A stretch of 64,000 nucleotides of DNA. Source: Paenibacillus sp. (GTDB lineage Bacteria; Bacillota; Bacilli; Paenibacillales; YIM-B00363). The notes under the pieces were generated by a model. The model was not told the DNA's origin and did not search any database. It worked only from the letters and a program-made list of their open reading frames with translations. The stretch lies in NCBI GenBank assembly GCA_031181325.1, contig JAPSKX010000003.1, positions 1-64,000 on the forward strand, written 5' to 3'. The position numbers were made by a program, and so were the translations under genes. The stretch's first letter is position 1, and the number at the start of each line of letters is the position of its first letter. This document shows positions 1 through 64,000 of this stretch, in pieces.

Positions 1-46
1 TTACGGATTCGGACGTAAACAGGCGACGTCCACGTACTTGTGTCAT
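1..46 (-). CDS. metK: S-adenosylmethionine synthase, N-terminal fragment (cut by left edge)
   Basis: Fifteen codons run off the left edge and read MTQVRGRRLFTSESV. RLFTSESV is the conserved start of methionine adenosyltransferase (followed in the family by TEGHPDK), which makes S-adenosylmethionine from ATP and methionine in the cytoplasm. The ATG at 46 is preceded by AGGAGG (55-60) with an 8-nt spacer, so the start is secure. Upstream lie a near-consensus promoter and an attenuator-like pair of hairpins rather than the S-box riboswitch common before Firmicute metK. Only the N-terminus is visible, so identity rests on that signature. Confidence 0.85.
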   Translation of the reverse strand, partial: MTQVRGRRLFTSESV

Positions 47-116
47 GGAATCGACCTCCTATAAAGAATATTTTGCTGCGCCGATGACCAATCTATGCTG
101 AGAAAGACGCATACAC

Positions 117-163
117 AAAAAAAGGACCTTTCCCTGCCGAACAGGAAAAGGTTTCGAACCTTT
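117..163 (-). promoter_or_regulatory. metK leader: mutually exclusive hairpins, attenuator-like
   Basis: On the minus strand a 7-bp hairpin (163-157 with 153-147, loop CGA) shares its 3' arm with an 11-bp terminator stem (152-142 with 136-126, loop TTCGG) followed by seven Ts (123-117). The two stems cannot form together, the classic terminator/antiterminator layout. The structure starts within a few bases of the predicted transcription start. The same terminator may also end transcription from the upstream spore-protein gene. Confidence 0.65.
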
Positions 164-172
164 CGATATTCC

Positions 173-201
173 ATCATACCCCAGATGTCGATCGCTGTCA
201 A
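173..201 (-). promoter_or_regulatory. Sigma-A promoter, probably for metK
   Basis: TTGACA (201-196) and TATGAT (178-173) are separated by exactly 17 bp, a near-consensus housekeeping promoter. Transcription would start near 166 and run straight into the leader hairpins before metK. Confidence 0.8.
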
Positions 202-261
202 TTTTTCGGATTCGCGCCGCCCCTCGCGCCGCTGCACCTATTTCATGACCGGATAGATGAA

Positions 262-558
262 TTACTGCTTCATCGACTCGAATAAGTCTTGCTGCGCCTT
301 GCGGATCAATCGGCTCGTGATGTGGCCGCCGACCGCCCCCGTATCGCGGGAAGCGATGTAGCCCCAGTAATCCTCCTTGCCGCTATAGCCGGAGGTGCCG
401 GCGTCGCCGAGTTCGCCCGCGAATTCGGCGTCGAACGCGCCTGGCTTGCTGCGTCCGACCGGAAGACCGAGCTCCGCGGCGATTTCATATTTCATTGCGT
501 CCAGCGCTTTGTGCGATTCGGGCACGAGCTGGTTGCGTTTCGCGGATCCTTTCGCCAT
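262..558 (-). CDS. alpha/beta-type small acid-soluble spore protein (SASP)
   Basis: The 98-residue protein carries both SASP signatures: LDAMKYEIAAELG around residues 19-31, which contains the site cleaved by the germination protease GPR, and GGHITSRLIRKAQQDL near the C-terminus. Alpha/beta SASPs coat DNA in the forespore and protect it from UV and heat. About 30 residues (roughly 35-75) separate the two halves, longer than in the compact Bacillus SspA/B proteins. The ATG at 558 follows GAGGAGGTG with good spacing. A CATAATA box just upstream of the RBS resembles a sigma-G -10 element, but I found no convincing -35. Confidence 0.85.
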   Translation of the reverse strand: MAKGSAKRNQLVPESHKALDAMKYEIAAELGLPVGRSKPGAFDAEFAGELGDAGTSGYSGKEDYWGYIASRDTGAVGGHITSRLIRKAQQDLFESMKQ

Positions 559-657
559 CGTGGTTCACCTCCTCGCTGTAGGGGTGTACCTGTATTATGG
601 CTCGACCGCTTGGCTCTCAAGCCGCTAACATATTGTCACCGGGGGCAATATTTAACC

Positions 658-1239
658 TTATTGCAGAACCGTCTTCCCCTGGGCGTCGATCTCCGTGTAT
701 CCGCCCTTGATCGTGACGTACACGTCGTTCGGATAGTCCGGCTTCACCTTCACGCCGCGGCCTTCGCGCGGAATCATCAACAGGTGATTTTTCGGAATGA
801 GCGTATCCAGCTTCAGATCGACGCCGTCCGTGACGTCGGGGATCCCGTTTTCCGGGGTACTATGTACATAAGCCTGTCCCGTCCGCACAATGAACTCCGT
901 CCCCGTATCGCCGAGCAGCATATGTCCCGCCTTCAGGCGCACGACCGCATACGGCACCGACGCCGAAGCGCCGCCGTTCGCCAGCTGCTCCTCGAGCTCG
1001 ACCACGCGCCGCTGCAGCGCCTCGATCGTCGCCTTCGTCGTATCCGTTCCGCCGACCGCTTCGCCGTTCAGCGCTTTCCGAATTTGCTCGTCCACATAAC
1101 TTTTCGTCACGACCGGGTCCTCCGACGATCCGGGCTGCCCCGCCCCCGGAATGCCGCTCGCGAACGTCGTCAACATCGAACCGACCCAGACGCCGCAGCC
1201 GATTGCCGCGACCGCTGCCGCTACTTTTCCCCAACGCAT
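658..1239 (-). CDS. Membrane-anchored protein of unknown function with coiled coil
   Basis: A 193-residue protein that I do not recognise. It begins MRWGK and then a hydrophobic stretch (residues about 5-27) that is either an uncleaved anchor or a signal peptide. A predicted coiled coil follows (about 65-88, TIEALQRRVVELEEQLAN), then a compact C-terminal domain rich in beta-type sequence. The ATG at 1239 is chosen because GAGGAG lies 9 nt upstream; an in-frame TTG at 1308 has no RBS. It sits between the exporter operon terminator and the spore-protein gene with no overlap to either, so it may be transcribed alone. No function can be assigned. Confidence 0.7.
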   Translation of the reverse strand: MRWGKVAAAVAAIGCGVWVGSMLTTFASGIPGAGQPGSSEDPVVTKSYVDEQIRKALNGEAVGGTDTTKATIEALQRRVVELEEQLANGGASASVPYAVVRLKAGHMLLGDTGTEFIVRTGQAYVHSTPENGIPDVTDGVDLKLDTLIPKNHLLMIPREGRGVKVKPDYPNDVYVTIKGGYTEIDAQGKTVLQ

Positions 1240-1313
1240 GCCCTCGCGCTCCTCTGCCAATATGTTCTCTATGAATCTATCATAACGAACGATGTCGAAC
1301 GGTGGCAACCCAA

Positions 1314-1349
1314 ATCAAAAAAACGAAGCCCCCTCGTCGAGGACTTCGT
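1314..1349 (-). terminator. Rho-independent terminator after the exporter operon
   Basis: AACGAAG..CCTC pairs with GAGG..CTTCGTT (1349-1338 with 1334-1321) and is followed on the minus strand by a run of Ts. It lies just after the stop codon of the gene ending at 1359. Confidence 0.8.
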
Positions 1350-1358
1350 TCCTTCTAC

Positions 1359-3128
1359 CTATTCAATCGACGTAATTAATCTTCTGACGGTTCCGGTCGC
1401 CGTCTGAATCGACTCGTAAATTCGGATCGTCAGATCGCTCTCGAGCTGCTCCGTCCGCAAGTTCGTAAAGTGGACGACCGTCTCCCCGCTGATAAGCCGA
1501 CGATTGCCGTTCGGCAGATTGCTTACGAACGACAGCTCCGAAGAGCCGAGGCTGCGACCGAGGGCATCTACGATCTCGATTTCCATCAAGGAGAAGTCCC
1601 GGTCGGTGACGACCTTCTCGTCTTGCTGGATGATCATATCCATCTTCAGCTTATACGAGTATCCCGTTGCCGCATTGTACATCGCGGTGAACTGTTTTTG
1701 TCGAAGTTCGACCGTATACGGGTAAAAAGAGAACGTGCTGTCCGTGCCCGGCTGCTCCACGTCCAGCTTCACGGCCGCCAGGTCCGAGCGGTACGTCGCG
1801 CCGGAAGAAGACGCGACCGGCTCTTGGAGCTTCAACGTGACGTCTTCCCCGGTTTCCGACGCGGGCACCGTGAAGGTATACGCTACGACCGTAGCGAGTC
1901 CCGGCAACACTTGCGACGGCGCGTTGGCCTGTCTCGTTCCGGCATATTGATAGCCCTCCGCGCTTACCAACTCCGCCATCAGCGGCGGGATCGGCATCGC
2001 CTTCGCGCCTACGTTATCCAACTTGATCTTCGCGACAACGGTCTGGAACCCGGAGCCCGACGTCTCATGCATGCTCATTTCGACGAGCGCGACCTTCACA
2101 TCCTCCGGGATGGCGTCGCTGAACCGGCTTAAGTCGACGCTTTCGCCCATCGTATACTCCGGGGCGACTACCGACGTCGTCGTCGCCGCTCCCGGAAGCG
2201 CGAGCGCCACCCGGCCGACATGATATAGCGTCGTCTGCGGCGTCCCGCTCGCCATTGACGTAAATGCTTCCGTAGTGGAGAGCACTACGTTCGCAAACAC
2301 GGAGTTCGGCTTCTTCGGCAGCACGAGATGAATGAATGTATCCTCGCCAGGCAGAAGCACGATCTCTTCCGTCTCCGCACGTTGGCCCGCGAACGCTTCC
2401 TTCCCGTCATACCCTTCGATCGCGAGCGCCGGTACGGTCTGTTTATAAGCGCTTGGGTTTTGGACGAGCAGCTTCAATACGGTGGTCAGCCCCGTCGCGG
2501 CCGCTTGTTCGCTGAACGCGACCGGCGTGTACCGCAGCGGAGACTTCAACGCCTTAAGCTCGAACGGCGTTCCCCAAGCCGCTTGTTCCACGCCGCTTAC
2601 CTCGTTCCCGATCCCCGTCCATACGCGCCCCGCGACCGGCACCTCGACGATCACCGTCTCCTTCTTCGGATACACGTATTTATTGACGTCGACCCACTGC
2701 AGGCTCTTCACGTCCAACTCGTCAAGACCGTCCACGCTCGCCATGAAGCTGAGCTCGATTTCGGCCTGCGGACGCACGGACCTGGCATTGGTCGCCGAAG
2801 CGTCCATGCGATACGATACCCCATCCACCGTACGGACATGCAGCTCGTATTCCGGCACCCGCGCGATCGAGTTCGACCCGTTCTTCAGACGAACGACCGC
2901 CCCGATGTTTACCCCCGTCGCCGTCCGCTGCTGCACGACGCTCTTAACCTCGGTCCTTAGCGAGGCATTCACTTTATAGACCGGTTCCGCGCCCGCCGCC
3001 GTCGCATTCGTTTCCGCCGCCGGTGCCGCGCCGCCCGTCGCCGCGCTTGCCGTCCCGAATCCTAGACCCGAGACGACGACGGCGGCGGACAGAAGCGCGA
3101 CCGCTGTCGGCTTGCCCCATTGTTTCAT
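1359..3128 (-). CDS. Large secreted protein, paralogue A flanking the RND exporter
   Basis: A 589-residue exported protein with a signal peptide (positive start MKQWGK, hydrophobic core, AxA site near residue 29). The mature part is a string of beta-rich modules of about 110-130 residues, with motifs such as VRLKNGS, LVQNPS and KLDNVGAKAMPIP at similar points in each, and a C-terminal module opening FYPYTVEL. The protein at 7908-10070 has the same module order (LRLNNKGS, VMENVG, SIKNKGTTPLPVP, LYPYKVSF), so I infer paralogy. The ATG at 3128 has AGGAGG 10 nt upstream. It starts 19 nt after the adaptor gene and shares its operon. It is probably an extracellular or wall-associated partner of the exporter; I know no function for the family. 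Confidence 0.75.
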   Translation of the reverse strand: MKQWGKPTAVALLSAAVVVSGLGFGTASAATGGAAPAAETNATAAGAEPVYKVNASLRTEVKSVVQQRTATGVNIGAVVRLKNGSNSIARVPEYELHVRTVDGVSYRMDASATNARSVRPQAEIELSFMASVDGLDELDVKSLQWVDVNKYVYPKKETVIVEVPVAGRVWTGIGNEVSGVEQAAWGTPFELKALKSPLRYTPVAFSEQAAATGLTTVLKLLVQNPSAYKQTVPALAIEGYDGKEAFAGQRAETEEIVLLPGEDTFIHLVLPKKPNSVFANVVLSTTEAFTSMASGTPQTTLYHVGRVALALPGAATTTSVVAPEYTMGESVDLSRFSDAIPEDVKVALVEMSMHETSGSGFQTVVAKIKLDNVGAKAMPIPPLMAELVSAEGYQYAGTRQANAPSQVLPGLATVVAYTFTVPASETGEDVTLKLQEPVASSSGATYRSDLAAVKLDVEQPGTDSTFSFYPYTVELRQKQFTAMYNAATGYSYKLKMDMIIQQDEKVVTDRDFSLMEIEIVDALGRSLGSSELSFVSNLPNGNRRLISGETVVHFTNLRTEQLESDLTIRIYESIQTATGTVRRLITSIE

Positions 3129-3147
3129 ATATTGTAATCCTCCTCGA

Positions 3148-4416
3148 TTATTTCGCAAGCTGCACTTTCTCTTGATCGCTCAGCTGATGTTGGCCGGAGA
3201 TGACGAGATCTTCGCCCTCGGCTACGCCCGACAGCACTTCCTGCATCGTCTCGTTAATGCGGCCCAGCTCGACCTGGCGTCGTTCTACGATGTCTCCCTT
3301 CAGGATGAACACGTAATTTTCACTGCCTTCCCGAACGATGCTCGACGTCGGAACCGCGACGACGACTTGGTCTTCTTCTTCGGACAACAGCACCTGCGCC
3401 TTCATGCCAGGCATCAGTTTATTCTCCTTGTTCGGCACTTCCAGCTCAAGCGTGTACGACTTCGTCGCGGAGTTCATCACCGGCGATAAGAAGGCGACTT
3501 TCGCCGATGCCGGCTCCGTCGTTCCCGGCACGTAGAACATCAGCTCCGTCTTGCCGCGGACCGCGTCGGCCGCGGATTGCGTCAGCTCCGCTTTAATCTT
3601 CAGCGGATCGGTCTGTACGACCTGCAGCGCCTTCGTTCCCGGCTGGGTCGTCATCGCGACCTCCAACGGCAGCTCCGTCAACAGCCCGCTGATCGGCGCC
3701 GTTATATTGTAATTTTCCATCTGCCGTTCGGCTTGCTCGTACTGGAGCTGCGCCTGCTTCAGCTGAATCTCGTATTGCTCGAAGGTGAGCTTCGCATCCA
3801 TGGCCGTCTGCTGCTTCTTTAGCAGATCCAGATCGGATTGCAACAGCTTGAGATTGGTTTCGGTTTGATCCAACTCGCGCTGCGTCACATTGCCAAGCTC
3901 GAATTCATTCAACATGAGGTTGTAATTTTCTTGCAAATCCTTAACCTGCTGCTCCATCCGCGCGATCTGGTTTTTCATCTGCAGCTTTTGATTCGCGATC
4001 TCCTGATCTCCCGTCGAGTACGTGCGCTGCGCACTGCGGAGACCGAGCTCCGCGGATTGAAGCGCAAGCAGCGCGTCATCCTGCTTCAGCTGAATGATCG
4101 TCTCCCCGGCTTCCACCCGGTCGCCTCGCTTCTTCAGGATCGCTTCCACCTCGGCGCTCGTCTTCGCGAACACGTCGATCTGGACGGATGCCACGACGTC
4201 CGCGACTTGCTCCATCGGCTCTCCGATCTTCGTCTTGCCTATCTTTTCCGTTCTCACGATCTTCATTTGCTCCGCGGCTTGTTCCGTCTGCTGCGTATCG
4301 TCCGCGGCCGCCGGTTGCAGCGAACAGCCGGCTACAAGCGCGGCGCTTAGCGCCAAGGCGCCCATAGCTCCGATTCGCATCGCGGCTCTGCCTTGCGTAT
4401 TTCCCCATAACTTCAT
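3148..4416 (-). CDS. RND efflux adaptor (membrane fusion protein, HlyD/AcrA type), lipoprotein
   Basis: A 422-residue adaptor. The N-terminus is a lipoprotein signal with lipobox LVAGC (Cys31), so the protein should be lipid-anchored on the outer face of the membrane. A biotinyl/lipoyl-like half (VVASVQIDVFAKTSAEVEAIL) is followed by a long coiled-coil hairpin (about residues 100-235) and a second lipoyl half (NYNITAPISGLLTEL), then the beta-barrel and membrane-proximal domains. These are the standard parts of periplasmic adaptors that couple RND pumps. The ATG at 4416 has AGGAG about 10 nt upstream; an in-frame ATG at 4443 has none. It starts 29 nt after the pump gene in the same operon. Confidence 0.9.
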   Translation of the reverse strand: MKLWGNTQGRAAMRIGAMGALALSAALVAGCSLQPAAADDTQQTEQAAEQMKIVRTEKIGKTKIGEPMEQVADVVASVQIDVFAKTSAEVEAILKKRGDRVEAGETIIQLKQDDALLALQSAELGLRSAQRTYSTGDQEIANQKLQMKNQIARMEQQVKDLQENYNLMLNEFELGNVTQRELDQTETNLKLLQSDLDLLKKQQTAMDAKLTFEQYEIQLKQAQLQYEQAERQMENYNITAPISGLLTELPLEVAMTTQPGTKALQVVQTDPLKIKAELTQSAADAVRGKTELMFYVPGTTEPASAKVAFLSPVMNSATKSYTLELEVPNKENKLMPGMKAQVLLSEEEDQVVVAVPTSSIVREGSENYVFILKGDIVERRQVELGRINETMQEVLSGVAEGEDLVISGQHQLSDQEKVQLAK

Positions 4417-4445
4417 CGCTTCGACTCTCCTTTGTTCTCCCATGA

Positions 4446-7400
4446 CTATATCGTTGCCTGCGCCGGATTCGCTTCGGCATTCGGATTGCGATCTTTCTTG
4501 CGGGTAAGGCGTCTCTTCACCGACTCGATCAGATCGTATATGATCGGTACCACGACGAGCGTTAACAGCGTCGAAGTCGTCAAGCCGCCGATGACGACGA
4601 CCGCCAACCCTTTGGAGATGAACGCGCCTTTGGAGAACCCTAGCGCCAGCGGCACCAGCGCGAAGATGGTCGCGCCCGCCGTCATGATGATCGGACGAAG
4701 CCGCGCCATGCCGCCCTCCAGCAGCGCCTCGCGAACCGGCTTCCCTTCCTCCCGCAGCTGCTGTACCCGGTCGATCAAGACGATCGCGTTCGTGACGACG
4801 ATTCCGATCAACATGAGGAACCCGATCAGCGACGTAATGTTAACCGATTCTCCCGCGATCAGAAGCCCGAACAATCCTCCGATGACGGCCAGCGGCAGGG
4901 AGAACAGTACCGCGAACGGCGCGCTCGCGTTCCCGAACGCCAACACCATGACGAGGTACACAATGAAGATCGACGCCGCCATCGCCAGGAACATCTGCGT
5001 AAAGCTCTCCGCGATATCGTCGCTAATCCCCTTCACCTCGCGGCTTACGCCCGGCGGCAGCTCCAGCGCGTCCAGATCGGCGGTCACCTTCGCGATGACG
5101 CCGGCTTTGTCCACCGCGTCGACCGTTGCCGACACGCGGAGCGTCTGGCTCTGCATCTCCCGTTGAATCGAGACCGGCGCCTCGATCTGCTGCACCTTCG
5201 CGATTTCGTTGAGCGCGACGTCTTGCCCCAAGGGAGACTTCAGGATGAACCGACCGATTTTCTCTACTGTGTTCTTATCGTCGGGATCGACCTCTACCTT
5301 CGTTTCATAGAGTACATTATTGAATCGAAGTTCACCGAGCTGCTCTTCCCGGATCCAAGCCGCTACCATCTCTAGCACTTGGGCCGAAGATAGCGCATAT
5401 TGTCTCGCTTTGCCTTGATCCACCGTGATCTCGATTTCCTTCTTCTTCTCGCCTAGACTGTTTTCGATATCGGTCAGCTCCGGGTATTCCTTGAGCTTCG
5501 CCTCGATCATCGCGGCCGCTTGCTCTAGATAGAGCTGATCTTCCCCTTTAAGGTTATACACGAAATCGGATCCGCCGGTACCGGCGCTGAAGCTGATCAA
5601 CTGCCCGGCGACCTCCGAGTTTTTCGGCATCTCGTAGAGCATCTTCTCTTCCCAAACCTTCAAGGCTTCATTCGCGTCCGTCGCATCGCTGACCTCTGCG
5701 AAAATCATCGCCGTATACGGAATCTGTTCTTCGGATCCGAAGGCGTAGCCGACTAACGATTCCACATAATTAAACGTGTTTGCGCCCGTTTCGTCTTTCG
5801 ATGCGGACATGATCGCTTCGAGTTCTTTGATTTTGCTGTCTAACGTCTCGAAGGACGTCTCCGACGGCATCTCTACGCTGAACAGCATCGACTTATCCGA
5901 GGCGCTCTCCGGCATGAACGCCGTCGGCAGGAACGGGACCGTACCGACAATCGACGCTACGAAAATGACTCCCGTAATCAGCAATGTCTTGATACGATTA
6001 TGTAAGGTCCAGTTTAAAATTTTTCGATAAGCGACTTCCGCTTTCCCCACATGCTCTTCCGAATGCGCCAGTTTCTTTTGGTTCAACACCATCAGCTTCG
6101 CGAGCATCGGAATGACCGTGACCGCAACGAGCAGCGAGGACATCATCGCTACCACGACGGTAATCGCGAAAGGACGAAACACTTCGCCGAGGATCCCCGA
6201 GACGAAGGCGATCGGACCGAACACGCCGACGGTCGTTATCGTGGATGACGTGATCGCGCTGGCGACTTGCGCCGTAGCGTACTTTATAACGCTCTCGTTC
6301 CGCTCCTGCCGCTTTGTTAGTTGGCTGTATATGTTCTCGATGACGACGATACTGTCGTCGACGACCCGGCCGACCGCGATCGCGATGCCCCCGAGCGTCA
6401 TGATGTTCAACGTAATATCGAGTCCCGCCATGACAAGCAGCGTTATCAATATCGACAGCGGAATCGACACCAAGACGATGAAGGTCATTCGAATGTTTCT
6501 TAGGAAAACGAGTATCATGACCGAGGCGAGGAGCGCACCCAACAAGCCTTCCTTCACCATACCGTCGATCGAGTGTTGAATATCCGTAGCCGAGTTATAG
6601 ACGGAATGGAATTTCACGTTCGGAAGCGTCTTCTCCCATTCCGCCATCAGCCGATCGGCTTCCGCCGCGAATTCCACCGTATTGGCATCCTTCGTCTTGT
6701 ATAGATTAATACCGATCGCCGGCTTCCCGTCCAGACGGGCGCGGAAGGTGGACTCGCTTATCGCTTCCACGGTCGAGATTTGATTCAATTGCAGCGTGTC
6801 CCCTGTCGGGGTCGTGATCTGCAGATTCTCCAAGTTATAGATCGTATCGAACTCTCCGGCGACGCGCACCATTTGCGTATTGCCATCGATATCGACGGTA
6901 CCCGCAGGGCTGGCTAGAAGCGCGGCCCGGATCGATTGACTGACCGTCTGAGGCGTAAGCCCGTAATTCAAAAGCGCGTTCGCGCGTAGTCTAATGTTTA
7001 GAACCGCTTCTTCGTTACCGATGGATTCGACATGATCGATCCCGTCGATAGAGTTGAAAGCCGGCAGAATGGTGTCCTTATAAACCCGATCGAGTTCGAC
7101 CTGGTTCATTCCGTTCTCGCCGTAGACGGCTAAGTAGTACACCGGCTGCGAAGCGAAGCCGAAGGTCAGTACCTTCGGGCGTTCCGCACCGCTTGGCAGC
7201 CTAACGTTTTGCAACAAGCCCTCGATATCGTTTTTTGCATCTTCCGTATCGATGCCGCTGTCGAACTCCAGTGTAATCATGGAGAAGTTATCGCTTGAAG
7301 TGGAGGTCATATTTTTAAGACCCTGCACATTCGCGATCGCCTTCTCGATCGGCTTCGTAATTTGGTCCAATACGTCCTTCGGCGGAGCCGTGTATTGGGT

Positions 7401-7547
7401 TTGAACCATGACGATCGGCAATGATATATCCGGCATACTTTCCATCTTCAAGGAAGTCGCGGAGTAGACGCCGCCTCCGAACAGAAGCAGCATGATGATA
7501 AACACCGCAGCGATGTTTTTCATCGAAAAGTCCGTTAATTTACTCAT
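4446..7547 (-). CDS. RND-family exporter (HAE1-like, SwrC/YerP type)
   Basis: A 1033-residue, 12-helix proton-driven exporter, the usual length of HAE1 RND pumps. Features seen are an N-terminal transmembrane helix (about 10-30), two large extracellular loops each preceding a block of helices, and the TM4 signature VGRVVDDSIVVIEN containing the paired aspartates of the proton relay. A related block occurs in the second half (GIVVTNAIVLIDR). In Gram-positives such pumps (for example SwrC of Bacillus subtilis) export surfactants and amphiphiles. The ATG at 7547 follows GAGAGG by 9 nt; a GTG at 7565 lacks an RBS. It is first in an operon with the adaptor and secreted protein A. The substrate is unknown. 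Confidence 0.9.
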   Translation of the reverse strand: MSKLTDFSMKNIAAVFIIMLLLFGGGVYSATSLKMESMPDISLPIVMVQTQYTAPPKDVLDQITKPIEKAIANVQGLKNMTSTSSDNFSMITLEFDSGIDTEDAKNDIEGLLQNVRLPSGAERPKVLTFGFASQPVYYLAVYGENGMNQVELDRVYKDTILPAFNSIDGIDHVESIGNEEAVLNIRLRANALLNYGLTPQTVSQSIRAALLASPAGTVDIDGNTQMVRVAGEFDTIYNLENLQITTPTGDTLQLNQISTVEAISESTFRARLDGKPAIGINLYKTKDANTVEFAAEADRLMAEWEKTLPNVKFHSVYNSATDIQHSIDGMVKEGLLGALLASVMILVFLRNIRMTFIVLVSIPLSILITLLVMAGLDITLNIMTLGGIAIAVGRVVDDSIVVIENIYSQLTKRQERNESVIKYATAQVASAITSSTITTVGVFGPIAFVSGILGEVFRPFAITVVVAMMSSLLVAVTVIPMLAKLMVLNQKKLAHSEEHVGKAEVAYRKILNWTLHNRIKTLLITGVIFVASIVGTVPFLPTAFMPESASDKSMLFSVEMPSETSFETLDSKIKELEAIMSASKDETGANTFNYVESLVGYAFGSEEQIPYTAMIFAEVSDATDANEALKVWEEKMLYEMPKNSEVAGQLISFSAGTGGSDFVYNLKGEDQLYLEQAAAMIEAKLKEYPELTDIENSLGEKKKEIEITVDQGKARQYALSSAQVLEMVAAWIREEQLGELRFNNVLYETKVEVDPDDKNTVEKIGRFILKSPLGQDVALNEIAKVQQIEAPVSIQREMQSQTLRVSATVDAVDKAGVIAKVTADLDALELPPGVSREVKGISDDIAESFTQMFLAMAASIFIVYLVMVLAFGNASAPFAVLFSLPLAVIGGLFGLLIAGESVNITSLIGFLMLIGIVVTNAIVLIDRVQQLREEGKPVREALLEGGMARLRPIIMTAGATIFALVPLALGFSKGAFISKGLAVVVIGGLTTSTLLTLVVVPIIYDLIESVKRRLTRKKDRNPNAEANPAQATI

Positions 7548-7577
7548 GCACCCGTTCCTCTCCACCCAAGCTTTTCT

Positions 7578-7628
7578 AATTAAACGAAAATTATGTAGTT
7601 TGTCAACCTATACTATTTTACTACAATC
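7578..7628 (-). promoter_or_regulatory. Promoter and possible operator of the RND operon
   Basis: On the minus strand TTGACA is followed 16 bp later by TTTAAT. The -35 box lies between an upstream TGTAGT and a downstream ACTACA, an inverted repeat that could be a repressor operator. No repressor gene lies next to it in this window. The rest of 7548-7850 shows no credible gene. Confidence 0.5.
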
Positions 7629-7851
7629 GCGCTGAGCCGATAACCCCCCCTACCTATTCCTGAAATACGCGCTCCGCTTTCTTACGTTTCATCTTATCAG
7701 TCTTCGGCCGATCTCATTATGACTTTTTTGTTAAACGAAAGGAGGTCGTGCCTGGCGGATGACCTATGCACTATCTTATCGCAGGTATTCAAGGGGAAAA
7801 TACCGTCGAAGGCATGTAATCGTACTGGACTCAAGGCGGGGAGACGGAAAA

Positions 7852-7890
7852 AGAAAAACCTGCAGATGAGCATTACGCTACATCTGCAGG
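7852..7890 (-). terminator. Rho-independent terminator after secreted protein B
   Basis: A perfect 10-bp stem CCTGCAGATG/CATCTGCAGG (7890-7881 with 7868-7859) with a 12-nt loop, followed on the minus strand by TTTTTCTTTTT. It separates secreted protein B from the exporter operon. Confidence 0.85.
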
Positions 7891-7907
7891 TTGCTATTCT
7901 GAATGCT

Positions 7908-10070
7908 TTAGTCCGAGACTGTAAACCAACGGATCTCCTTCGTGGCGATCAGCTTCTTATACCCTGGCTTCACTTGGTCGTAAATGTTGAGCTTGTAATT
8001 TTCTAGATCTTCCAGTCGGTACTTAATATCTTCGTCTTTCTTCGTTAACTCCATGCTGTGCGTTCCAAGCTCCAGCATGTTACCCTCTGCGCTGCCTTCA
8101 TCGGCTGCCGGACTGCCGTCATCCAGCTTTAGCTCGTGGGTCAACTTGAAGCCTGTGACGGGATCCTCGATCTCGACGATGATACGCCGATCCTTCGTGT
8201 CCGCCTCCACCATGAAATCGCGTTCCAGCGTATAGTTGAAGTCTAACTCTACTTCGTTATTGGTGAAATCAATCTGCGTCCCGAACTTCTCGAAGGAAAC
8301 CTTGTAAGGATATAGCTCGAGTTCCTTGAATGTATCCTTCGGCGTCGCCGTCTCTGCCGGGAGATCGAGCACGACCGCATTCACGTAAGCGCTGGTCGTC
8401 GTCTTGCCGTCATCGTCCCCTGCGGCCGGCGGGACCGTCGTTTCTACCGCTTCGCCGAGGAGCAGCTGCAGCTTCGACGTGTCCACACTGCTTGGCAAGC
8501 TTGCCTGGAAGGAAATCAACGCTTTTCCGTTCGGGGCGATGTCCGTCGCCGGCTTCACGATCGTAGCCGGATACACGGCACCGTCGGCCGTTTGGAATTG
8601 ACCGACGTAGGACCCCGTCTGGGTATATCGCTTTTCCAGATTCGTCGCATCGATCGTTGCGCTTACGAGCTTCGCGGAAGGACTGCTGAAGGTATCGATT
8701 TGTCGCGTCTTCAGCTCGGCGCGCTTCCCGATCGCTTCGATCAGGTGCGGTTTCCCGGCTGCAATCGTCGTAATCGACATCAGATCTGCATTGTGATTGA
8801 ACCGAAGCAGCTCTGCGGCGACTTCCCCTTCCGCCGCCTTCTCCTCGAGAGACAAGGCAACCTTCTGGAAGTTGTACGTATACGGAATTTTGCTGACGAA
8901 CTGAACGTCGATTTCGGAGCCCGGCGCGATCGTCAGTACCTTGTCGAATTGGACGAGATCCGCCTTCGCATCCACCACCTCGTCCAACTTGTACCCCCCT
9001 GTTACGCTCGGAACGGGCAGCGGGGTCGTCCCCTTGTTCTTGATCGATACGCTCGAGATCAGCAAGTCCTGGTCTTCCCACGGGACCCTCGTCAGGCTTG
9101 TAAGCACCGCCGTATACGTCCCATCCTCGGTCGAGAACGTCTGTTCCGAACCGATCGAGACATCCTCCGCAGTCGTTGCCGGAAGCTCGTAAGAAGCAAG
9201 CGGAATTGCGATCGAACCCTTGTCGTTCGTTAACGTTTGCGTGAGGACCAATTGCCAGCCTTCGCTTCCGGCTTCGACAGGAATCGCGCCGGACAACGTA
9301 AGTTCCTTTTTTTCCAATGGGTTAAACACCGTATTTTCGGTTAACGTACTCTTAAGCGGATAGAAGAGTCCCGCCTTGCTGCGGAGCTGGAATTGGAAAT
9401 TCACGCCCGTTACCGATTGCGTTCCGACATTCTCCATTACCACCGTCACCGAGGGCAAGAAGTTTTTGTCATTTTTACCGACGGCAATGCGCTTTAGAGA
9501 AGTATTAAAGTTGGACTTGTCCGTCACAACAGTGAAGGAACGATTCTTCGGTACACTTTTGTTATAGTTGGCCGGAATCGAGATTGTCCCTAGTACTCTC
9601 TCGAAATTCGATTGCGAGAAATCCCACGCGATCATGGAAAATTGCAGATCGGATAATTTCACCGTCTTGCTTACTTTCGCGTAGAACCGGTAATCTTGGT
9701 GGGATCCGGCCGCAACCTGATTCTGATCTTTATTCTCGGACACAAGATTCACCGTAAAGCTGCTCCCGCCCTTGGATTTCACGCGGACCCAATAATCCTG
9801 GAAATTTAGCGGCGTTTGGCTCCCCTTGTTGTTTAGACGCAAGGTGAAGGACACGATTTTATCCGTCGTTTGCTCTAACTCTTGTACATTTAATAGTTCA
9901 AAGTTAGCTGCGCTTGAAATATTCACTTTACCTAACGAAGGCGCCGTATAGGGGGTCGTCTGCGCTGCAGGAGCGTCGGGCGTGCTCGCGGCTTGCGCCT
10001 GACCCAGACTGACTGCCAACGCCATCACCGTTGCCAGAGCAACCGCTTTATTTCGATACACGTTCTTCAT
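7908..10070 (-). CDS. Large secreted protein, paralogue B
   Basis: A 720-residue exported protein with a signal peptide ending AQAQA near residue 27. It has successive beta-rich modules whose landmarks (LRLNNKGS, VMENVGTQS, SIKNKGTTPLPVP, then LYPYKVSF near residue 590) recur in the same order as in the protein at 1359-3128. It is longer by one module of about 120 residues in the middle (around residues 430-560). The ATG at 10070 has AGGAGG with 8-nt spacing. It lies 84 nt after the stalk-domain gene with no terminator between, so the two are probably cotranscribed. I infer an extracellular envelope role from secretion and context; the biochemical function is unknown. Confidence 0.75.
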   Translation of the reverse strand: MKNVYRNKAVALATVMALAVSLGQAQAASTPDAPAAQTTPYTAPSLGKVNISSAANFELLNVQELEQTTDKIVSFTLRLNNKGSQTPLNFQDYWVRVKSKGGSSFTVNLVSENKDQNQVAAGSHQDYRFYAKVSKTVKLSDLQFSMIAWDFSQSNFERVLGTISIPANYNKSVPKNRSFTVVTDKSNFNTSLKRIAVGKNDKNFLPSVTVVMENVGTQSVTGVNFQFQLRSKAGLFYPLKSTLTENTVFNPLEKKELTLSGAIPVEAGSEGWQLVLTQTLTNDKGSIAIPLASYELPATTAEDVSIGSEQTFSTEDGTYTAVLTSLTRVPWEDQDLLISSVSIKNKGTTPLPVPSVTGGYKLDEVVDAKADLVQFDKVLTIAPGSEIDVQFVSKIPYTYNFQKVALSLEEKAAEGEVAAELLRFNHNADLMSITTIAAGKPHLIEAIGKRAELKTRQIDTFSSPSAKLVSATIDATNLEKRYTQTGSYVGQFQTADGAVYPATIVKPATDIAPNGKALISFQASLPSSVDTSKLQLLLGEAVETTVPPAAGDDDGKTTTSAYVNAVVLDLPAETATPKDTFKELELYPYKVSFEKFGTQIDFTNNEVELDFNYTLERDFMVEADTKDRRIIVEIEDPVTGFKLTHELKLDDGSPAADEGSAEGNMLELGTHSMELTKKDEDIKYRLEDLENYKLNIYDQVKPGYKKLIATKEIRWFTVSD

Positions 10071-10154
10071 GTAATCCCTCCTATCCTATTTAACGTCTTC
10101 CGCTCTGGAAAAGTTTCGACGGTTATGAAATTTCGCCTTTGGTAGTATTTAGAT

Positions 10155-10865
10155 TTACTCCATGAGCTCGAGCAGCCCTCTATTGCTCTGAAGGATGTTC
10201 CTATAATACAAAGTAAGGTAATCCTCTTCTTCCGGCCGTTCCGTAAAACGTACCAAATAATCGACAGCTTCTTGCAGCGAGCGTATGATTTGATCCAGCT
10301 TCTTGACATCATCCGTCAGCGAACTAATTTTGTCGGTTTGGTTCGGATACTTATTATAGAGCTCTAAAGTTAGATTATTTATATTTCTATATCTCTCCGT
10401 TACTTTCTGGATTTCCGTTTTCCTTATGATATCTATGTCATAGGCTACGTTGTCTGTAACGAAAATATCCTTCGCAATTTGCGTTTGCTGGATTAGGAGT
10501 TGGACGAGTCCTGCCGTTTCATATACTTGCTGATACATCGTATGTATCTCATTGGACATTTCATCTTCATCTGCCGATTCTTGATCATCCGATTGCTCCG
10601 TATGCTTCATCTTGATCAGAGCCGTACTGGTTGATGGATCCCAAGCGACGTGAGCTCCTAACGCTTCCGAAACAACCTTCAGCGGTACAAGCGTAGTCCC
10701 ATCCATATTTATGGCTGGCACACCGGATTGAACCGCTTCATCATTTACTTTCACTTGTACCGTCGGAAATCCTTTATATACAGAAGTCCCATCACCAACG
10801 GCTGATGCGGTCATATGACCTACGAAGAGTGACGCCAGAGTAATACCGATTAGTTTCTGCTTCAT
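10155..10865 (-). CDS. Secreted stalk-domain (copper amine oxidase N-like) protein
   Basis: A 236-residue exported protein. The signal peptide is followed by one copy of the copper-amine-oxidase N-terminal-like (stalk) domain at about residues 33-88, recognisable from VQVKVNDEAVQSG, TTLVPLKVVSEALGAHVAWD and ALIKM. Such domains are common in surface proteins of Paenibacillaceae and do not imply oxidase activity. The remainder is acidic then helical (about 110-235), with no motif I know. The ATG at 10865 has AAGGAAG upstream. It lies between the S-layer gene terminator and secreted protein B and probably shares a transcript with the latter. Confidence 0.75.
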   Translation of the reverse strand: MKQKLIGITLASLFVGHMTASAVGDGTSVYKGFPTVQVKVNDEAVQSGVPAINMDGTTLVPLKVVSEALGAHVAWDPSTSTALIKMKHTEQSDDQESADEDEMSNEIHTMYQQVYETAGLVQLLIQQTQIAKDIFVTDNVAYDIDIIRKTEIQKVTERYRNINNLTLELYNKYPNQTDKISSLTDDVKKLDQIIRSLQEAVDYLVRFTERPEEEDYLTLYYRNILQSNRGLLELME

Positions 10866-10900
10866 AACGATCTTCCTTTCTGTAAATAAAGACTAATAAC

Positions 10901-10925
10901 AAAAAGAGACCCTATCGGGTCTCCC
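10901..10925 (-). terminator. Rho-independent terminator of the S-layer gene
   Basis: GAGACCC/GGGTCTC (10923-10917 with 10912-10906, loop GATA) followed on the minus strand by five Ts, 12 nt after the S-layer stop codon. Confidence 0.85.
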
Positions 10926-10937
10926 TTTGGTTAAAGA

Positions 10938-13900
10938 TTAGTTAAGAACAACGTCTACGGAAGCTGTCTTACCGCTAGGAGCAGTTACCGTAATCGTGAA
11001 GCTGGAGAGTGTACCTCTATTATTGATAGAGAGTTCACCAGTGGAACTGTTGATGGAGATGTCTCCAGTTTGCGTGATGTTGCTGCTCCACTTCTTGTTG
11101 GAGATGCCGAACTGAAGGTTGAAGATATCGGCTTCCTTGGATACCAAGGTATCAGTATCTCCGCCAAGCGCATATTCGCCGCCGAACTGGTCAAAGATCT
11201 TCAGCTCATCGCCAAGCGTACCATCCCATGCATATTTTCCGGCAAGGCTAGTATAGGCGATACCTTTGGACGTCTTGGAGAACTTGATATCCGCAACAGT
11301 CGGAGCTTCCTTCACCGTTTTAACAGCGATGGTGGTCGATTGAGTGCCCTTCGGAGTAGCGGCAGTTACAATGACGTTAGTCGTACCAGCGTTGTTACCT
11401 ACCAAGTAGAAGTCAGATCCATCCCGGACTACATCGACAATAGCATTGTTGTCCGAGTACACGCTCTGAATAACAGACGATCCGCCGATTCCTACCGTTT
11501 GACCGGAAGCATCCTTCGCTTCAACCTTCACTTTCTTCGTCAGCGGCGTGTAGTTCGCTTGAATGTCGCTAGCAGTAGCTACAGTTCTAGCGAAACGGAA
11601 ACCGTCAAGAGCCAAATCCTTCACTGCCAAGATCGTGTTGTCTGCATTGCCTTTATCCAAGCTTACGGTATAAGTCAAGTTATGGTTGGAAGCCGTACCG
11701 CTGATCACTTCGACCGTCTTGCTCAAAGTATCCCCAACTACCTTACCGTCTTTGAGAAGCTCGAACTTGACGCGGTAGTTGCCAAGAGCGTCGCCGTGCA
11801 GCTTCAGTTCCTTATCCCAGTATGCCCACTTCGTTGCAGAAGCAAACGGTGCGCGATCGAACTCAACTGTTGCAGTGTTCGATCCACCTGCGACATTGGA
11901 CAAGTTAAGCGTCGTTGCAGCATACTCATTCGTGCCGTCGCCGTTCTCGTCATAAGCAGGAAGCTCCAAACGAGCGCCCGTGGATGCAGAACCTACCGCT
12001 TCCAAAGTAACCTTAACTTGGTAGTTATCTTCGGAGTAGTTCTTTTCGTAAGCTTCGCCGTACTGGTCATACGTTTTTACTTTGAATGCATCGTGCGCGC
12101 CGAGCAAGATGCTGTCCGTAAGTGCATCGGAGATTTTCACCGAGTTCGGGTAACGCATTTTCGAAACGTTGAGGTTCAGCGTACCTTTCACTTCCGGCTT
12201 CTCTCTCAAGGACAATTCGATCTTGGAAGAGCCCGTACCGTCAGCTTCTACTCTCAGTTTACCAACATGCTCGCCAGTCAAGACGATACCGTTGAGAACT
12301 GTACCAGCGCTGTCAGCTGCTTCCTCGATTGCGCCGCTCGTGTACACTTTGAACTTGTCAGCATTGTCCTTGATTTCTTGTGCAGTCAAAGTATCTCCGT
12401 TGCTGTCTTTAACAATGATCGGAATGTGCTTTTCACGGTCGCCATCCGCAATCGTGCCAGAGAAAGCAGGGATTTCAATGCTTGCAGGTTGTCTTACAGT
12501 CGCTACCTTAACCGTCTTCGTTGCCGAGCTGCCGCCTGCGTATGCAGAGATTACAACTTCCTTGCTTACTTGTCTGGAAGTGTCATCTTGCGTGTATACG
12601 ATTTGCAAGTCAGCTTTGTCGTCGCCGTCAACGTCTTCAACGAACGGAGTGCGATCGTCGATTACGCTACCAGTTACCGTAGCCGCTTCAACATCCCGGT
12701 CGTTCGTGTTGACCGACACATCGTCATTCAATTGATCACGGTCATAAACTTTCATGCCATATTGATCGTAAGCCGTGAACTGAACGTATGCTCTTTCGTT
12801 GAGTTCTGCTCTGAGGTAGTCAATTTTGTCGCCGTTCTTGTCTACCAGATCGCCGAGCTCGATCTTCGATACCAATACAGGATCGCCGATCGTAAAGATT
12901 TTGCTCGCTTGAAGGCGAGTCTCGTCGTCAATGATCGTCACGGAGAAACGATCGCCTGTACGCAACAGATTCCGATCGTTCGACGTGTAAGTCGGGTCTT
13001 GGATGAACGTATCGATCGTGAACGCCGTTTCGCCTGTACGGTTTTGTACAGTGTCCTCGATGTCGCGGTCCGATACGCGGATTTCATAGTTGCTAGCCGA
13101 CTTGCCTTCTACCGGCTTGCCGTATTGGTTCACAGCTTGGAACTCGATAAGAACGTCCTTAGCTTGAGCAACCGTCTCGGAAGCAGTAACGAACTCCAAC
13201 TTAGCTACTTTCTCAGCTTGTGCTTCAACTTCAGCAGTAGCTTTCTCCGAATCGAGGTTGCTGATTCCGCCGAGCGTTACAGAGTACGTTGCGTCAACAA
13301 GCTTGCTTTCGAGCTTGAGAACTGCCGAACGCTTATCGTCGGAGAACTTCGTTTCAGTAACTTTAACCGCCGAGCCGCTGCGCTTAACTTCGAACGTCGC
13401 CTTCTCCGTGTCAACCGGTCCGTTGAACGTAACCGTCAACTCGCTTGCGTTCGTAGCTTCGACTTTGTTGATGCCGATCGTCGCAGGAACGTTCAACTCG
13501 GAGTGTGCCGTGTACGCGGAGACGACGAGCGCTTCGCGAACAGCCGGTACCGTGTAGTCCGTTTGCTCCGTAATGATGCCAGCTTTAACAGCTGCTGCGA
13601 CATAAGCTTGCGCCCAGTCCGTAACTTCGCCTTCGACCGTAGCTTCTTCGTCAACTTCGATGTCCAACACGCGAACCATTACTGCTGCGAGTTGCTCGTA
13701 AGTGAACGTGTCCGTCGGGCCGAATTTGCCGTTGCCGTAACCTTCCATGTACTCCGGAGTTACTGCGCCGATGTAGCCGGCAGCCCACTCAGAGTTCAAG
13801 AGGTCCGTGAACTTCGCGTTTGCCGCGTTTTGGTCGAGGTCGAGGAGGCGTGCAATGATCGTCGCGACTTCTGCGCGAGTCATTTGACGGTCGAGACCAG

Positions 13901-14048
13901 CGGAGCCGTCTTCGTAACCTGTGAAGACACCTTCTTTAACCAATGCTTCGAATTTCTCTTGTGCAGTCAAATCAGCAGCCATTGCTGCGGACGAGAATGC
14001 GGATACTGCCATGGAAGCTGCGAGAAGCAGCGCTAAACCTTTTTTCAT
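10938..14048 (-). CDS. S-layer-type protein with three N-terminal SLH domains
   Basis: A 1036-residue protein, probably the main surface-layer subunit. It has a signal peptide (MKKGLALLLAASM.., site near residue 24), then three SLH domains (about 25-185; the first has the TRAE motif in RQMTRAEVATII), then many Ig-like beta domains to the end. SLH domains bind pyruvylated cell wall polymer, which csaB in this window would make. Codon choice is more AT-leaning and uniform than in neighbouring genes, as expected of a very highly expressed gene. Two in-frame starts have good RBSs: ATG 14048 (GAGGAGG, long spacer) and ATG 14123 (AAGGGGGTG, 8 nt), the latter adding 25 residues before the signal peptide. 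I list the shorter form. Confidence 0.9.
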   Translation of the reverse strand: MKKGLALLLAASMAVSAFSSAAMAADLTAQEKFEALVKEGVFTGYEDGSAGLDRQMTRAEVATIIARLLDLDQNAANAKFTDLLNSEWAAGYIGAVTPEYMEGYGNGKFGPTDTFTYEQLAAVMVRVLDIEVDEEATVEGEVTDWAQAYVAAAVKAGIITEQTDYTVPAVREALVVSAYTAHSELNVPATIGINKVEATNASELTVTFNGPVDTEKATFEVKRSGSAVKVTETKFSDDKRSAVLKLESKLVDATYSVTLGGISNLDSEKATAEVEAQAEKVAKLEFVTASETVAQAKDVLIEFQAVNQYGKPVEGKSASNYEIRVSDRDIEDTVQNRTGETAFTIDTFIQDPTYTSNDRNLLRTGDRFSVTIIDDETRLQASKIFTIGDPVLVSKIELGDLVDKNGDKIDYLRAELNERAYVQFTAYDQYGMKVYDRDQLNDDVSVNTNDRDVEAATVTGSVIDDRTPFVEDVDGDDKADLQIVYTQDDTSRQVSKEVVISAYAGGSSATKTVKVATVRQPASIEIPAFSGTIADGDREKHIPIIVKDSNGDTLTAQEIKDNADKFKVYTSGAIEEAADSAGTVLNGIVLTGEHVGKLRVEADGTGSSKIELSLREKPEVKGTLNLNVSKMRYPNSVKISDALTDSILLGAHDAFKVKTYDQYGEAYEKNYSEDNYQVKVTLEAVGSASTGARLELPAYDENGDGTNEYAATTLNLSNVAGGSNTATVEFDRAPFASATKWAYWDKELKLHGDALGNYRVKFELLKDGKVVGDTLSKTVEVISGTASNHNLTYTVSLDKGNADNTILAVKDLALDGFRFARTVATASDIQANYTPLTKKVKVEAKDASGQTVGIGGSSVIQSVYSDNNAIVDVVRDGSDFYLVGNNAGTTNVIVTAATPKGTQSTTIAVKTVKEAPTVADIKFSKTSKGIAYTSLAGKYAWDGTLGDELKIFDQFGGEYALGGDTDTLVSKEADIFNLQFGISNKKWSSNITQTGDISINSSTGELSINNRGTLSSFTITVTAPSGKTASVDVVLN

Positions 14049-14251
14049 AACCTTTTTTTCTCCTCCTCGAATATCGTTCGGTGTGTGAGAATTTCTTTTA
14101 ATTGTGTAGCTCTTATCCCTCATCGCCGATTCACCCCCTTTCCAAGGTTGAGCGTTAATTTCCTATTTAGGAAGTCTGCAACCAATAGCTTTGTACAAGC
14201 TGCAGAAACTAGTAAACCAAGCGAGATACTAGAGACTAAAACCACTTTACA

Positions 14252-14280
14252 ATTATACATTGGTAGGCATAAGGCGTAAA
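14252..14280 (-). promoter_or_regulatory. Sigma-A promoter P1 of the S-layer gene
   Basis: TTTACG (14280-14275), 17 bp, TATAAT (14257-14252). Transcription would start near 14245, giving a leader of about 120 nt to the first start codon and 200 nt to the second. Confidence 0.75.
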
Positions 14281-14295
14281 GAGGATTTTGAGAAA

Positions 14296-14333
14296 TTGTT
14301 CCATCCTCCAAAGCTTCTTGTTTCATCCTCCAA
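14296..14333. repeat. Two 16-bp direct repeats upstream of the S-layer promoter
   Basis: TTGTTCCATCCTCCAA (14296-14311) and TTGTTTCATCCTCCAA (14318-14333) differ at one base and are 22 bp apart start to start, about two helical turns. They lie roughly 60 and 80 bp upstream of the predicted start site, where an activator would bind. Confidence 0.75.
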
Positions 14334-14370
14334 TGTCCGGAGGCTCTCGCCTCGGGTTCACATCATATTA

Positions 14371-14465
14371 AACGCAGGGTTTCATGAAAAGTTGCGATCG
14401 TCTGAAAAACTTTTTTCCCGATCGCCCGACCGCTCTGCGTTGCAGCCGCGTGTTGCTTGCCGGCT
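14371..14465 (-). other. Nested inverted repeats upstream of the S-layer gene, possible structured RNA
   Basis: Three stems nest inside one another: 14371-14377 with 14435-14441 (7 bp), 14394-14400 with 14419-14425 (7 bp, GCGATCG/CGATCGC) and 14404-14409 with 14411-14416 (A/T-rich). A further hairpin AGCCG/CGGCT (14444-14448 with 14461-14465) precedes them on the minus strand, just after a candidate promoter. I recognise no known RNA family. The rest of 14049-14604 holds only the promoters, repeats and terminator listed separately. Confidence 0.5.
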
Positions 14466-14474
14466 ACGAAACCT

Positions 14475-14503
14475 AGTATATCTCGATCTATCACATTCGT
14501 CTA
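14475..14503 (-). promoter_or_regulatory. Candidate distal promoter P2 upstream of the S-layer gene
   Basis: TAGACG (14503-14498), 17 bp, TATACT (14480-14475). The predicted start near 14468 coincides with the beginning of the inverted-repeat cluster. Two GTGATAGA copies 12 bp apart overlap it. Confidence 0.5.
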
Positions 14504-14544
14504 TCACTTAAGATTTTCCATGCAACGGCGCCCCATACGCGGAT

Positions 14545-14580
14545 GAAACGCAAAGAACCGCCTGCGTTTGCAGGCGGTTC
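14545..14580 (-). terminator. Rho-independent terminator of the 1213-residue SLH gene
   Basis: A perfect 11-bp stem GAACCGCCTGC/GCAGGCGGTTC with a 4-nt loop, followed by a T-rich stretch on the minus strand. Confidence 0.8.
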
Positions 14581-14604
14581 GCCGACGATCGATATGCGTC
14601 CGAA

Positions 14605-17600
14605 TCACTTCGGGATTTTTCTGGCTTCGCGCAAGACGCGAATCAATACGGCGGCACCTTGGTCGCGCGTGAAAGCCGTATCCGGCTCGAAGCGGAAGGT
14701 TTCTTTTTTCTGTCCAGGCAAGAGCAAATTTTTAATTCCTTCGATATACCCTTCTTTTAATACGGCATTAACCGCCGGCTGCGCATACGATTCGATATCG
14801 TTCGCATCCGTGAATTCCTTCTGCAAGCTCGCGGTCAGCTTCTCCGATACCGGATCCAGCTTTAAATTCGCCGCCCTTGCGATCATGACGGCCGCCTGCT
14901 CCCGCGTGATGCCGCCGTTCGGATTGAACTTGTTCTCCTCCATGCCCCGAACGATCCCCGCGCGCGCCGCCGTCTCGATATATCTGTAGCTGTAAATTTT
15001 AAAATTCGTTATGTCGATCCTCGGAACGTCGGAGAAGGTGGGATCTCCGTCGTAGTTCAACGGGATATCGAACGCCTTCACGAGCAGAGTAGCGAATTCC
15101 CCGCGCGTCATCGGGTCATACGGCCGGAACCAATCGTCTTCTTTATTAAACATGTAGCCTTTGGAATAAAGCACGTCCAAGTCGTTCCGCGCCCAATCGT
15201 GAGCAATCACATCGTTGAAGCTCTGATCCATGTACATCACTTGATAGTAGCCGAACCGATATAACGGGACTGTGATCGTATTTTTGCCCGGGTCGACGAC
15301 GCCCCCGATGTTTTGCCATGCCCAGCCCATATCGCCGTCAGGCAGCTCTTGATAGTCGAAGTGGAACACAGTAACGTATTTCCAGCCGTCTTGACGGATG
15401 ACCGGATTGTAGGACAGGGTGAGCGTCCCCGCCGCGGTCGGTACCATCTGATCATCAGGGTGGCGAAGATAGAACTTGGGAGTCGCATACGGGTCTTGGC
15501 CGCTGCCACGGTAAGCGAGCTCGAGATCGTCTTCGTCGGCTTCCACGGTCCCGGCATCGATCCAGAACAACGGGCTCACCGCGTTGAAGCGAATTCGCTC
15601 TTCTCCCGCCAATTCGGAGATTGCGGATCCCTCGGCGTCATGTTCGATCTTATCGATGCGGCCGTCCGTCGAGTTCGCGATGCCGAATAAAATTTGCCGA
15701 TCGGCAGTCACGAATGTGTTCTTATCTTCCGGATCGTTCCGCTTCAGATTGGTCCCTTTCGGGAACGATAGCTTTAACTGTTTATTGAAAATGTCGACCT
15801 TCTTGCCGATGGTGGTTTTATAACTGGCGCCGTCCATCACAGTATTCACGTTAATGACGACGACCTCGACGTCCAGTTCTTCCGTGCCGCGCACAATCGT
15901 GAATTCGACGTTATTTTTCCCGGCTTTCAAATCGCGGACTTCGAATTCGTAAACATCCGGAACATCCGTTTCGAACGCCGGCAACCCGTCGACCAAAATT
16001 CGATCGGACGCCTCCGCCTTAACTTCGAATTTGACGAAGTTGGCGTTTACGTTCGCCTGGGTATCCCCTTCCGGCGTAATCATGGTAATCGGCGAGATGA
16101 TTTCGTATGGAAGAACCTCGCGGCGAATCGTAATCGCGCGGATCGCCTCGATGCCGGAGTTGTTCGTAACCTTGAATACGAACGTAGTGTTTCCCGTCGG
16201 CGCTAATCGAATACTGCCCGTCGATATTGTATTCCCTGAGAACGTCAGAGTCTGGGGCCCTTCCTGCGGTCCGCCGATCACTTCAAGCGTTCCTTGATTG
16301 GCTTCTTTGACTGTTCCGGCGAAACTGACTTCGAACAGGTTCGTAACGTAGTTATTCTCAAGGTTCGTCGTCTTGAAATCGTCGCGTCCCGCCGCTTCGA
16401 CAGGGCTTAGATCGACGAATTCCGGAATGTTCACCGTATTTAAGAATACGTTCCACGTCGTTGAAGAAATTAACTTCGTACGAGCCGTATCTTCGAAGAT
16501 GCTGACCTTAATCGTGTTAGCGCCCTGCACCAGCCGACCCTCGAACAGGAACTGGTGCACGTTCGGCGTCCCTCCCGCCTCAATCGTTACGGGATGGTTA
16601 TTGACTTCGATCCTGACGGCGGCGATATCCGGAATGTTCACAGTCCGGAATCTTATGGTTCTCCCCGTGTCGGCGGTGGTCAACACCTCGCCTTGCGTCA
16701 GGTTCTGGAACGTAATGTAAGGAACGCTGGATACCGTGAATTGATAGGTTCTGCCGTTCCCCGTACGATCCGTCGTTCCATCCTGCACAGGAAAGAACGT
16801 CGCGCCGAAGTCCCCGCCCGGGAAATTGTTGTTGAACGTAATATCGACGTACTTGCCGGCGACGTTGACCGCATCCGGAGTACCGCCGGAAATGTCCGCC
16901 CCCCCGATGCCTGTCCGGCGCAGTTTCACCCCGGTGGCCGCCGTGACCGGACCCGAGAAATGAACGCGGAACGTTACCGGCTGCTGCGTAATTTCCGTGA
17001 GAAGCGGCGCTTCGCTCATGCGAATGAAGCTCGTGCTGGCGCCGATCCGCATTTCCACATAATTTACATACGGTTGAGTGCTGTCCTGCACGCTGACGTC
17101 GAACGAGGAACCCACCTCCGTCACGGCGCCCTTCTTGAATACGAAATCAACTTTCTGGTTCCGGTTCCCGCTGCTCAGCGTCAACGATCTGGCGAAATCG
17201 AATACGACATAATCGTCGTCGGGACCCGTCGGCGTCCAGACGGGATTTACCGGAAGATTATCGGTCACATCAGTTTCGCCGTCCGGCTCGCCGTTCAACG
17301 AGTCACCAGGAACCACTAAATCATACGTACCGAGCGGAGTTGCCCCGGACATCACCGTGACTTGGTTGTATGCCAGCACGCCGGCGGCGTCCTTGTTCAC
17401 CTTCAGCTTCGCCCCGATATCGACGCTGGCGCTCTCCAGCACGGGCTTTAGGAACAACTTCTGTTCCTCTGAAGTAGCCCCGGTTTCCTTAATCGTTGCA
17501 TGGAACGCGAACGGCCCGCCGTCATCGAATAACAACGAGCGCTGTTGCGTATACGTACGAGACGAGTTCGTGGCGATCATCGTGATGAGGTTGTCTCCCG

Positions 17601-18246
17601 CTTGCAAGTTCAAGTCGACGAAGCGCGTTCCTACCGTATCCGCAGTGATATTGAAATTTCCCTGCGGGTCGGGCCTGACCGACTTTTCCTCCGTAGAACC
17701 GTTCAGGAACGCCTTCAACGAAGAAGCGTTCGGCGCTCGGCCCGAGATGATGAGCAGCGTATCCGCCGCCGGATTCGCCGGGAAGAAGCGGTCGTCCGCG
17801 AACGTCTCTCCGTTCACCGTCAAATTCGATATGCTTGTCGCCGGTGTATAGTAGACCCACCCCGGCGTGAATCGAAGCGTATCCAAGACAGGAGTGATCT
17901 TGTTCAACCCTTCCGTCAGCGGAACGTTCTTCACGACGTAATGAATCGTCGATTGCGCGACCGGCTCGGGCACCGCCGTGATGGTCGCCGTTTGCTTCGT
18001 CGTCACATTGTTGATTTCTAGCTTGAGAGATTGCAATTGTGCGTTCGTAAACCCTTGAAGATTCATCGCGACATCGATTCTGTTGGACGTCACGGACGTA
18101 ATATCGTCGTCATCCGGAGCCGGCCCCGTCGCCATCCCCGTGATCTCCACGATCGGCGCCGCCATAGCCGACCCTGCAGGGAATAATCCTATTAGAAGGG
18201 CTGCGATCAAAGTCATCTGTACCCACGGTCGAAACATGCGTTTCAA
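14605..18246 (-). CDS. SLH-anchored surface protein with Ig-like repeats
   Basis: A 1213-residue exported protein. It has a signal peptide (site near residue 29, GSAMA|AP), a long series of Ig-like/bacterial adhesin-type beta domains (about 30-1000), and three C-terminal SLH domains (about 1010-1205). The TRAE-type motif appears as TRGE, TREQ and TRDQ, variants that may change polymer affinity. The start is a TTG at 18246, chosen because GAGGAGG lies 8 nt upstream; the next ATG (18237) would be too far. It is probably a wall-attached adhesin or scaffold held by the pyruvylated polymer made by the genes upstream. No catalytic motif was seen. Confidence 0.8.
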   Translation of the reverse strand: MKRMFRPWVQMTLIAALLIGLFPAGSAMAAPIVEITGMATGPAPDDDDITSVTSNRIDVAMNLQGFTNAQLQSLKLEINNVTTKQTATITAVPEPVAQSTIHYVVKNVPLTEGLNKITPVLDTLRFTPGWVYYTPATSISNLTVNGETFADDRFFPANPAADTLLIISGRAPNASSLKAFLNGSTEEKSVRPDPQGNFNITADTVGTRFVDLNLQAGDNLITMIATNSSRTYTQQRSLLFDDGGPFAFHATIKETGATSEEQKLFLKPVLESASVDIGAKLKVNKDAAGVLAYNQVTVMSGATPLGTYDLVVPGDSLNGEPDGETDVTDNLPVNPVWTPTGPDDDYVVFDFARSLTLSSGNRNQKVDFVFKKGAVTEVGSSFDVSVQDSTQPYVNYVEMRIGASTSFIRMSEAPLLTEITQQPVTFRVHFSGPVTAATGVKLRRTGIGGADISGGTPDAVNVAGKYVDITFNNNFPGGDFGATFFPVQDGTTDRTGNGRTYQFTVSSVPYITFQNLTQGEVLTTADTGRTIRFRTVNIPDIAAVRIEVNNHPVTIEAGGTPNVHQFLFEGRLVQGANTIKVSIFEDTARTKLISSTTWNVFLNTVNIPEFVDLSPVEAAGRDDFKTTNLENNYVTNLFEVSFAGTVKEANQGTLEVIGGPQEGPQTLTFSGNTISTGSIRLAPTGNTTFVFKVTNNSGIEAIRAITIRREVLPYEIISPITMITPEGDTQANVNANFVKFEVKAEASDRILVDGLPAFETDVPDVYEFEVRDLKAGKNNVEFTIVRGTEELDVEVVVINVNTVMDGASYKTTIGKKVDIFNKQLKLSFPKGTNLKRNDPEDKNTFVTADRQILFGIANSTDGRIDKIEHDAEGSAISELAGEERIRFNAVSPLFWIDAGTVEADEDDLELAYRGSGQDPYATPKFYLRHPDDQMVPTAAGTLTLSYNPVIRQDGWKYVTVFHFDYQELPDGDMGWAWQNIGGVVDPGKNTITVPLYRFGYYQVMYMDQSFNDVIAHDWARNDLDVLYSKGYMFNKEDDWFRPYDPMTRGEFATLLVKAFDIPLNYDGDPTFSDVPRIDITNFKIYSYRYIETAARAGIVRGMEENKFNPNGGITREQAAVMIARAANLKLDPVSEKLTASLQKEFTDANDIESYAQPAVNAVLKEGYIEGIKNLLLPGQKKETFRFEPDTAFTRDQGAAVLIRVLREARKIPK

Positions 18247-18390
18247 GTAAAACTCCTCCTCGTTGTTCTCGTTCTGTTCTTTCCTATGTACGCCGTCCGA
18301 AGCTTCCCGCCTTACCTCCTTCTCGGTCCCGGGCCCTGCTACTAGGGTTAGACTTGTTCCCCGGTAAAAAGTTTCATGTATTTCTGTATA

Positions 18391-18404
18391 TCGGCAAAAA
18401 CCGA
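18391..18404. repeat. Inverted repeat upstream of the SLH gene
   Basis: TCGGCAAAAACCGA is an inverted repeat (TCGG/CCGA) about 145 bp upstream of the TTG start at 18246, inside a wider weak repeat AAGTTT/AAACTT. It could be an operator; I found no convincing -10/-35 pair in this gap. Confidence 0.35.
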
Positions 18405-18445
18405 CAAAAACTTAATAACGCGCCCCAGACTAAAATAACCTGAAC

Positions 18446-18473
18446 GCAAAAACGCCCGCCGGATGGCGAGCGT
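18446..18473 (-). terminator. Rho-independent terminator of tagO
   Basis: ACGCTCGCC/GGCGGGCGT (18473-18465 with 18460-18452, loop ATCC) followed on the minus strand by TTTTT, 17 nt after the tagO stop. Confidence 0.8.
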
Positions 18474-18490
18474 CAGTACACAAGAGATAT

Positions 18491-19561
18491 TTATTTCAAA
18501 GAAAGCAACCGCTGTACGAAGTTAATGACCGGGCGCCGTCCCTTCTGTACGATCCCGATCAGCTCCGCGCCGACCTGCAACACGAGCAGCGTGACGGCGA
18601 TCACGATCAAGGCGACCCACTGCGCGACCGTGGAAAGCAGGATGGCGCTTAACGCGAACATCGCGGCGATGCCGTAGATCACGAGCACCGAGTTGCGGTG
18701 GCTGAGGCCCAACGCCAAGATGCAATGGTGCAGATGGTTTTTATCCGCCGCCGAGATCGGCGTCTTGTTCAGCGTGCGGCGCACGATGGCGAAGAACGTA
18801 TCGGAGAGCGGCACGCCGAGAATGAAGATCGGCACGACGAACGAGACGAGCGTCGCTTGCTTAAAGCCCAGCACCGACAACGCGGCTAAGCTGAATCCGA
18901 GGAACAATGCGCCGGAGTCGCCCATGAAGATCTTCGCCGGATGAAAGTTAAAGAACAGGAAACCGAGAATGCTGCCGAGCAGCACGGCGCTCAATACGGC
19001 TACCGTGACATTGCCCATGATGAGCGACAACACGAAGATCGTGCCCGTCGCGATCGCCGACACGCCAGCCGCAAGGCCGTCGAGGCCGTCGATCAAGTTG
19101 ATCGCGTTCGTGACGCCGACGATCCAGAAGATCGTGATCGGAATCGCGAGCCAGCCCATCGAATGTCCGTCGCCGAACGGCAGCGTCACGAAGTCGACCT
19201 TCACGCCGAACGAGACGACGACGCCCGCGGCCGCGATCTGGCCGAGCAGCTTCACTTTCGGGGACAAGTCGAATCGGTCGTCGAGCGCGCCGACGATCGT
19301 CACGATCGTGCCGCCGAGCAGCAGCCCCCAAATCACATGCGCCTTCTCCCCGCTCACGAGCGGCAATACGATCAGCAGCGCAGCCATGAACGCAAGGTAA
19401 ATCGCGAGCCCGCCGAGCCGCGGCATAATGCGCGTATGTACCTTCCGATGATTCGGCGCGTCGACCGCGCCGACCCGAATGGCGAACTTCTTCACTAGCG
19501 GGGTCAATCCCAATGCCATCGCGAGCGCGACGACGAAGCCTATGATATATGCGATTTCCAT
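18491..19561 (-). CDS. tagO: Undecaprenyl-phosphate GlcNAc-1-phosphate transferase (TagO/WecA family)
   Basis: A 356-residue polytopic membrane enzyme that transfers GlcNAc-1-phosphate from UDP-GlcNAc to undecaprenyl phosphate, the first step of wall teichoic acid or SCWP synthesis. MraY/WecA motifs are present in order: DAPNHRKVH (about 36), LDDRFDLSPK with the paired aspartates, NAINLIDGLDGLAAG, FNFHPAKIFMGDSG, and HLHH near residue 279. About ten hydrophobic helices span the protein. The ATG at 19561 has AAGAGAAGAAG upstream. It follows tagA after 141 nt and has its own candidate promoter. Substrate specificity for GlcNAc is inferred from the family. Confidence 0.9.
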   Translation of the reverse strand: MEIAYIIGFVVALAMALGLTPLVKKFAIRVGAVDAPNHRKVHTRIMPRLGGLAIYLAFMAALLIVLPLVSGEKAHVIWGLLLGGTIVTIVGALDDRFDLSPKVKLLGQIAAAGVVVSFGVKVDFVTLPFGDGHSMGWLAIPITIFWIVGVTNAINLIDGLDGLAAGVSAIATGTIFVLSLIMGNVTVAVLSAVLLGSILGFLFFNFHPAKIFMGDSGALFLGFSLAALSVLGFKQATLVSFVVPIFILGVPLSDTFFAIVRRTLNKTPISAADKNHLHHCILALGLSHRNSVLVIYGIAAMFALSAILLSTVAQWVALIVIAVTLLVLQVGAELIGIVQKGRRPVINFVQRLLSLK

Positions 19562-19600
19562 TCTTCTTCTCTTCCACCCCTTCGAAAGCTGACAGTGCCC

Positions 19601-19629
19601 ATTATACTCCTGCCGTATCCCGTTAGAAA
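19601..19629 (-). promoter_or_regulatory. Candidate promoter of tagO
   Basis: TTTCTA (19629-19624), 17 bp, TATAAT (19606-19601), about 40 bp upstream of the tagO start. The -10 is perfect and the -35 weak. Confidence 0.5.
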
Positions 19630-19702
19630 AGCGCGGATGAAGACGGTATTTCCTCGTATTCGACCGTTTTCAGTTCATTTTCAGAAAATATGCGCGGCGA
19701 AT

Positions 19703-20467
19703 TCAACGCGTGCGTTCCTTTTCGCCGAAAACCATCACTTTCAGTGCGAATTTAGGCAAAACCAACATCCGTCTCCATCGCGTCGGCTGGAGCAACAGGC
19801 GATGGAACCATTCGAGGCCCATCTTCTGCATCCAGCGCGGCGCGCGCTTCAGGTTGCCGGACATGACGTCGAAGCTGCCTCCGACCCCGATCATAACGGG
19901 CACGTTCAGCCGTTGATGGTGCTGCGCGATCCACGGGTCTTGCGTCCACGTCGCGCGGCCGACCAGCAGCAGGTCCGGAGCCGCCTCGGCGATGTGCCGT
20001 ACGACCTCGTCGTCCTCGTCCGGGCCGAAGAAGCCGTTCCGGCAACCGACGATGCGAAGGCCCGGATGCTTCTCCTGGATTCGATCCCGCGCCGCTTCGA
20101 TCAGCTCTTGGGTGGTGCCTAGCAGATACACCTTCCAGCCTTCCTCCGCCCCGACGCGGAACAGCTCCTGCACGAGGTCGAACCCCGCGACGCGTTCCGC
20201 GACCGGCTTCCCGAGCCGACGGGCGGCCCAGACGAGCCCTGCGCCGTCCGGCACGACCAGATCGGCATTGCGCAGCATACGCATAAAGCGTTCGTCCTCG
20301 AACCCGGTCATGAACATGATCGGATTCGCCGTGACGACGTGCGTCGCGCGGCGCCGCCGCACCGCGTCGACTAAGTATTCGACCGTCTGACGCATCCCCA
20401 TCTTAGAGACTTCCACGCCGAAAAGGGTGACCGTCTCCGCCTTCGCCTTCGTTACAGTCGTTTCCAT
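19703..20467 (-). CDS. tagA: WecG/TagA/CpsF-family glycosyltransferase (ManNAc transferase)
   Basis: A 254-residue membrane-associated transferase, predicted to add N-acetylmannosamine to undecaprenyl-PP-GlcNAc. Conserved family blocks are visible: THVVTANPIMFM, ADLVVPDGAGLVWAAR (the aspartate of VPDG is the expected base), VGVGGSFDVMSGNLKRAP and the C-terminal basic tail. The usual LGxPKQExW block reads VGRATWTQDPW, keeping only the glutamine and tryptophan. It starts 12 nt after csaB ends, so the two are cotranscribed. MnaA (61528) could supply the donor sugar. The acceptor step is inferred from family knowledge. Confidence 0.88.
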   Translation of the reverse strand: METTVTKAKAETVTLFGVEVSKMGMRQTVEYLVDAVRRRRATHVVTANPIMFMTGFEDERFMRMLRNADLVVPDGAGLVWAARRLGKPVAERVAGFDLVQELFRVGAEEGWKVYLLGTTQELIEAARDRIQEKHPGLRIVGCRNGFFGPDEDDEVVRHIAEAAPDLLLVGRATWTQDPWIAQHHQRLNVPVMIGVGGSFDVMSGNLKRAPRWMQKMGLEWFHRLLLQPTRWRRMLVLPKFALKVMVFGEKERTR

Positions 20468-20479
20468 AATCGACCAACC

Positions 20480-21613
20480 TTATATACGCAGTTCGCGAAA
20501 GATTTGTTGCGCCGGAGCGCGAGAATTTTGTTGCATTTCCTCGATTGCTGCGCGTTTCTCCCCATACCATGCAGTCTTCCCGTCTTCGAGCCGCCCTAAT
20601 ACGGCGGACGCCAACGCGTCGGCGTCGAGCCCGTCCGTGTCGCCGACCGGCGCTTCCCCGAGACGTCGCATAAACTGATCGATCTTGGGGTCGTAGGAGA
20701 CTGCGATCGGAGGCACGCCCGCGGTCGCCGCGTAGATGAGCGAATGAAGGCGCATGCCGACGAGCAGCTCGCAGCGCGCGACCTCGCGCAGCATGTCGCT
20801 CGGATGCGCGGCGCCGCCGTGCACCGAGACGCGATCCGGTCCGTACCCGGCTTCGCGCAGCCGATCCGCGACGAATTCCGAAGCGAGCTTGTCCGACGGC
20901 AGGTGGAACGGCAGCAGCGCGATCTTCGCGTCGGGCCGCTCTTCCAATACGAGCTCCAGCGCCGCGGCGATGCGCGCCAGCTCGCTCCGGTCCTCTCGCC
21001 AGAAGCGGACCGAGACGCCGATGCGCGGCGAAGCGACGTCGCCGGCTTCCGGAGGCGCCGTCGGAGCGAGCGACAAGCCCATCCCCATGACCGGGTCGGG
21101 CACGACGTCGATGCGTTCCGGCGCGACGCCGAACGAGGCGACGAGCGCCTTCGATTCCTCGTCGCGCACCGAGACGTAACGGCTCGCCTCGAAGGCCGTG
21201 CGGATCATCGGCCCGAAGCGGCTTCGGTCGCGAATCGGTCCGACGCCCTGCGCGTAGACGAACGTCGGGACGCGCAGCCAACGCGCCAACCGCAGCACCG
21301 CCAAGTAATACAACACCGACTTCGCGCTGGTGACGTCCTGCAGCAGGCTGCCGCCGCCGCTGATCAAGGCGTCGGCGCGGCGCAGCGCGCCGAGCACCGC
21401 GAGCGGCCGCATCCGATGCGCCGCCTCGACGCCGTGCAGCCGCACGGTTTCCGCCGGATCGCCCGACAGGACCACGATACGCGGCGCCGAAGCGCCCGCG
21501 GCCTTCGCTTCGTCGCGAAGCGCGGCGACGATCGCATGCAGCACCGCTTCGTCGCCGCTATTATTAAAGCCGTAATACCCGGATACGACTATCGTTCGAG
21601 CCAGGTTGTCCAT
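20480..21613 (-). CDS. csaB: Polysaccharide pyruvyl transferase CsaB
   Basis: A 377-residue enzyme that adds ketal pyruvate to the secondary cell wall polymer, creating the ligand for SLH domains. Family features include the glycosyltransferase-B-like start SGYYGFNNSGDEAVL, the ISGGGSLLQD loop, YAQGVGPI, SVRDEES and VSVHGGAAHPS. The ATG at 21613 has GAGAGG 9 nt upstream; the ATG at 21622 touches the RBS and is less likely. It overlaps the end of the DUF5693 gene by 25 nt, indicating coupled translation. Four SLH proteins in this window depend in principle on this modification. Confidence 0.93.
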   Translation of the reverse strand: MDNLARTIVVSGYYGFNNSGDEAVLHAIVAALRDEAKAAGASAPRIVVLSGDPAETVRLHGVEAAHRMRPLAVLGALRRADALISGGGSLLQDVTSAKSVLYYLAVLRLARWLRVPTFVYAQGVGPIRDRSRFGPMIRTAFEASRYVSVRDEESKALVASFGVAPERIDVVPDPVMGMGLSLAPTAPPEAGDVASPRIGVSVRFWREDRSELARIAAALELVLEERPDAKIALLPFHLPSDKLASEFVADRLREAGYGPDRVSVHGGAAHPSDMLREVARCELLVGMRLHSLIYAATAGVPPIAVSYDPKIDQFMRRLGEAPVGDTDGLDADALASAVLGRLEDGKTAWYGEKRAAIEEMQQNSRAPAQQIFRELRI

Positions 21614-23610
21614 CGGTTCCATCCTCTCTCAAGCAGACGCCAGATCGCGATCAGAATCAACCCGATGACAAGCCCGATAACAAGCCCGTAGACGACGCGG
21701 ATCAGCGAAATGACGAGCGGCGTATGCAGGTGCGCGAACGTATCGACGATCGACAGCTGCCCGATCGAGCCGGCGGCGATCAGCAGCAAGCCCAGCTTGC
21801 GCCGCGTCGTCGCCGCCAAGTAGACGCCCAAGACGAACAGCGGGTGTGCGAGCAGAAACTCCTTCGTGCGCGGACGCACGCCGAGCGTATCCTGCAGCGT
21901 ATCGCGGAACGCGCGCTCGAGCCCCGTCGTCGTCCCCGAATTCCCCGTTCGAGACATATAGTATAACGCCGCGACGCCCGCTACGGCCGCCAAGGCGACC
22001 CACAGCACCGTAATATTCGTGTTCAAGAACGACTGCACCCGCCGGACGGCTCCGCGAAGGCTTGTCTCCCCGTGGAAGAACAAGACGTAGGCGAACGCGA
22101 GCGCGATCGGCGCGAGATGCAGCAAGCTCACGCCGCGGAACTGGCGCAGCACGTACAGATACGTAATATGATCGAGCAAGCCGACGATATAGACGATGCC
22201 GATGAAGGAGATCAGCGTTGCGCCCCCGAGCAGCTTCGCGGAACGAAGCGCGGGAGATCCCGTAGCGTCGGCATCGGCCCGGCGCACGGCGAACAGCGTC
22301 GCCAGCGTCGCCGCGGCGATGCTCGCGCCGAGGGCGAGCCCTTGCGACAGCAGCGTCGTAGACAGGACGTACAGCGCGGCCGAGCCGGCGGCGCCGACGA
22401 CGAACGCCGCCAGCGCGAGGCTCGGGAAGAAGGCGCCGATCAGAATCGCAATCAACGCGATCGCCCCTAACGTCACCAACGCCTTCAGGACGAGCGCCAG
22501 TCCGCCGGCGAGGGCGCCGCCGGCTACGAACGGCTCGGCGACGCCGAGCGTGAACCCGTTGTCCTGGATTCGCGCCAGCGCCCCGTTTTCGCCTTCCAAG
22601 CTTTTCACTAAGTTGCCGACCGTATCTTTGCGAATGCCGAGCGACGCATCGAACGAGGCGGCCGTATTCAGGAATATCATCCGGATGTTCCGATCCTGCG
22701 TCGCCAGCGCGAACCGGTCCGCCAAGTCCTCCGGCGCCATATTGGACATATTCGCCGGCAGCGAATGGAGCCGAACGACGTTATAATCGGTCAGATGCGC
22801 CAGCTTGCCGAAGCCGACCTGCGGCTTCGACATCTCGATCGTGGCGAGCCCGATGCCGTATTCGTTCATGAGCTCCGCCATCGCGCTCAGCGACTTCGAC
22901 GCGGCGTCGTCCGCGGCGCCGGTCACCGAATCGCCCTCGAAGATGATGCGGTTGACGCCGTGCGCGGACAAATCCGCGAGCAGCGCGTCCATACGCTCGA
23001 CGTCGAACGGCTGGCGCTGATCGCTGAGCCGTACGACGAGATGGAACCCGAGCTTCTGCAGCTCCGCCATCGTGATCGGATCCGGATCCAGCGCCTGCAG
23101 CATCGCCTCGTCCTTCGGCATCGCCAGCTCGATGCCCGGGATGCCTTGATAATCCCAAGGCGAAGCTTCGACGCCGAGCCGCGCGAACGCATCGATAACG
23201 AGCGGCTGAATGATGTCCTCCGACGCGCGCCCGAGGAAGAGCACATATGTACTCTTCTCATTGGCGGGCAAGCGGAAGTCCGTCAGCATCGCCGCTTCCG
23301 AAGAGGACAACGTCTGCACGCGGCCGCTCAGCTCGAGCTCGCGCAGATTGCTCTCGTAGACGGCCATGGAATGGATGCCTGCGGACTTCAGCTCGAGCAG
23401 CCGCTCCAGCATATATTCCGAAGGCTTGCTGCGATACGAGGACACCTCGAGCAAATCCCGATAGTCGAACACGAATTCCACGCGGTCGGCCGTCCGTTCG
23501 ACGCCGTGCCGCACGATAGCGAACGGCAAGGACGCCAGCAGGCCGACGATCGTCAGCGTCCACAGCGCAAGCTTCGCCCCGCGATTCCATCTGTCATACA
23601 AAGCTAGCAA
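21589..23610 (-). CDS. DUF5693 family polytopic membrane protein
   Basis: A 673-residue membrane protein with one N-terminal helix (about 12-30), an extracytoplasmic domain of about 320 residues (EYMLERLLELKSAGIHSMAVYES onward), and about ten C-terminal helices. I recognise it as the DUF5693 family, which from memory neighbours csaB in Paenibacillaceae; its function is not established. The topology (a large outside domain plus a helix bundle) would fit a polymer-modifying or transport role next to CsaB, but that is inference. The start is a TTG at 23610 with AGGAG 8 nt upstream; the GTG at 23619 lies inside the RBS region. Confidence 0.8.
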   Translation of the reverse strand: MLALYDRWNRGAKLALWTLTIVGLLASLPFAIVRHGVERTADRVEFVFDYRDLLEVSSYRSKPSEYMLERLLELKSAGIHSMAVYESNLRELELSGRVQTLSSSEAAMLTDFRLPANEKSTYVLFLGRASEDIIQPLVIDAFARLGVEASPWDYQGIPGIELAMPKDEAMLQALDPDPITMAELQKLGFHLVVRLSDQRQPFDVERMDALLADLSAHGVNRIIFEGDSVTGAADDAASKSLSAMAELMNEYGIGLATIEMSKPQVGFGKLAHLTDYNVVRLHSLPANMSNMAPEDLADRFALATQDRNIRMIFLNTAASFDASLGIRKDTVGNLVKSLEGENGALARIQDNGFTLGVAEPFVAGGALAGGLALVLKALVTLGAIALIAILIGAFFPSLALAAFVVGAAGSAALYVLSTTLLSQGLALGASIAAATLATLFAVRRADADATGSPALRSAKLLGGATLISFIGIVYIVGLLDHITYLYVLRQFRGVSLLHLAPIALAFAYVLFFHGETSLRGAVRRVQSFLNTNITVLWVALAAVAGVAALYYMSRTGNSGTTTGLERAFRDTLQDTLGVRPRTKEFLLAHPLFVLGVYLAATTRRKLGLLLIAAGSIGQLSIVDTFAHLHTPLVISLIRVVYGLVIGLVIGLILIAIWRLLERGWNRWTTWLER

Positions 23611-23684
23611 AAAGAACACTCCTTACGAAAAATCAAATAGTCGACCCCCGGCTCGTCGGAGCGCTGAAGAATCGCTGCATTCGT

Positions 23685-25406
23685 TTAGTTCGCGATCGCC
23701 GCGTCCACGCGGCCCATGACGTCCGCCGTCAGCGCGTCGAGCTTCGCCTTCGCGTCGGCTGCGTCCGCGCCCTGCACCGCGAAGTACATCTTGATTTTCG
23801 GCTCCGTGCCGGACGGGCGCAGACAAAACCACGAGCCGTCTTCGAGCACGAATTTCAGAACATTTTCCAAGGGCAAGCCGTGCACGTCCTCCATATAGTC
23901 GAGCACCTGGGTGACGGACAACCCCGCCGCCGTCGAAGGCGCGGAAGTGCGCCACGCCTCCATCAAGGCCCGCATCTGCTCGAGCCCGTCCTTGCCCTTC
24001 AGCGTGCGCGACTGCAGCCCCTCCAAATAATACCCATGGCGCTCGTACAGCCGCTGCAGGACGTCGTACAACGTCAGTCCCTTCCGCTTGTAGTACAGCG
24101 CCGCCTCGGCGACGAGCAGCGACGCGACGACGGCGTCCTTGTCGCGCGCGTACGTGCCCGCGAGATAGCCGTAGCTCTCCTCGTAGCCGAACACGAACGA
24201 CCTCGCGCCGGTCCGCTCGAACTCGGTCATCTTCTCGCCGATGTATTTGAAGCCGGTCAGCGTGTTCAGCACGTCCGCGCCGTAATGCCGCGCGACGACC
24301 GCGCCCAGCTCGCTCGTCACGATCGTCTTGATGACGACCGGATTCGCCGGCAGCGCGCCGCGCACCGTCAGACTCTCCAACAAATACTCCGCCAGAACCG
24401 CCCCCGTCTGGTTGCCGTTCAGTACGACGTAGTCGCCGCTGCGGTCCTTCACGACGGCGCCGACGCGGTCGCAGTCCGGATCGGTGCCGAGCAGCAGCTC
24501 CGCGCCCGTCTTCTCCCCCATAGCGATAGCCAGCGCGAACGCCTCCCGCTCCTCGGGGTTCGGCGACTTCACCGTGGAAAATCGCGGATCCGGCTTCTCC
24601 TGCTCCGGAACGACCGTCACGTCCCGGAAGCCGGCCGCCGCCAGCGCCGCCCGCACCGGCACATTCCCGGAACCGTGCAGCGGCGTATAAATAATGCTGA
24701 CGTCGACGCCTTCCGCGCCCGCCTCCGCGGCGAGGCCCGGATTCGGGCTCGCGCCGACGACCGCGGCGACGTACGCGGCGTCGATCTCTTCGCCCAGCCA
24801 CACGAGAAGGCCCGCCGCTTCCGCCGCGTCCCGCTCCATGCGGACGACCTCGCGGAACGAACCGACGCGGGCGATCTCCGCCATGACCTTCTCCGCCGCA
24901 TCCGGTACCAGCTGTCCGCCGTCGCTGCCGTACACCTTATACCCGTTATATTCGGGAGGGTTATGCGACGCGGTGACCACGATGCCGCCCGTCGCGCCGA
25001 GCCGGCGAACCGCGAACGACAGCTCCGGCGTCGGACGCAGGCTCTCGAACACGTACGCCTTCACCCCGTTGCCGGCCAGCACGAGCGCCGCTTCCAGCGC
25101 GAACTCGGGCGACATGTATCGGGAATCGTAAGCGATCGCGACCGAGCCGGCGTCGCCCGCCACCGAACGGATGTACGCCGCGAGCCCTTGCGTCGCCCGA
25201 CCGACCGTGTAGCGGTTCATCCGGTTCGAGCCGGCGCCGATGACGCCGCGAAGGCCTCCCGTGCCGAATTCCAGCTCGCGATAGAACCGATCCTCGATTT
25301 CCTTCTCTTGGCCTTCCAGCGCCCGCAGCTCGGCCTTCGTCGCCTCGTCGACGCTTTCGTCCGTCAGCCACAAGCGGTATGCCGCCTCCACATTGTTCGT
25401 CATCAT
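23685..25406 (-). CDS. pgcA: Phosphoglucomutase/phosphomannomutase (PgcA type)
   Basis: A 573-residue alpha-D-phosphohexomutase interconverting hexose 1- and 6-phosphates, supplying sugar nucleotides for wall polymers. The active-site phosphoserine loop TASHNPPEYNGYKVYG (Ser147), the metal loop GTDPDCDR (about 303-310), the sugar loop GYEESYGY and the phosphate loop RPSGTEPKIKMY are all present in the normal order. The length matches Firmicute PgcA. GGAGG lies 7 nt before the ATG at 25406; a second ATG follows immediately. It lies 22 nt after fabZ and 74 nt before the DUF5693 gene without a terminator, so it belongs to the SCWP transcript. Confidence 0.93.
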   Translation of the reverse strand: MMTNNVEAAYRLWLTDESVDEATKAELRALEGQEKEIEDRFYRELEFGTGGLRGVIGAGSNRMNRYTVGRATQGLAAYIRSVAGDAGSVAIAYDSRYMSPEFALEAALVLAGNGVKAYVFESLRPTPELSFAVRRLGATGGIVVTASHNPPEYNGYKVYGSDGGQLVPDAAEKVMAEIARVGSFREVVRMERDAAEAAGLLVWLGEEIDAAYVAAVVGASPNPGLAAEAGAEGVDVSIIYTPLHGSGNVPVRAALAAAGFRDVTVVPEQEKPDPRFSTVKSPNPEEREAFALAIAMGEKTGAELLLGTDPDCDRVGAVVKDRSGDYVVLNGNQTGAVLAEYLLESLTVRGALPANPVVIKTIVTSELGAVVARHYGADVLNTLTGFKYIGEKMTEFERTGARSFVFGYEESYGYLAGTYARDKDAVVASLLVAEAALYYKRKGLTLYDVLQRLYERHGYYLEGLQSRTLKGKDGLEQMRALMEAWRTSAPSTAAGLSVTQVLDYMEDVHGLPLENVLKFVLEDGSWFCLRPSGTEPKIKMYFAVQGADAADAKAKLDALTADVMGRVDAAIAN

Positions 25407-25428
25407 CCGCGCCCCTCCCGTATGATCG

Positions 25429-25857
25429 TTACACCTTCTGCAGCGAAAACATCAGCTCGGCCTCGGCCACCGTCTTGCCGTCCACCGTCGCTAGGCCCGT
25501 GCCCTTCCCGATCGAGCCCTTCCAGCGCGTGATGTTCACCTCGAGACGAAGCGTATCCCCGGGCGTAACCATGCCGCGGAACCGCGCATTGTCGATGCCG
25601 GCGAAGAAGCCGATCTTCTCCTTGTTCTCTTCCACGCTGAGCAGCGCGACCGTGCCGACTTGCGCCAACGCTTCAATAATAAGTACGCCCGGCATGACCG
25701 GAAATTGCGGGAAGTGTCCTACGAAATACGGTTCGTTCATCGAGACGTTCTTCAGCCCTACGGCGCGCGTGCCCGCCTCGACCTCTAGAATGCGGTCTAC
25801 CAATAAGAACGGCGGGCGATGCGGAATGATCGCTTGGATTTGTTTCGCGTCGAGCAT
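25429..25857 (-). CDS. fabZ: 3-hydroxyacyl-[acyl-carrier-protein] dehydratase FabZ
   Basis: A 142-residue hot-dog-fold dehydratase of type II fatty acid synthesis, removing water from 3-hydroxyacyl-ACP. The start [22 protein letters not shown] and the catalytic pair His48 (in [12 protein letters not shown]) and Glu62 (in LIIEALAQ) match the family. The ATG at 25857 has AGGAGG 7 nt upstream. It opens the transcript that continues into pgcA and csaB, downstream of the flhO-flhP block as I recall for Bacillus. It has its own -10 element and a leader of about 120 nt with a strong hairpin. Confidence 0.95.
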
Positions 25858-25927
25858 AATCCATCCTCCTTCGGATACAATAACCAATGTCCCTTCAGTC
25901 GTCTGCAGCGGCGAAGGTTCATATAAG

Positions 25928-25966
25928 AGGGCGCCAGTTCCGTCCTGAAGCGGCGGCTGGCGCCCT
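25928..25966. promoter_or_regulatory. Strong hairpin in the fabZ leader (terminator-like only on the + strand)
   Basis: AGGGCGCCAG and CTGGCGCCCT form a perfect 10-bp stem (25928-25937 with 25957-25966). Only on the plus strand is it followed by a T-rich run (TTTTCTT). On the minus strand it would be a stable leader structure in fabZ mRNA. Confidence 0.6.
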
Positions 25967-25987
25967 TTTCTTCACCATAACCCCATC

Positions 25988-25993
25988 ATTATA
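25988..25993 (-). promoter_or_regulatory. Candidate -10 element for fabZ
   Basis: A perfect TATAAT on the minus strand (25993-25988) just after the terminator of the upstream gene. No good -35 is present (T-rich hexamer at 17 bp). Start predicted near 25981. Confidence 0.5.
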
Positions 25994-26007
25994 CCGTTCC
26001 CGATGGG

Positions 26008-26036
26008 AAAAAAAAACTCCCTCCGGCGGGAGGGAG
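26008..26036 (-). terminator. Rho-independent terminator after the flhO-flhP-epuA block
   Basis: CTCCCTCC/GGAGGGAG (26036-26029 with 26024-26017, loop CGCC) followed by a run of nine Ts on the minus strand. Confidence 0.9.
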
Positions 26037-26046
26037 CGAACGAGCG

Positions 26047-26277
26047 TCATTTTTCAGCGAATACCAAATCAAACATATGCTTCCAAGTTTCCCACTGCAG
26101 GACGTCCGCCGGATCGCCGCCGCCGAACCGTACGTACCCGATCCGCAGTCCCGCGTACAACCCGATGACGAGCAGCAAAGGGAACAGGAGCATCCGGCAA
26201 ATCCGTAACGCGATCCGCAGCCCCTTGGGCAGCGGGCGCTTCTTCGACTTCGCTTGCTTTCCGTTTCCGTTAGACAT
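26047..26277 (-). CDS. EpuA-like small membrane protein ('RNA polymerase subunit beta' family)
   Basis: A 76-residue protein with a short basic N-terminus (GNGKQAKSKKRPLPKG), one transmembrane helix (about 32-50) and the tail YVRFGGGDPADVLQWETWKHMFDLV. It matches the EpuA family often misannotated as DNA-directed RNA polymerase subunit beta; it is not part of RNA polymerase. The ATG at 26277 has AAGGTG 8 nt upstream, whereas an ATG at 26301 touches the flhP stop and has no RBS. It is last in the flhO-flhP transcript. Its function is unknown, probably at the membrane. Confidence 0.75.
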   Translation of the reverse strand: MSNGNGKQAKSKKRPLPKGLRIALRICRMLLFPLLLVIGLYAGLRIGYVRFGGGDPADVLQWETWKHMFDLVFAEK

Positions 26278-26302
26278 GCGTTTCACACCTTGGACTTGCA
26301 TC

Positions 26303-27166
26303 TTATACGCGCAAGTTATTCGTGAGACTCATCATCGTGTCGCTGGACGTAATCGCCTTGGCGTTCAATTGATACGCCCGCTGCACGGTCATGAGCTCGG
26401 TCATTTCGTCCGTTAAGCTGACGTTCGATTGCTCCAAGAAGCCCTGGCGAATCGCGACGGGCTGCCGCTCATTCGCATCGTTCGTCGCCGGATCCACCGT
26501 CTCCAGCACGTCCGCCGCGTCTACCCCCGGCGGCAGCGTAAACAGGTTGTTCCCGTCGTTAACGAGCACCTGCGGACGCACCGCGCGAATGACCTTCAGC
26601 TGCCCGATTTCCTCCGGCGGCGCTTCGGGGTTCGCGTTGTCCGACGCGAATACGCGTCCGAGCTCGTCGATCCGGATCGAATAATTCGCCGGAATAGAGA
26701 TCGGGCCGTCGTCGACGCCGCGCACGCGTTCGCCTTGCTGCGTCGCCAGCACCATCGAGCCCGGATTCGCGGGATCCTGCATCAGCTGGAACGCGCCGTC
26801 GCGCGTCCAAGCGACGACCGGATCGCCGTCCGCGTCGACGCTGTTGCGCTGGATCTCGAACAATCCGTTGCCCTCGATGCCGAGGTCGAGCGGATTGCCG
26901 GTCGCATGGAGCGCGGCCTGTTCCATCGCCAGCTCGATCTGGCCGATCTTCGCGCCCCACCCCTGCGGAAAACCGAGCGGCGTCAGACGGCCGGCCTGTT
27001 GGAAGCCCGCGGGCTGCTGGTACACGTTCGTCAGAATGTCTTGGAACGAAGCTTCCCGGCGCTTGTACCCCGTCGTGTTGATATTGGCGATATTGTGCGC
27101 GATGACGTCGAGCTTCTGCTGCATCGACTGCATCGACACGAACGCATTGATCATGGAATGGTTCAT
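26303..27166 (-). CDS. flhP: Flagellar hook-basal body protein FlhP
   Basis: A 287-residue FlgF/FlgG-type rod protein of the flagellar basal body. The N-terminal rod signature (KLDVIAHNIANINTTGYKRREASF) and the C-terminal motif (FLEQSNVSLTDEMTELMTVQRAYQLNAKAI) are both intact, with the hypervariable core between them. The start overlaps the flhO stop by 4 nt (ATGA), so translation is coupled. As in Bacillus it is separate from the main fla/che operon and follows mbl and flhO. It is exported through the flagellar type III system, so no Sec signal is expected. Confidence 0.92.
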   Translation of the reverse strand: MNHSMINAFVSMQSMQQKLDVIAHNIANINTTGYKRREASFQDILTNVYQQPAGFQQAGRLTPLGFPQGWGAKIGQIELAMEQAALHATGNPLDLGIEGNGLFEIQRNSVDADGDPVVAWTRDGAFQLMQDPANPGSMVLATQQGERVRGVDDGPISIPANYSIRIDELGRVFASDNANPEAPPEEIGQLKVIRAVRPQVLVNDGNNLFTLPPGVDAADVLETVDPATNDANERQPVAIRQGFLEQSNVSLTDEMTELMTVQRAYQLNAKAITSSDTMMSLTNNLRV

Positions 27167-28050
27167 ACGCGACCTACCTCGTTCACGGCTTTCTCAAGGC
27201 TCTTATCGTAAAATTGCACCATGCGTTGATTCGTCTCGTAGGCGCGGGCCGCGGCCATCAAGTCGATCGTCGACTGCGTCGGGTCGACGTTCGATCGCTC
27301 GACGAAGCCCTGGAACAGCTCCACCTCGTCGCCCTGCTGGATCGCTCCCGGCTCGTCGTCCCCCGGCGGCAGGCGGAAGTTGCCGTTGCCTTCGCGAATC
27401 AACCGGTTCGGATTCTCGATGCGCACGACCATGAACGAGATCGGCGCGCCGGCGTCGTCCGTCAGCGGAGCGCCCGAGACGCCGTCGATCAGCGTGCCGT
27501 CCGGCGTCATCTTGATCTCCGACACGTTCCGGTCGAATTGAATCGGTCGACGTTCGGAATCCAGCACGAGGTATCCGTCGGACGTGACGAGCTGGCCCGC
27601 CGCGTCGATCGTGAATTTCCCGTTCCGCGTGTATTGCTCTTCGCCCTCTCCCGTCCGCACCGCGAACATCGCCTGCGGCTGGAACGTCTTCTCCCCTTCC
27701 GGAGAAACGTATTTCCCGGACGCATCGAACGCGATGCCCGGAATTTGGATGTTCGAGACGATCGCGAAGTCCGATAAGTCGCGGGTTTCCATCAGGTCGC
27801 CCTGCAAGTATACCGCCGGCGCTTCCTCGGCGAACACGCCCGTATTCAGCCGGCCGAGGCCTCTCACCTCCGCGTTCGTCCCGTCCCCGCCGCCGACCAA
27901 AGAGATCAGCATCTCCGGGAACGATCGCTGCACCGCGAAGTTCGCTTTATACCCCGGCGTATTCAGGTTGGCGATATTGTTCGTCACCGTGTCGTGCCTG
28001 CGCTGATTGGCGATCATGCCGGCCGCGGCCGTATTGAGTCCACGCAACAT
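27163..28050 (-). CDS. flhO: Flagellar hook-basal body protein FlhO
   Basis: A 295-residue paralogue of FlhP and FlgG. The N-terminal motif (AGMIANQRRHDTVTNNIANL) and the C-terminal motif (FVERSNVDPTQSTIDLMAAA) frame a central domain beginning after about residue 70. It is thought to form part of the rod or proximal hook. GGGAGG lies 8 nt before the ATG at 28050. It lies 90 nt after mbl without a clear terminator and is translationally coupled to flhP. Confidence 0.92.
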   Translation of the reverse strand: MLRGLNTAAAGMIANQRRHDTVTNNIANLNTPGYKANFAVQRSFPEMLISLVGGGDGTNAEVRGLGRLNTGVFAEEAPAVYLQGDLMETRDLSDFAIVSNIQIPGIAFDASGKYVSPEGEKTFQPQAMFAVRTGEGEEQYTRNGKFTIDAAGQLVTSDGYLVLDSERRPIQFDRNVSEIKMTPDGTLIDGVSGAPLTDDAGAPISFMVVRIENPNRLIREGNGNFRLPPGDDEPGAIQQGDEVELFQGFVERSNVDPTQSTIDLMAAARAYETNQRMVQFYDKSLEKAVNEVGRV

Positions 28051-28140
28051 GCGGAGTCCCTCCCGTAGGGTGCTTGCTGTCCTGCTTCTCTGTCGAAGCG
28101 AGGCTTGTCCTATGTTTATCGGCCGGAAGCGGCCGCTCGA

Positions 28141-29139
28141 TTAGCGCGGTCTGCGGGAAACCTTATCCAAGTTGTCCAGCATGATGCCGGTCCCCTTCAC
28201 GACGCAATGCATCGGATCTTCGGCGATCAGCACCGGCACCCGGAGCTCGTCCATCATCAGCTGATCGAGGCCGTGCAGCATCGCGCCGCCGCCCGTCAGG
28301 ATGACGCCCCGGTCGATGATGTCCGCCGACAGCTCCGGCGGCGTCCGCTCGAGCACCGTCTTCGCGGAAGCGACGATCGACGCGACCGGCTCCCACAGCG
28401 CCTCGCGCACTTCCCGGGATTGGATCGTGATCGTCAGCGGCAAGCCGCTGACCATATCGCGCCCGCGAATGTCGATCTCCTCTTGACGTCCGTGCGGATC
28501 GACCGAGCCGATCTTCACCTTGATGTCCTCGCTCGTCCGTTCGCCGATCAACAGCTTGTACTTATCTTTAATATATTTCATGATGGCGGAATCGAACTTG
28601 TCCCCCGCGACCTTGATCGAAGAGGCGGTCACGATGTCGCCCATCGACAAGACGGCCACGTCCGTCGTGCCGCCGCCGATGTCGACCACCATATTCCCGC
28701 TCGGTTGGAAAATGTCCATGCCGGCGCCGACCGCCGCCGCCTTCGGTTCTTCCTCGAGAAACACTTCTTTCGCCCCGCTGCGCTCCGCTGCCTCTTGTAT
28801 CGCCTTCTTTTCTACGGAGGTGATGTTGGTCGGAGCGCAGATCAAAATCCGGGGGTGGCTGTACCACCGCTTGCCCCCCACCCGGCTAATGAAATGCTTC
28901 AACATCATCTCCGTAATTTCGAAATCCGCGATGACGCCGTCCTTCAGCGGACGTACCGCGACGATATTGCCAGGGGTACGGCCGACCATTCGTCTCGCTT
29001 CCTCGCCCACGGCAAGAACTCGTTTCGTCTCGCTCTCGATCGCGACGACGGAAGGTTCGTCAAGGACGACGCCGCGTCCCTTGACGTGAATGAGAACGTT
29101 GGCCGTCCCCAGATCAATACCGATATCTTTGCCAAACAT
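28141..29139 (-). CDS. mbl: Rod-shape actin homologue Mbl (MreB family)
   Basis: A 332-residue bacterial actin that organises lateral wall synthesis along the membrane. The phosphate-1 loop IGIDLGTANVLI, the PTNITSVEKKAI region, the phosphate-2 loop VVDIGGGTTDVAV and the adenosine motif VILTGGGAMLHGL are all present. The length and synteny (between spoIIID and flhO) identify it as Mbl rather than MreB. The ATG at 29139 has GAGGAGG 8 nt upstream. Confidence 0.93.
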   Translation of the reverse strand: MFGKDIGIDLGTANVLIHVKGRGVVLDEPSVVAIESETKRVLAVGEEARRMVGRTPGNIVAVRPLKDGVIADFEITEMMLKHFISRVGGKRWYSHPRILICAPTNITSVEKKAIQEAAERSGAKEVFLEEEPKAAAVGAGMDIFQPSGNMVVDIGGGTTDVAVLSMGDIVTASSIKVAGDKFDSAIMKYIKDKYKLLIGERTSEDIKVKIGSVDPHGRQEEIDIRGRDMVSGLPLTITIQSREVREALWEPVASIVASAKTVLERTPPELSADIIDRGVILTGGGAMLHGLDQLMMDELRVPVLIAEDPMHCVVKGTGIMLDNLDKVSRRPR

Positions 29140-29291
29140 CCAAGAATCCTCCTCGCGGCGTTCCCGCCGATGAGGGCGGGCCGAACAACCGTTGCACCAT
29201 ATTAAGCACGTTAACTATAAGATTATTCGCTGTAGAATGGCAAAATCCTCTTTTGGGAGAAGGGAAATCTTAGATATCGGTGCCGGAGCGA

Positions 29292-29316
29292 ACGTTCTTA
29301 CGGGCGCTAAGAACGT
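29292..29316. repeat. Palindrome spanning the spoIIID stop codon
   Basis: ACGTTCTTA and TAAGAACGT (9-bp arms, 7-nt spacer) include the spoIIID TAG. No T-run follows on the minus strand, so a normal terminator is unlikely; it may be a 3' stabilising hairpin or an operator. Confidence 0.6.
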
Positions 29317-29591
29317 CCGGACAAGACGGGAGCGGGCTTCGACTTCGTCTTCTTGTATTTGATCTTCGTTGCTTCGCCGCCGCGCAGGTGGCGAATGGAC
29401 TTGTGATACTCTAAGATCGTCTTCACCTGGTTGGCCAATTCCGGGTTAATTTCCGGCAGCCGCTCGGTGAGATCCTTGTGCACCGTGCTCTTCGATACGC
29501 CGAATTCTTTCGCGATCGTGCGAACCGTGTTCTTCGTCTCCACAATGCTGCGCCCGATCTTAATCGTTCGCTCCTTAATGTAATCGTGCAC
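29307..29591 (-). CDS. spoIIID: Sporulation transcription factor SpoIIID
   Basis: A 94-residue DNA-binding protein that reshapes the sigma-E regulon in the mother cell. It is close to the Bacillus protein throughout: HDYIKERTIKIG, the helix-turn-helix TIAKEFGVSKSTVHKDL (about 26-42), PEINPELANQV and SIRHLRGGEATKIKYKK. The GTG at 29591 is chosen because GGAGG lies 8 nt upstream and the protein then begins at the conserved residue. It lies between spoIIQ and mbl. Confidence 0.96.
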   Translation of the reverse strand: MHDYIKERTIKIGRSIVETKNTVRTIAKEFGVSKSTVHKDLTERLPEINPELANQVKTILEYHKSIRHLRGGEATKIKYKKTKSKPAPVLSGRS

Positions 29592-29730
29592 ACCCCTCGC
29601 CTCCCTGTGATCGAGATGTTTGGTACAGTATATTGAGGGGTAGACGCACTTATTCTTTGTAGCCAAGCATGACATGCCATTTCCGCCAACTATTTTCGCG
29701 GATCGGGCCGAACGGAAGGCGGCATCGCGC

Positions 29731-29764
29731 AAAAAAAAAACGGGCCGTCGTTCCCGACGTCCCG
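29731..29764 (-). terminator. Rho-independent terminator of spoIIQ
   Basis: CGGGACGTCG/CGACGGCCCG with a GGAA loop, followed by ten Ts on the minus strand, starting 13 nt after the spoIIQ stop. Confidence 0.9.
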
Positions 29765-29776
29765 CTGCGGAAGTGC

Positions 29777-30505
29777 TTATTGACCGATGTAATCCTCCGG
29801 ATTGACCGGCTGTTTATTCTCCCAAACCTCGAAGTGAACGTGGTTGCCGAGATCCTTCTCGAGCTCGTTGCGGCCCGACTTCGCGATCATGTCGCCCTTC
29901 TTCACCTCGTCGCCCGCAGAGACCTGTACGGACTCGACGCTGGAGTAGATCGTGCTGAGCCCGTTCGCGTGCGTGATTTCGATCAGTTGACCGACGACCG
30001 GAACTTGCTCGACCCGGGTGACCGTGCCGCTCATCGCCGCAAGCACGTCGAACGATTCGTTGTTTTGCGCCGTGAGGTCGATGCCGTAATGTGGCGTGAA
30101 CGTGTCGCCGTACTCGACCATCGCCGCTTGATTGTCTTCGTTCGAGTTGTTGACGTCGAAGAAGCCCAAGATCACTTCCATGCTCTCGCGGTTTTGCACC
30201 GGCCAGCCGAGCGTCTCCGCCTCCGCCGCGACCGGCAGCGCGTCCGGTCCTTGCGCTTCCCCGTTCACGTCGCCCGTGACCGAGAGGTTAATGTCGGACT
30301 CGTCTACCGGCGTCGCGGCGTTGTCTTGATACACCCACATCAGGGTTAGGATGATTGCCGCAGCTGCGATGTATGTAGCCGGGAACACCCATTTTCTGCG
30401 GAGCGCTCGTCTACCGATCGACTCCGACGCTCTTGGCCCTTCGACAGGACGGGAAGTTGGATTTTGCTCCCCCTGCGAAGATTGAATCTTGTTTTCTTCT
30501 TTCAT
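29777..30505 (-). CDS. spoIIQ: Forespore engulfment/channel protein SpoIIQ (M23/LytM domain)
   Basis: A 242-residue forespore membrane protein with a basic N-terminus, one transmembrane helix (about 39-58), a linker and a LytM domain (about 125-240). In Bacillus it pairs with SpoIIIAH to zip the engulfing membranes. Here all LytM metal-site motifs are intact: H139-x-G-x-D143 (HYGID) and H222-x-H224 (HVHFE). The B. subtilis protein lacks the first histidine. The ATG at 30505 has GAGGTG 6 nt upstream. A sigma-F-like promoter precedes it. It lies between spoIID and spoIIID. Confidence 0.92.
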   Translation of the reverse strand: MKEENKIQSSQGEQNPTSRPVEGPRASESIGRRALRRKWVFPATYIAAAAIILTLMWVYQDNAATPVDESDINLSVTGDVNGEAQGPDALPVAAEAETLGWPVQNRESMEVILGFFDVNNSNEDNQAAMVEYGDTFTPHYGIDLTAQNNESFDVLAAMSGTVTRVEQVPVVGQLIEITHANGLSTIYSSVESVQVSAGDEVKKGDMIAKSGRNELEKDLGNHVHFEVWENKQPVNPEDYIGQ

Positions 30506-30523
30506 ATCTATCACCTCATCAGC

Positions 30524-30552
30524 CAGTGTTGCCAGCGCGGACTCTTTTATAC
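30524..30552 (-). promoter_or_regulatory. Candidate sigma-F promoter of spoIIQ
   Basis: GTATA (30552-30548), 14 bp, GGCAACACTG (30533-30524) resembles the sigma-F pattern (GTATA, then GGnnAnAnT). Transcription would start near 30517, leaving a very short leader beginning at about the RBS. Confidence 0.45.
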
Positions 30553-30581
30553 GTGGCCCGCCGAGGTGATAGAAAATTTTT

Positions 30582-31628
30582 TTACGCTTTTGCTAGAACG
30601 TTCCGCAGCGGCTCCAGCCGAACTCCGGAATAATAGTGTAGGAGAATGTCCTCCGCCGTGCCGCCTTCCTTCGCCATGCCGTTGGCGCCCCATTGGCTCA
30701 TGCCGACCCCGTGTCCGTATCCTTCCGTCCGGAACACGATCCGACCGCTCTCCGTCGACCACGAGAAATCGGTCGAGGCGAGACCGAGCTTCTCGCGCAC
30801 GTCCCTTCCCTTGAACGACGTCCCCGCGATGCGGACGGAGAGAATGCGTCCGCTGTCCGAGATCGCTTCGACGACGATGTCCGGCGCACGATTCGACGCC
30901 TTGAGGCCCATTTTCGCATAAAACTCCTTGAACTCGAACGACGTCTCTCGCTCGTAGTTCGGCGCGTACCGCTCGTCCCACGGCGACGCGACGCTTCGCA
31001 AATACGGAATCGCCGCTTGCCAGTACAGCTCCGAGTTTTCCGTGTACCCGTTGCTCGTCGAGAAGAACGTCGCTTCGATCGGTTCCCCCTCGTACGTCAT
31101 GACGATGCCCTCGGTGTCGTTCACCGCACGCGTCAGCTTGTCGATGTTACGCGCGTACTGGAAGAAGCCCCACCGCTCCCGAAGCTCTTCTTCCGTCGCG
31201 TACGCTTGGTGCGCCACCGTATCCGTGACGAGCGCGCCCTCCGCGCCGAGCGGCACCCCCGACGTCTCGCCCGACGCCAGTCGCCTCGCCAGGTACGTTC
31301 GCGCCGCGATCGCCTGCGCCTTGAGCGCCTCCAGCTCGAACTCCACCGGCATCTCCGCCGCCAACACGCCCCGCACGTATGCTTCCAGCGGGACGGACAC
31401 CGTCTCCTTCCGTTCCGTCAAATACACCGGCACCATGATTTGCGCTTCCTGCGCGACTAACTGCTCCTTCGGCTGCAGCGGGAGGAGCTTAGCAGGCTCC
31501 CAGGCCTCGATCCGATTTACTAGAATGCTGGGGATGAGGAAAATGACGACCATAAACGACGCGACGCCCGCCGCTAGGACGAACAGACGCCGCTTCGTTT
31601 CCCGCGAACGACGATGATTGCTGCGCAT
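30582..31628 (-). CDS. spoIID: Stage II sporulation protein D (lytic transglycosylase)
   Basis: A 348-residue membrane-anchored peptidoglycan lytic transglycosylase of the SpoIIDMP engulfment machine. One N-terminal helix (about 14-36) is followed by the SpoIID domain: LEAYVRGVLAAEMPVEFELEALKAQAIAARTY (split here; predicted catalytic Glu92) and GYGHGVGMSQWGANGMA near the C-terminus. The ATG at 31628 has GGAGG 8 nt upstream. A sigma-E-like promoter lies about 30 bp upstream. SpoIIP, another member of the same machine, starts at 63551. Confidence 0.93.
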   Translation of the reverse strand: MRSNHRRSRETKRRLFVLAAGVASFMVVIFLIPSILVNRIEAWEPAKLLPLQPKEQLVAQEAQIMVPVYLTERKETVSVPLEAYVRGVLAAEMPVEFELEALKAQAIAARTYLARRLASGETSGVPLGAEGALVTDTVAHQAYATEEELRERWGFFQYARNIDKLTRAVNDTEGIVMTYEGEPIEATFFSTSNGYTENSELYWQAAIPYLRSVASPWDERYAPNYERETSFEFKEFYAKMGLKASNRAPDIVVEAISDSGRILSVRIAGTSFKGRDVREKLGLASTDFSWSTESGRIVFRTEGYGHGVGMSQWGANGMAKEGGTAEDILLHYYSGVRLEPLRNVLAKA

Positions 31629-31655
31629 GCTTCCAGCCTCCCGTTCGATACGCTA

Positions 31656-31687
31656 CTATTCTATGAACGGGACTTCGATGGTAGAAC
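31656..31687 (-). promoter_or_regulatory. Candidate sigma-E promoter of spoIID
   Basis: GTTCTAC (31687-31681), 15 bp, CATAGAATAG (31665-31656). The -10 fits the sigma-E pattern CATAcaAT, and the same -35 word and spacing occur upstream of spoIIP. Confidence 0.6.
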
Positions 31688-31710
31688 GCTTCGCCGAAAC
31701 GCGGACATGC

Positions 31711-31734
31711 AAAAAGCGAGCCTAAGGGCTCGCT
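31711..31734 (-). terminator. Rho-independent terminator of murA
   Basis: AGCGAGCC/GGCTCGCT with a CTTA loop followed by five Ts on the minus strand, 22 nt after the murA stop; it separates murA from spoIID. Confidence 0.9.
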
Positions 31735-31756
31735 TCCGGTTCCGAATTTATGAATG

Positions 31757-33091
31757 TTATGCCATCGACGGCGACACTTGCGTAGAGAAGAACGGCAAAC
31801 CCTTCCCTTGTCCTTCTTCGACGAGAACGCTTGCTTCTATGCGTTCCACATCGGCGCCGAGCCGTCTCAGCTTGCCCGCGATATCGACGTAGCCGCGATC
31901 CAGGTGATGAAGCCCCGTCAGTTCCGTCTCGCCGTCGGCAACGAGCGCGGCAAGAATCAACGCCGCCCCGGCGCGCAGATCGGTCGCGCATACCTTCGCG
32001 CCCTTCAGCGCGCTATTGCCCTTAATGACCGCGGACCGGCCGTCTACCTTAATTTGCGCGTTCATGCTCTTGAATTCGTCGACGTGCATGAACCGATTCT
32101 CGAACACGGTCTCCGTGATAATGCTCGTACCGTCGGAGACGAGCAGCAGCGCCATCATCTGCGCTTGCATGTCGGTCGGGAAGCCCGGATACGGCAGCGT
32201 CTTAATGTCGACCGACTTCAAGCCGCCGCTTGCCCGTACGCGTACGCCGTTCTCGTCCTCCTCGATCGTCACGCCCATCTCCTGCAGCTTCGAGATGACC
32301 GGCGTCAAGTGATCCGTGATCGCGCCTTCGATATAGACGTCGCTCTTCGTGATCGCCGCGGCGATCATGTACGTTCCCGCTTCGACGCGATCCGGAATGA
32401 CGGTGTGGCGGACGCCGACCAGCTTGTCGACGCCTTCGATCCGAATGATGCCCGTGCCCGCGCCGCGAACCTTCGCGCCCATTGCGTTCATGAAGTTCGC
32501 GAGGTCGACGATTTCCGGCTCCTTCGCCGCGTTTTCGATCAATGTTACGCCATCGGCCAACGCCGCGGCCATCATGATATTCTCCGTCGCGCCGACGCTG
32601 GCGACATCCAAATAAATCTTCGCGCCTTGCAGCTTCCGGCCGTTCGTCCGCGCTTCGATATAGCCTTGCCCGATCTCGATCTCGGCGCCCATCGCTTCGA
32701 AGCCCTTCAGATGTTGGTCGATCGGCCGCGTGCCGATGGCGCAGCCGCCCGGAAGCGCGATGCGCGCGTACCCCGTCCGAGCGAGCAGCGGGCCCATGAC
32801 GAGGAAGGACGCGCGCATCTTGCGAACCAGCTCGTACGGCGCCTCGCTCTTCTCCAGCTGCGACGCGGTTATGTATACAGTTTCGTCCTTATAACGAATA
32901 TTGACGCCAAGGGCGTGCAGCACCTGGCTGATCGTGATGACATCGTCCAGAGGCGGCGCTTCATGGATGCGGCACTCGCCTTCCGATGCCAAGATCGAGG
33001 CAGCGATAATCGGCAATACGGCGTTCTTCGCGCCGCTTACTTTCACTTTGCCCTGAAGACGGTTGCCCCCGCGGATCAAAATTTTGCTCAT
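31757..33091 (-). CDS. murA: UDP-N-acetylglucosamine 1-carboxyvinyltransferase MurA
   Basis: A 444-residue enzyme catalysing the first committed step of peptidoglycan synthesis, enolpyruvyl transfer from PEP to UDP-GlcNAc. The active-site Cys117 lies in [16 protein letters not shown], so the enzyme should be fosfomycin-sensitive. Lys22-Asn23 (GAKNAV) and the C-terminal [13 protein letters not shown] motif are intact. The length is typical of MurA1. The ATG at 33091 has GGAGGG upstream. It is single-gene, with an extended -10 promoter upstream and a terminator downstream. Confidence 0.96.
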
Positions 33092-33191
33092 ACGTTCGTC
33101 CCTCCGCGCTTTCCGCTCTGTAGAAATCGTAAGTGCCGAAAATTATCGGATGCCATGACAAAATTCGACGTGTTTCTGCACGCTGCTTTTC

Positions 33192-33220
33192 AGTGTAGCA
33201 TCAGCCAACGCTTGAAACAA
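33192..33220 (-). promoter_or_regulatory. Candidate promoter of murA
   Basis: TTGTTT (33220-33215), 17 bp, TACACT (33197-33192) with a TG one base upstream (extended -10). A perfect palindrome ATTGTTAACAAT lies further upstream near 33279-33290. Confidence 0.5.
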
Positions 33221-33329
33221 CTGTTAAGTTTCTACAGCATTCGAAAGGGTCTTTCGATTTATGACGGTTGTACTACTCATTGTTAACAATCTGTTCCTAT
33301 CCTATTCCGCCGGGCTTTGAAAACCGCCT

Positions 33330-33545
33330 TCAGGGCGCAGACCATCCGATGTACGAGAAGACGAACGCCGCGCATTGATGCCCCAGCACGACCGCCAGCA
33401 GCAGATGCAGCAGCTTCGCCTGCCGGCTGCCGGGCGCGCTGACGAAGCGTTCGAACTTGAGCCCCGCCAGCGCCCACCAAGAGACTGCGACGCATCCCAG
33501 CAAGACGGCCATGCGAAGCATGTTCATATTAGCGATCCAGTCCAA
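33330..33545 (-). CDS. DUF1146 family small membrane protein (YwzB-like)
   Basis: A 71-residue protein with two predicted helices (about 10-30 and 45-63). The pattern (WWALAGLKFERFV, KLLHLLLAVVLGH, FVFSYI) is that of DUF1146, whose Bacillus member ywzB lies between the ATP synthase operon and murA. Its function is unknown. The ATG at 33545 has GAGG 8 nt upstream. It starts 18 nt after the subtilase gene stop and may share its transcript. Confidence 0.8.
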   Translation of the reverse strand: MDWIANMNMLRMAVLLGCVAVSWWALAGLKFERFVSAPGSRQAKLLHLLLAVVLGHQCAAFVFSYIGWSAP

Positions 33546-33563
33546 CGCGCCTCTTCCCCTTCC

Positions 33564-36113
33564 TTATTGCAACAAGCCGGCGAGCAGCGTCGCGAACTCG
33601 GCGCGGGTCGCCCGCCCGTTCGGACGGAACGTGCCGTCCTTGAAGCCTTGCAGCTGTCCGCCGTCGACGAAGGCATAAATATACGAGGCCGCCCAATGGT
33701 CCGGCGATACGTCCGTGAACGACGTGCCCGTCGCCGACTTCCCGCTCTGGCCGGACGCCAGCGCCGCCATCACCGTCATCTCGGCCCGCGTTACGGGGTC
33801 GTTCGGACGGAACGTGCCGTCGGGGTACCCTTGAATGATGCCTCTTGCCGCGGCCGAAGCCACCGTCTCCATCGCCCAGTGGTCCCGCGTCACGTCCGGG
33901 AACGTCCGCGCAGCGCCGCTCGGCTTCAAGCTGTACGCCCTAGCGATGAAGGTCGCCGCCTCGGCCCGCGTCAGCGTGCCGTTCGGGTCGAATCGGTAAT
34001 CGTCGTACCCTTTCACGATGCCTTTGTCCACCAGCTCCCGTATGCTCTCGCGCGCCCAATGCTCGTCGATGTCGGTGAAGCCCGCCGCGAGCGGCGCTCT
34101 GCGGAACGTTACCCCGTACTGTTGGTTTTGATACGCCGCGTCCGTCATGAGCCGTATATAGTACACCCCCGCCTCCAGCTCGTGCGTCAGCTTCATGGAC
34201 GTCGTGCCGAACGGGCTCGCGCGGCCGTACTTCTGCTGCGTGCCGGAGGTGAACAGCGTGTAATACATATAACGATCGAGCGGAATATCGGTGATATCGA
34301 TCGTTACCAAGCTTTTGCGGCTGACGCGGATTTGGAACCAGTCCTCGTCCTTCGCGGAATCGAACACCCCGCGGTACGTCCGGTCCGGCGCCATCGTCGT
34401 CGCTTGGTACGAACGGTCGTTCGGTTCGAAGTCGTCGAAGAACTTCTTCTCGAACTCGATCGTCAGCGTATACTCCCCGACGACGGGCAGCGGAAACATC
34501 GCCTTGACGTTCCTCACCCGGATATAGTAGATTCCCGGTTCGACGTCGATGTCCCCGGAAAATTCGGGCAAGCCCTCCCCGTTTTCGTCGAACGGCTTCG
34601 AAGGCGCATCGCCCTCGCGGACGATGTACAGCTCCGGGTCGATCCGCCACGTGTCCGTCTCGAGCCGCGCGGATAACGTGCCCGGCGCATCCAACTTGAT
34701 GGAATACCAATCTTGATCGTCGATCTTGCTGAACGTGCCTTCCACGACGTTCGTCGCCTTCGTCGGCAGCCGATACGCTTGGTAAGCTTTATCGTTCGGC
34801 TCGTAAGGATCCGAATAAATGTAGAAATCCGTCTCGATGCGATACGGCGTCGCGCCATCGGCCGCGCCGGCTTGCAGTCGGAGCATCGCATTCAGCCGTT
34901 CGCCGTCCGGCGACGGCAGCCGCGCCTCTTGGCCGTCCGACAGGTCGAACGCGAGCGGCGCCGCTCGGCCTTGATCGAGCACGAGCTCGACGGGGAGCGG
35001 CTTGCCGTCGAGCGATTTGACGCGAATGCCGACCTCCCCTTGGTACGGCGGGTCGAAGGCGAACCAATCGACGTCCTGCCGCGAAGCGAACTCGCCGCGT
35101 ACGACCGTCACGACCGAGGTCGGCTTCGCTTGGTCCTTCCGATCGTTCGGCTCGTGCATATCCGGCTTCGTCCGGGTGGTTAGCACCGCGTCCGTCCGCA
35201 GCAAGCCGTACCCGGTGCGCGCGTTCCAGCCTCCGTCGAGCGGCAACGCCGCCTGCCGCAGCCGCTCGCGCACGTCCCCGGGCGTGAGCTCCGGCTCGAG
35301 TCCGAGCAGGAGCGCGACCGCGCCCGCCACCTGCGGGGCGGCCATAGAGGTGCCTTCCTTGTAAATATAAGTTCCGCCGTTCCCCGTCGTATAGACGAAC
35401 CAAGGCGCGATGAGATCGACCTCGGGACCGAAGTTCGACAACGCCTTGTATTCGTTCGTCAGCGATGCCCCGCCGACGGCGACGACGGTCGGATACGCCG
35501 CCGGGTACATGACCGTCTTCCCTTCGTTGCCGGTCGCCGCGATGAGCACGACGCCCTTGCTCTCGGCGTATGCGACGATCTCGGCCAAATACGGCGAATA
35601 GAGGTGCAGCCCCAAGGACAGTACGACGATATCGGCCCCTTGGTCCACCGCGTGGCGGATGCCTTGGCCGAGATGCTCCTCTTCCCCGACGCCCCTCATG
35701 CCGACCGCCTTGATCGGCATGATGCGGGCGTTCGGCGCGATGCCGGCGATTCCTTCTCCGTTGCCGGTCAAGGCCGCGATAACGCCGGCGACCGCGGTGC
35801 CGTGGCCGTTGTCGTCCTGCGGCGCTTGCTTCGAGTCCAAGATGTTCGCCCCTTCGACGAGCCGCCCGGCCAAGTCGGGGTGCTTCAAGTCCACGCCGGT
35901 GTCGACGACGGCCACAGTCACATCCTGCAGGGTGCGTCCTCCGGTCCGAATGGCTTCCCATGCCGCCGGTACCCCGGTTTGCTCGAGATATCGCTGTTTA
36001 TCGTAATGCGGATCGTTCGCCGCCGCCGCCGCCGCTCCGCCGACCAGCAGTCCCGCCGCCGTGACGGCCGTTACCAGCCCCGCCGCGATCCATGTTGCGA
36101 ATGTTCGTTTCAT
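33564..36113 (-). CDS. Surface subtilisin-like protease (S8) with C-terminal SLH domains
   Basis: An 849-residue exported serine protease. The signal peptide (about 1-31) is followed almost directly by the catalytic domain, with no recognisable I9 propeptide. The triad is complete: Asp71 (VVDTGVD), His104 (NGHGTAVAGV) and Ser256 (GTSMAAPQVAG), with Asn196 for the oxyanion hole. Three pre-peptidase-C-like beta domains follow (each opening with an EPND motif), then three SLH domains (about 680-849) with TRAE in all. It should be held on the pyruvylated polymer outside the cell and may process S-layer or other surface proteins. The ATG at 36113 has a GGGG motif upstream; the GTG at 36155 has no RBS. 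It lies between nuoN and the DUF1146 gene, an unusual place. Confidence 0.9.
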   Translation of the reverse strand: MKRTFATWIAAGLVTAVTAAGLLVGGAAAAAANDPHYDKQRYLEQTGVPAAWEAIRTGGRTLQDVTVAVVDTGVDLKHPDLAGRLVEGANILDSKQAPQDDNGHGTAVAGVIAALTGNGEGIAGIAPNARIMPIKAVGMRGVGEEEHLGQGIRHAVDQGADIVVLSLGLHLYSPYLAEIVAYAESKGVVLIAATGNEGKTVMYPAAYPTVVAVGGASLTNEYKALSNFGPEVDLIAPWFVYTTGNGGTYIYKEGTSMAAPQVAGAVALLLGLEPELTPGDVRERLRQAALPLDGGWNARTGYGLLRTDAVLTTRTKPDMHEPNDRKDQAKPTSVVTVVRGEFASRQDVDWFAFDPPYQGEVGIRVKSLDGKPLPVELVLDQGRAAPLAFDLSDGQEARLPSPDGERLNAMLRLQAGAADGATPYRIETDFYIYSDPYEPNDKAYQAYRLPTKATNVVEGTFSKIDDQDWYSIKLDAPGTLSARLETDTWRIDPELYIVREGDAPSKPFDENGEGLPEFSGDIDVEPGIYYIRVRNVKAMFPLPVVGEYTLTIEFEKKFFDDFEPNDRSYQATTMAPDRTYRGVFDSAKDEDWFQIRVSRKSLVTIDITDIPLDRYMYYTLFTSGTQQKYGRASPFGTTSMKLTHELEAGVYYIRLMTDAAYQNQQYGVTFRRAPLAAGFTDIDEHWARESIRELVDKGIVKGYDDYRFDPNGTLTRAEAATFIARAYSLKPSGAARTFPDVTRDHWAMETVASAAARGIIQGYPDGTFRPNDPVTRAEMTVMAALASGQSGKSATGTSFTDVSPDHWAASYIYAFVDGGQLQGFKDGTFRPNGRATRAEFATLLAGLLQ

Positions 36114-36375
36114 CCTGCATTCCCCGCTTTGCCAACCCTCGCAGTTAAAATCCACTAACTACATACTATTTCGCCGTTCGGAGCGTAAACCCTGCCTCTG
36201 CATATGTTCGGGAAAATGTAACAGATGAAAGCGTTCGCGGGAGTGCAACGTACGCGGAGGGCAACGGAGGCGCTTGCGGCGTCTGCGTCATCCGTGTGGG
36301 AACGGCGGGGGGCATACGCTTCGTTCGCGTCGTGCCGTCTTGTTCTTCGATGGAATGAGGCCCCCTCTCCGAACG
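36114..36375. other. Intergenic gap upstream of the subtilase
   Basis: About 260 bp between the subtilase start and the nuo terminator. I see no credible gene. A TTTACG near 36190 and a TAGTAT further downstream on the minus strand are 15 bp apart and make only a weak promoter candidate. Confidence 0.4.
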
Positions 36376-36424
36376 GAAAAAGAGACTTGCCCAAAGCAGC
36401 AACGCCGCCTTGGAGACAAGTCCC
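36376..36424 (-). terminator. Rho-independent terminator of the nuo operon
   Basis: A long two-part stem: AGGGACTTG with CAAGTCTCT outside and CCAAGGCGGC with GCTGCTTTGG inside, followed by TTTTT on the minus strand, 20 nt after the nuoN stop. Confidence 0.85.
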
Positions 36425-36443
36425 TTATCGCCGCATCTAATCG

Positions 36444-37970
36444 TTATGCGAAGAAGTCGGTCGTGAATCGGAACAACCGCTCCAGCGCGTTCAGCACCGG
36501 TCCCGGGAAGAAGCCCATGAGTACGCCGGCGACGGCCGACAACCACAACGCGACGCTGAGCGCCGGCGTCACCTGCAGCGGCGACTCGTCGGCGCCCGAA
36601 CGCATGAACATCTGGCGGATCAGGCCGAAGTAATAGTAGAACGACACGACGCTGGTCACGATCATGACGAGCGCCAACCAGAATAACTTCATCTCGACCG
36701 CGCCGAGCAGGATGAACAGCTTCCCGAAGAAGCCGCCCGTCACCGGAATGCCGGCGAGCGACAGGACGAGCAGCACGATCGCGAACGCCGTCCAAGGCGC
36801 CCGGTGGTACAAGCCGGCGAAGCCGCTGATGTCGTCGTGGCCCGATGCTCTGGACACGATCGCGAGCGCCGCGAACGCCCCCATGTTCATGAACAGGTAC
36901 GCGATCATGTAGTAGACGAGTTCAGCGTAGCCGCTCACGTGGAACAATCCGACCTGCGCCACGATCGGCACGAGCAGGTACCCCGCGTTCGCAACGCCGG
37001 ACAGGGCGAGCAGCCGCTTGACGTTCTGCTGCCGGAGCGCCATCGCGTTGCCGACGACCATCGCCGCAGCCGCCAGGACGGCGAGCGTTAAGAAGATATC
37101 GTCGTGGAGCGGATACCGCTCCGAGCCGACTTGGAAGAAGCCGGTATAAAACAGTCGGAACAGCAGCGCGAAGCCGGCCGCTTTCGAGACGACGGCGAGG
37201 TACGACGCTACCGGCGTCGCGGCCCCTTGGTACACGTCCGGCGCCCAGGCGTGGAACGGCGCCGCCGCGACCTTGAAGCCGATGCCCGTTAGCATGAAGA
37301 AAAACGCCATGTAGAGCAGCGCCGCGAATTGGTCGATGCCGCCCTCGCGGAGCGCCATATTGATTTCCAGCAAGTTCGTCGAGCCGGTCAACCCGTATAG
37401 GAACGACATGCCGTACAGGATGAACGCGGACGAGATGCCGCCCATGACGACATACTTGAACGCGCCTTCGCTCGATACGGATACCCGCTTCCGCATGCCG
37501 ACCATGACGTATGTCGTGATGCTCAGCAGCTCGAGCCCGACGAACAGCATGATGAGGTCCGCCGACGAAGCGACGACCATCGCCCCGAGCGTCGCCGGCA
37601 AGTAGAAGTAGTAATACTCGCCGACGTCTTCGCCGCCGAGATCTTCCTTCTTCATCCCAAGGCTGATCAGTATAGAGATCGCGGTGCCGGCGAGGAACAC
37701 CAGCTTCAATACTAAGGCGAAGTCGTCGACCCGGTACGATTGGTTCAGCAGCGAGATCGGCTGCTCGACGCCGAGCTGCATCGAGACGAAGACGGCGGAG
37801 CCGGCCAAGGCGACGAGCGTCAGCCACCCGATCGCCGACCGGTTGAAGTCTCGAGGCATCGCAAGGTCCAGCAGCGAGAAGACGACCGCGGCGATGACGA
37901 GCGTCAGCTCGGGCGCAAGGTACGCGAGGTCCGATACTTGCAGTCGTTGTAGTGTGTCTAGCGAATCCAA
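36444..37970 (-). CDS. nuoN: NADH-quinone oxidoreductase subunit N
   Basis: A 508-residue antiporter-like membrane subunit of complex I with about 14 helices. Motifs of the Mrp/NuoN family are visible (ELLSITTYVMVGMRKR with the conserved Glu; KVAAAPFHAWAPDVYQGA with the Lys and His). The start is a TTG at 37970 with GGGAGG 8 nt upstream, 4 nt after the nuoM stop. It is last in the operon before a strong terminator. Confidence 0.93.
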   Translation of the reverse strand: MDSLDTLQRLQVSDLAYLAPELTLVIAAVVFSLLDLAMPRDFNRSAIGWLTLVALAGSAVFVSMQLGVEQPISLLNQSYRVDDFALVLKLVFLAGTAISILISLGMKKEDLGGEDVGEYYYFYLPATLGAMVVASSADLIMLFVGLELLSITTYVMVGMRKRVSVSSEGAFKYVVMGGISSAFILYGMSFLYGLTGSTNLLEINMALREGGIDQFAALLYMAFFFMLTGIGFKVAAAPFHAWAPDVYQGAATPVASYLAVVSKAAGFALLFRLFYTGFFQVGSERYPLHDDIFLTLAVLAAAAMVVGNAMALRQQNVKRLLALSGVANAGYLLVPIVAQVGLFHVSGYAELVYYMIAYLFMNMGAFAALAIVSRASGHDDISGFAGLYHRAPWTAFAIVLLVLSLAGIPVTGGFFGKLFILLGAVEMKLFWLALVMIVTSVVSFYYYFGLIRQMFMRSGADESPLQVTPALSVALWLSAVAGVLMGFFPGPVLNALERLFRFTTDFFA

Positions 37971-37974
37971 AAGT

Positions 37975-39606
37975 TTAACCTCCCCCGTTCGCTTCGGCGC
38001 CCGAGAGCAGCTGCTCGAGCCCGCCGATCGTCGCTTGCAGCGGCTCGCTTAACACCGCAGGATAGATGCCGAGCAAGAGAATGAACGCCGCTAGCGCGAT
38101 CATCGGCACCGCTTCGACCCACCGCGCGTCCTTATACGTCAGCGACGTCTCGGTCGCCGGCCCGAAGGTGATCGCCAGCACCCCTCGAAGGACATAGACG
38201 GCCGCGAAGATGATACCCAGACAACCGACGGCCGTAATGACCGGCATCGCGTCGAACAACGACAGGAACGCCAGGAACTCGCTTACGAAGCCCGAGAGCC
38301 CCGGCAATCCGAGCGACGCCATGCCCGCGACGAGCAGCATGCCGCTCAGGAACGGCATCGACTTGGCGAAGCCGCCCATCGAAGAGAGCAGCGTCGACTG
38401 GGTTCGTTCGTAGATGCTGCCGACGAGCAGGAACATGAGCGCCGAGATCAGACCGTGCGACACCATCTGGAAGACGGCGCCCTGAACGCCGATGGCGTTC
38501 ATCGATGCGACGGCGAGCAGCACGATGCCCATATGACTGATCGACGAGTACGCGAGCACAAGCTTGAATTCCTTCTGCGCGAAGGCGAGCGCCGCCCCGT
38601 ACAGGATGTTGATCACGCCGAGAATCGCGATCAGTACCGCCCACTGCTTCGCTTCGTTCGGGAACAAGAACACGCCGAACTTCAGCAGACCGTAAGCGCC
38701 CATCTTCAGCAGCACGCCCGAGTGGATCATGACGATCGAAGGCGGCGCTTCCGTATGCACGCGCAGCATCCACGTATGGAACGGGAAGATCGGCAGCTTG
38801 ATGCCGAAGGCGATCAAGAGCAGAAAGAACACGAACGTGCGGTTTCCTTCCGTTAAGAAGAACGGGTTCGGGAAGTTCTGCGCGAATTCCGGCCCCATAT
38901 TCGAGAGAGACGCCGCGTCGTGCATATTCTTAAAGATGACGTCATAGCTGCCGGAGTAGACGAAGGAGCTGCCTTCGATCGACATGCCCGCCGTCGCGAT
39001 CAACGTCAGGAAGGCGATCAGCATGAGCGCCGAACCTAACCCGTTGTAAACGAGGAAGCGGTTGGCCGCCTTTTCCCTCTCGTACAGCCCGTAGATTCCG
39101 ATTAAGAAGAACATCGGCACGAGCGTAATCTCGAAAAACATAAAGAAGAGAAACAAGTCTCTCGCGAGAAAGACGCCGAGCATTCCCATCTCGAGCAGAA
39201 GAAACAGGATGAAATACGTCTTGTGCCGCTTCTTGATATGGACGGAGGCGAAGGCGGCCATCGTCGCCACGAACGCCGTAAGGAAGACGAGCGGCAGCGC
39301 GATGCCGTCCGCCGCGAGCGCGTAATCGAACTGCACTTGATACGACGCCGTACCGCCGAGCTGTTCCAGCAGCTCGCTGTTCAGCGAGAAGGCGATCCAG
39401 CGCAGCGATTCCGCGAACTGCGGCCCTCCGGCCGCGAGATCGTACGAGGCGTACGCCCAACCGGTCAGGAGCAGCGGCAAGAACGTCGTGCCGATGCCGA
39501 TCCATCGGATGAGACGCCCGTTCGTCTTCGGCACGAAGAGCAGCGCCAGAACGCCGAGCAGCGGCGTAAAGACGATCAAAGACAAGATCGGAATGTTATC
39601 CAGCAT
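37975..39606 (-). CDS. nuoM: NADH-quinone oxidoreductase subunit M
   Basis: A 543-residue antiporter-like proton-pumping subunit. Key family features include FFEITLVPMFFLIGIYG (conserved Glu) and KLPIFPFHTWMLRVHTEAPP (Lys and His of the proton path). The ATG at 39606 follows the nuoL stop with no gap and has AGGAGG 9 nt upstream. About 14 helices. Confidence 0.94.
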   Translation of the reverse strand: MLDNIPILSLIVFTPLLGVLALLFVPKTNGRLIRWIGIGTTFLPLLLTGWAYASYDLAAGGPQFAESLRWIAFSLNSELLEQLGGTASYQVQFDYALAADGIALPLVFLTAFVATMAAFASVHIKKRHKTYFILFLLLEMGMLGVFLARDLFLFFMFFEITLVPMFFLIGIYGLYEREKAANRFLVYNGLGSALMLIAFLTLIATAGMSIEGSSFVYSGSYDVIFKNMHDAASLSNMGPEFAQNFPNPFFLTEGNRTFVFFLLLIAFGIKLPIFPFHTWMLRVHTEAPPSIVMIHSGVLLKMGAYGLLKFGVFLFPNEAKQWAVLIAILGVINILYGAALAFAQKEFKLVLAYSSISHMGIVLLAVASMNAIGVQGAVFQMVSHGLISALMFLLVGSIYERTQSTLLSSMGGFAKSMPFLSGMLLVAGMASLGLPGLSGFVSEFLAFLSLFDAMPVITAVGCLGIIFAAVYVLRGVLAITFGPATETSLTYKDARWVEAVPMIALAAFILLLGIYPAVLSEPLQATIGGLEQLLSGAEANGGG

Positions 39607-41490
39607 CTAGAGGAACCTCCTTCCGGCAAGCGCCGCAAGGAACACGAGGCACCCCAGCAGCATGATCAGGCCGTACGTTTGCATCTGGCCGTTCTGCAGG
39701 CGCGTGCCGAGCCGCCCGATGCCGACCGTCGCCGCCGTCGCCAGTTTCACGACGCCGTCCACCACGTACGTATCGAACAGCTGGAGCAGCTGCCCGAGCG
39801 CGCGATACGGAGCTACAAGCGCGGCTTGATAGATTTCGTCGATGTAATACTTGTTGCGCAGCAACGCCGGACCGGTTTCCTTGGACGGATCGACTGCGCC
39901 CGGTCTGCGATAGACGAAGTACCCGACCGCGATGCCCGCTAACGCTACGACAGTGGACGATACGATAACCGTCCAATTCGCAGGCTCCGGGATCGTCTCG
40001 CCCGCAAGCCAGCCCGCAAGCCACGGCGCCTCGCCCGGCAGGTTCACGAAGCCGGCTGCGACGGCCAAGACGGCTAAGACGATCAGCGGCAGCGTCATGA
40101 CGAACGGAGACTCGTGCGCATGCTCGTACGCATGCGCGTCTTTCGCCCGCGATTTCCCGAGAAATACTAGTACGTAGAGACGCGTCATATAGAACGCTGT
40201 GAAGAACGCGGCGAGCAGGCCGACCGCGAAGAGCACATAGTGTCCGTGATGCAGCGTCTCGGAAAGAATCGCGTCCTTGGACCAGAAGCCGGCGAGCGGC
40301 ACGATGCCGGACAGCGCCAACGTGCCGATCAAGAACGTGACGGCGGTGATTTTCATTTTCCCGAACAGCCCGCCCATCTCCCGAATGTCCTGGTTGTGGA
40401 CGCCGTGAATGACGCTGCCGGCCCCGAGGAACAGGAGCGCCTTGAAGAACGCGTGCGTGAACAGATGGAAGATGCCCGCCGCGAGTCCGAGCTCTGAGCC
40501 CATGCCGAGAGCCAGCATCATGTAACCGAGCTGGCTGACCGTCGAGTAGGCGAGCACCCGCTTGATATCGTTCTGCGCGATCGCGATCGTCGACGCGAAC
40601 AGCGCCGTGAAAGCGCCGACGTACGCAACGACTTCCAAGGCGACCGAGGACGCGAGGAAAATATCGTATGTACGCGCGACGAGGTAGACGCCCGCCGCGA
40701 CCATCGTCGCCGCGTGAATCAGCGCCGAGATCGGCGTCGGTCCTTCCATCGCGTCCGGAAGCCATGTATGCAACGGGAATTGGCCCGACTTGCCGACGGC
40801 GCCGACGAAGATGAGCAAGGCGATCCATGTCGCGATGCCGTCATCGATCTCCCCGCCGACGAACGCGTTATGTATGGTGCTGAAATCGAGCTGATGGCCC
40901 GGCATGACCCAGAACAACAGCAGGATGCCGACGAACAGTCCGACGTCCCCGATCCGGGTGACGATGAACGCTTTCTTCGCCGCAGCCTTCGCTTCCGGCT
41001 TATGGTACCAGAAGCCGATCAACAGGAACGAGCAAGCGCCGACGAGCTCCCAGAAGATGTAGAGCATGACGATGTTGGACGAGATGACAAGCCCCAGCAT
41101 CGAGAAGGTAAACAGCGAGACGTAAGCGAAGAACGTCGAGATGCGCTCGTCTTCCGCCATGTACCCGAGCGAATATAAATTCACCAGCGCGCTTACGAGC
41201 GTGACGACGACGAGCATGAGCGCGTTCAGGTTCGTCACTTCGAAGCCCATGTACAGCGAGAAGCTGCCGACGTCGAGCCAGCGCCATTCCTCCCACGTGT
41301 ACGCCGCCGCCGAGCCGTCCATCCGCTCGAAGAAGACGAGCAGCGCGAGACCGAGCGAGACGAAGGCGGCGACGACGCCGATGATCGGACCGAGCTTCCG
41401 GCCGCCCTTGCCGAGCGCCGTCAGGATCAGGAAGCTCAGGAGCGGAAAGACCGGAATGAGCCACGCGTAATTCACGAAAGTAAAATCCAC
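39607..41490 (-). CDS. nuoL: NADH-quinone oxidoreductase subunit L
   Basis: A 627-residue antiporter-like subunit, with the long lateral C-terminal helix region expected for NuoL. Motifs seen are FWELVGACSFLLIGFWY (Glu) and GKSGQFPLHTWLPDAMEGPTP (Lys and His). The start is a GTG at 41490 with AGGAGG 10 nt upstream, 15 nt after nuoK. Confidence 0.94.
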   Translation of the reverse strand: MDFTFVNYAWLIPVFPLLSFLILTALGKGGRKLGPIIGVVAAFVSLGLALLVFFERMDGSAAAYTWEEWRWLDVGSFSLYMGFEVTNLNALMLVVVTLVSALVNLYSLGYMAEDERISTFFAYVSLFTFSMLGLVISSNIVMLYIFWELVGACSFLLIGFWYHKPEAKAAAKKAFIVTRIGDVGLFVGILLLFWVMPGHQLDFSTIHNAFVGGEIDDGIATWIALLIFVGAVGKSGQFPLHTWLPDAMEGPTPISALIHAATMVAAGVYLVARTYDIFLASSVALEVVAYVGAFTALFASTIAIAQNDIKRVLAYSTVSQLGYMMLALGMGSELGLAAGIFHLFTHAFFKALLFLGAGSVIHGVHNQDIREMGGLFGKMKITAVTFLIGTLALSGIVPLAGFWSKDAILSETLHHGHYVLFAVGLLAAFFTAFYMTRLYVLVFLGKSRAKDAHAYEHAHESPFVMTLPLIVLAVLAVAAGFVNLPGEAPWLAGWLAGETIPEPANWTVIVSSTVVALAGIAVGYFVYRRPGAVDPSKETGPALLRNKYYIDEIYQAALVAPYRALGQLLQLFDTYVVDGVVKLATAATVGIGRLGTRLQNGQMQTYGLIMLLGCLVFLAALAGRRFL

Positions 41491-41505
41491 TTGTCTTCCC
41501 CCTCC

Positions 41506-41820
41506 TTATCGCTTCATTTCGTTCATGTCTTTCACGTCGCTGGTGCCGCGATTGCGGAACAGCGCGATCAAGATCGCCACGCCGATCGCCGCCTCGGCGG
41601 CCGCGACCGTAATCGTGAACAACGAGAAAATTTGGCCGGTCAACGACGGCGCGACGCCGTATTTCGACAGCGCGACCAGATTCAGGTTGACCGCGTTCAG
41701 CATCAGCTCGATCGACAGCAGCACGATGACCGCGTTGCGCTTCGTCAGCGCCCCGAACAGGCCGATGCAAAACAAAATCGCCGCCAGCGTTAAATAGGAA
41801 GAGGCCAAGTCGACCGTCAT
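41506..41820 (-). CDS. nuoK: NADH-quinone oxidoreductase subunit K
   Basis: A 104-residue three-helix membrane subunit. The conserved membrane glutamates are present in [14 protein letters not shown] and [12 protein letters not shown]. The ATG at 41820 overlaps the nuoJ stop by 4 nt (ATGA). A longer upstream extension in the same frame lies wholly inside nuoJ and is not real. Confidence 0.95.
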
Positions 41821-42329
41821 TGCCCTTCCTCCCTTCTGGCGAGCACGATCGCGCCGATGAAGGCGACGGTGAGCAGCACCGATACGAGCTCGAACGGCAG
41901 CACCCGCTCCGTGAAGATGATTTGTCCGATCGCCGCCGTATTGTCGACGCCCGCATCGAAGCCGGCGCCCCCCGGCAGCTCGGCGTTCTGAATCGCGAAA
42001 AACAGGGCGCCGAACAAGGCGACGCAGCCGATCGCCGACAACGTCTCTTGCGCCGTCCACGGCGAGGCTTCGTCCGATTGCTCATGCTTCGTCAGCATGA
42101 TGCCGAAGATCATCAGGATCGATACCGCGCCCGCGTAAATCAGAATTTGCACGAACGCCACGAACTCCGCCTCGAGCAGTACGTACAGACCGCCCAAGCT
42201 TAGGAACGCGAACGCGAGCGAGACGACCATGTGCACGACCTTCGTGAAGCTGATCATGAAGATCGCGCCGCCGATAATGAGCAGGGCGAATACGAAGAAG
42301 GCGACCAATTCGCCTGTCAGGAACGACAT
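41817..42329 (-). CDS. nuoJ: NADH-quinone oxidoreductase subunit J
   Basis: A 170-residue, five-helix subunit linking the quinone site to the antiporters. The conserved segment [22 protein letters not shown] contains the pi-bulge helix of TM3. AGGAGG lies 10 nt before the ATG at 42329, which directly follows the nuoI stop. Confidence 0.94.
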
Positions 42330-42782
42330 CTAGCTGGCCCCTCCTTTGCCGCCCGGCTGCGGATTCCTTGTATTTTCGCTGCGGACGTTCGTGTTGTTGT
42401 CATTGAGCCATTCCATGTTCTTGAACAGATCGTCCCGGCTGTACGTCGCGAGCTCGAAGTTGTTCGTCATGACGATCGCTTCGGTCGGGCACACCTCCGT
42501 GCACAGATCGCACAAGATGCAAATTTCGAAATTGATATCGTACGTGTCGATGACCTTGCCCTTCTTCTCCGGGTCCGGATTCGGCTTGCCCGTCAGCGTA
42601 ATGCACTCGGTCGGGCAGATGCGCGCGCACTGATTGCACACGATGCACTTGTCCGGGTCGAAATGCTGCACGCCGCGGAACCGGTCGGGCATCGTCAGCG
42701 GCACGTCGGGATAAGCGTACGTCACTTTCTCTTTCGTGAAGCTCTTGAGCGTGACGCCTAGACCTTTCGCGATCCCTTTCAT
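42330..42782 (-). CDS. nuoI: NADH-quinone oxidoreductase subunit I (2x 4Fe-4S)
   Basis: A 150-residue peripheral-arm protein carrying clusters N6a and N6b. The two ferredoxin motifs are complete: Cys46/49/52/56 (CIVCNQCARIC) and Cys88/91/94/98 (CILCDLCTEVC). The ATG at 42782 has GGAGGGG upstream. It passes electrons to NuoB. Confidence 0.95.
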   Translation of the reverse strand: MKGIAKGLGVTLKSFTKEKVTYAYPDVPLTMPDRFRGVQHFDPDKCIVCNQCARICPTECITLTGKPNPDPEKKGKVIDTYDINFEICILCDLCTEVCPTEAIVMTNNFELATYSRDDLFKNMEWLNDNNTNVRSENTRNPQPGGKGGAS

Positions 42783-42803
42783 AGGTACCCCTCCATCCAG
42801 CGG

Positions 42804-43811
42804 TTATTTCAGCAATTCTTTCACGAGCGCAGTGAGGAAGATGTTGACGAGCGCGATCGGCAGCAGGTATTTCCAAGCGAGCCCCATCAGCTGGTCGATC
42901 CGGATCCGGGGCATCGTCGCGCGCAGCCAGAACAAGACGAAGACGACCGCGGAAAATTTCAGCAGGAACCAGATCAGTTCCGGAATGAACTCAAGGAACG
43001 GCGCCGGCGCATGCCAACCGCCTAGGAACAGCACCGTCGTCAGCGCCGCGATCGCGTAGACGTATACATACTCCGCCAGCATGAAGAATGCGAAGCGGAA
43101 GCCGCTGTACTCGACGTGGTAGCCGGCGACAAGCTCCGACTCCGCCTCCGGCAAGTCGAACGGCGTCCGATTCAGCTCGGAGATCGCCGCGATGACGAAG
43201 ACGCCGAACGCGATAATTTGCGGGAAAATGTTCCAGTTCCAGAAGTACCCTTCTTGCCCTTCGACGATCGTCCGGAGATTGAGGCTGCCGGACAGCATGA
43301 TTACGCCGACCATCGACAGGATGAGCGGTACCTCGTACGAAATCATCTGCGCAGCGGAGCGCATGCCCCCGAGCAGCGAGTACTTGTTATTGGACGCCCA
43401 GCCGCCGAGCACGATGCCGAGCGTCGAGATGCTCGTCAGCGCTCCGTAATAGAGGAGACCTACGTTCAAGTCCGCCGCATACAGATTGCTCGTGTAGGGG
43501 AGCGTCGCGATGACCGCGAACGACGGCACGAAGGCGATCGCCGGCGCCAGAATGAACAGCGCGCGGTCCGCCTTGGCCGGAATCGTGTCTTCCTTAATGA
43601 GCAGCTTGGCGACGTCGGCGACCGACTGCAGCAGGCCGAACGGACCGGTTCGGTTCGGACCCGGGCGGAGCTGCATGTAGCCGATGACCTTGCGCTCGAA
43701 GTAAATCGCGTACGTGACGAAGCCGAGCACGATGAGCAACATGAGCACGCCCACGGCCAGCATGGTGAAAAACCCGGTCCAAGAGAGCGGGTTTTCGAAG
43801 TAGGCTCCCAT
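42804..43811 (-). CDS. nuoH: NADH-quinone oxidoreductase subunit H
   Basis: A 335-residue, eight-helix subunit forming much of the quinone chamber. Motifs include YMQLRPGPNRTGPFGLLQSVAD (split conserved block) and ELNRTPFDLPEAESELVAGYH, both near invariant in the family. The ATG at 43811 overlaps the nuoD stop region and has GGAGG 10 nt upstream. Confidence 0.95.
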   Translation of the reverse strand: MGAYFENPLSWTGFFTMLAVGVLMLLIVLGFVTYAIYFERKVIGYMQLRPGPNRTGPFGLLQSVADVAKLLIKEDTIPAKADRALFILAPAIAFVPSFAVIATLPYTSNLYAADLNVGLLYYGALTSISTLGIVLGGWASNNKYSLLGGMRSAAQMISYEVPLILSMVGVIMLSGSLNLRTIVEGQEGYFWNWNIFPQIIAFGVFVIAAISELNRTPFDLPEAESELVAGYHVEYSGFRFAFFMLAEYVYVYAIAALTTVLFLGGWHAPAPFLEFIPELIWFLLKFSAVVFVLFWLRATMPRIRIDQLMGLAWKYLLPIALVNIFLTALVKELLK

Positions 43812-44914
43812 CAGCCATCCACCTCCCCGACGACGATATCGGTCGCGCCCAGAATCGTAACCAAGTTCGTCATCGTCTCGCCGACGAGCAGCTTCGGCAA
43901 AATCTGCAGATTGATGAACGAGGGACGGCGGAACTTGATCCGGAACGGCTTATCCTTCCCGCGGGAGACGAGGTAACAGCCGATTTCGCCGCGCGGCGAC
44001 TCGATGGCCGTGTAGATCTCGCCCTCCGGCGGACGGATCACGCGCGGCGCCTTGCCCATGATCGGGCCGTCGCCCGGGAAGTTGTCGATCGCTTGCTCCA
44101 AGATGCGAAGACTCTGCTCGATTTCGGCGAGACGGACGAAATAGCGGTCGTAGCAATCCCCGTTCGCCCCGACCGGCACGTCGAAGTCGAACTTCTCGTA
44201 CAAGCTGTATGGCTGATCCTTCCGCAAATCCCACTTCACCCCGGTGCAGCGCAGGTTCGCGCCGCTGAGCCCGTAGTCGATCGCGGTTTGCGCGTCGTAC
44301 TTCCCGACGCCCTTGATTCGCGTGAGGAAGATTTCGTTGCCGCTGACGAGGTTATCGTATTCCTTCAGCTTCTCGCGCATGTACGGTACGAAATCCCGCA
44401 CCTTCTGAATCCAGCCCTCGGGCGCGTCCCACTTCACGCCGCCTATGCGCATATAGAAGTACGTAAGACGCGCGCCGCAAAGCTCGTTGAACATATCGAT
44501 GATCTTCTCCCGGTCGCGGAACGCGTACAGGAACGGACTCATCGCCCCGATATCGAGCAGATACGTCCCCCACCAGACCAGATGCGAAGCGATTCGCTGC
44601 AGTTCCATCACGATGAGGCGCAAATACTCGGCGCGTTCCGGAATTTCGAGCCCCATCAGCTTCTCGACGGTGTTGCAAAGCACATAGTTGTTCGTCATCG
44701 CCGATACGTAATCCATCCGGTCCGTGTAGGGGATGATTTGCGTATAGGTGAGGTTTTCCGCAAGCTTCTCCGTGCCGCGATGGAGGTAGCCCATCACCGG
44801 CATCGCTTCCTTGATGATTTCCCCGTCCAGCTTGACGACGATCCGAAAGACGCCGTGCGTGCTTGGATGCTGCGGGCCTACGTTCAGCAACAGTTCTTCG
44901 GTTCTTAAGGCCAT
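43811..44914 (-). CDS. nuoD: NADH-quinone oxidoreductase subunit D (49 kDa)
   Basis: A 367-residue quinone-site subunit related to NiFe hydrogenase large subunits. The start LLNVGPQHPSTHGVFR, the GYLHRGTEKLAE block (quinone-binding His) and the conserved tyrosine region are present. AAGGACAG and GGAGG lie upstream of the ATG at 44914. It lies 6 nt after nuoC. Confidence 0.95.
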   Translation of the reverse strand: MALRTEELLLNVGPQHPSTHGVFRIVVKLDGEIIKEAMPVMGYLHRGTEKLAENLTYTQIIPYTDRMDYVSAMTNNYVLCNTVEKLMGLEIPERAEYLRLIVMELQRIASHLVWWGTYLLDIGAMSPFLYAFRDREKIIDMFNELCGARLTYFYMRIGGVKWDAPEGWIQKVRDFVPYMREKLKEYDNLVSGNEIFLTRIKGVGKYDAQTAIDYGLSGANLRCTGVKWDLRKDQPYSLYEKFDFDVPVGANGDCYDRYFVRLAEIEQSLRILEQAIDNFPGDGPIMGKAPRVIRPPEGEIYTAIESPRGEIGCYLVSRGKDKPFRIKFRRPSFINLQILPKLLVGETMTNLVTILGATDIVVGEVDG

Positions 44915-44920
44915 CTGTCC

Positions 44921-46003
44921 TTACACCTCCGGGTCCAACGGTTCGTAGTCTTTGCGCAGCGGGTGGCCGACCCAATCGTCGGCCATCATGATGCGCCTGA
45001 GGTCGGGATGGCCCGGGAAGTCGACGCCGAGCAGGTCGAAGATTTCGCGTTCGTTCCAGTTGGCCGTCGCCCACAGCGGCGTGATGGACGGAACGACCGG
45101 CTTTTCCCGATCGGCCTTCACCTTCACGCAGACCTCCTGCTTCGTCGTCAAATTAATAAGATGATATACGACTTCCAGATGCGTCTCCTGGTCGACCCCG
45201 GACACATTGCGCAAATAGTTCATTCCCGTCTCGGGATGCATCTTCAACGTCTCCGCCGTTCGGAACCAGCGGTCTCCCTTCACGGTTAGCGTCGGGATCT
45301 CGCCGCTCTTCTCGTTGATGTCGGCCGACTCGATCGCGTCCGCTCCGACGGCTTCCGCTACGATCGCCGCGTATCGCTCCAGCAGCGGCTGATTTTTCGA
45401 CGGCTCCTTCGGCTTCGGCGGCTCGGCGCCTTCGCCGTCCTCCGTCTTCGCCGCGCGCGGCGCGCGGGCCGGGCGCTCGCCTTCCGCTCTCGGCGCGCGA
45501 GCCGGCTTCTCGGCCGTTTCGCCCTCCGCCGGCGCCGCGCCGCCGGCCGCCGCGGCGCGAGCCGCGCGCGCTTCCTGCGCGCGCCGAATCTTCGCCTCGC
45601 GGTCCTCGTCCGTCGTAACCGCTTTCGCTGGAGGCTTCTCGGTGGTAGCGCCCTGAGAGTCCGCCCCGCTCGTCTCCGAAAGCTCCTTCTTGCCTTCGAC
45701 TGCGGCCTGGACGTCGCGCGCCTGCTCTTTGGCGACTTCATCGCCTTGCGCCTGCAGCGCTTCCGCCCGCTTCACGGTTTCCTTCGTCGGCGATGCCTTC
45801 CCGTCTTCGACCTTCTCGACCGCGCCGACGTCGTTCGTATGGATTTCGCCGTCCTTATCGGGTTCCGGCTTATACTTCGCGACTTCGTCCTCGTTCTGGG
45901 GCATAGACACGTCGGTGCCTTCCGGCGCGGGCTCCGGCGGATTCCCCCCGGCTTCCTTCGCCAGCTCCTCGGCGGCCTTCTTGATTTTATCGTCTTCCGT
46001 CAC
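44921..46003 (-). CDS. nuoC: NADH-quinone oxidoreductase subunit C with long low-complexity N-terminus
   Basis: 360 residues, of which only the C-terminal ~150 (from about 205, [14 protein letters not shown], to the end; signature [23 protein letters not shown]) are the normal 30-kDa complex I subunit. The first ~200 residues are charged and low in complexity, rich in Glu, Lys, Ala and Pro, with repeated ARAPRAE-like blocks around 165-190. No stop interrupts it and nuoB overlaps the GTG start at 46003 by 4 nt, so the extension is in frame and probably translated. Its role is unknown; it might stand in for missing peripheral-arm contacts. Confidence 0.9.
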
Positions 46004-46518
46004 TGACTCGTCACCCGCTTCCCGGTCTTCGCTTCGTAACGGATCTTCTCCTGCAGCTTGTTAATGCCATAGATGAGCGCCGCCGGATTCGGAGGGCAGC
46101 CCGGGATGTAGACGTCTACGGGTACGATCTGATCGACGCCCTTCACGACGGCGTACGACTTCACGTACGGCCCGCCTGCGGTCGCGCAGGAGCCCATGGC
46201 GATAACCCACTTCGGTTCCGGCATCTGGTCGTACAGCTTGCGGAGCAGCGGTCCCATCTTCTTCGTGACGGTGCCCGCCACGATCATGACGTCCGACTGG
46301 CGCGGCGACGTCCGGAAGATGACCCCGAACCGGTCCAAGTCGTAATGCGAGCCGCCCGTTCCCATCATCTCGATGGCGCAGCAAGCGAGCCCGAACGTCA
46401 TCGGCCACAGCGAGTTGCTGCGCGCCCACGCCTTCAGCTGCTCGAGCGTCGTCATGAAGACGTTGCGCTGCATCTCCTCGTGCTCTTCCGGCGAAATCTT
46501 GCTTAAATCGAGGTCCAT
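46000..46518 (-). CDS. nuoB: NADH-quinone oxidoreductase subunit B (cluster N2)
   Basis: A 172-residue subunit carrying the terminal 4Fe-4S cluster N2. The ligands Cys46-Cys47 ([10 protein letters not shown]), Cys111 (MGSCA) and Cys141 (IPGCPPNP) are intact. The ATG at 46518 lies within the end of nuoA (16-nt overlap) with AAGAAGG just upstream; a TTG at 46539 would extend it by seven residues but is not needed. Confidence 0.95.
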
Positions 46519-46874
46519 TTCAGCACCTTCTTCTTCCAAGCGTAGATGAGTCCGATCACCAGCAGCGAGACGAAAATCAACATCTCCACGACGGCGAACA
46601 AGCCGAGTTTATCATAGGCGACCGCCCACGGATACAAGAATACCGCCTCCACGTCGAACACGACGAACATCAGCGCGAACAAATAATATCGTACGTTAAA
46701 TCGGACCTGCCCGGACCCTACGGGTTCGTTGCCGCTCTCGTATGTCGTTTGCTTCTCGGGAGTCGGCTTGTGGGGCCTCAAGAAGCGGCCGAGCGTCAGC
46801 GCGGCGACCGGCAACAGCACGCCGATCGCAACGAAAATCGCTACCAGCACGTAATTGTTCATGTAATGTTCCAA
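46503..46874 (-). CDS. nuoA: NADH-quinone oxidoreductase subunit A
   Basis: A 123-residue, three-helix subunit; the conserved loop [20 protein letters not shown] and [16 protein letters not shown] are present. The TTG at 46874 is preferred because AGGAGG lies 10 nt upstream; the ATG at 46862 is 22 nt from it. It is first gene of the operon. Confidence 0.92.
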
Positions 46875-46943
46875 GTCTTCGATTCCTCCTTGTCGTCGCA
46901 TCAGGCGCATATAATTAGAAAAGATTGGCTATAAAACGTTACC

Positions 46944-46952
46944 ATTATAACA
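46944..46952 (-). promoter_or_regulatory. Extended -10 promoter of the nuo operon
   Basis: TGTTATAAT on the minus strand (46952-46944) is an extended -10 element with no good -35. The same nine bases precede upp. A small stem ACTCC/GGAGT with Ts, a possible terminator of the CGNR gene, overlaps just upstream. Confidence 0.6.
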
Positions 46953-47073
46953 AAAACTCCAATCGGAGTATATGCAAAGTAGCGGGCCCGGCCTTACGCG
47001 GTCGTTTTTGTTGCCAAATAGGATTGTACGTTCCATGACCCCCAACACAAAGTCTTCCATCCACAGCGGATTT

Positions 47074-47715
47074 CTAACCGTTGTTCCCTTGCTTTCCTTT
47101 CTTTCGTTCCTGAAACCTCCGCATCTTCGCCCGGTTCCCGCAGTCCCGCATGCTGCACCAACGGCGGCTATGATTCTTCGTATGATCCAGAAACAGCCAT
47201 CCGCAGCCGGGCGGCCCTTCGCATCTGCGCACATCGACCGCCTGCCGCGAGGTTAACAACTCTACGGCGGCTCGGATGACCGGATACAAGGGCCTCAGCC
47301 AAGAGACCTCGGATCCGAGCCGCCATCTCCAAACGTAGGCGCCATCCTCGAAAACCAACGACAGGTTGTCCCCCGCCTCACGCCACATCGCGTTCAGCAT
47401 CTCGACGTCCTCCCCGGGGGGAGGCTCCCCGTGCGCGACCGCGCTGAATATACGAAATAACCCTTCCCTCACGTCCAACGCTTTCCTGAAAGCCGCCTCG
47501 GCTTCCGGCTCTCGCGTCTTCGCCGCATCCAGCAGCGCTGCGCCGGACTCCCGACTTAACGCTTCCGCGGCAATCGCCCATGCTACGACGTCCGCGTAGC
47601 CATGAAGCCGATCGGCCGGTGCGGCGCTGGAATGCCAATCTACCGTGTTGCAATAATCGAGGGGCAGCGATCCGCCGAGAAAGCTGAACGCCGGTCCCGC
47701 TTCCTTGTCATTCAA
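47074..47715 (-). CDS. CGNR zinc-finger (ABATE domain) transcriptional regulator
   Basis: A 213-residue putative regulator. The N-terminal ABATE-type domain (GGSLPLDYCNTVDW onward) is followed by a C-terminal CGNR zinc finger with Cys165, Cys171, Cys187 and Cys192 in the pattern C..CGWLFLDHTKN..RRWCSMRDCGNR. Family members are probably ligand-responsive DNA-binding proteins, poorly studied. It is divergent from the DinB-like gene, with a 15-bp palindrome between the two starts, so it probably controls both. AAGGGC lies before the ATG at 47715. Confidence 0.88.
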   Translation of the reverse strand: MNDKEAGPAFSFLGGSLPLDYCNTVDWHSSAAPADRLHGYADVVAWAIAAEALSRESGAALLDAAKTREPEAEAAFRKALDVREGLFRIFSAVAHGEPPPGEDVEMLNAMWREAGDNLSLVFEDGAYVWRWRLGSEVSWLRPLYPVIRAAVELLTSRQAVDVRRCEGPPGCGWLFLDHTKNHSRRWCSMRDCGNRAKMRRFQERKKGKQGNNG

Positions 47716-47764
47716 GCCCTTCCACTCCCGCCTAGCGATACTATGTCCACCGTACCATGCCTTA

Positions 47765-47794
47765 TTGACATTGGCAATGTCTCACAGCTACAAT
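47765..47794 (+). promoter_or_regulatory. Promoter of the DinB-like gene with embedded palindrome
   Basis: TTGACA (47765-47770), 18 bp, TACAAT (47789-47794). The perfect inverted repeat GACATTG-G-CAATGTC (47767-47781) overlaps the -35, so a bound protein would block or remodel the promoter. The CGNR regulator is the obvious candidate. Confidence 0.75.
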
Positions 47795-47827
47795 TAAACC
47801 ATCAAAAATTATTTAGGAGGTTATAAT

Positions 47828-48307
47828 ATGGACTTTACCCCTGGGCTTTCGCTGGCGAAACAATTCGAGATGATTTACGAAAGAAATTATTGGCATGCGT
47901 CGCTGCGCGACTTACTTGCCACCGTCACCCCCGACGAAGCGATTCGCCGTCCCGTTCAAGGCGGGCATACCATTTACGAAATCCTCCACCATCTGTTGTA
48001 TAGCGCGGAAGAAGCGACGCATCGGTTAGGCGGACGTCCCGACCAATGGGATGAAGCGAGAAGCTGGGTCGAAACGCCGGACGCATTGACTGAGGAGGAA
48101 TGGCAGGAGACGATCGGACGTTACGACGATACGCGACGGGCGTTCCGCGACGCTGCCTCCGGTCTCGGCGACGCCGCGCTGTTGGCCGCAGACGCGAGCC
48201 GCCCGACGCCGTACGACCTTGTCCAGCAGCTGCTTCATCACGAAGCGTTCCACGCGGGTCAAATCGCTTACGTACGGCGCCTGCACGGCCGCGAAGCGAT
48301 CCTGTGA
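47828..48307 (+). CDS. DinB/YfiT-family putative metal-dependent protein
   Basis: A 159-residue four-helix-bundle protein of the DinB-like superfamily. Possible metal ligands are His54 or 55 (EILHHLL) and His138 and His142 (LLHHEAFHAGQI), the usual three-histidine layout. Some members are thiol-S-transferases (for example bacillithiol-dependent); the substrate here is not evident. AGGAGG lies 7 nt before the ATG. It is one of only two plus-strand genes in the window and is divergent from the CGNR regulator. Confidence 0.85.
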   Translation: MDFTPGLSLAKQFEMIYERNYWHASLRDLLATVTPDEAIRRPVQGGHTIYEILHHLLYSAEEATHRLGGRPDQWDEARSWVETPDALTEEEWQETIGRYDDTRRAFRDAASGLGDAALLAADASRPTPYDLVQQLLHHEAFHAGQIAYVRRLHGREAIL

Positions 48308-48331
48308 GCGACAGGATTCTCTCCCTTCCAT

Positions 48332-48382
48332 GAAAAAGGCGGCCGCCCCCCGGTTCCATTCCGAGGTGCGACCGCCTTTTCA
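48332..48382. terminator. Bidirectional terminator between the DinB-like and giant SLH genes
   Basis: GAAAAAGGCGGCCGC (48332-48346) and GCGACCGCCTTTTC (48368-48381) pair and are A- and T-flanked on both sides, suiting the converging genes. Confidence 0.85.
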
Positions 48383-48383
48383 T

Positions 48384-51300
48384 TTATTCCTCTTCCACAA
48401 AACGAATCCACTGTTCTTTGCCGTCCTGCGTCCAAATCGCTTCATGCGACTTCGATGCTTCTCCGACGTCGGCATACGCCCAATTCGTCTTCGATACGTC
48501 CGGCCATAATGAAGCGTAATTCCCTAACAACGGCCCGCGTCCGACCGCCCGGTTGATCATCGTCACGGCTTCGGCTCTCGTCAGATCCCGATTCGGGTAG
48601 AAGTTCCCTTCCGGATACCCGTTCATGATTCCGTTCTGACGAAGCGTTTCGATATGATCGATCGCCCAATGCCCTTTGAGGTCGGAGTAGACGGAAGTCG
48701 TCCCGGCCAGCGGTTCGAGATTGAGGAAGCGCAACAGGGTTGCCCCCATTTCGGCTCTCGTGATCCGCTTGTCGGGGCGGAACTCCCCGTTCTCGTATCC
48801 TTTCATAATTCCCGTTTCTTTCATCCGTTCGATGGCCCCGAACGCCCAGTGCGACGTCGGCATGTCGGGGTACGACGCGGCGCCGATTCCCGGGGACGCT
48901 GCGAAGACTTCGCTCCGCTGCAAAATTCGCGCGAGCATCATCGCCATCTCTGCTCTTGTAATGGAGTTCTCCGATTTAAACTCGCCGTCGGGATATCCGT
49001 TAATATATTTGTAATGAACGAACGCTCTCGCGACGACGAATTTGTAAGCTTGACTCTTGGCGCCCGAACCTGCGATCGCCGTCTGAACCTCGTACTCGCC
49101 CTCCGCCAACTCACCGGCAAAGAACGTCCACGTTCCATTCGCGTCGCTTTTCACGGTTCCGACCTTCCGTCCGTTCAAGTAGACGTCCACTTGCGCGTTC
49201 GGCGTCGCTTTCCCTTCCAGGGTCACTTCCCGATCGGTTACGATCTCGTTTTCCCTTGGCGGCGTAATGGACGCTTCCTGCACCGGAACGTCGTCGGAAT
49301 GGACCGTATCGGCAGGCGTTGTCGACGTCGGCGCATCGGTCACCCGGAAGAACGTGAACGTACTGAACTTGTGCAGCTTAAACTTAAAGCCTACGGGAAC
49401 GTTCCGATCGTCGGTAACGATCGTTCCGTCCAACGGACCGTTCCCGACCTTCACGATTCTGATCTCGTCGTCGTGTTCGATGAGCAGCCGAATCGAATCG
49501 ATTTGTTCGGATGTAATCCCAAGACCCGTCAATGGGAAAATGACTTCCGTTTCGTACCCGACATAGTTCGTGACGATTTCCCTTGGGATGCCTAGTACTT
49601 CCGCGGCTTTCCCGCTGCCGGCCTCGGCCTGCATCGTCTGCGCCGTTCGGTTCGCGACGACCTGTTTCTCGCGCGCGTCCCGAATCGGAACGATGCGGAA
49701 GAACAAGTCGATGCCGGCCTCGGTCAACTGCGCGATTGAGTTCGGCTGCAGTTGGATGGCGCCTTCCGGCGTCGTCACGTTCAATACGCGGGCTCCCCCG
49801 TTTCGTTCGATAACCTGCAGCGCCGCGTTCGCGATCTCGACGGCGATTTCGTCCGCCCGTGCGTCCGAAGACGCGTTCGGCTTATCGTCGAAATCGATTC
49901 GAATATCGCCGGCGACCGTATTTACGATCGCCTGCATCGCCTCGTCCGACATTACTAATTTATCGACGGTTTGCGCCGGCGCGCCGTTCGTAGTCAGCGT
50001 CGTTCTCGTCACCCTGACGCCTTGATCGACCATCGTTTCTCCGACCTTGACCGCGTTCGTCGCGGGCGTCGTTACCTTCTCTTCTTCGAGTCGATTGCTC
50101 TTTACGATGAGCAGAAACGTTCTTTCCAGTCTTCGGCCGTCTTTTTCGACGATCGCGGTCAGGATGACGTTGACGTCTTCCGCTTGACGATTCACACTTG
50201 TCTTATATTCCGGGACCTCGCCGCCCTGCATTGCCGCTTCCGGCTCGATGCTGATGACGGCCGGCTTATTCGACTTCCAGCCGACGACCGTTTCGTAGGC
50301 GCCATCCGCGATCAAGAAGACCGGCAGCGTCACGCTCTCCCAGATATCCCCTTGCGAGAATCGCACCTTGACCTGCTTTAACGCGTCCGCGACATCGTCG
50401 CCGACCCGAACTTTCGCCGAGGGCTCGCTCTCCAAGCCGCCCGCCGTTTGCGTTACCGAATAGTCGGTCCCCGCCGGAATGCCGGCGAAGACGAAGGCGC
50501 CGTTCCCGTCCGCGACCCCCGTCGCTGCGAGCCGCCCGTCCTTGTCGTACAGCTTGAGCGCCGCGTTCGGTTTTCCGCCGGATACGGTTACCGTTCCCTC
50601 GCCTTTGGCGCTGCCGACGGCGGCTACGGGTCCCGGCCCGACGTCAGCCTTGGAAGATCGGCCGCTTTCCAAGCCGTCCACCGTTTGGGTCGCCGTGTAA
50701 TCCGTGCCGGCAGGCACCCCGACGAACGTGTACGTCCCGCCGAGGTTCGCGATCCCGGTCGCCGTTACCGCCCCGTTCTTATCGTACAGCGTCAGCACGG
50801 CGCCATATACGGCTTCGGTCACGGTGATCGTGCCCGCCCCGTTCCGGCTTCCCGTTATCGTTATCAAGCCCGTGCCGACCGACACTTTGTTGGATACAGC
50901 GCTTTCGATGCCGTCGACGGTTTGCGTAGCCGCGTAGTCGGTTCCCGTAAGCACGCCTTGGAACGTGTAGCTTCCGGTTCCGTCGGCGATTCCGCTTCCG
51001 ACGACGTTGCCCAGCTTATCATAGAGCGTAACCGCCGCCCCGTATACCGCGCCGGTTAGCTCGACCGTTCCTTCGCCGCCGGAGCTGCCGACTGCGACGA
51101 CGGTGCCGGGGCCGACAACGACTTTGTTCGAAAAGGCGCTCTCTACGCCGTTCAAGGTTTGCGTCGCGGCATACTCCGCCCCGAACGCCACTCCTGCGAA
51201 CGTGTACCGTCCTTCGGCGTCTGCCGCTCCGGCTGCGACCTGTACGCCTTGCTTATCGTACAACGTGAGCGCCGCGTTCGGAGAAGCTCCGCTAACCATA

Positions 51301-53819
51301 ACGGTTCCCGCGCCGTCTACGCTTCCGACCGCCGTAACGGGAGGGGTCGTCGGCTCGGTAATCGGGCCCGGGCGATTCGCGCCCTCTACCGCCGTTCCCG
51401 TCGTCGGCGCTATCGCGTTCTTCGGCGTCACCTCGAACCCGATATACTTGCCCGCGTCCGCTTGCGTCAACGTGTAGGTCAGACTTGTCTCTCCGTCGAT
51501 CGCCACGCCCGTCCCGCCGAGCGCCGCGTCATACCGCAGCCAGCGGTACGTCGTCCCCGACTCCTCGTCGCCGTTCGCGTCGGCGTACTCGTACATGCCG
51601 GTCAGCTGCGAACCCACTTGCGCCGTCCCGCTTACCGTCACGCCGCTTGCCGTCGGCGCGGACGCCTGGGCGATGGTGAACGAAGCGACGTCCTCCGCCA
51701 TATTGCCTGCAGCGTCCGAAGCAACGGCAACGACGGTATAATCGCCGTTATCCCATCCTCCGACGCTCGGAGCGATCGACCATGTCCCGGTCACGGAATC
51801 GTGGATCAACAGCGAGGAGTCCGGCACCTTGCCGTTCACGGTGACGAACAAATCCGCGCCGGCCTCGACCGTACCTGTGATCGGATCGTCGACGTCCGCG
51901 AGAACCGCCGGATTCTCTATATCGACGTTCGTCGACGTCTTAACCGCATATGTCGTCGTCGCCGGTTCGGATACATCCGTTACCGTATTCGCCGTAACCG
52001 TGTACGTGCCGCCTTCTTCCAGCGCATACTCGCCGGTCAACGCAACCGACCACTTCCCGTTCGTCACGACAGCCGGTACCGAGTAGCTTTGGCCTTCGCC
52101 CGTCACCGTCACATTGACTGCGGCGTCAGTCGTCCGTCCGCGCACCGTCGGCTCCGCCGTCGTTACAGTGATCGTGTCGTCCTCGTTCTCGATACTGATA
52201 TCGACGTCCACGACGCCGTAGTTCAGCGGAGCGCTCGTCTTGCTTTCGCTCGCGTCGTCGTACATCTTTGCTGTAAAGACGTACGGAGGATCGGACACCG
52301 CTCTTCCGGCGAGCGCATCGTCGACGTCGATCGACCAATTCCCCGCCTCGTCCGAGCGCACTTCCCGATACGGCTGTCCGTCGATAAGCAGTTGCACCCG
52401 CACACTCGGCGCCGCCGTCCCTTTCACGGTCGGCGTCGGCGTTCCGTCCGTCGTCGCCCCCGGCTCAACGATTGTGATCATACTAGGCAAATATTGCAGG
52501 GTTTTCCTTGCGACGGCCGTCTGACTTATTACTTTGTTGTCTTGTTCGGCCGCTGTAATAATATATTTATTTCCTGGGGCTATTGCCGCTCCCACGCCTA
52601 CCTTACTTGCGTATCCGCTGGCCTTCCAAGGTTCCATACTGAGCTTAGCTTCCTCATGAAGCGTTGTTTGACCGTTTCCGTCCAAAATTTTGAAGTTAAC
52701 CCACTGTTTCGGGCCTTTCATACGCGCATACGACCCGCTGATCTCCGCGGGGAACGTAAACAACCGGGGTTCCTCCATGGACGGCACGTCAATCGAAATT
52801 CTGGAAGAAATATCGATCGTTTCCTCGATCGCCGCACTGTCCCCGTTACCGTTCGTTACGCTTGCGCGAATCGTGTAAACGCCGTCCGGCGGCATTTGCG
52901 CGAGCGTCGCGCTCCATGTGCCGTCCGCTTGTACGAGCGGCGCCAGCGGCGATTCGGGCCCGGAGATCGCGACGGTCACGGGAGCGTTCGGTTCCACGTG
53001 GGTCGTAACGCCGGAGATCGTGGTCGTTCCCGGCAGAATGCTCGTAAATGCGATCGTCGGCAGCGGATTGATCGCGAACGGAGACAAGCTGACCCCGGCT
53101 CCATCGCCGTCCATGACGTCCTTGTTTTCGACCGATAAGTTGGCCGCCTTCGAGGTCACGAACTTCAAGCGAAGCGCGCCGTCCGCGATCGAAGGATCGA
53201 TCGCCTGCAGCTGTTCCAGCGGCACCTGAATATCGAGAAGGTAATCGCCCGTTCCGGTCTCCTCCACGACTCTAGCGCCGGGGACGTTCGTTCGCGTTCC
53301 GTCGGTCTTATAGATTGGACGGACGACGGAACCGTCGCCGTTCGAAATATATATGTAATCTTCCTTCGCAGGCTTACCGTTCAAGCCTACCGCGGCGACT
53401 TTCGAGCCGTTCTTCCACAGCTGCACCATCCATACGGTCGATAAGAATCCACCGTTTTTGTCCCGCGGATCCGCTATGAGCCGCATGCGAAACACTAGAT
53501 GCGACTTGCCTCCCGCATCGGCGGCACTGGAGATGTAAAATGAAGGGCGGTTGCCGGAGCCCTTCATCGCGCCGCTGAAGAAGTCGGTATCGTCAGGACT
53601 GACGCCGCTCTCGTTGGCAGGGTCGTACAAAACGTTGCCTTGCGCATCCGTATATGCCTCGAACGCGCCCGGCCAAGCCGCCGGAGCGCCTCCGAACGTC
53701 GTCGACTCGCCGGGGGGCGCCGCACCCGCCGCAGGATCGTTGTACAGAACTACTAAAGAGATCAATAATACCCATGCCATTACCATCGATGCGAATGCTC
53801 TCGGTTTCTTCCCTATCAA
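48384..53819 (-). CDS. Giant SLH-anchored surface protein with tandem repeats
   Basis: An 1811-residue exported protein. Signal peptide (about 1-33); N-terminal beta domain (about 40-260); Ig-like domains (about 260-820); four tandem repeats of about 79 residues (about 827-1141) each with VGS..G.GTV, LTLYDK, a YTFAGV-like strand and TQT..G.ES; then a region from about 1150 to 1590; and SLH units from about 1600. The first SLH lacks its front half, the next two are complete with TRAE motifs, and a fourth fragment ends the protein. The TTG start at 53819 has AAGGAG 9 nt upstream. Repeats look like a stalk or adhesin. No enzyme motif seen. Confidence 0.85.
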   Translation of the reverse strand: MIGKKPRAFASMVMAWVLLISLVVLYNDPAAGAAPPGESTTFGGAPAAWPGAFEAYTDAQGNVLYDPANESGVSPDDTDFFSGAMKGSGNRPSFYISSAADAGGKSHLVFRMRLIADPRDKNGGFLSTVWMVQLWKNGSKVAAVGLNGKPAKEDYIYISNGDGSVVRPIYKTDGTRTNVPGARVVEETGTGDYLLDIQVPLEQLQAIDPSIADGALRLKFVTSKAANLSVENKDVMDGDGAGVSLSPFAINPLPTIAFTSILPGTTTISGVTTHVEPNAPVTVAISGPESPLAPLVQADGTWSATLAQMPPDGVYTIRASVTNGNGDSAAIEETIDISSRISIDVPSMEEPRLFTFPAEISGSYARMKGPKQWVNFKILDGNGQTTLHEEAKLSMEPWKASGYASKVGVGAAIAPGNKYIITAAEQDNKVISQTAVARKTLQYLPSMITIVEPGATTDGTPTPTVKGTAAPSVRVQLLIDGQPYREVRSDEAGNWSIDVDDALAGRAVSDPPYVFTAKMYDDASESKTSAPLNYGVVDVDISIENEDDTITVTTAEPTVRGRTTDAAVNVTVTGEGQSYSVPAVVTNGKWSVALTGEYALEEGGTYTVTANTVTDVSEPATTTYAVKTSTNVDIENPAVLADVDDPITGTVEAGADLFVTVNGKVPDSSLLIHDSVTGTWSIAPSVGGWDNGDYTVVAVASDAAGNMAEDVASFTIAQASAPTASGVTVSGTAQVGSQLTGMYEYADANGDEESGTTYRWLRYDAALGGTGVAIDGETSLTYTLTQADAGKYIGFEVTPKNAIAPTTGTAVEGANRPGPITEPTTPPVTAVGSVDGAGTVMVSGASPNAALTLYDKQGVQVAAGAADAEGRYTFAGVAFGAEYAATQTLNGVESAFSNKVVVGPGTVVAVGSSGGEGTVELTGAVYGAAVTLYDKLGNVVGSGIADGTGSYTFQGVLTGTDYAATQTVDGIESAVSNKVSVGTGLITITGSRNGAGTITVTEAVYGAVLTLYDKNGAVTATGIANLGGTYTFVGVPAGTDYTATQTVDGLESGRSSKADVGPGPVAAVGSAKGEGTVTVSGGKPNAALKLYDKDGRLAATGVADGNGAFVFAGIPAGTDYSVTQTAGGLESEPSAKVRVGDDVADALKQVKVRFSQGDIWESVTLPVFLIADGAYETVVGWKSNKPAVISIEPEAAMQGGEVPEYKTSVNRQAEDVNVILTAIVEKDGRRLERTFLLIVKSNRLEEEKVTTPATNAVKVGETMVDQGVRVTRTTLTTNGAPAQTVDKLVMSDEAMQAIVNTVAGDIRIDFDDKPNASSDARADEIAVEIANAALQVIERNGGARVLNVTTPEGAIQLQPNSIAQLTEAGIDLFFRIVPIRDAREKQVVANRTAQTMQAEAGSGKAAEVLGIPREIVTNYVGYETEVIFPLTGLGITSEQIDSIRLLIEHDDEIRIVKVGNGPLDGTIVTDDRNVPVGFKFKLHKFSTFTFFRVTDAPTSTTPADTVHSDDVPVQEASITPPRENEIVTDREVTLEGKATPNAQVDVYLNGRKVGTVKSDANGTWTFFAGELAEGEYEVQTAIAGSGAKSQAYKFVVARAFVHYKYINGYPDGEFKSENSITRAEMAMMLARILQRSEVFAASPGIGAASYPDMPTSHWAFGAIERMKETGIMKGYENGEFRPDKRITRAEMGATLLRFLNLEPLAGTTSVYSDLKGHWAIDHIETLRQNGIMNGYPEGNFYPNRDLTRAEAVTMINRAVGRGPLLGNYASLWPDVSKTNWAYADVGEASKSHEAIWTQDGKEQWIRFVEEE
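50398..51340 (-). repeat. Four tandem ~79-residue coding repeats
   Basis: Within the giant SLH gene, four units encode near-identical layouts (TLYDKQG, TLYDKLG, TLYDKNG, KLYDKDG at the same place in each). Codons have diverged, so the duplication is not recent throughout. Confidence 0.85.
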
Positions 53820-53915
53820 ATGAACAAGCTCCTTTCAAGATCTAAAGCCTTGACAAACCATTATAAACTTATAGGAACTATACAATCTCTAAACATGAAC
53901 TACTCAAAGAAGTCC

Positions 53916-53944
53916 ATTATATTCTTTTCTAGTTTAAACGTCAT
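53916..53944 (-). promoter_or_regulatory. Candidate promoter of the giant SLH gene
   Basis: ATGACG (53944-53939), 17 bp, TATAAT (53921-53916). Another TATAAT lies closer to the gene but without a suitable -35. Confidence 0.5.
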
Positions 53945-53995
53945 TACGTTTCTGTCCTGATTTCGCTCACGCGTTCTTTCCTTTGCCTTGGAATC

Positions 53996-54052
53996 AAAAA
54001 AAACCTCCTGGAGTGCAGAGGATACAGCGTATCCTTCGCATTCCAAGAGGCT
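53996..54052 (-). terminator. Rho-independent terminator of the atp operon
   Basis: A long stem, CCTCTTGGAATGC with GCACTCCAGGAGG, enclosing AGGATAC/GTATCCT, followed by eight Ts on the minus strand. Confidence 0.92.
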
Positions 54053-54066
54053 TATTCCGCTTGCGA

Positions 54067-54477
54067 TTATATATCCCGATTCCGTACGTTCATGCGAAGC
54101 ATCGCCCGTTGCAGCGCTTGCTCCGCTCGATGGTAATCGATCTTCTCTTTCCGCGCTTCGCGAAGACGCGCTTCCGCGCGTTCCCTCGCGCGAGCGGCGC
54201 GATCGGCGTCGATCTCTTCCGGAAGCTCCGCGCTCTCCGCCAAGATGACAACCTTCTCTTTACGTACTTCCATGAAGCCGCCGTGGACGGCGATGATATG
54301 ATCCTTCTGCCCATGCACCTTCGCGGTGACCGCGGCGATGCGAAGCGGCGTCACCATCGGAATGTGGTTCGGCAAGATGCCGAGCTCCCCTTCGATTCCT
54401 TTGGCGATGACCATATTGACTTCTTGGTTGTAAATCTTGCGCTCCGGCGTGACGATTTCCAATAACATTGAGCTCAT
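54067..54477 (-). CDS. atpC: ATP synthase F1 epsilon subunit
   Basis: A 136-residue central-stalk subunit: beta-sandwich (LLEIVTPERKIYNQEV, GELGILPNHIPMVTPL, HGGFMEVRKEKVVILAE) and a C-terminal helical hairpin (about 85-136) that can inhibit ATP hydrolysis. It is last in the operon, 17 nt after atpD. The ATG at 54477 is used; an in-frame ATG three codons later is possible. Confidence 0.95.
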   Translation of the reverse strand: MSSMLLEIVTPERKIYNQEVNMVIAKGIEGELGILPNHIPMVTPLRIAAVTAKVHGQKDHIIAVHGGFMEVRKEKVVILAESAELPEEIDADRAARARERAEARLREARKEKIDYHRAEQALQRAMLRMNVRNRDI

Positions 54478-54494
54478 GGTCTATAGACCCCCGA

Positions 54495-55979
<1,485 letters not shown>

Positions 55980-55991
55980 TTATCGGAATCG

Positions 55992-56852
55992 TTAGCTTTG
56001 CGCGTTCGCGCCCGCCACGATTTCCGTAATTTCTTGCGTGATCGACGCTTGACGCGCACGGTTATATTGCAGCGTGAGCGAATTGATGAATTTCGAAGCG
56101 TTCTTAGAAGCGTTGCTCATCGCCGTCATCCGCGCGCCGAACTCGCTTGCCTTGCCCTCGAGTACCGCGCTGTAAACCAACGTCTCCGCGTACCGAGGGA
56201 GAATATGGTTCAGCACGACCTCCGGAGAAGGCTCGAATTCGTAACTGGACGCGGATCCGCCTTGCCCGGTTTCCCCGAGCGGCAGCAACGTCTTATCGAC
56301 CGGCGTCTGCGAGATCACGGAGCGGAATTCGTTGTACACCAACACCAACTCGTCGATGACGCCGGATTCGTACGCCTTCACCGCTCCGTTCGCCACATCC
56401 TTGATATCCGAGAATCGCGGGAAATCCGGCAAGCCGACGACTTCTTGCGCGATCGGGATATTCCGGCGACGCAAGAAATCGCGCCCCTTGCGGCCTGTCA
56501 CGAAGATCAAATATTCGTCGGGATTGGAGCGATGCTTATCGCGAATCGTCAGCATGACCTTCCGAAGCAGGTTAGCGTTGTAGCCGCCAGCCAATCCGCG
56601 ATCGGACGTAATGACGATGTAGCCGGTGCGCCGGATCGGACGCCGTTCGAGCATCGGATGCTTCACGCCGCCGGAGGCGGCGATCTCACCGATGACCTCT
56701 CGCAGCTTCTCTGCGTACGGGCGCGCCGATTGAGCGGCTTCCTGCGCCCGACGCAATCGCGCCGAAGCGATCATCTCCATCGCCTTCGTAATTTGCTTCA
56801 TGTTCTGTGTGCTTTTAATTTGGCGCTTAATATCGCGCATCCCTTTAGCCAT
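55992..56852 (-). CDS. atpG: ATP synthase F1 gamma subunit
   Basis: The 286-residue rotor shaft. The N-terminal helix (RDIKRQIKSTQNMKQITKAMEMI), the SDRGLAGGYN motif and the C-terminal helix (SNASKNASKFINSLTLQYNRARQASITQEI) match the family. AAGGAG lies upstream of the ATG at 56852; 23 nt separate it from atpA. Confidence 0.95.
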   Translation of the reverse strand: MAKGMRDIKRQIKSTQNMKQITKAMEMIASARLRRAQEAAQSARPYAEKLREVIGEIAASGGVKHPMLERRPIRRTGYIVITSDRGLAGGYNANLLRKVMLTIRDKHRSNPDEYLIFVTGRKGRDFLRRRNIPIAQEVVGLPDFPRFSDIKDVANGAVKAYESGVIDELVLVYNEFRSVISQTPVDKTLLPLGETGQGGSASSYEFEPSPEVVLNHILPRYAETLVYSAVLEGKASEFGARMTAMSNASKNASKFINSLTLQYNRARQASITQEITEIVAGANAQS

Positions 56853-56875
56853 GCTTAATCACGCTCCTTCCGCGC

Positions 56876-58939
<2,064 letters not shown>

Positions 58940-58943
<4 letters not shown>

Positions 58944-59422
58944 CGGCTTCCGACCTCTTTAAGGTACTTGTCGACCAACTGCTCTTGCGCGGAAGCGTCG
59001 ACTTCCTTCTCGATAATCTTCGAAGCGATCTTGACGGACATCTCGCCGACCTGATTGCGAAGCTCGGCGATCGCTTTGTTCTTCTCGCTCGCAATGTCCT
59101 GCATTGCGGCTTCTTTCAATCGAGCCGCTTCGCTCTTGGCCGCTTCGACGATCTCTTCCGCGGACTTCGCGCTGACCTTCCTCGTCTGCTCGACAATGTC
59201 GTACGCTTCCTTGCGCGCGTCCTCGATCGCCTTGCGCTGCTCTTCCAATAACGCCGCAGCGGCTTTCCGATCGGCCTCGGCCTGTTGCAGCTCGCCGAGC
59301 ACGAGCTCTTTCCGCTTATCCATAATGCCGAATAACGGTTTGAACGCGTAACGGCTCAACAGCCAGTATAGGATCCCGAAAGACAGAACGGTCCACAATA
59401 TATTTTCCCAAAGAATTACCAA
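58940..59422 (-). CDS. atpF: ATP synthase Fo subunit b
   Basis: A 160-residue stator subunit: one N-terminal helix in the membrane (about 5-25), then a long charged helix forming the dimeric stalk. The start is a TTG at 59422 with GGAG 9 nt upstream. It is separated from atpE by 193 nt, the largest gap in the operon, which holds a terminator-like hairpin. Confidence 0.93.
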
Positions 59423-59568
59423 CTGCTGCCACTCCCTTCCAGAAGGCTCAGTCTGCTAACGGTGCAAGAGAAAGCTGCCGTCGCCCCGCTTGCGGAACTG
59501 GCAAATCCCCTGACCTTCTTCAGATGCTCAACCACGATTTTCCTTGCGAATGCGGTGAACAAAACGAA

Positions 59569-59595
59569 GGCGCGGAGGCACAGGCCTTCCCCGCC
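59569..59595 (-). terminator. Possible leaky terminator between atpE and atpF
   Basis: On the minus strand an imperfect stem (GGCG..GG..AGGC with GCCT..CC..CGCC, loop CTGT) is followed by TTCGTTTTG. It lies 20 nt after atpE and could reduce transcription of the downstream subunits. Confidence 0.5.
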
Positions 59596-59615
59596 AACCC
59601 TCGTTACTTGTCGTG

Positions 59616-59861
<246 letters not shown>

Positions 59862-59927
59862 TTATCATTAATTTGTATTGTATTGGATCCGTCGCTCAAT
59901 TTCTAAATGAGGCGGATAAACACCTAG

Positions 59928-60713
59928 TTAATGCTCGTGATCGCCATCCGCATGCAATTCTTGCGAAATGTATACCATGGCCAACATCGTAAAGATGAAC
60001 GCTTGCAGCCCCCCTACGAACAAGGAGAAGCCCTGCCATATGATCAAACCCGGAATGCTTGCGGCAGACAGGCCCAGCAATACGGAAATCAACACTTCCC
60101 CTGCGTAGATGTTTCCGTATAGACGAAGACCGAGCGTCAACGGCTTGGAGACGACCTCCATCAGGTTGATCGGCAGAAACACTGGGAAAGGCGTGACGAA
60201 GTGCTTGAAGTACTTCCTAGGATTGCTTCTCAAGCCAAGGAAGTGCGCCATCGCAATAATCATAATCGCGAGCCCTAACGTAATGGATGCGTCCGCCGTC
60301 GGCGACTTCCACCACAACACGTGAGGAATATGATCGTGATGAAGCTCCTCGGTAACCGCGGCGACCTCGTGGCCGAACACAATCAGCGGCTTCACGTGCT
60401 CCGTCACCACGGAGAAGGGCAACCCGAGCAAGTTCGCGACGAAGATAAACAGAATCAACGTCATGCCGAGAGAGAGAAAACGTCTTCCCCGCTTGTCATC
60501 CATTACGCTGCCGATAATGTTGCGCACGAAGTCGACGACCCACTCAATAAAATTCTGGAGCTTCCCTGGATTCGTGACGGATAGATTTCGTACCGCGAGT
60601 TTGGCGAAGACGAATACGATCGCACAAGTCACGAAGAGCATCAACAAGGCGGACAAATCGAGTTTGAACGGCAAGCCGAACAGCGAGAGCTCGATAATCG
60701 GTGATAAATGCAT
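59928..60713 (-). CDS. atpB: ATP synthase Fo subunit a
   Basis: A 261-residue stator membrane subunit. The essential Arg197 lies in PLTLGLRLYGNIYAGE. A loop with several histidines (TEELHHDHIPHVLWW, about 121-135) lies before the middle helices. GGGGTG precedes the ATG at 60713. Confidence 0.95.
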   Translation of the reverse strand: MHLSPIIELSLFGLPFKLDLSALLMLFVTCAIVFVFAKLAVRNLSVTNPGKLQNFIEWVVDFVRNIIGSVMDDKRGRRFLSLGMTLILFIFVANLLGLPFSVVTEHVKPLIVFGHEVAAVTEELHHDHIPHVLWWKSPTADASITLGLAIMIIAMAHFLGLRSNPRKYFKHFVTPFPVFLPINLMEVVSKPLTLGLRLYGNIYAGEVLISVLLGLSAASIPGLIIWQGFSLFVGGLQAFIFTMLAMVYISQELHADGDHEH

Positions 60714-60760
60714 GTTTTGTTTTCACCCCTTTCCCGGCGAAAAAGTCAAAGATCCATATC

Positions 60761-61132
60761 CTAATCCTTGCGACTACTAAAAATGCCCAATAGGAGTGTT
60801 GCCAATTGAGAAAAAAATAATCCGGCTATTACCGCATACAAATTAATACCCGGAGCACGCGTCGCCGCCAAGATCGCCAGCAGCGCCACCGCGACCCTCG
60901 TCCAAAACCCGATCCCCATCCTGCGGCGCCCGCCGTCCGGCGGGAGATTCGTGATCCGCTTCACTTTGGCGGACAAGAACAGAGCGTTGGCAAGACTGGC
61001 GGTCGCTCCTAACGCCAACCCGGCGCAGACGTCCCGCCATTCCGGAACGATGGCCCAGGCCAGAAGGCAGAAGGATAAGAAAAACGAGGTCGCCCTGACA
61101 ATCTTCCGGAGAAAACCGTTAATATCATCCAT
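60761..61132 (-). CDS. atpI: ATP synthase accessory protein AtpI
   Basis: A 123-residue four-helix membrane protein of the ATP synthase I family, associated with c-ring assembly in other bacteria. Hydrophobic segments lie about 13-31, 34-53, 73-93 and 96-117. GGAG lies just upstream of the ATG at 61132, and atpZ ends 2 nt earlier. Confidence 0.85.
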   Translation of the reverse strand: MDDINGFLRKIVRATSFFLSFCLLAWAIVPEWRDVCAGLALGATASLANALFLSAKVKRITNLPPDGGRRRMGIGFWTRVAVALLAILAATRAPGINLYAVIAGLFFSQLATLLLGIFSSRKD

Positions 61133-61134
61133 TC

Positions 61135-61365
61135 TTACGCTCCAGTAAACCGTTTAATTAGGATCGCAGCGCTCCATACGCCTGCGGCGATCCCGAGCGC
61201 CAATCCGCCCAAAATCCAAAACACGCCCCCGAAGCGGCTTTGCAAGAAGTCGCCCAGAAAATACCCCGCTACCACGCAGCCCGCGAAGTCGATGCCGATC
61301 GCATTGACCCATAATACCGTTTTCAACGGACTGTGTTCTCCGCTCGATTTCTTAGGCGTCTTCAT
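61135..61365 (-). CDS. atpZ: AtpZ/AtpI-family accessory protein
   Basis: A 76-residue two-helix protein (about 20-40 and 47-67) with the AtpZ pattern (GIDFAGCVVAGYFLGDFLQSRF, ILGGLALGIAAG). Its family may work with AtpI in ion (for example Mg2+) transport. The ATG at 61365 has GAGG 9 nt upstream; the ATG at 61380 has no RBS. First gene of the atp operon. Confidence 0.85.
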   Translation of the reverse strand: MKTPKKSSGEHSPLKTVLWVNAIGIDFAGCVVAGYFLGDFLQSRFGGVFWILGGLALGIAAGVWSAAILIKRFTGA

Positions 61366-61382
61366 ACCAACCAACCTCATCC

Positions 61383-61412
61383 ATTGTAGCGAAGTTTAAA
61401 AAGCATTGTCAA
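61383..61412 (-). promoter_or_regulatory. Sigma-A promoter of the atp operon
   Basis: TTGACA (61412-61407), 18 bp, TACAAT (61388-61383). The -10 lies about 17 bp upstream of the atpZ start, giving a very short leader. Confidence 0.75.
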
Positions 61413-61445
61413 TTCATAAAAATTCAAACATTCCGTGAACGGGTG

Positions 61446-61479
61446 CCGGGAAAACCTTGATAAATCAACGTTTTCCCGG
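61446..61479. repeat. 34-bp palindrome downstream of mnaA
   Basis: CCGGGAAAAC and GTTTTCCCGG enclose TTGAT/ATCAA. It lies between the atp promoter and the mnaA terminator; no T-run follows on the minus strand. Confidence 0.75.
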
Positions 61480-61482
61480 TTC

Positions 61483-61507
61483 TAAAACCGTACAGTGCGA
61501 CTGTACG
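61483..61507 (-). terminator. Probable terminator of mnaA
   Basis: CGTACAGT/ACTGTACG (61507-61500 with 61496-61489), followed on the minus strand by GTTTTA, 20 nt after the mnaA stop. Confidence 0.6.
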
Positions 61508-61527
61508 CTGTCGGATGCCGCGGCGCG

Positions 61528-62673
61528 TTACGGCGCGAACGGCTCCGGACGCTCGGACGCGACGCCGAAATGATGCTTGATCGCCGCGACGATCCGCTCC
61601 GACGCCCGGCCGTCGCCGTACGGGTTGGCCGCGCGGCTCATCCGATCGTACAGCGCCCCGTCCGACAGCAGCGCCTTCGCCCGCTCGTACACCTTCGCCT
61701 CGTCGGTGCCGACGAGCTCGAGCGTGCCGGCGTCGACGCCTTCCGGACGTTCCGTCGTATCGCGCAGCACGAGCACCGGCACGCCGAACGACGGCGCTTC
61801 CTCTTGCAGTCCGCCGGAATCCGTCAAGATAAGGTGCGTATGCGGATACAAGTTGTACATTTCCACCAGATCGAGCGGCTCGGCCAGACGGATGCGCGGA
61901 TGTCCGCCGAGCAGCTCGCGCGCCGGCTCCAGCACCGCCGGATTCGGATGGACGGGATACAATATCGCGATGTCTTCGAATTCGTCCGCGATGCGCCGAA
62001 CCGCCCGGAAGATGTCGCGGTGCGGCTCGCCGAGGTTTTCGCGGCGGTGCGCCGTCATCAGCACCAACCGCTTGCCCGACGCCCAGTCGAGAATCGGGTG
62101 CGCATAAGACTCCTTAACGACATACCGGCCGACGTCGGTCACCGTGTTGCCCGTGACGTAGATCGCGTCTTCTCGCTTGTTCTCGCGACGCAGGTTGGCC
62201 GCGGACCAGTCGGTCGGCGCGAAGTGGAGATCCGCGAGCACGCCGGTCAGCTGGCGATTCATCTCTTCCGGATACGGCGACAGCTTGTTCCAGGTCCGCA
62301 ATCCCGCTTCCACGTGCCCTACTTGGATCTGCTGCAAGAAGGCCGCATAGCTCGCGAGGAACGACGTAAGCGTATCGCCGTGCACGAGCACGATGTCCGG
62401 CTTCGCTTCCTGCAGCACCGGCTCGAGGCCCTGTAGCACGCGAATCGTCACTTCGTTCAGCGTCTGCCGCTCCTTCATAACGTTCAGATCGTAATTCGGA
62501 CGGATGCCGAACGTATCGAGCACGCTGTCCAGCAACTCCCGATGCTGCGCCGTGACGCATACGATCGATTCGATCGATTCCGGATGTCGCTGGAGCTCGA
62601 GCACGAGCGGCGCCATCTTGACCGCCTCCGGCCTGACGCCGAACACGGTCATTACTTTAATCCGTTGAACCAT
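61528..62673 (-). CDS. mnaA: UDP-N-acetylglucosamine 2-epimerase (non-hydrolysing)
   Basis: A 381-residue enzyme interconverting UDP-GlcNAc and UDP-ManNAc, source of ManNAc for wall polymers such as that built by TagO/TagA here. Family motifs: VFGVRPEAVKMAPLV, HGDTLTS, HVEAGLRTWNK (Glu), MTAHRRENLG and LTDSGGLQEEAPSFGVPVLVLR. It starts 28 nt after upp and is probably cotranscribed with it. A terminator follows. Confidence 0.95.
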   Translation of the reverse strand: MVQRIKVMTVFGVRPEAVKMAPLVLELQRHPESIESIVCVTAQHRELLDSVLDTFGIRPNYDLNVMKERQTLNEVTIRVLQGLEPVLQEAKPDIVLVHGDTLTSFLASYAAFLQQIQVGHVEAGLRTWNKLSPYPEEMNRQLTGVLADLHFAPTDWSAANLRRENKREDAIYVTGNTVTDVGRYVVKESYAHPILDWASGKRLVLMTAHRRENLGEPHRDIFRAVRRIADEFEDIAILYPVHPNPAVLEPARELLGGHPRIRLAEPLDLVEMYNLYPHTHLILTDSGGLQEEAPSFGVPVLVLRDTTERPEGVDAGTLELVGTDEAKVYERAKALLSDGALYDRMSRAANPYGDGRASERIVAAIKHHFGVASERPEPFAP

Positions 62674-62701
62674 CTTCCGAAATTTCCCCTCTCGTCCGTC
62701 T

Positions 62702-63331
62702 TTACTTCGTCCCGAACAGCCGGTCGCCGGCGTCGCCGAGCCCCGGAATGATATAACCGTGATCGTCCAGGTAATCGTCGATCGAAGCGGTATATATATC
62801 GACGTCGGGGTGCGCCTCCTGCATCGCCTTCACGCCTTCCGGCGCTGCGATGAGGCACATGAGCTTAATTTGGCGGCAGCCGCGGTTCTTCAGCATCTGG
62901 ATCGCGGCGATCGCCGAGCCGCCCGTCGCGAGCATCGGGTCGATGACGATCAGTTCCCGCTCCAGCACGTCCGTCGGCAGCTTGGCGTAATATTCGACCG
63001 GCTGCAGCGTGTCCGGATCGCGGTACAGGCCGATATGGCCCACCTTCGCGGCCGGAAGCAGCTTCAAAATGCCGTCGACCATGCCGAGGCCCGCGCGCAG
63101 GATCGGAATAAGGCCGAGCATGCGGCCGGAGATGATCTTCGCCTCCGCCGTCGCCACCGGCGTCTTGACGGTCGTCTTCTCGAGCGGCACGTCCCTCGTG
63201 ATTTCGTACGCCATCAGCGTCGCGACTTCGTCGACCAGCTCGCGGAAATCCTTCGTATTCGTACGCTCGTCGCGTATGTAAGTCAGCTTGTGTTGAATAA
63301 GCGGATGATCGCACAAAAACACTTTGCTCAT
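62702..63331 (-). CDS. upp: Uracil phosphoribosyltransferase
   Basis: A 209-residue salvage enzyme converting uracil and PRPP to UMP. The PRPP-binding loop [15 protein letters not shown] (Asp131 to Ser139), the [16 protein letters not shown] block and the uracil-binding C-terminus [17 protein letters not shown] are present. The ATG at 63331 has AAGGGGG 10 nt upstream and matches the usual [15 protein letters not shown] start; earlier in-frame codons would cover the promoter region. Confidence 0.96.
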
Positions 63332-63401
63332 GCGTCCCGGTCCCCCTTGCGTCAGGTGCGTTTTTCCTTTTTTGTCTGTAAATTTGCCTAAAACCTTACC
63401 C

Positions 63402-63410
63402 ATTATAACA
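63402..63410 (-). promoter_or_regulatory. Extended -10 promoter of upp-mnaA
   Basis: TGTTATAAT on the minus strand (63410-63402), followed by GGGTAA. The -35 is poor. It gives a leader of about 65 nt. Confidence 0.6.
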
Positions 63411-63466
63411 TTGTCGCCTCGGCCATGCACTATGCCCGTTCTCGCATTCGAATCGAAGGCGATTCG

Positions 63467-63497
63467 GTTCTACTTGCTAGCATCCTTTCATAGAGAT
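63467..63497 (+). promoter_or_regulatory. Candidate sigma-E promoter of spoIIP
   Basis: GTTCTAC (63467-63473), 15 bp, CATAGAGAT (63489-63497). It has the same -35 word, spacing and CATAGA core as the spoIID promoter. Confidence 0.6.
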
Positions 63498-63550
63498 GAG
63501 AGAAGAGAGAGAGCAATGCGAATTCGTTAGAACCGAAGGAGTTATGATGC

Positions 63551-64000
63551 ATGCGATGGAGACAAGCGTTGGCATGGACGAGAGAATCGCTGGGCGGCAT
63601 CGCGAGAGCGCTCGGCACGACGGTCGCTTGGTGCGTGATCGGAAGCTTCGTCGCCGTGACCGCGATATCGATCTTATGGAAGCTCGACGCGCCGGCGGTC
63701 CGGGGACTGGACGCCGCCGCCGCCGCGCTGCCGAGCCGCTTCTACGCCGATCTGCTGAGCATCGAAATCCCGAAGCTGGCCCCCACGGAGGACGGTTCCT
63801 CCTTCTCGACGAAGAATGTCGCTTCGTTCCTTACGAAGCTGACGACGGGCATCGACCCGGCCGACCCGCGTACGTTGGCCGCGCAGCTGCTTCCGGGCGC
63901 GCAAGGCGAAGGCAGCATCATCCTCATCCAGGGCATCGGTACCGGTCCGGCGGATTACCCCGTCGAGGTGCCGCCGGCGCCCCACTTGCAGGAGCCGTCC
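63551..64000 (+). CDS. spoIIP: Stage II sporulation protein P, N-terminal part (cut by right edge)
   Basis: 150 codons are open to the right edge. The protein starts MRWRQALAW, has one transmembrane helix (about 26-43, VAWCVIGSFVAVTAISIL) and then the SpoIIP pattern, including DPADPRTLAAQLLPGA and SIILIQGIGTGPADYPVE, which match the region before the amidase/endopeptidase domain. SpoIIP degrades peptidoglycan with SpoIID and SpoIIM during engulfment. The ATG at 63551 has GAAGGAG 9 nt upstream, and a sigma-E-like promoter lies about 55 bp upstream. The catalytic domain is outside the window. Confidence 0.82.
   Translation, partial: MRWRQALAWTRESLGGIARALGTTVAWCVIGSFVAVTAISILWKLDAPAVRGLDAAAAALPSRFYADLLSIEIPKLAPTEDGSSFSTKNVASFLTKLTTGIDPADPRTLAAQLLPGAQGEGSIILIQGIGTGPADYPVEVPPAPHLQEPS

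Follow-up and report, generated by a model that had tools for sequence, protein, structure and literature searches.

Secreted beta-module proteins A and B, candidate wall-side partners of HlyD-type export adaptors in Paenibacillales

Introduction

AcrAB-TolC, MexAB-OprM and MdtABC each join an HAE1-type RND pump to an adaptor whose hairpin tip docks a third component, and in Gram-negative adaptors this tip is the TolC docking site. Among Gram-positive bacteria, SwrC (YerP) of Bacillus subtilis is likewise an HAE1-type RND pump, for which we know of no companion resembling the protein B described here. The conservation of the hairpin in Gram-positive adaptors (MFPs) has been termed puzzling (PMC4338810). 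YknWXYZ of Bacillus subtilis, an unusual four-component system (PMC8277102), is an adaptor-dependent monoderm exporter with an extra component. Here we compare these systems with a Paenibacillus locus in which an HAE1-type RND pump and a lipid-anchored adaptor are encoded between two secreted proteins, A and B.

Results

In the window (the whole 64,000-nucleotide stretch that was analysed), the locus is transcribed on the minus strand in the order SLH2, SLH1, Cu_amine_oxidN1, A, RND, MFP, B and a 216-aa protein, with the following features:

14605..18246, minus strand: SLH2
10938..14123, minus strand: SLH1, an SLH-domain S-layer-type protein (domain match; genomic context)
10900..10929, minus strand: terminator-like hairpin at the boundary between the S-layer gene and Cu_amine_oxidN1-A-RND-MFP-B (consensus match)
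10155..10865, minus strand: secreted Cu_amine_oxidN1 protein (42.4 bits), at the head of the putative transcription unit
7908..10070, minus strand: protein A, with a Sec signal peptide, four beta modules (44-578) and a C-terminal domain (579-720)
4446..7565, minus strand: HAE1-type RND permease (ACR_tran 713 bits over the full protein, residues 12-1013; RND_permease_2 566 bits)
3148..4443, minus strand: adaptor (MFP), HlyD/RND-type, lipid-anchored, with a hairpin of ~127 residues and the tip YNLMLNEFELGNVTQRELDQ
1359..3158, minus strand: protein B, with a Sec signal peptide, three beta modules (~52-472) and a C-terminal domain (473-599)
1317..1355, minus strand: terminator-like hairpin directly 3' of B (17 pairs, T-run; consensus match)
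658..1308, minus strand: 216-aa protein, last in transcription order after B

Terminator-like hairpins follow both SLH1 and B, and Cu_amine_oxidN1, A, RND, MFP and B therefore look like a single unit apart from the S-layer gene. The permease and adaptor genes are separated by 2 nt. B probably starts at the ATG at 3128; the alternative is a TTG, with which the frame overlaps the end of the adaptor gene. Direct reading gave Sec-type signal peptides on A and B and a VAGC lipobox on the adaptor, which matches HlyD_D23 (56.8 bits) and TIGR01730 (157.5 bits) and shows the barrel-sandwich hybrid domain, the membrane anchor and the hairpin typical of MFPs. These readings and the domain matches bear out the sequence-only reading, in which A and B, both with signal peptides, flank the genes for an RND pump of HAE1 type and its lipid-anchored adaptor close to an S-layer gene. 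Solved relatives of the permease are MdtB-like. Of its proton-relay residues, read directly, the Asp pair (VVDDS) is present, and the position of AcrB Lys940 is Thr (VVTNAIV).

An S-layer/wall-polymer locus at window 14605-23619 comprises two SLH proteins and TagO-like, WecG/TagA, CsaB and DUF5693 genes. The CsaB, TagA and DUF5693 genes, upstream of the S-layer gene at 10938-14123, agree with SLH-type wall anchoring. The window also holds an 1811-aa open frame on the minus strand (48384-53819), and a contig scan for relatives returned a single close relative.

The locus departs from AcrAB-TolC, MexAB-OprM and MdtABC in its third gene, which encodes a soluble secreted beta-module protein and no outer membrane factor: neither A nor B matched the OEP/TolC family, and the window unit contains no such gene. 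The comparison with YknWXYZ differs at the extra component, YknW being a four-helix membrane protein whereas A and B are secreted; neither matched the Yip1 domain, and both carry a signal peptide and beta modules instead.

A and B are full-length homologues and constitute a single secreted family with three to six beta modules and a C-terminal domain. In profile-profile comparison of 39 A and 45 B sequences, the best alignment spanned 540 columns (E 1.5e-22) and alternatives shifted in register scored E 1.8e-11; the negative controls, A or B profiles against SLH1 or MFP profiles, were clean (E 0.007 or worse). BLASTP of A against B was weak (E 3e-5) and mainly N-terminal. One beta-type module is present in four copies in A and three in B, with cross A/B pairs reaching E 5e-13, and a distinct C-terminal domain, unlike the modules, is common to both (E 3.4e-11). 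The landmark motifs that the sequence-only reading had picked out in the two proteins therefore reflect real homology. Module counts range from four to six among relatives of A and are three or four among those of B.

One module of B scores just above the Pfam cut-off for DUF4352 (PF11611; 26.0 bits, cut-off 25.9), as in several relatives, and the L146 relative of A scores 38.8 bits (labels L083-L198 denote neighbourhoods fetched from related genomes); window A did not match PF11611. A and B differ from DUF4352 proteins in being multi-module and in their specific C-terminal domain, which has no Pfam or NCBIfam match. Searching the sequences of solved structures brought up no convincing relative of either A or B, and the AlphaFold model of B from a single sequence had a pLDDT of 33, too low to use.

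Across the order, B follows the adaptor. In a census of 18 genomes, not picked by neighbourhood and searched with PF16576 and the A and B profiles, all 44 B genes were located just downstream of a same-strand MFP gene, at a distance of at most 2.7 kb; in the window, B is encoded directly downstream of the MFP. From ~6.5 MFP hits per ~6 Mb genome, chance would be expected to link B to an MFP in ~0.2% of cases per gene. Chance neighbourhood was rejected for B because of the 44/44 census. Counted from the adaptor side, 60/117 MFP hits in the census had A or B within 9 kb and about half had neither. B likely acts on the adaptor.

The transporters beside B-linked adaptors belong to the classes RND, MFS, Wzz/BY-kinase, MacB-type ABC and ABC-2, in gene orders that include small HlyD-EmrA-EmrB-B (MFS), Wzz-BY-kinase-MFP-B, MFP-ATPase-MacB-B and MFP-ABC2 permease-B. 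Because B follows MFPs of other pumps, we rejected a fixed four-gene RND system. The sequence-only reading had envisaged such an envelope system, yet B was seen in no fewer than four export contexts besides this one, and A is found in S-layer loci and ABC cassettes as well. That reading had named occurrence without the pump as a refutation; such neighbourhoods do exist for B, but B without an MFP was never found (44/44, 18 genomes). The MFS cassettes (L083-L087, L093, L094, L096, L097, L165-L167, L171, L172) have a pair of adaptors each, one a HlyD protein of only ~219 aa and the other a full EmrA. Adaptors of the MacB-type cassettes with B (L178-L182) are 553-666 aa long, and HlyD_D23 matches twice in some.

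The A-RND-MFP-B arrangement itself recurs, as the earlier reading had supposed. Among the 79 listed pump relatives scoring at least 1045 bits, B was present within 5 kb in 66, always downstream, A in 34, and both in 30. Six close RND relatives that have no adaptor (L123, L128, L129, L131, L132, L135) have no B either, and RND pumps paired with short-hairpin adaptors (L133, L184, L188, L198) likewise lack it. Distances among B proteins correlate with those among their MFPs (Mantel r 0.73, n=64), a correlation partly expected from joint inheritance and, within the RND class (n=9), not significant beyond it.

We then compared the adaptors. Hairpin lengths were measured automatically, with 31 adaptors giving none; B-linked adaptors have hairpins of 127 residues (RND, EPS) or 159-160 residues (MFS), and those of RND adaptors without B are mostly 61-86 residues among those measured. 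RND-, MFS- and EPS-linked adaptors have in common a tip motif of the type YNK-x-RNDYD-xGL-x-TK, of which the window adaptor tip is a variant. A regular expression found the motif in 53/59 B-linked adaptors versus 2/44 other adaptors. Since MFS- and RND-linked adaptors average only 23% identity, the motif is not simply overall similarity; shared descent could be a partial source of both the motif and the B linkage. The motif or something close to it also occurs in four adaptors that have no B next to them (L127, L183, L186, L191), and three ABC-2-linked adaptors (L089, L163, L164) have B but not the motif. At L186 (4228-6101) and L191 (4968-6892), RND-adaptor pairs with an RNDYD-type tip and no adjacent B have a TetR-like regulator gene between them. 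Read by eye, the tip alignment has a conserved acidic residue where the RLS motif, at what we take to be its TolC-binding positions, has Leu, and the RLS motif is absent.

Module number appears to fall as hairpin length rises (r -0.72), which suggests a spatial fit. We keep this relation as a lead only, because A/B clades confound it and the lengths of MacB-linked adaptors (553-666 aa) are unreliable.

Some B proteins have wall-binding domains of their own. SLH domains precede the modules in 5/5 tested MFS-linked B proteins (773-792 aa; L093, L096, L097, L165, L166) and in one RND-linked B of 860 aa (L136). Window B has no recognisable wall anchor and no SLH domain, and most B proteins likewise have no known anchor.

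The context of A is looser, and A is frequently not near any MFP. It is the last gene of MFP-FtsX permease-ATPase-SBP cassettes (L103, L104, L108, L109, L142), heads MacAB cassettes (L147, L148, L151, L152) and, across several families (L146, L149, L160, L161), is kept beside S-layer genes, with the order SLH2-SLH1-A-X216 in L146, L149 and L161. In the lineage of the window, the RND-MFP-B set comes after an A gene located at the S-layer locus. Neighbourhood labels change 19 times on the A tree, which suggests that A has repeatedly acquired new partners. Its role may differ from that of B. The export-like cassettes of L103, L104, L108, L109 and L142 contain an import-type solute-binding protein (SBP_bac_1). 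At L150, L153, L154 and L155, A and an MFP occur with an SBP-like protein beside importer-type permeases (BPD_transp_1 confirmed in L155 only), an unusual combination of importer and exporter components.

Among 121 genomes of the order, A was detected in 107 and B in 58. Outside the order, hits to the B profile were limited to 3 sampled class genomes, one of which has RND-MFP-B (L143, another order); a phylum-wide genome sample gave no further match, and a plasmid search gave no B. We found no description of the A/B family in the open-access papers searched.

Discussion

Our preferred reading, which we hold to be probable though by no means secure, is that A and B form a wall-side (extracytoplasmic) partner family of HlyD-type adaptor-dependent exporters in Paenibacillales. 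The pump would hand its substrate to the lipid-anchored adaptor assembly, whose long hairpin would extend into the cell wall, and the tip that serves as the TolC docking site in Gram-negatives would dock B. B would be held in the wall, some members by SLH domains of their own, so that substrate may be freed beyond the membrane surface rather than re-entering the membrane. A, a paralogue with four or more modules, would elsewhere be the partner of short-hairpin ABC adaptors; at the S-layer locus here, it perhaps prolongs the route towards the S-layer. Physical contact between B and the adaptor is an inference, as are the path of release and what A does. Docking of B at the tip with guided release through the wall is the more tentative part, which we regard as a real possibility somewhat short of probable.

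B could instead serve as a wall tether or as an assembly factor, putting the adaptor oligomer in place or activating it from outside the export path; the action of YknW on YknX offers a loose parallel. The SLH domains of some B proteins favour such a role, as does the reported effect of YknW on YknX oligomerisation (PMC4338810), but most B proteins, the window's included, have no known wall anchor, and the apparent anticorrelation of module number with hairpin length points, albeit with clade confounding, to a spatial fit. We judge a tether rather unlikely.

Also unlikely, and slightly more so, is the proposal of the sequence-only reading that B (and A) are acceptors or carriers that receive the exported substrate outside the membrane. 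Secreted beta modules beside export pumps would suit it, and so would the solute-binding proteins that accompany A in ABC cassettes. However, a single B family spans RND, MFS, ABC and polysaccharide-type loci, which would be expected to export different substrates, and B tracks the adaptor in every census case. Because one B family serves such different transporters, an adaptor partner fits better than a substrate-specific carrier.

A stronger version of the partner reading would make B, with A, the monoderm stand-in for TolC: a modular wall or S-layer extension docked on the tip of the hairpin and common to RND, MFS, ABC and polysaccharide export, in which the number of modules would fit the length of the hairpin and thereby give a nearly constant span across the wall. 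We consider this version doubtful. It is highly improbable that A and B have a general S-layer or cell-wall role and adjoin exporters through shared neighbourhood alone. A is conserved by S-layer genes (L146, L149, L160, L161) and the window unit adjoins one, but each of the 44 B genes has an MFP upstream of it, at many loci mostly away from S-layer genes, which already makes this view unlikely for B.

Gram-positive adaptors retain a TolC-docking hairpin though TolC is absent, and for the wall-side partner reading the A/B family is a concrete candidate for what that hairpin contacts. Paenibacillales are makers of many exported lipopeptides and polysaccharides. If the partner reading is true, the family would provide a gene by which complete adaptor-dependent exporters of the order can be recognised, and A and B suggest an undescribed outer part for the exporters of bacteria without an outer membrane.
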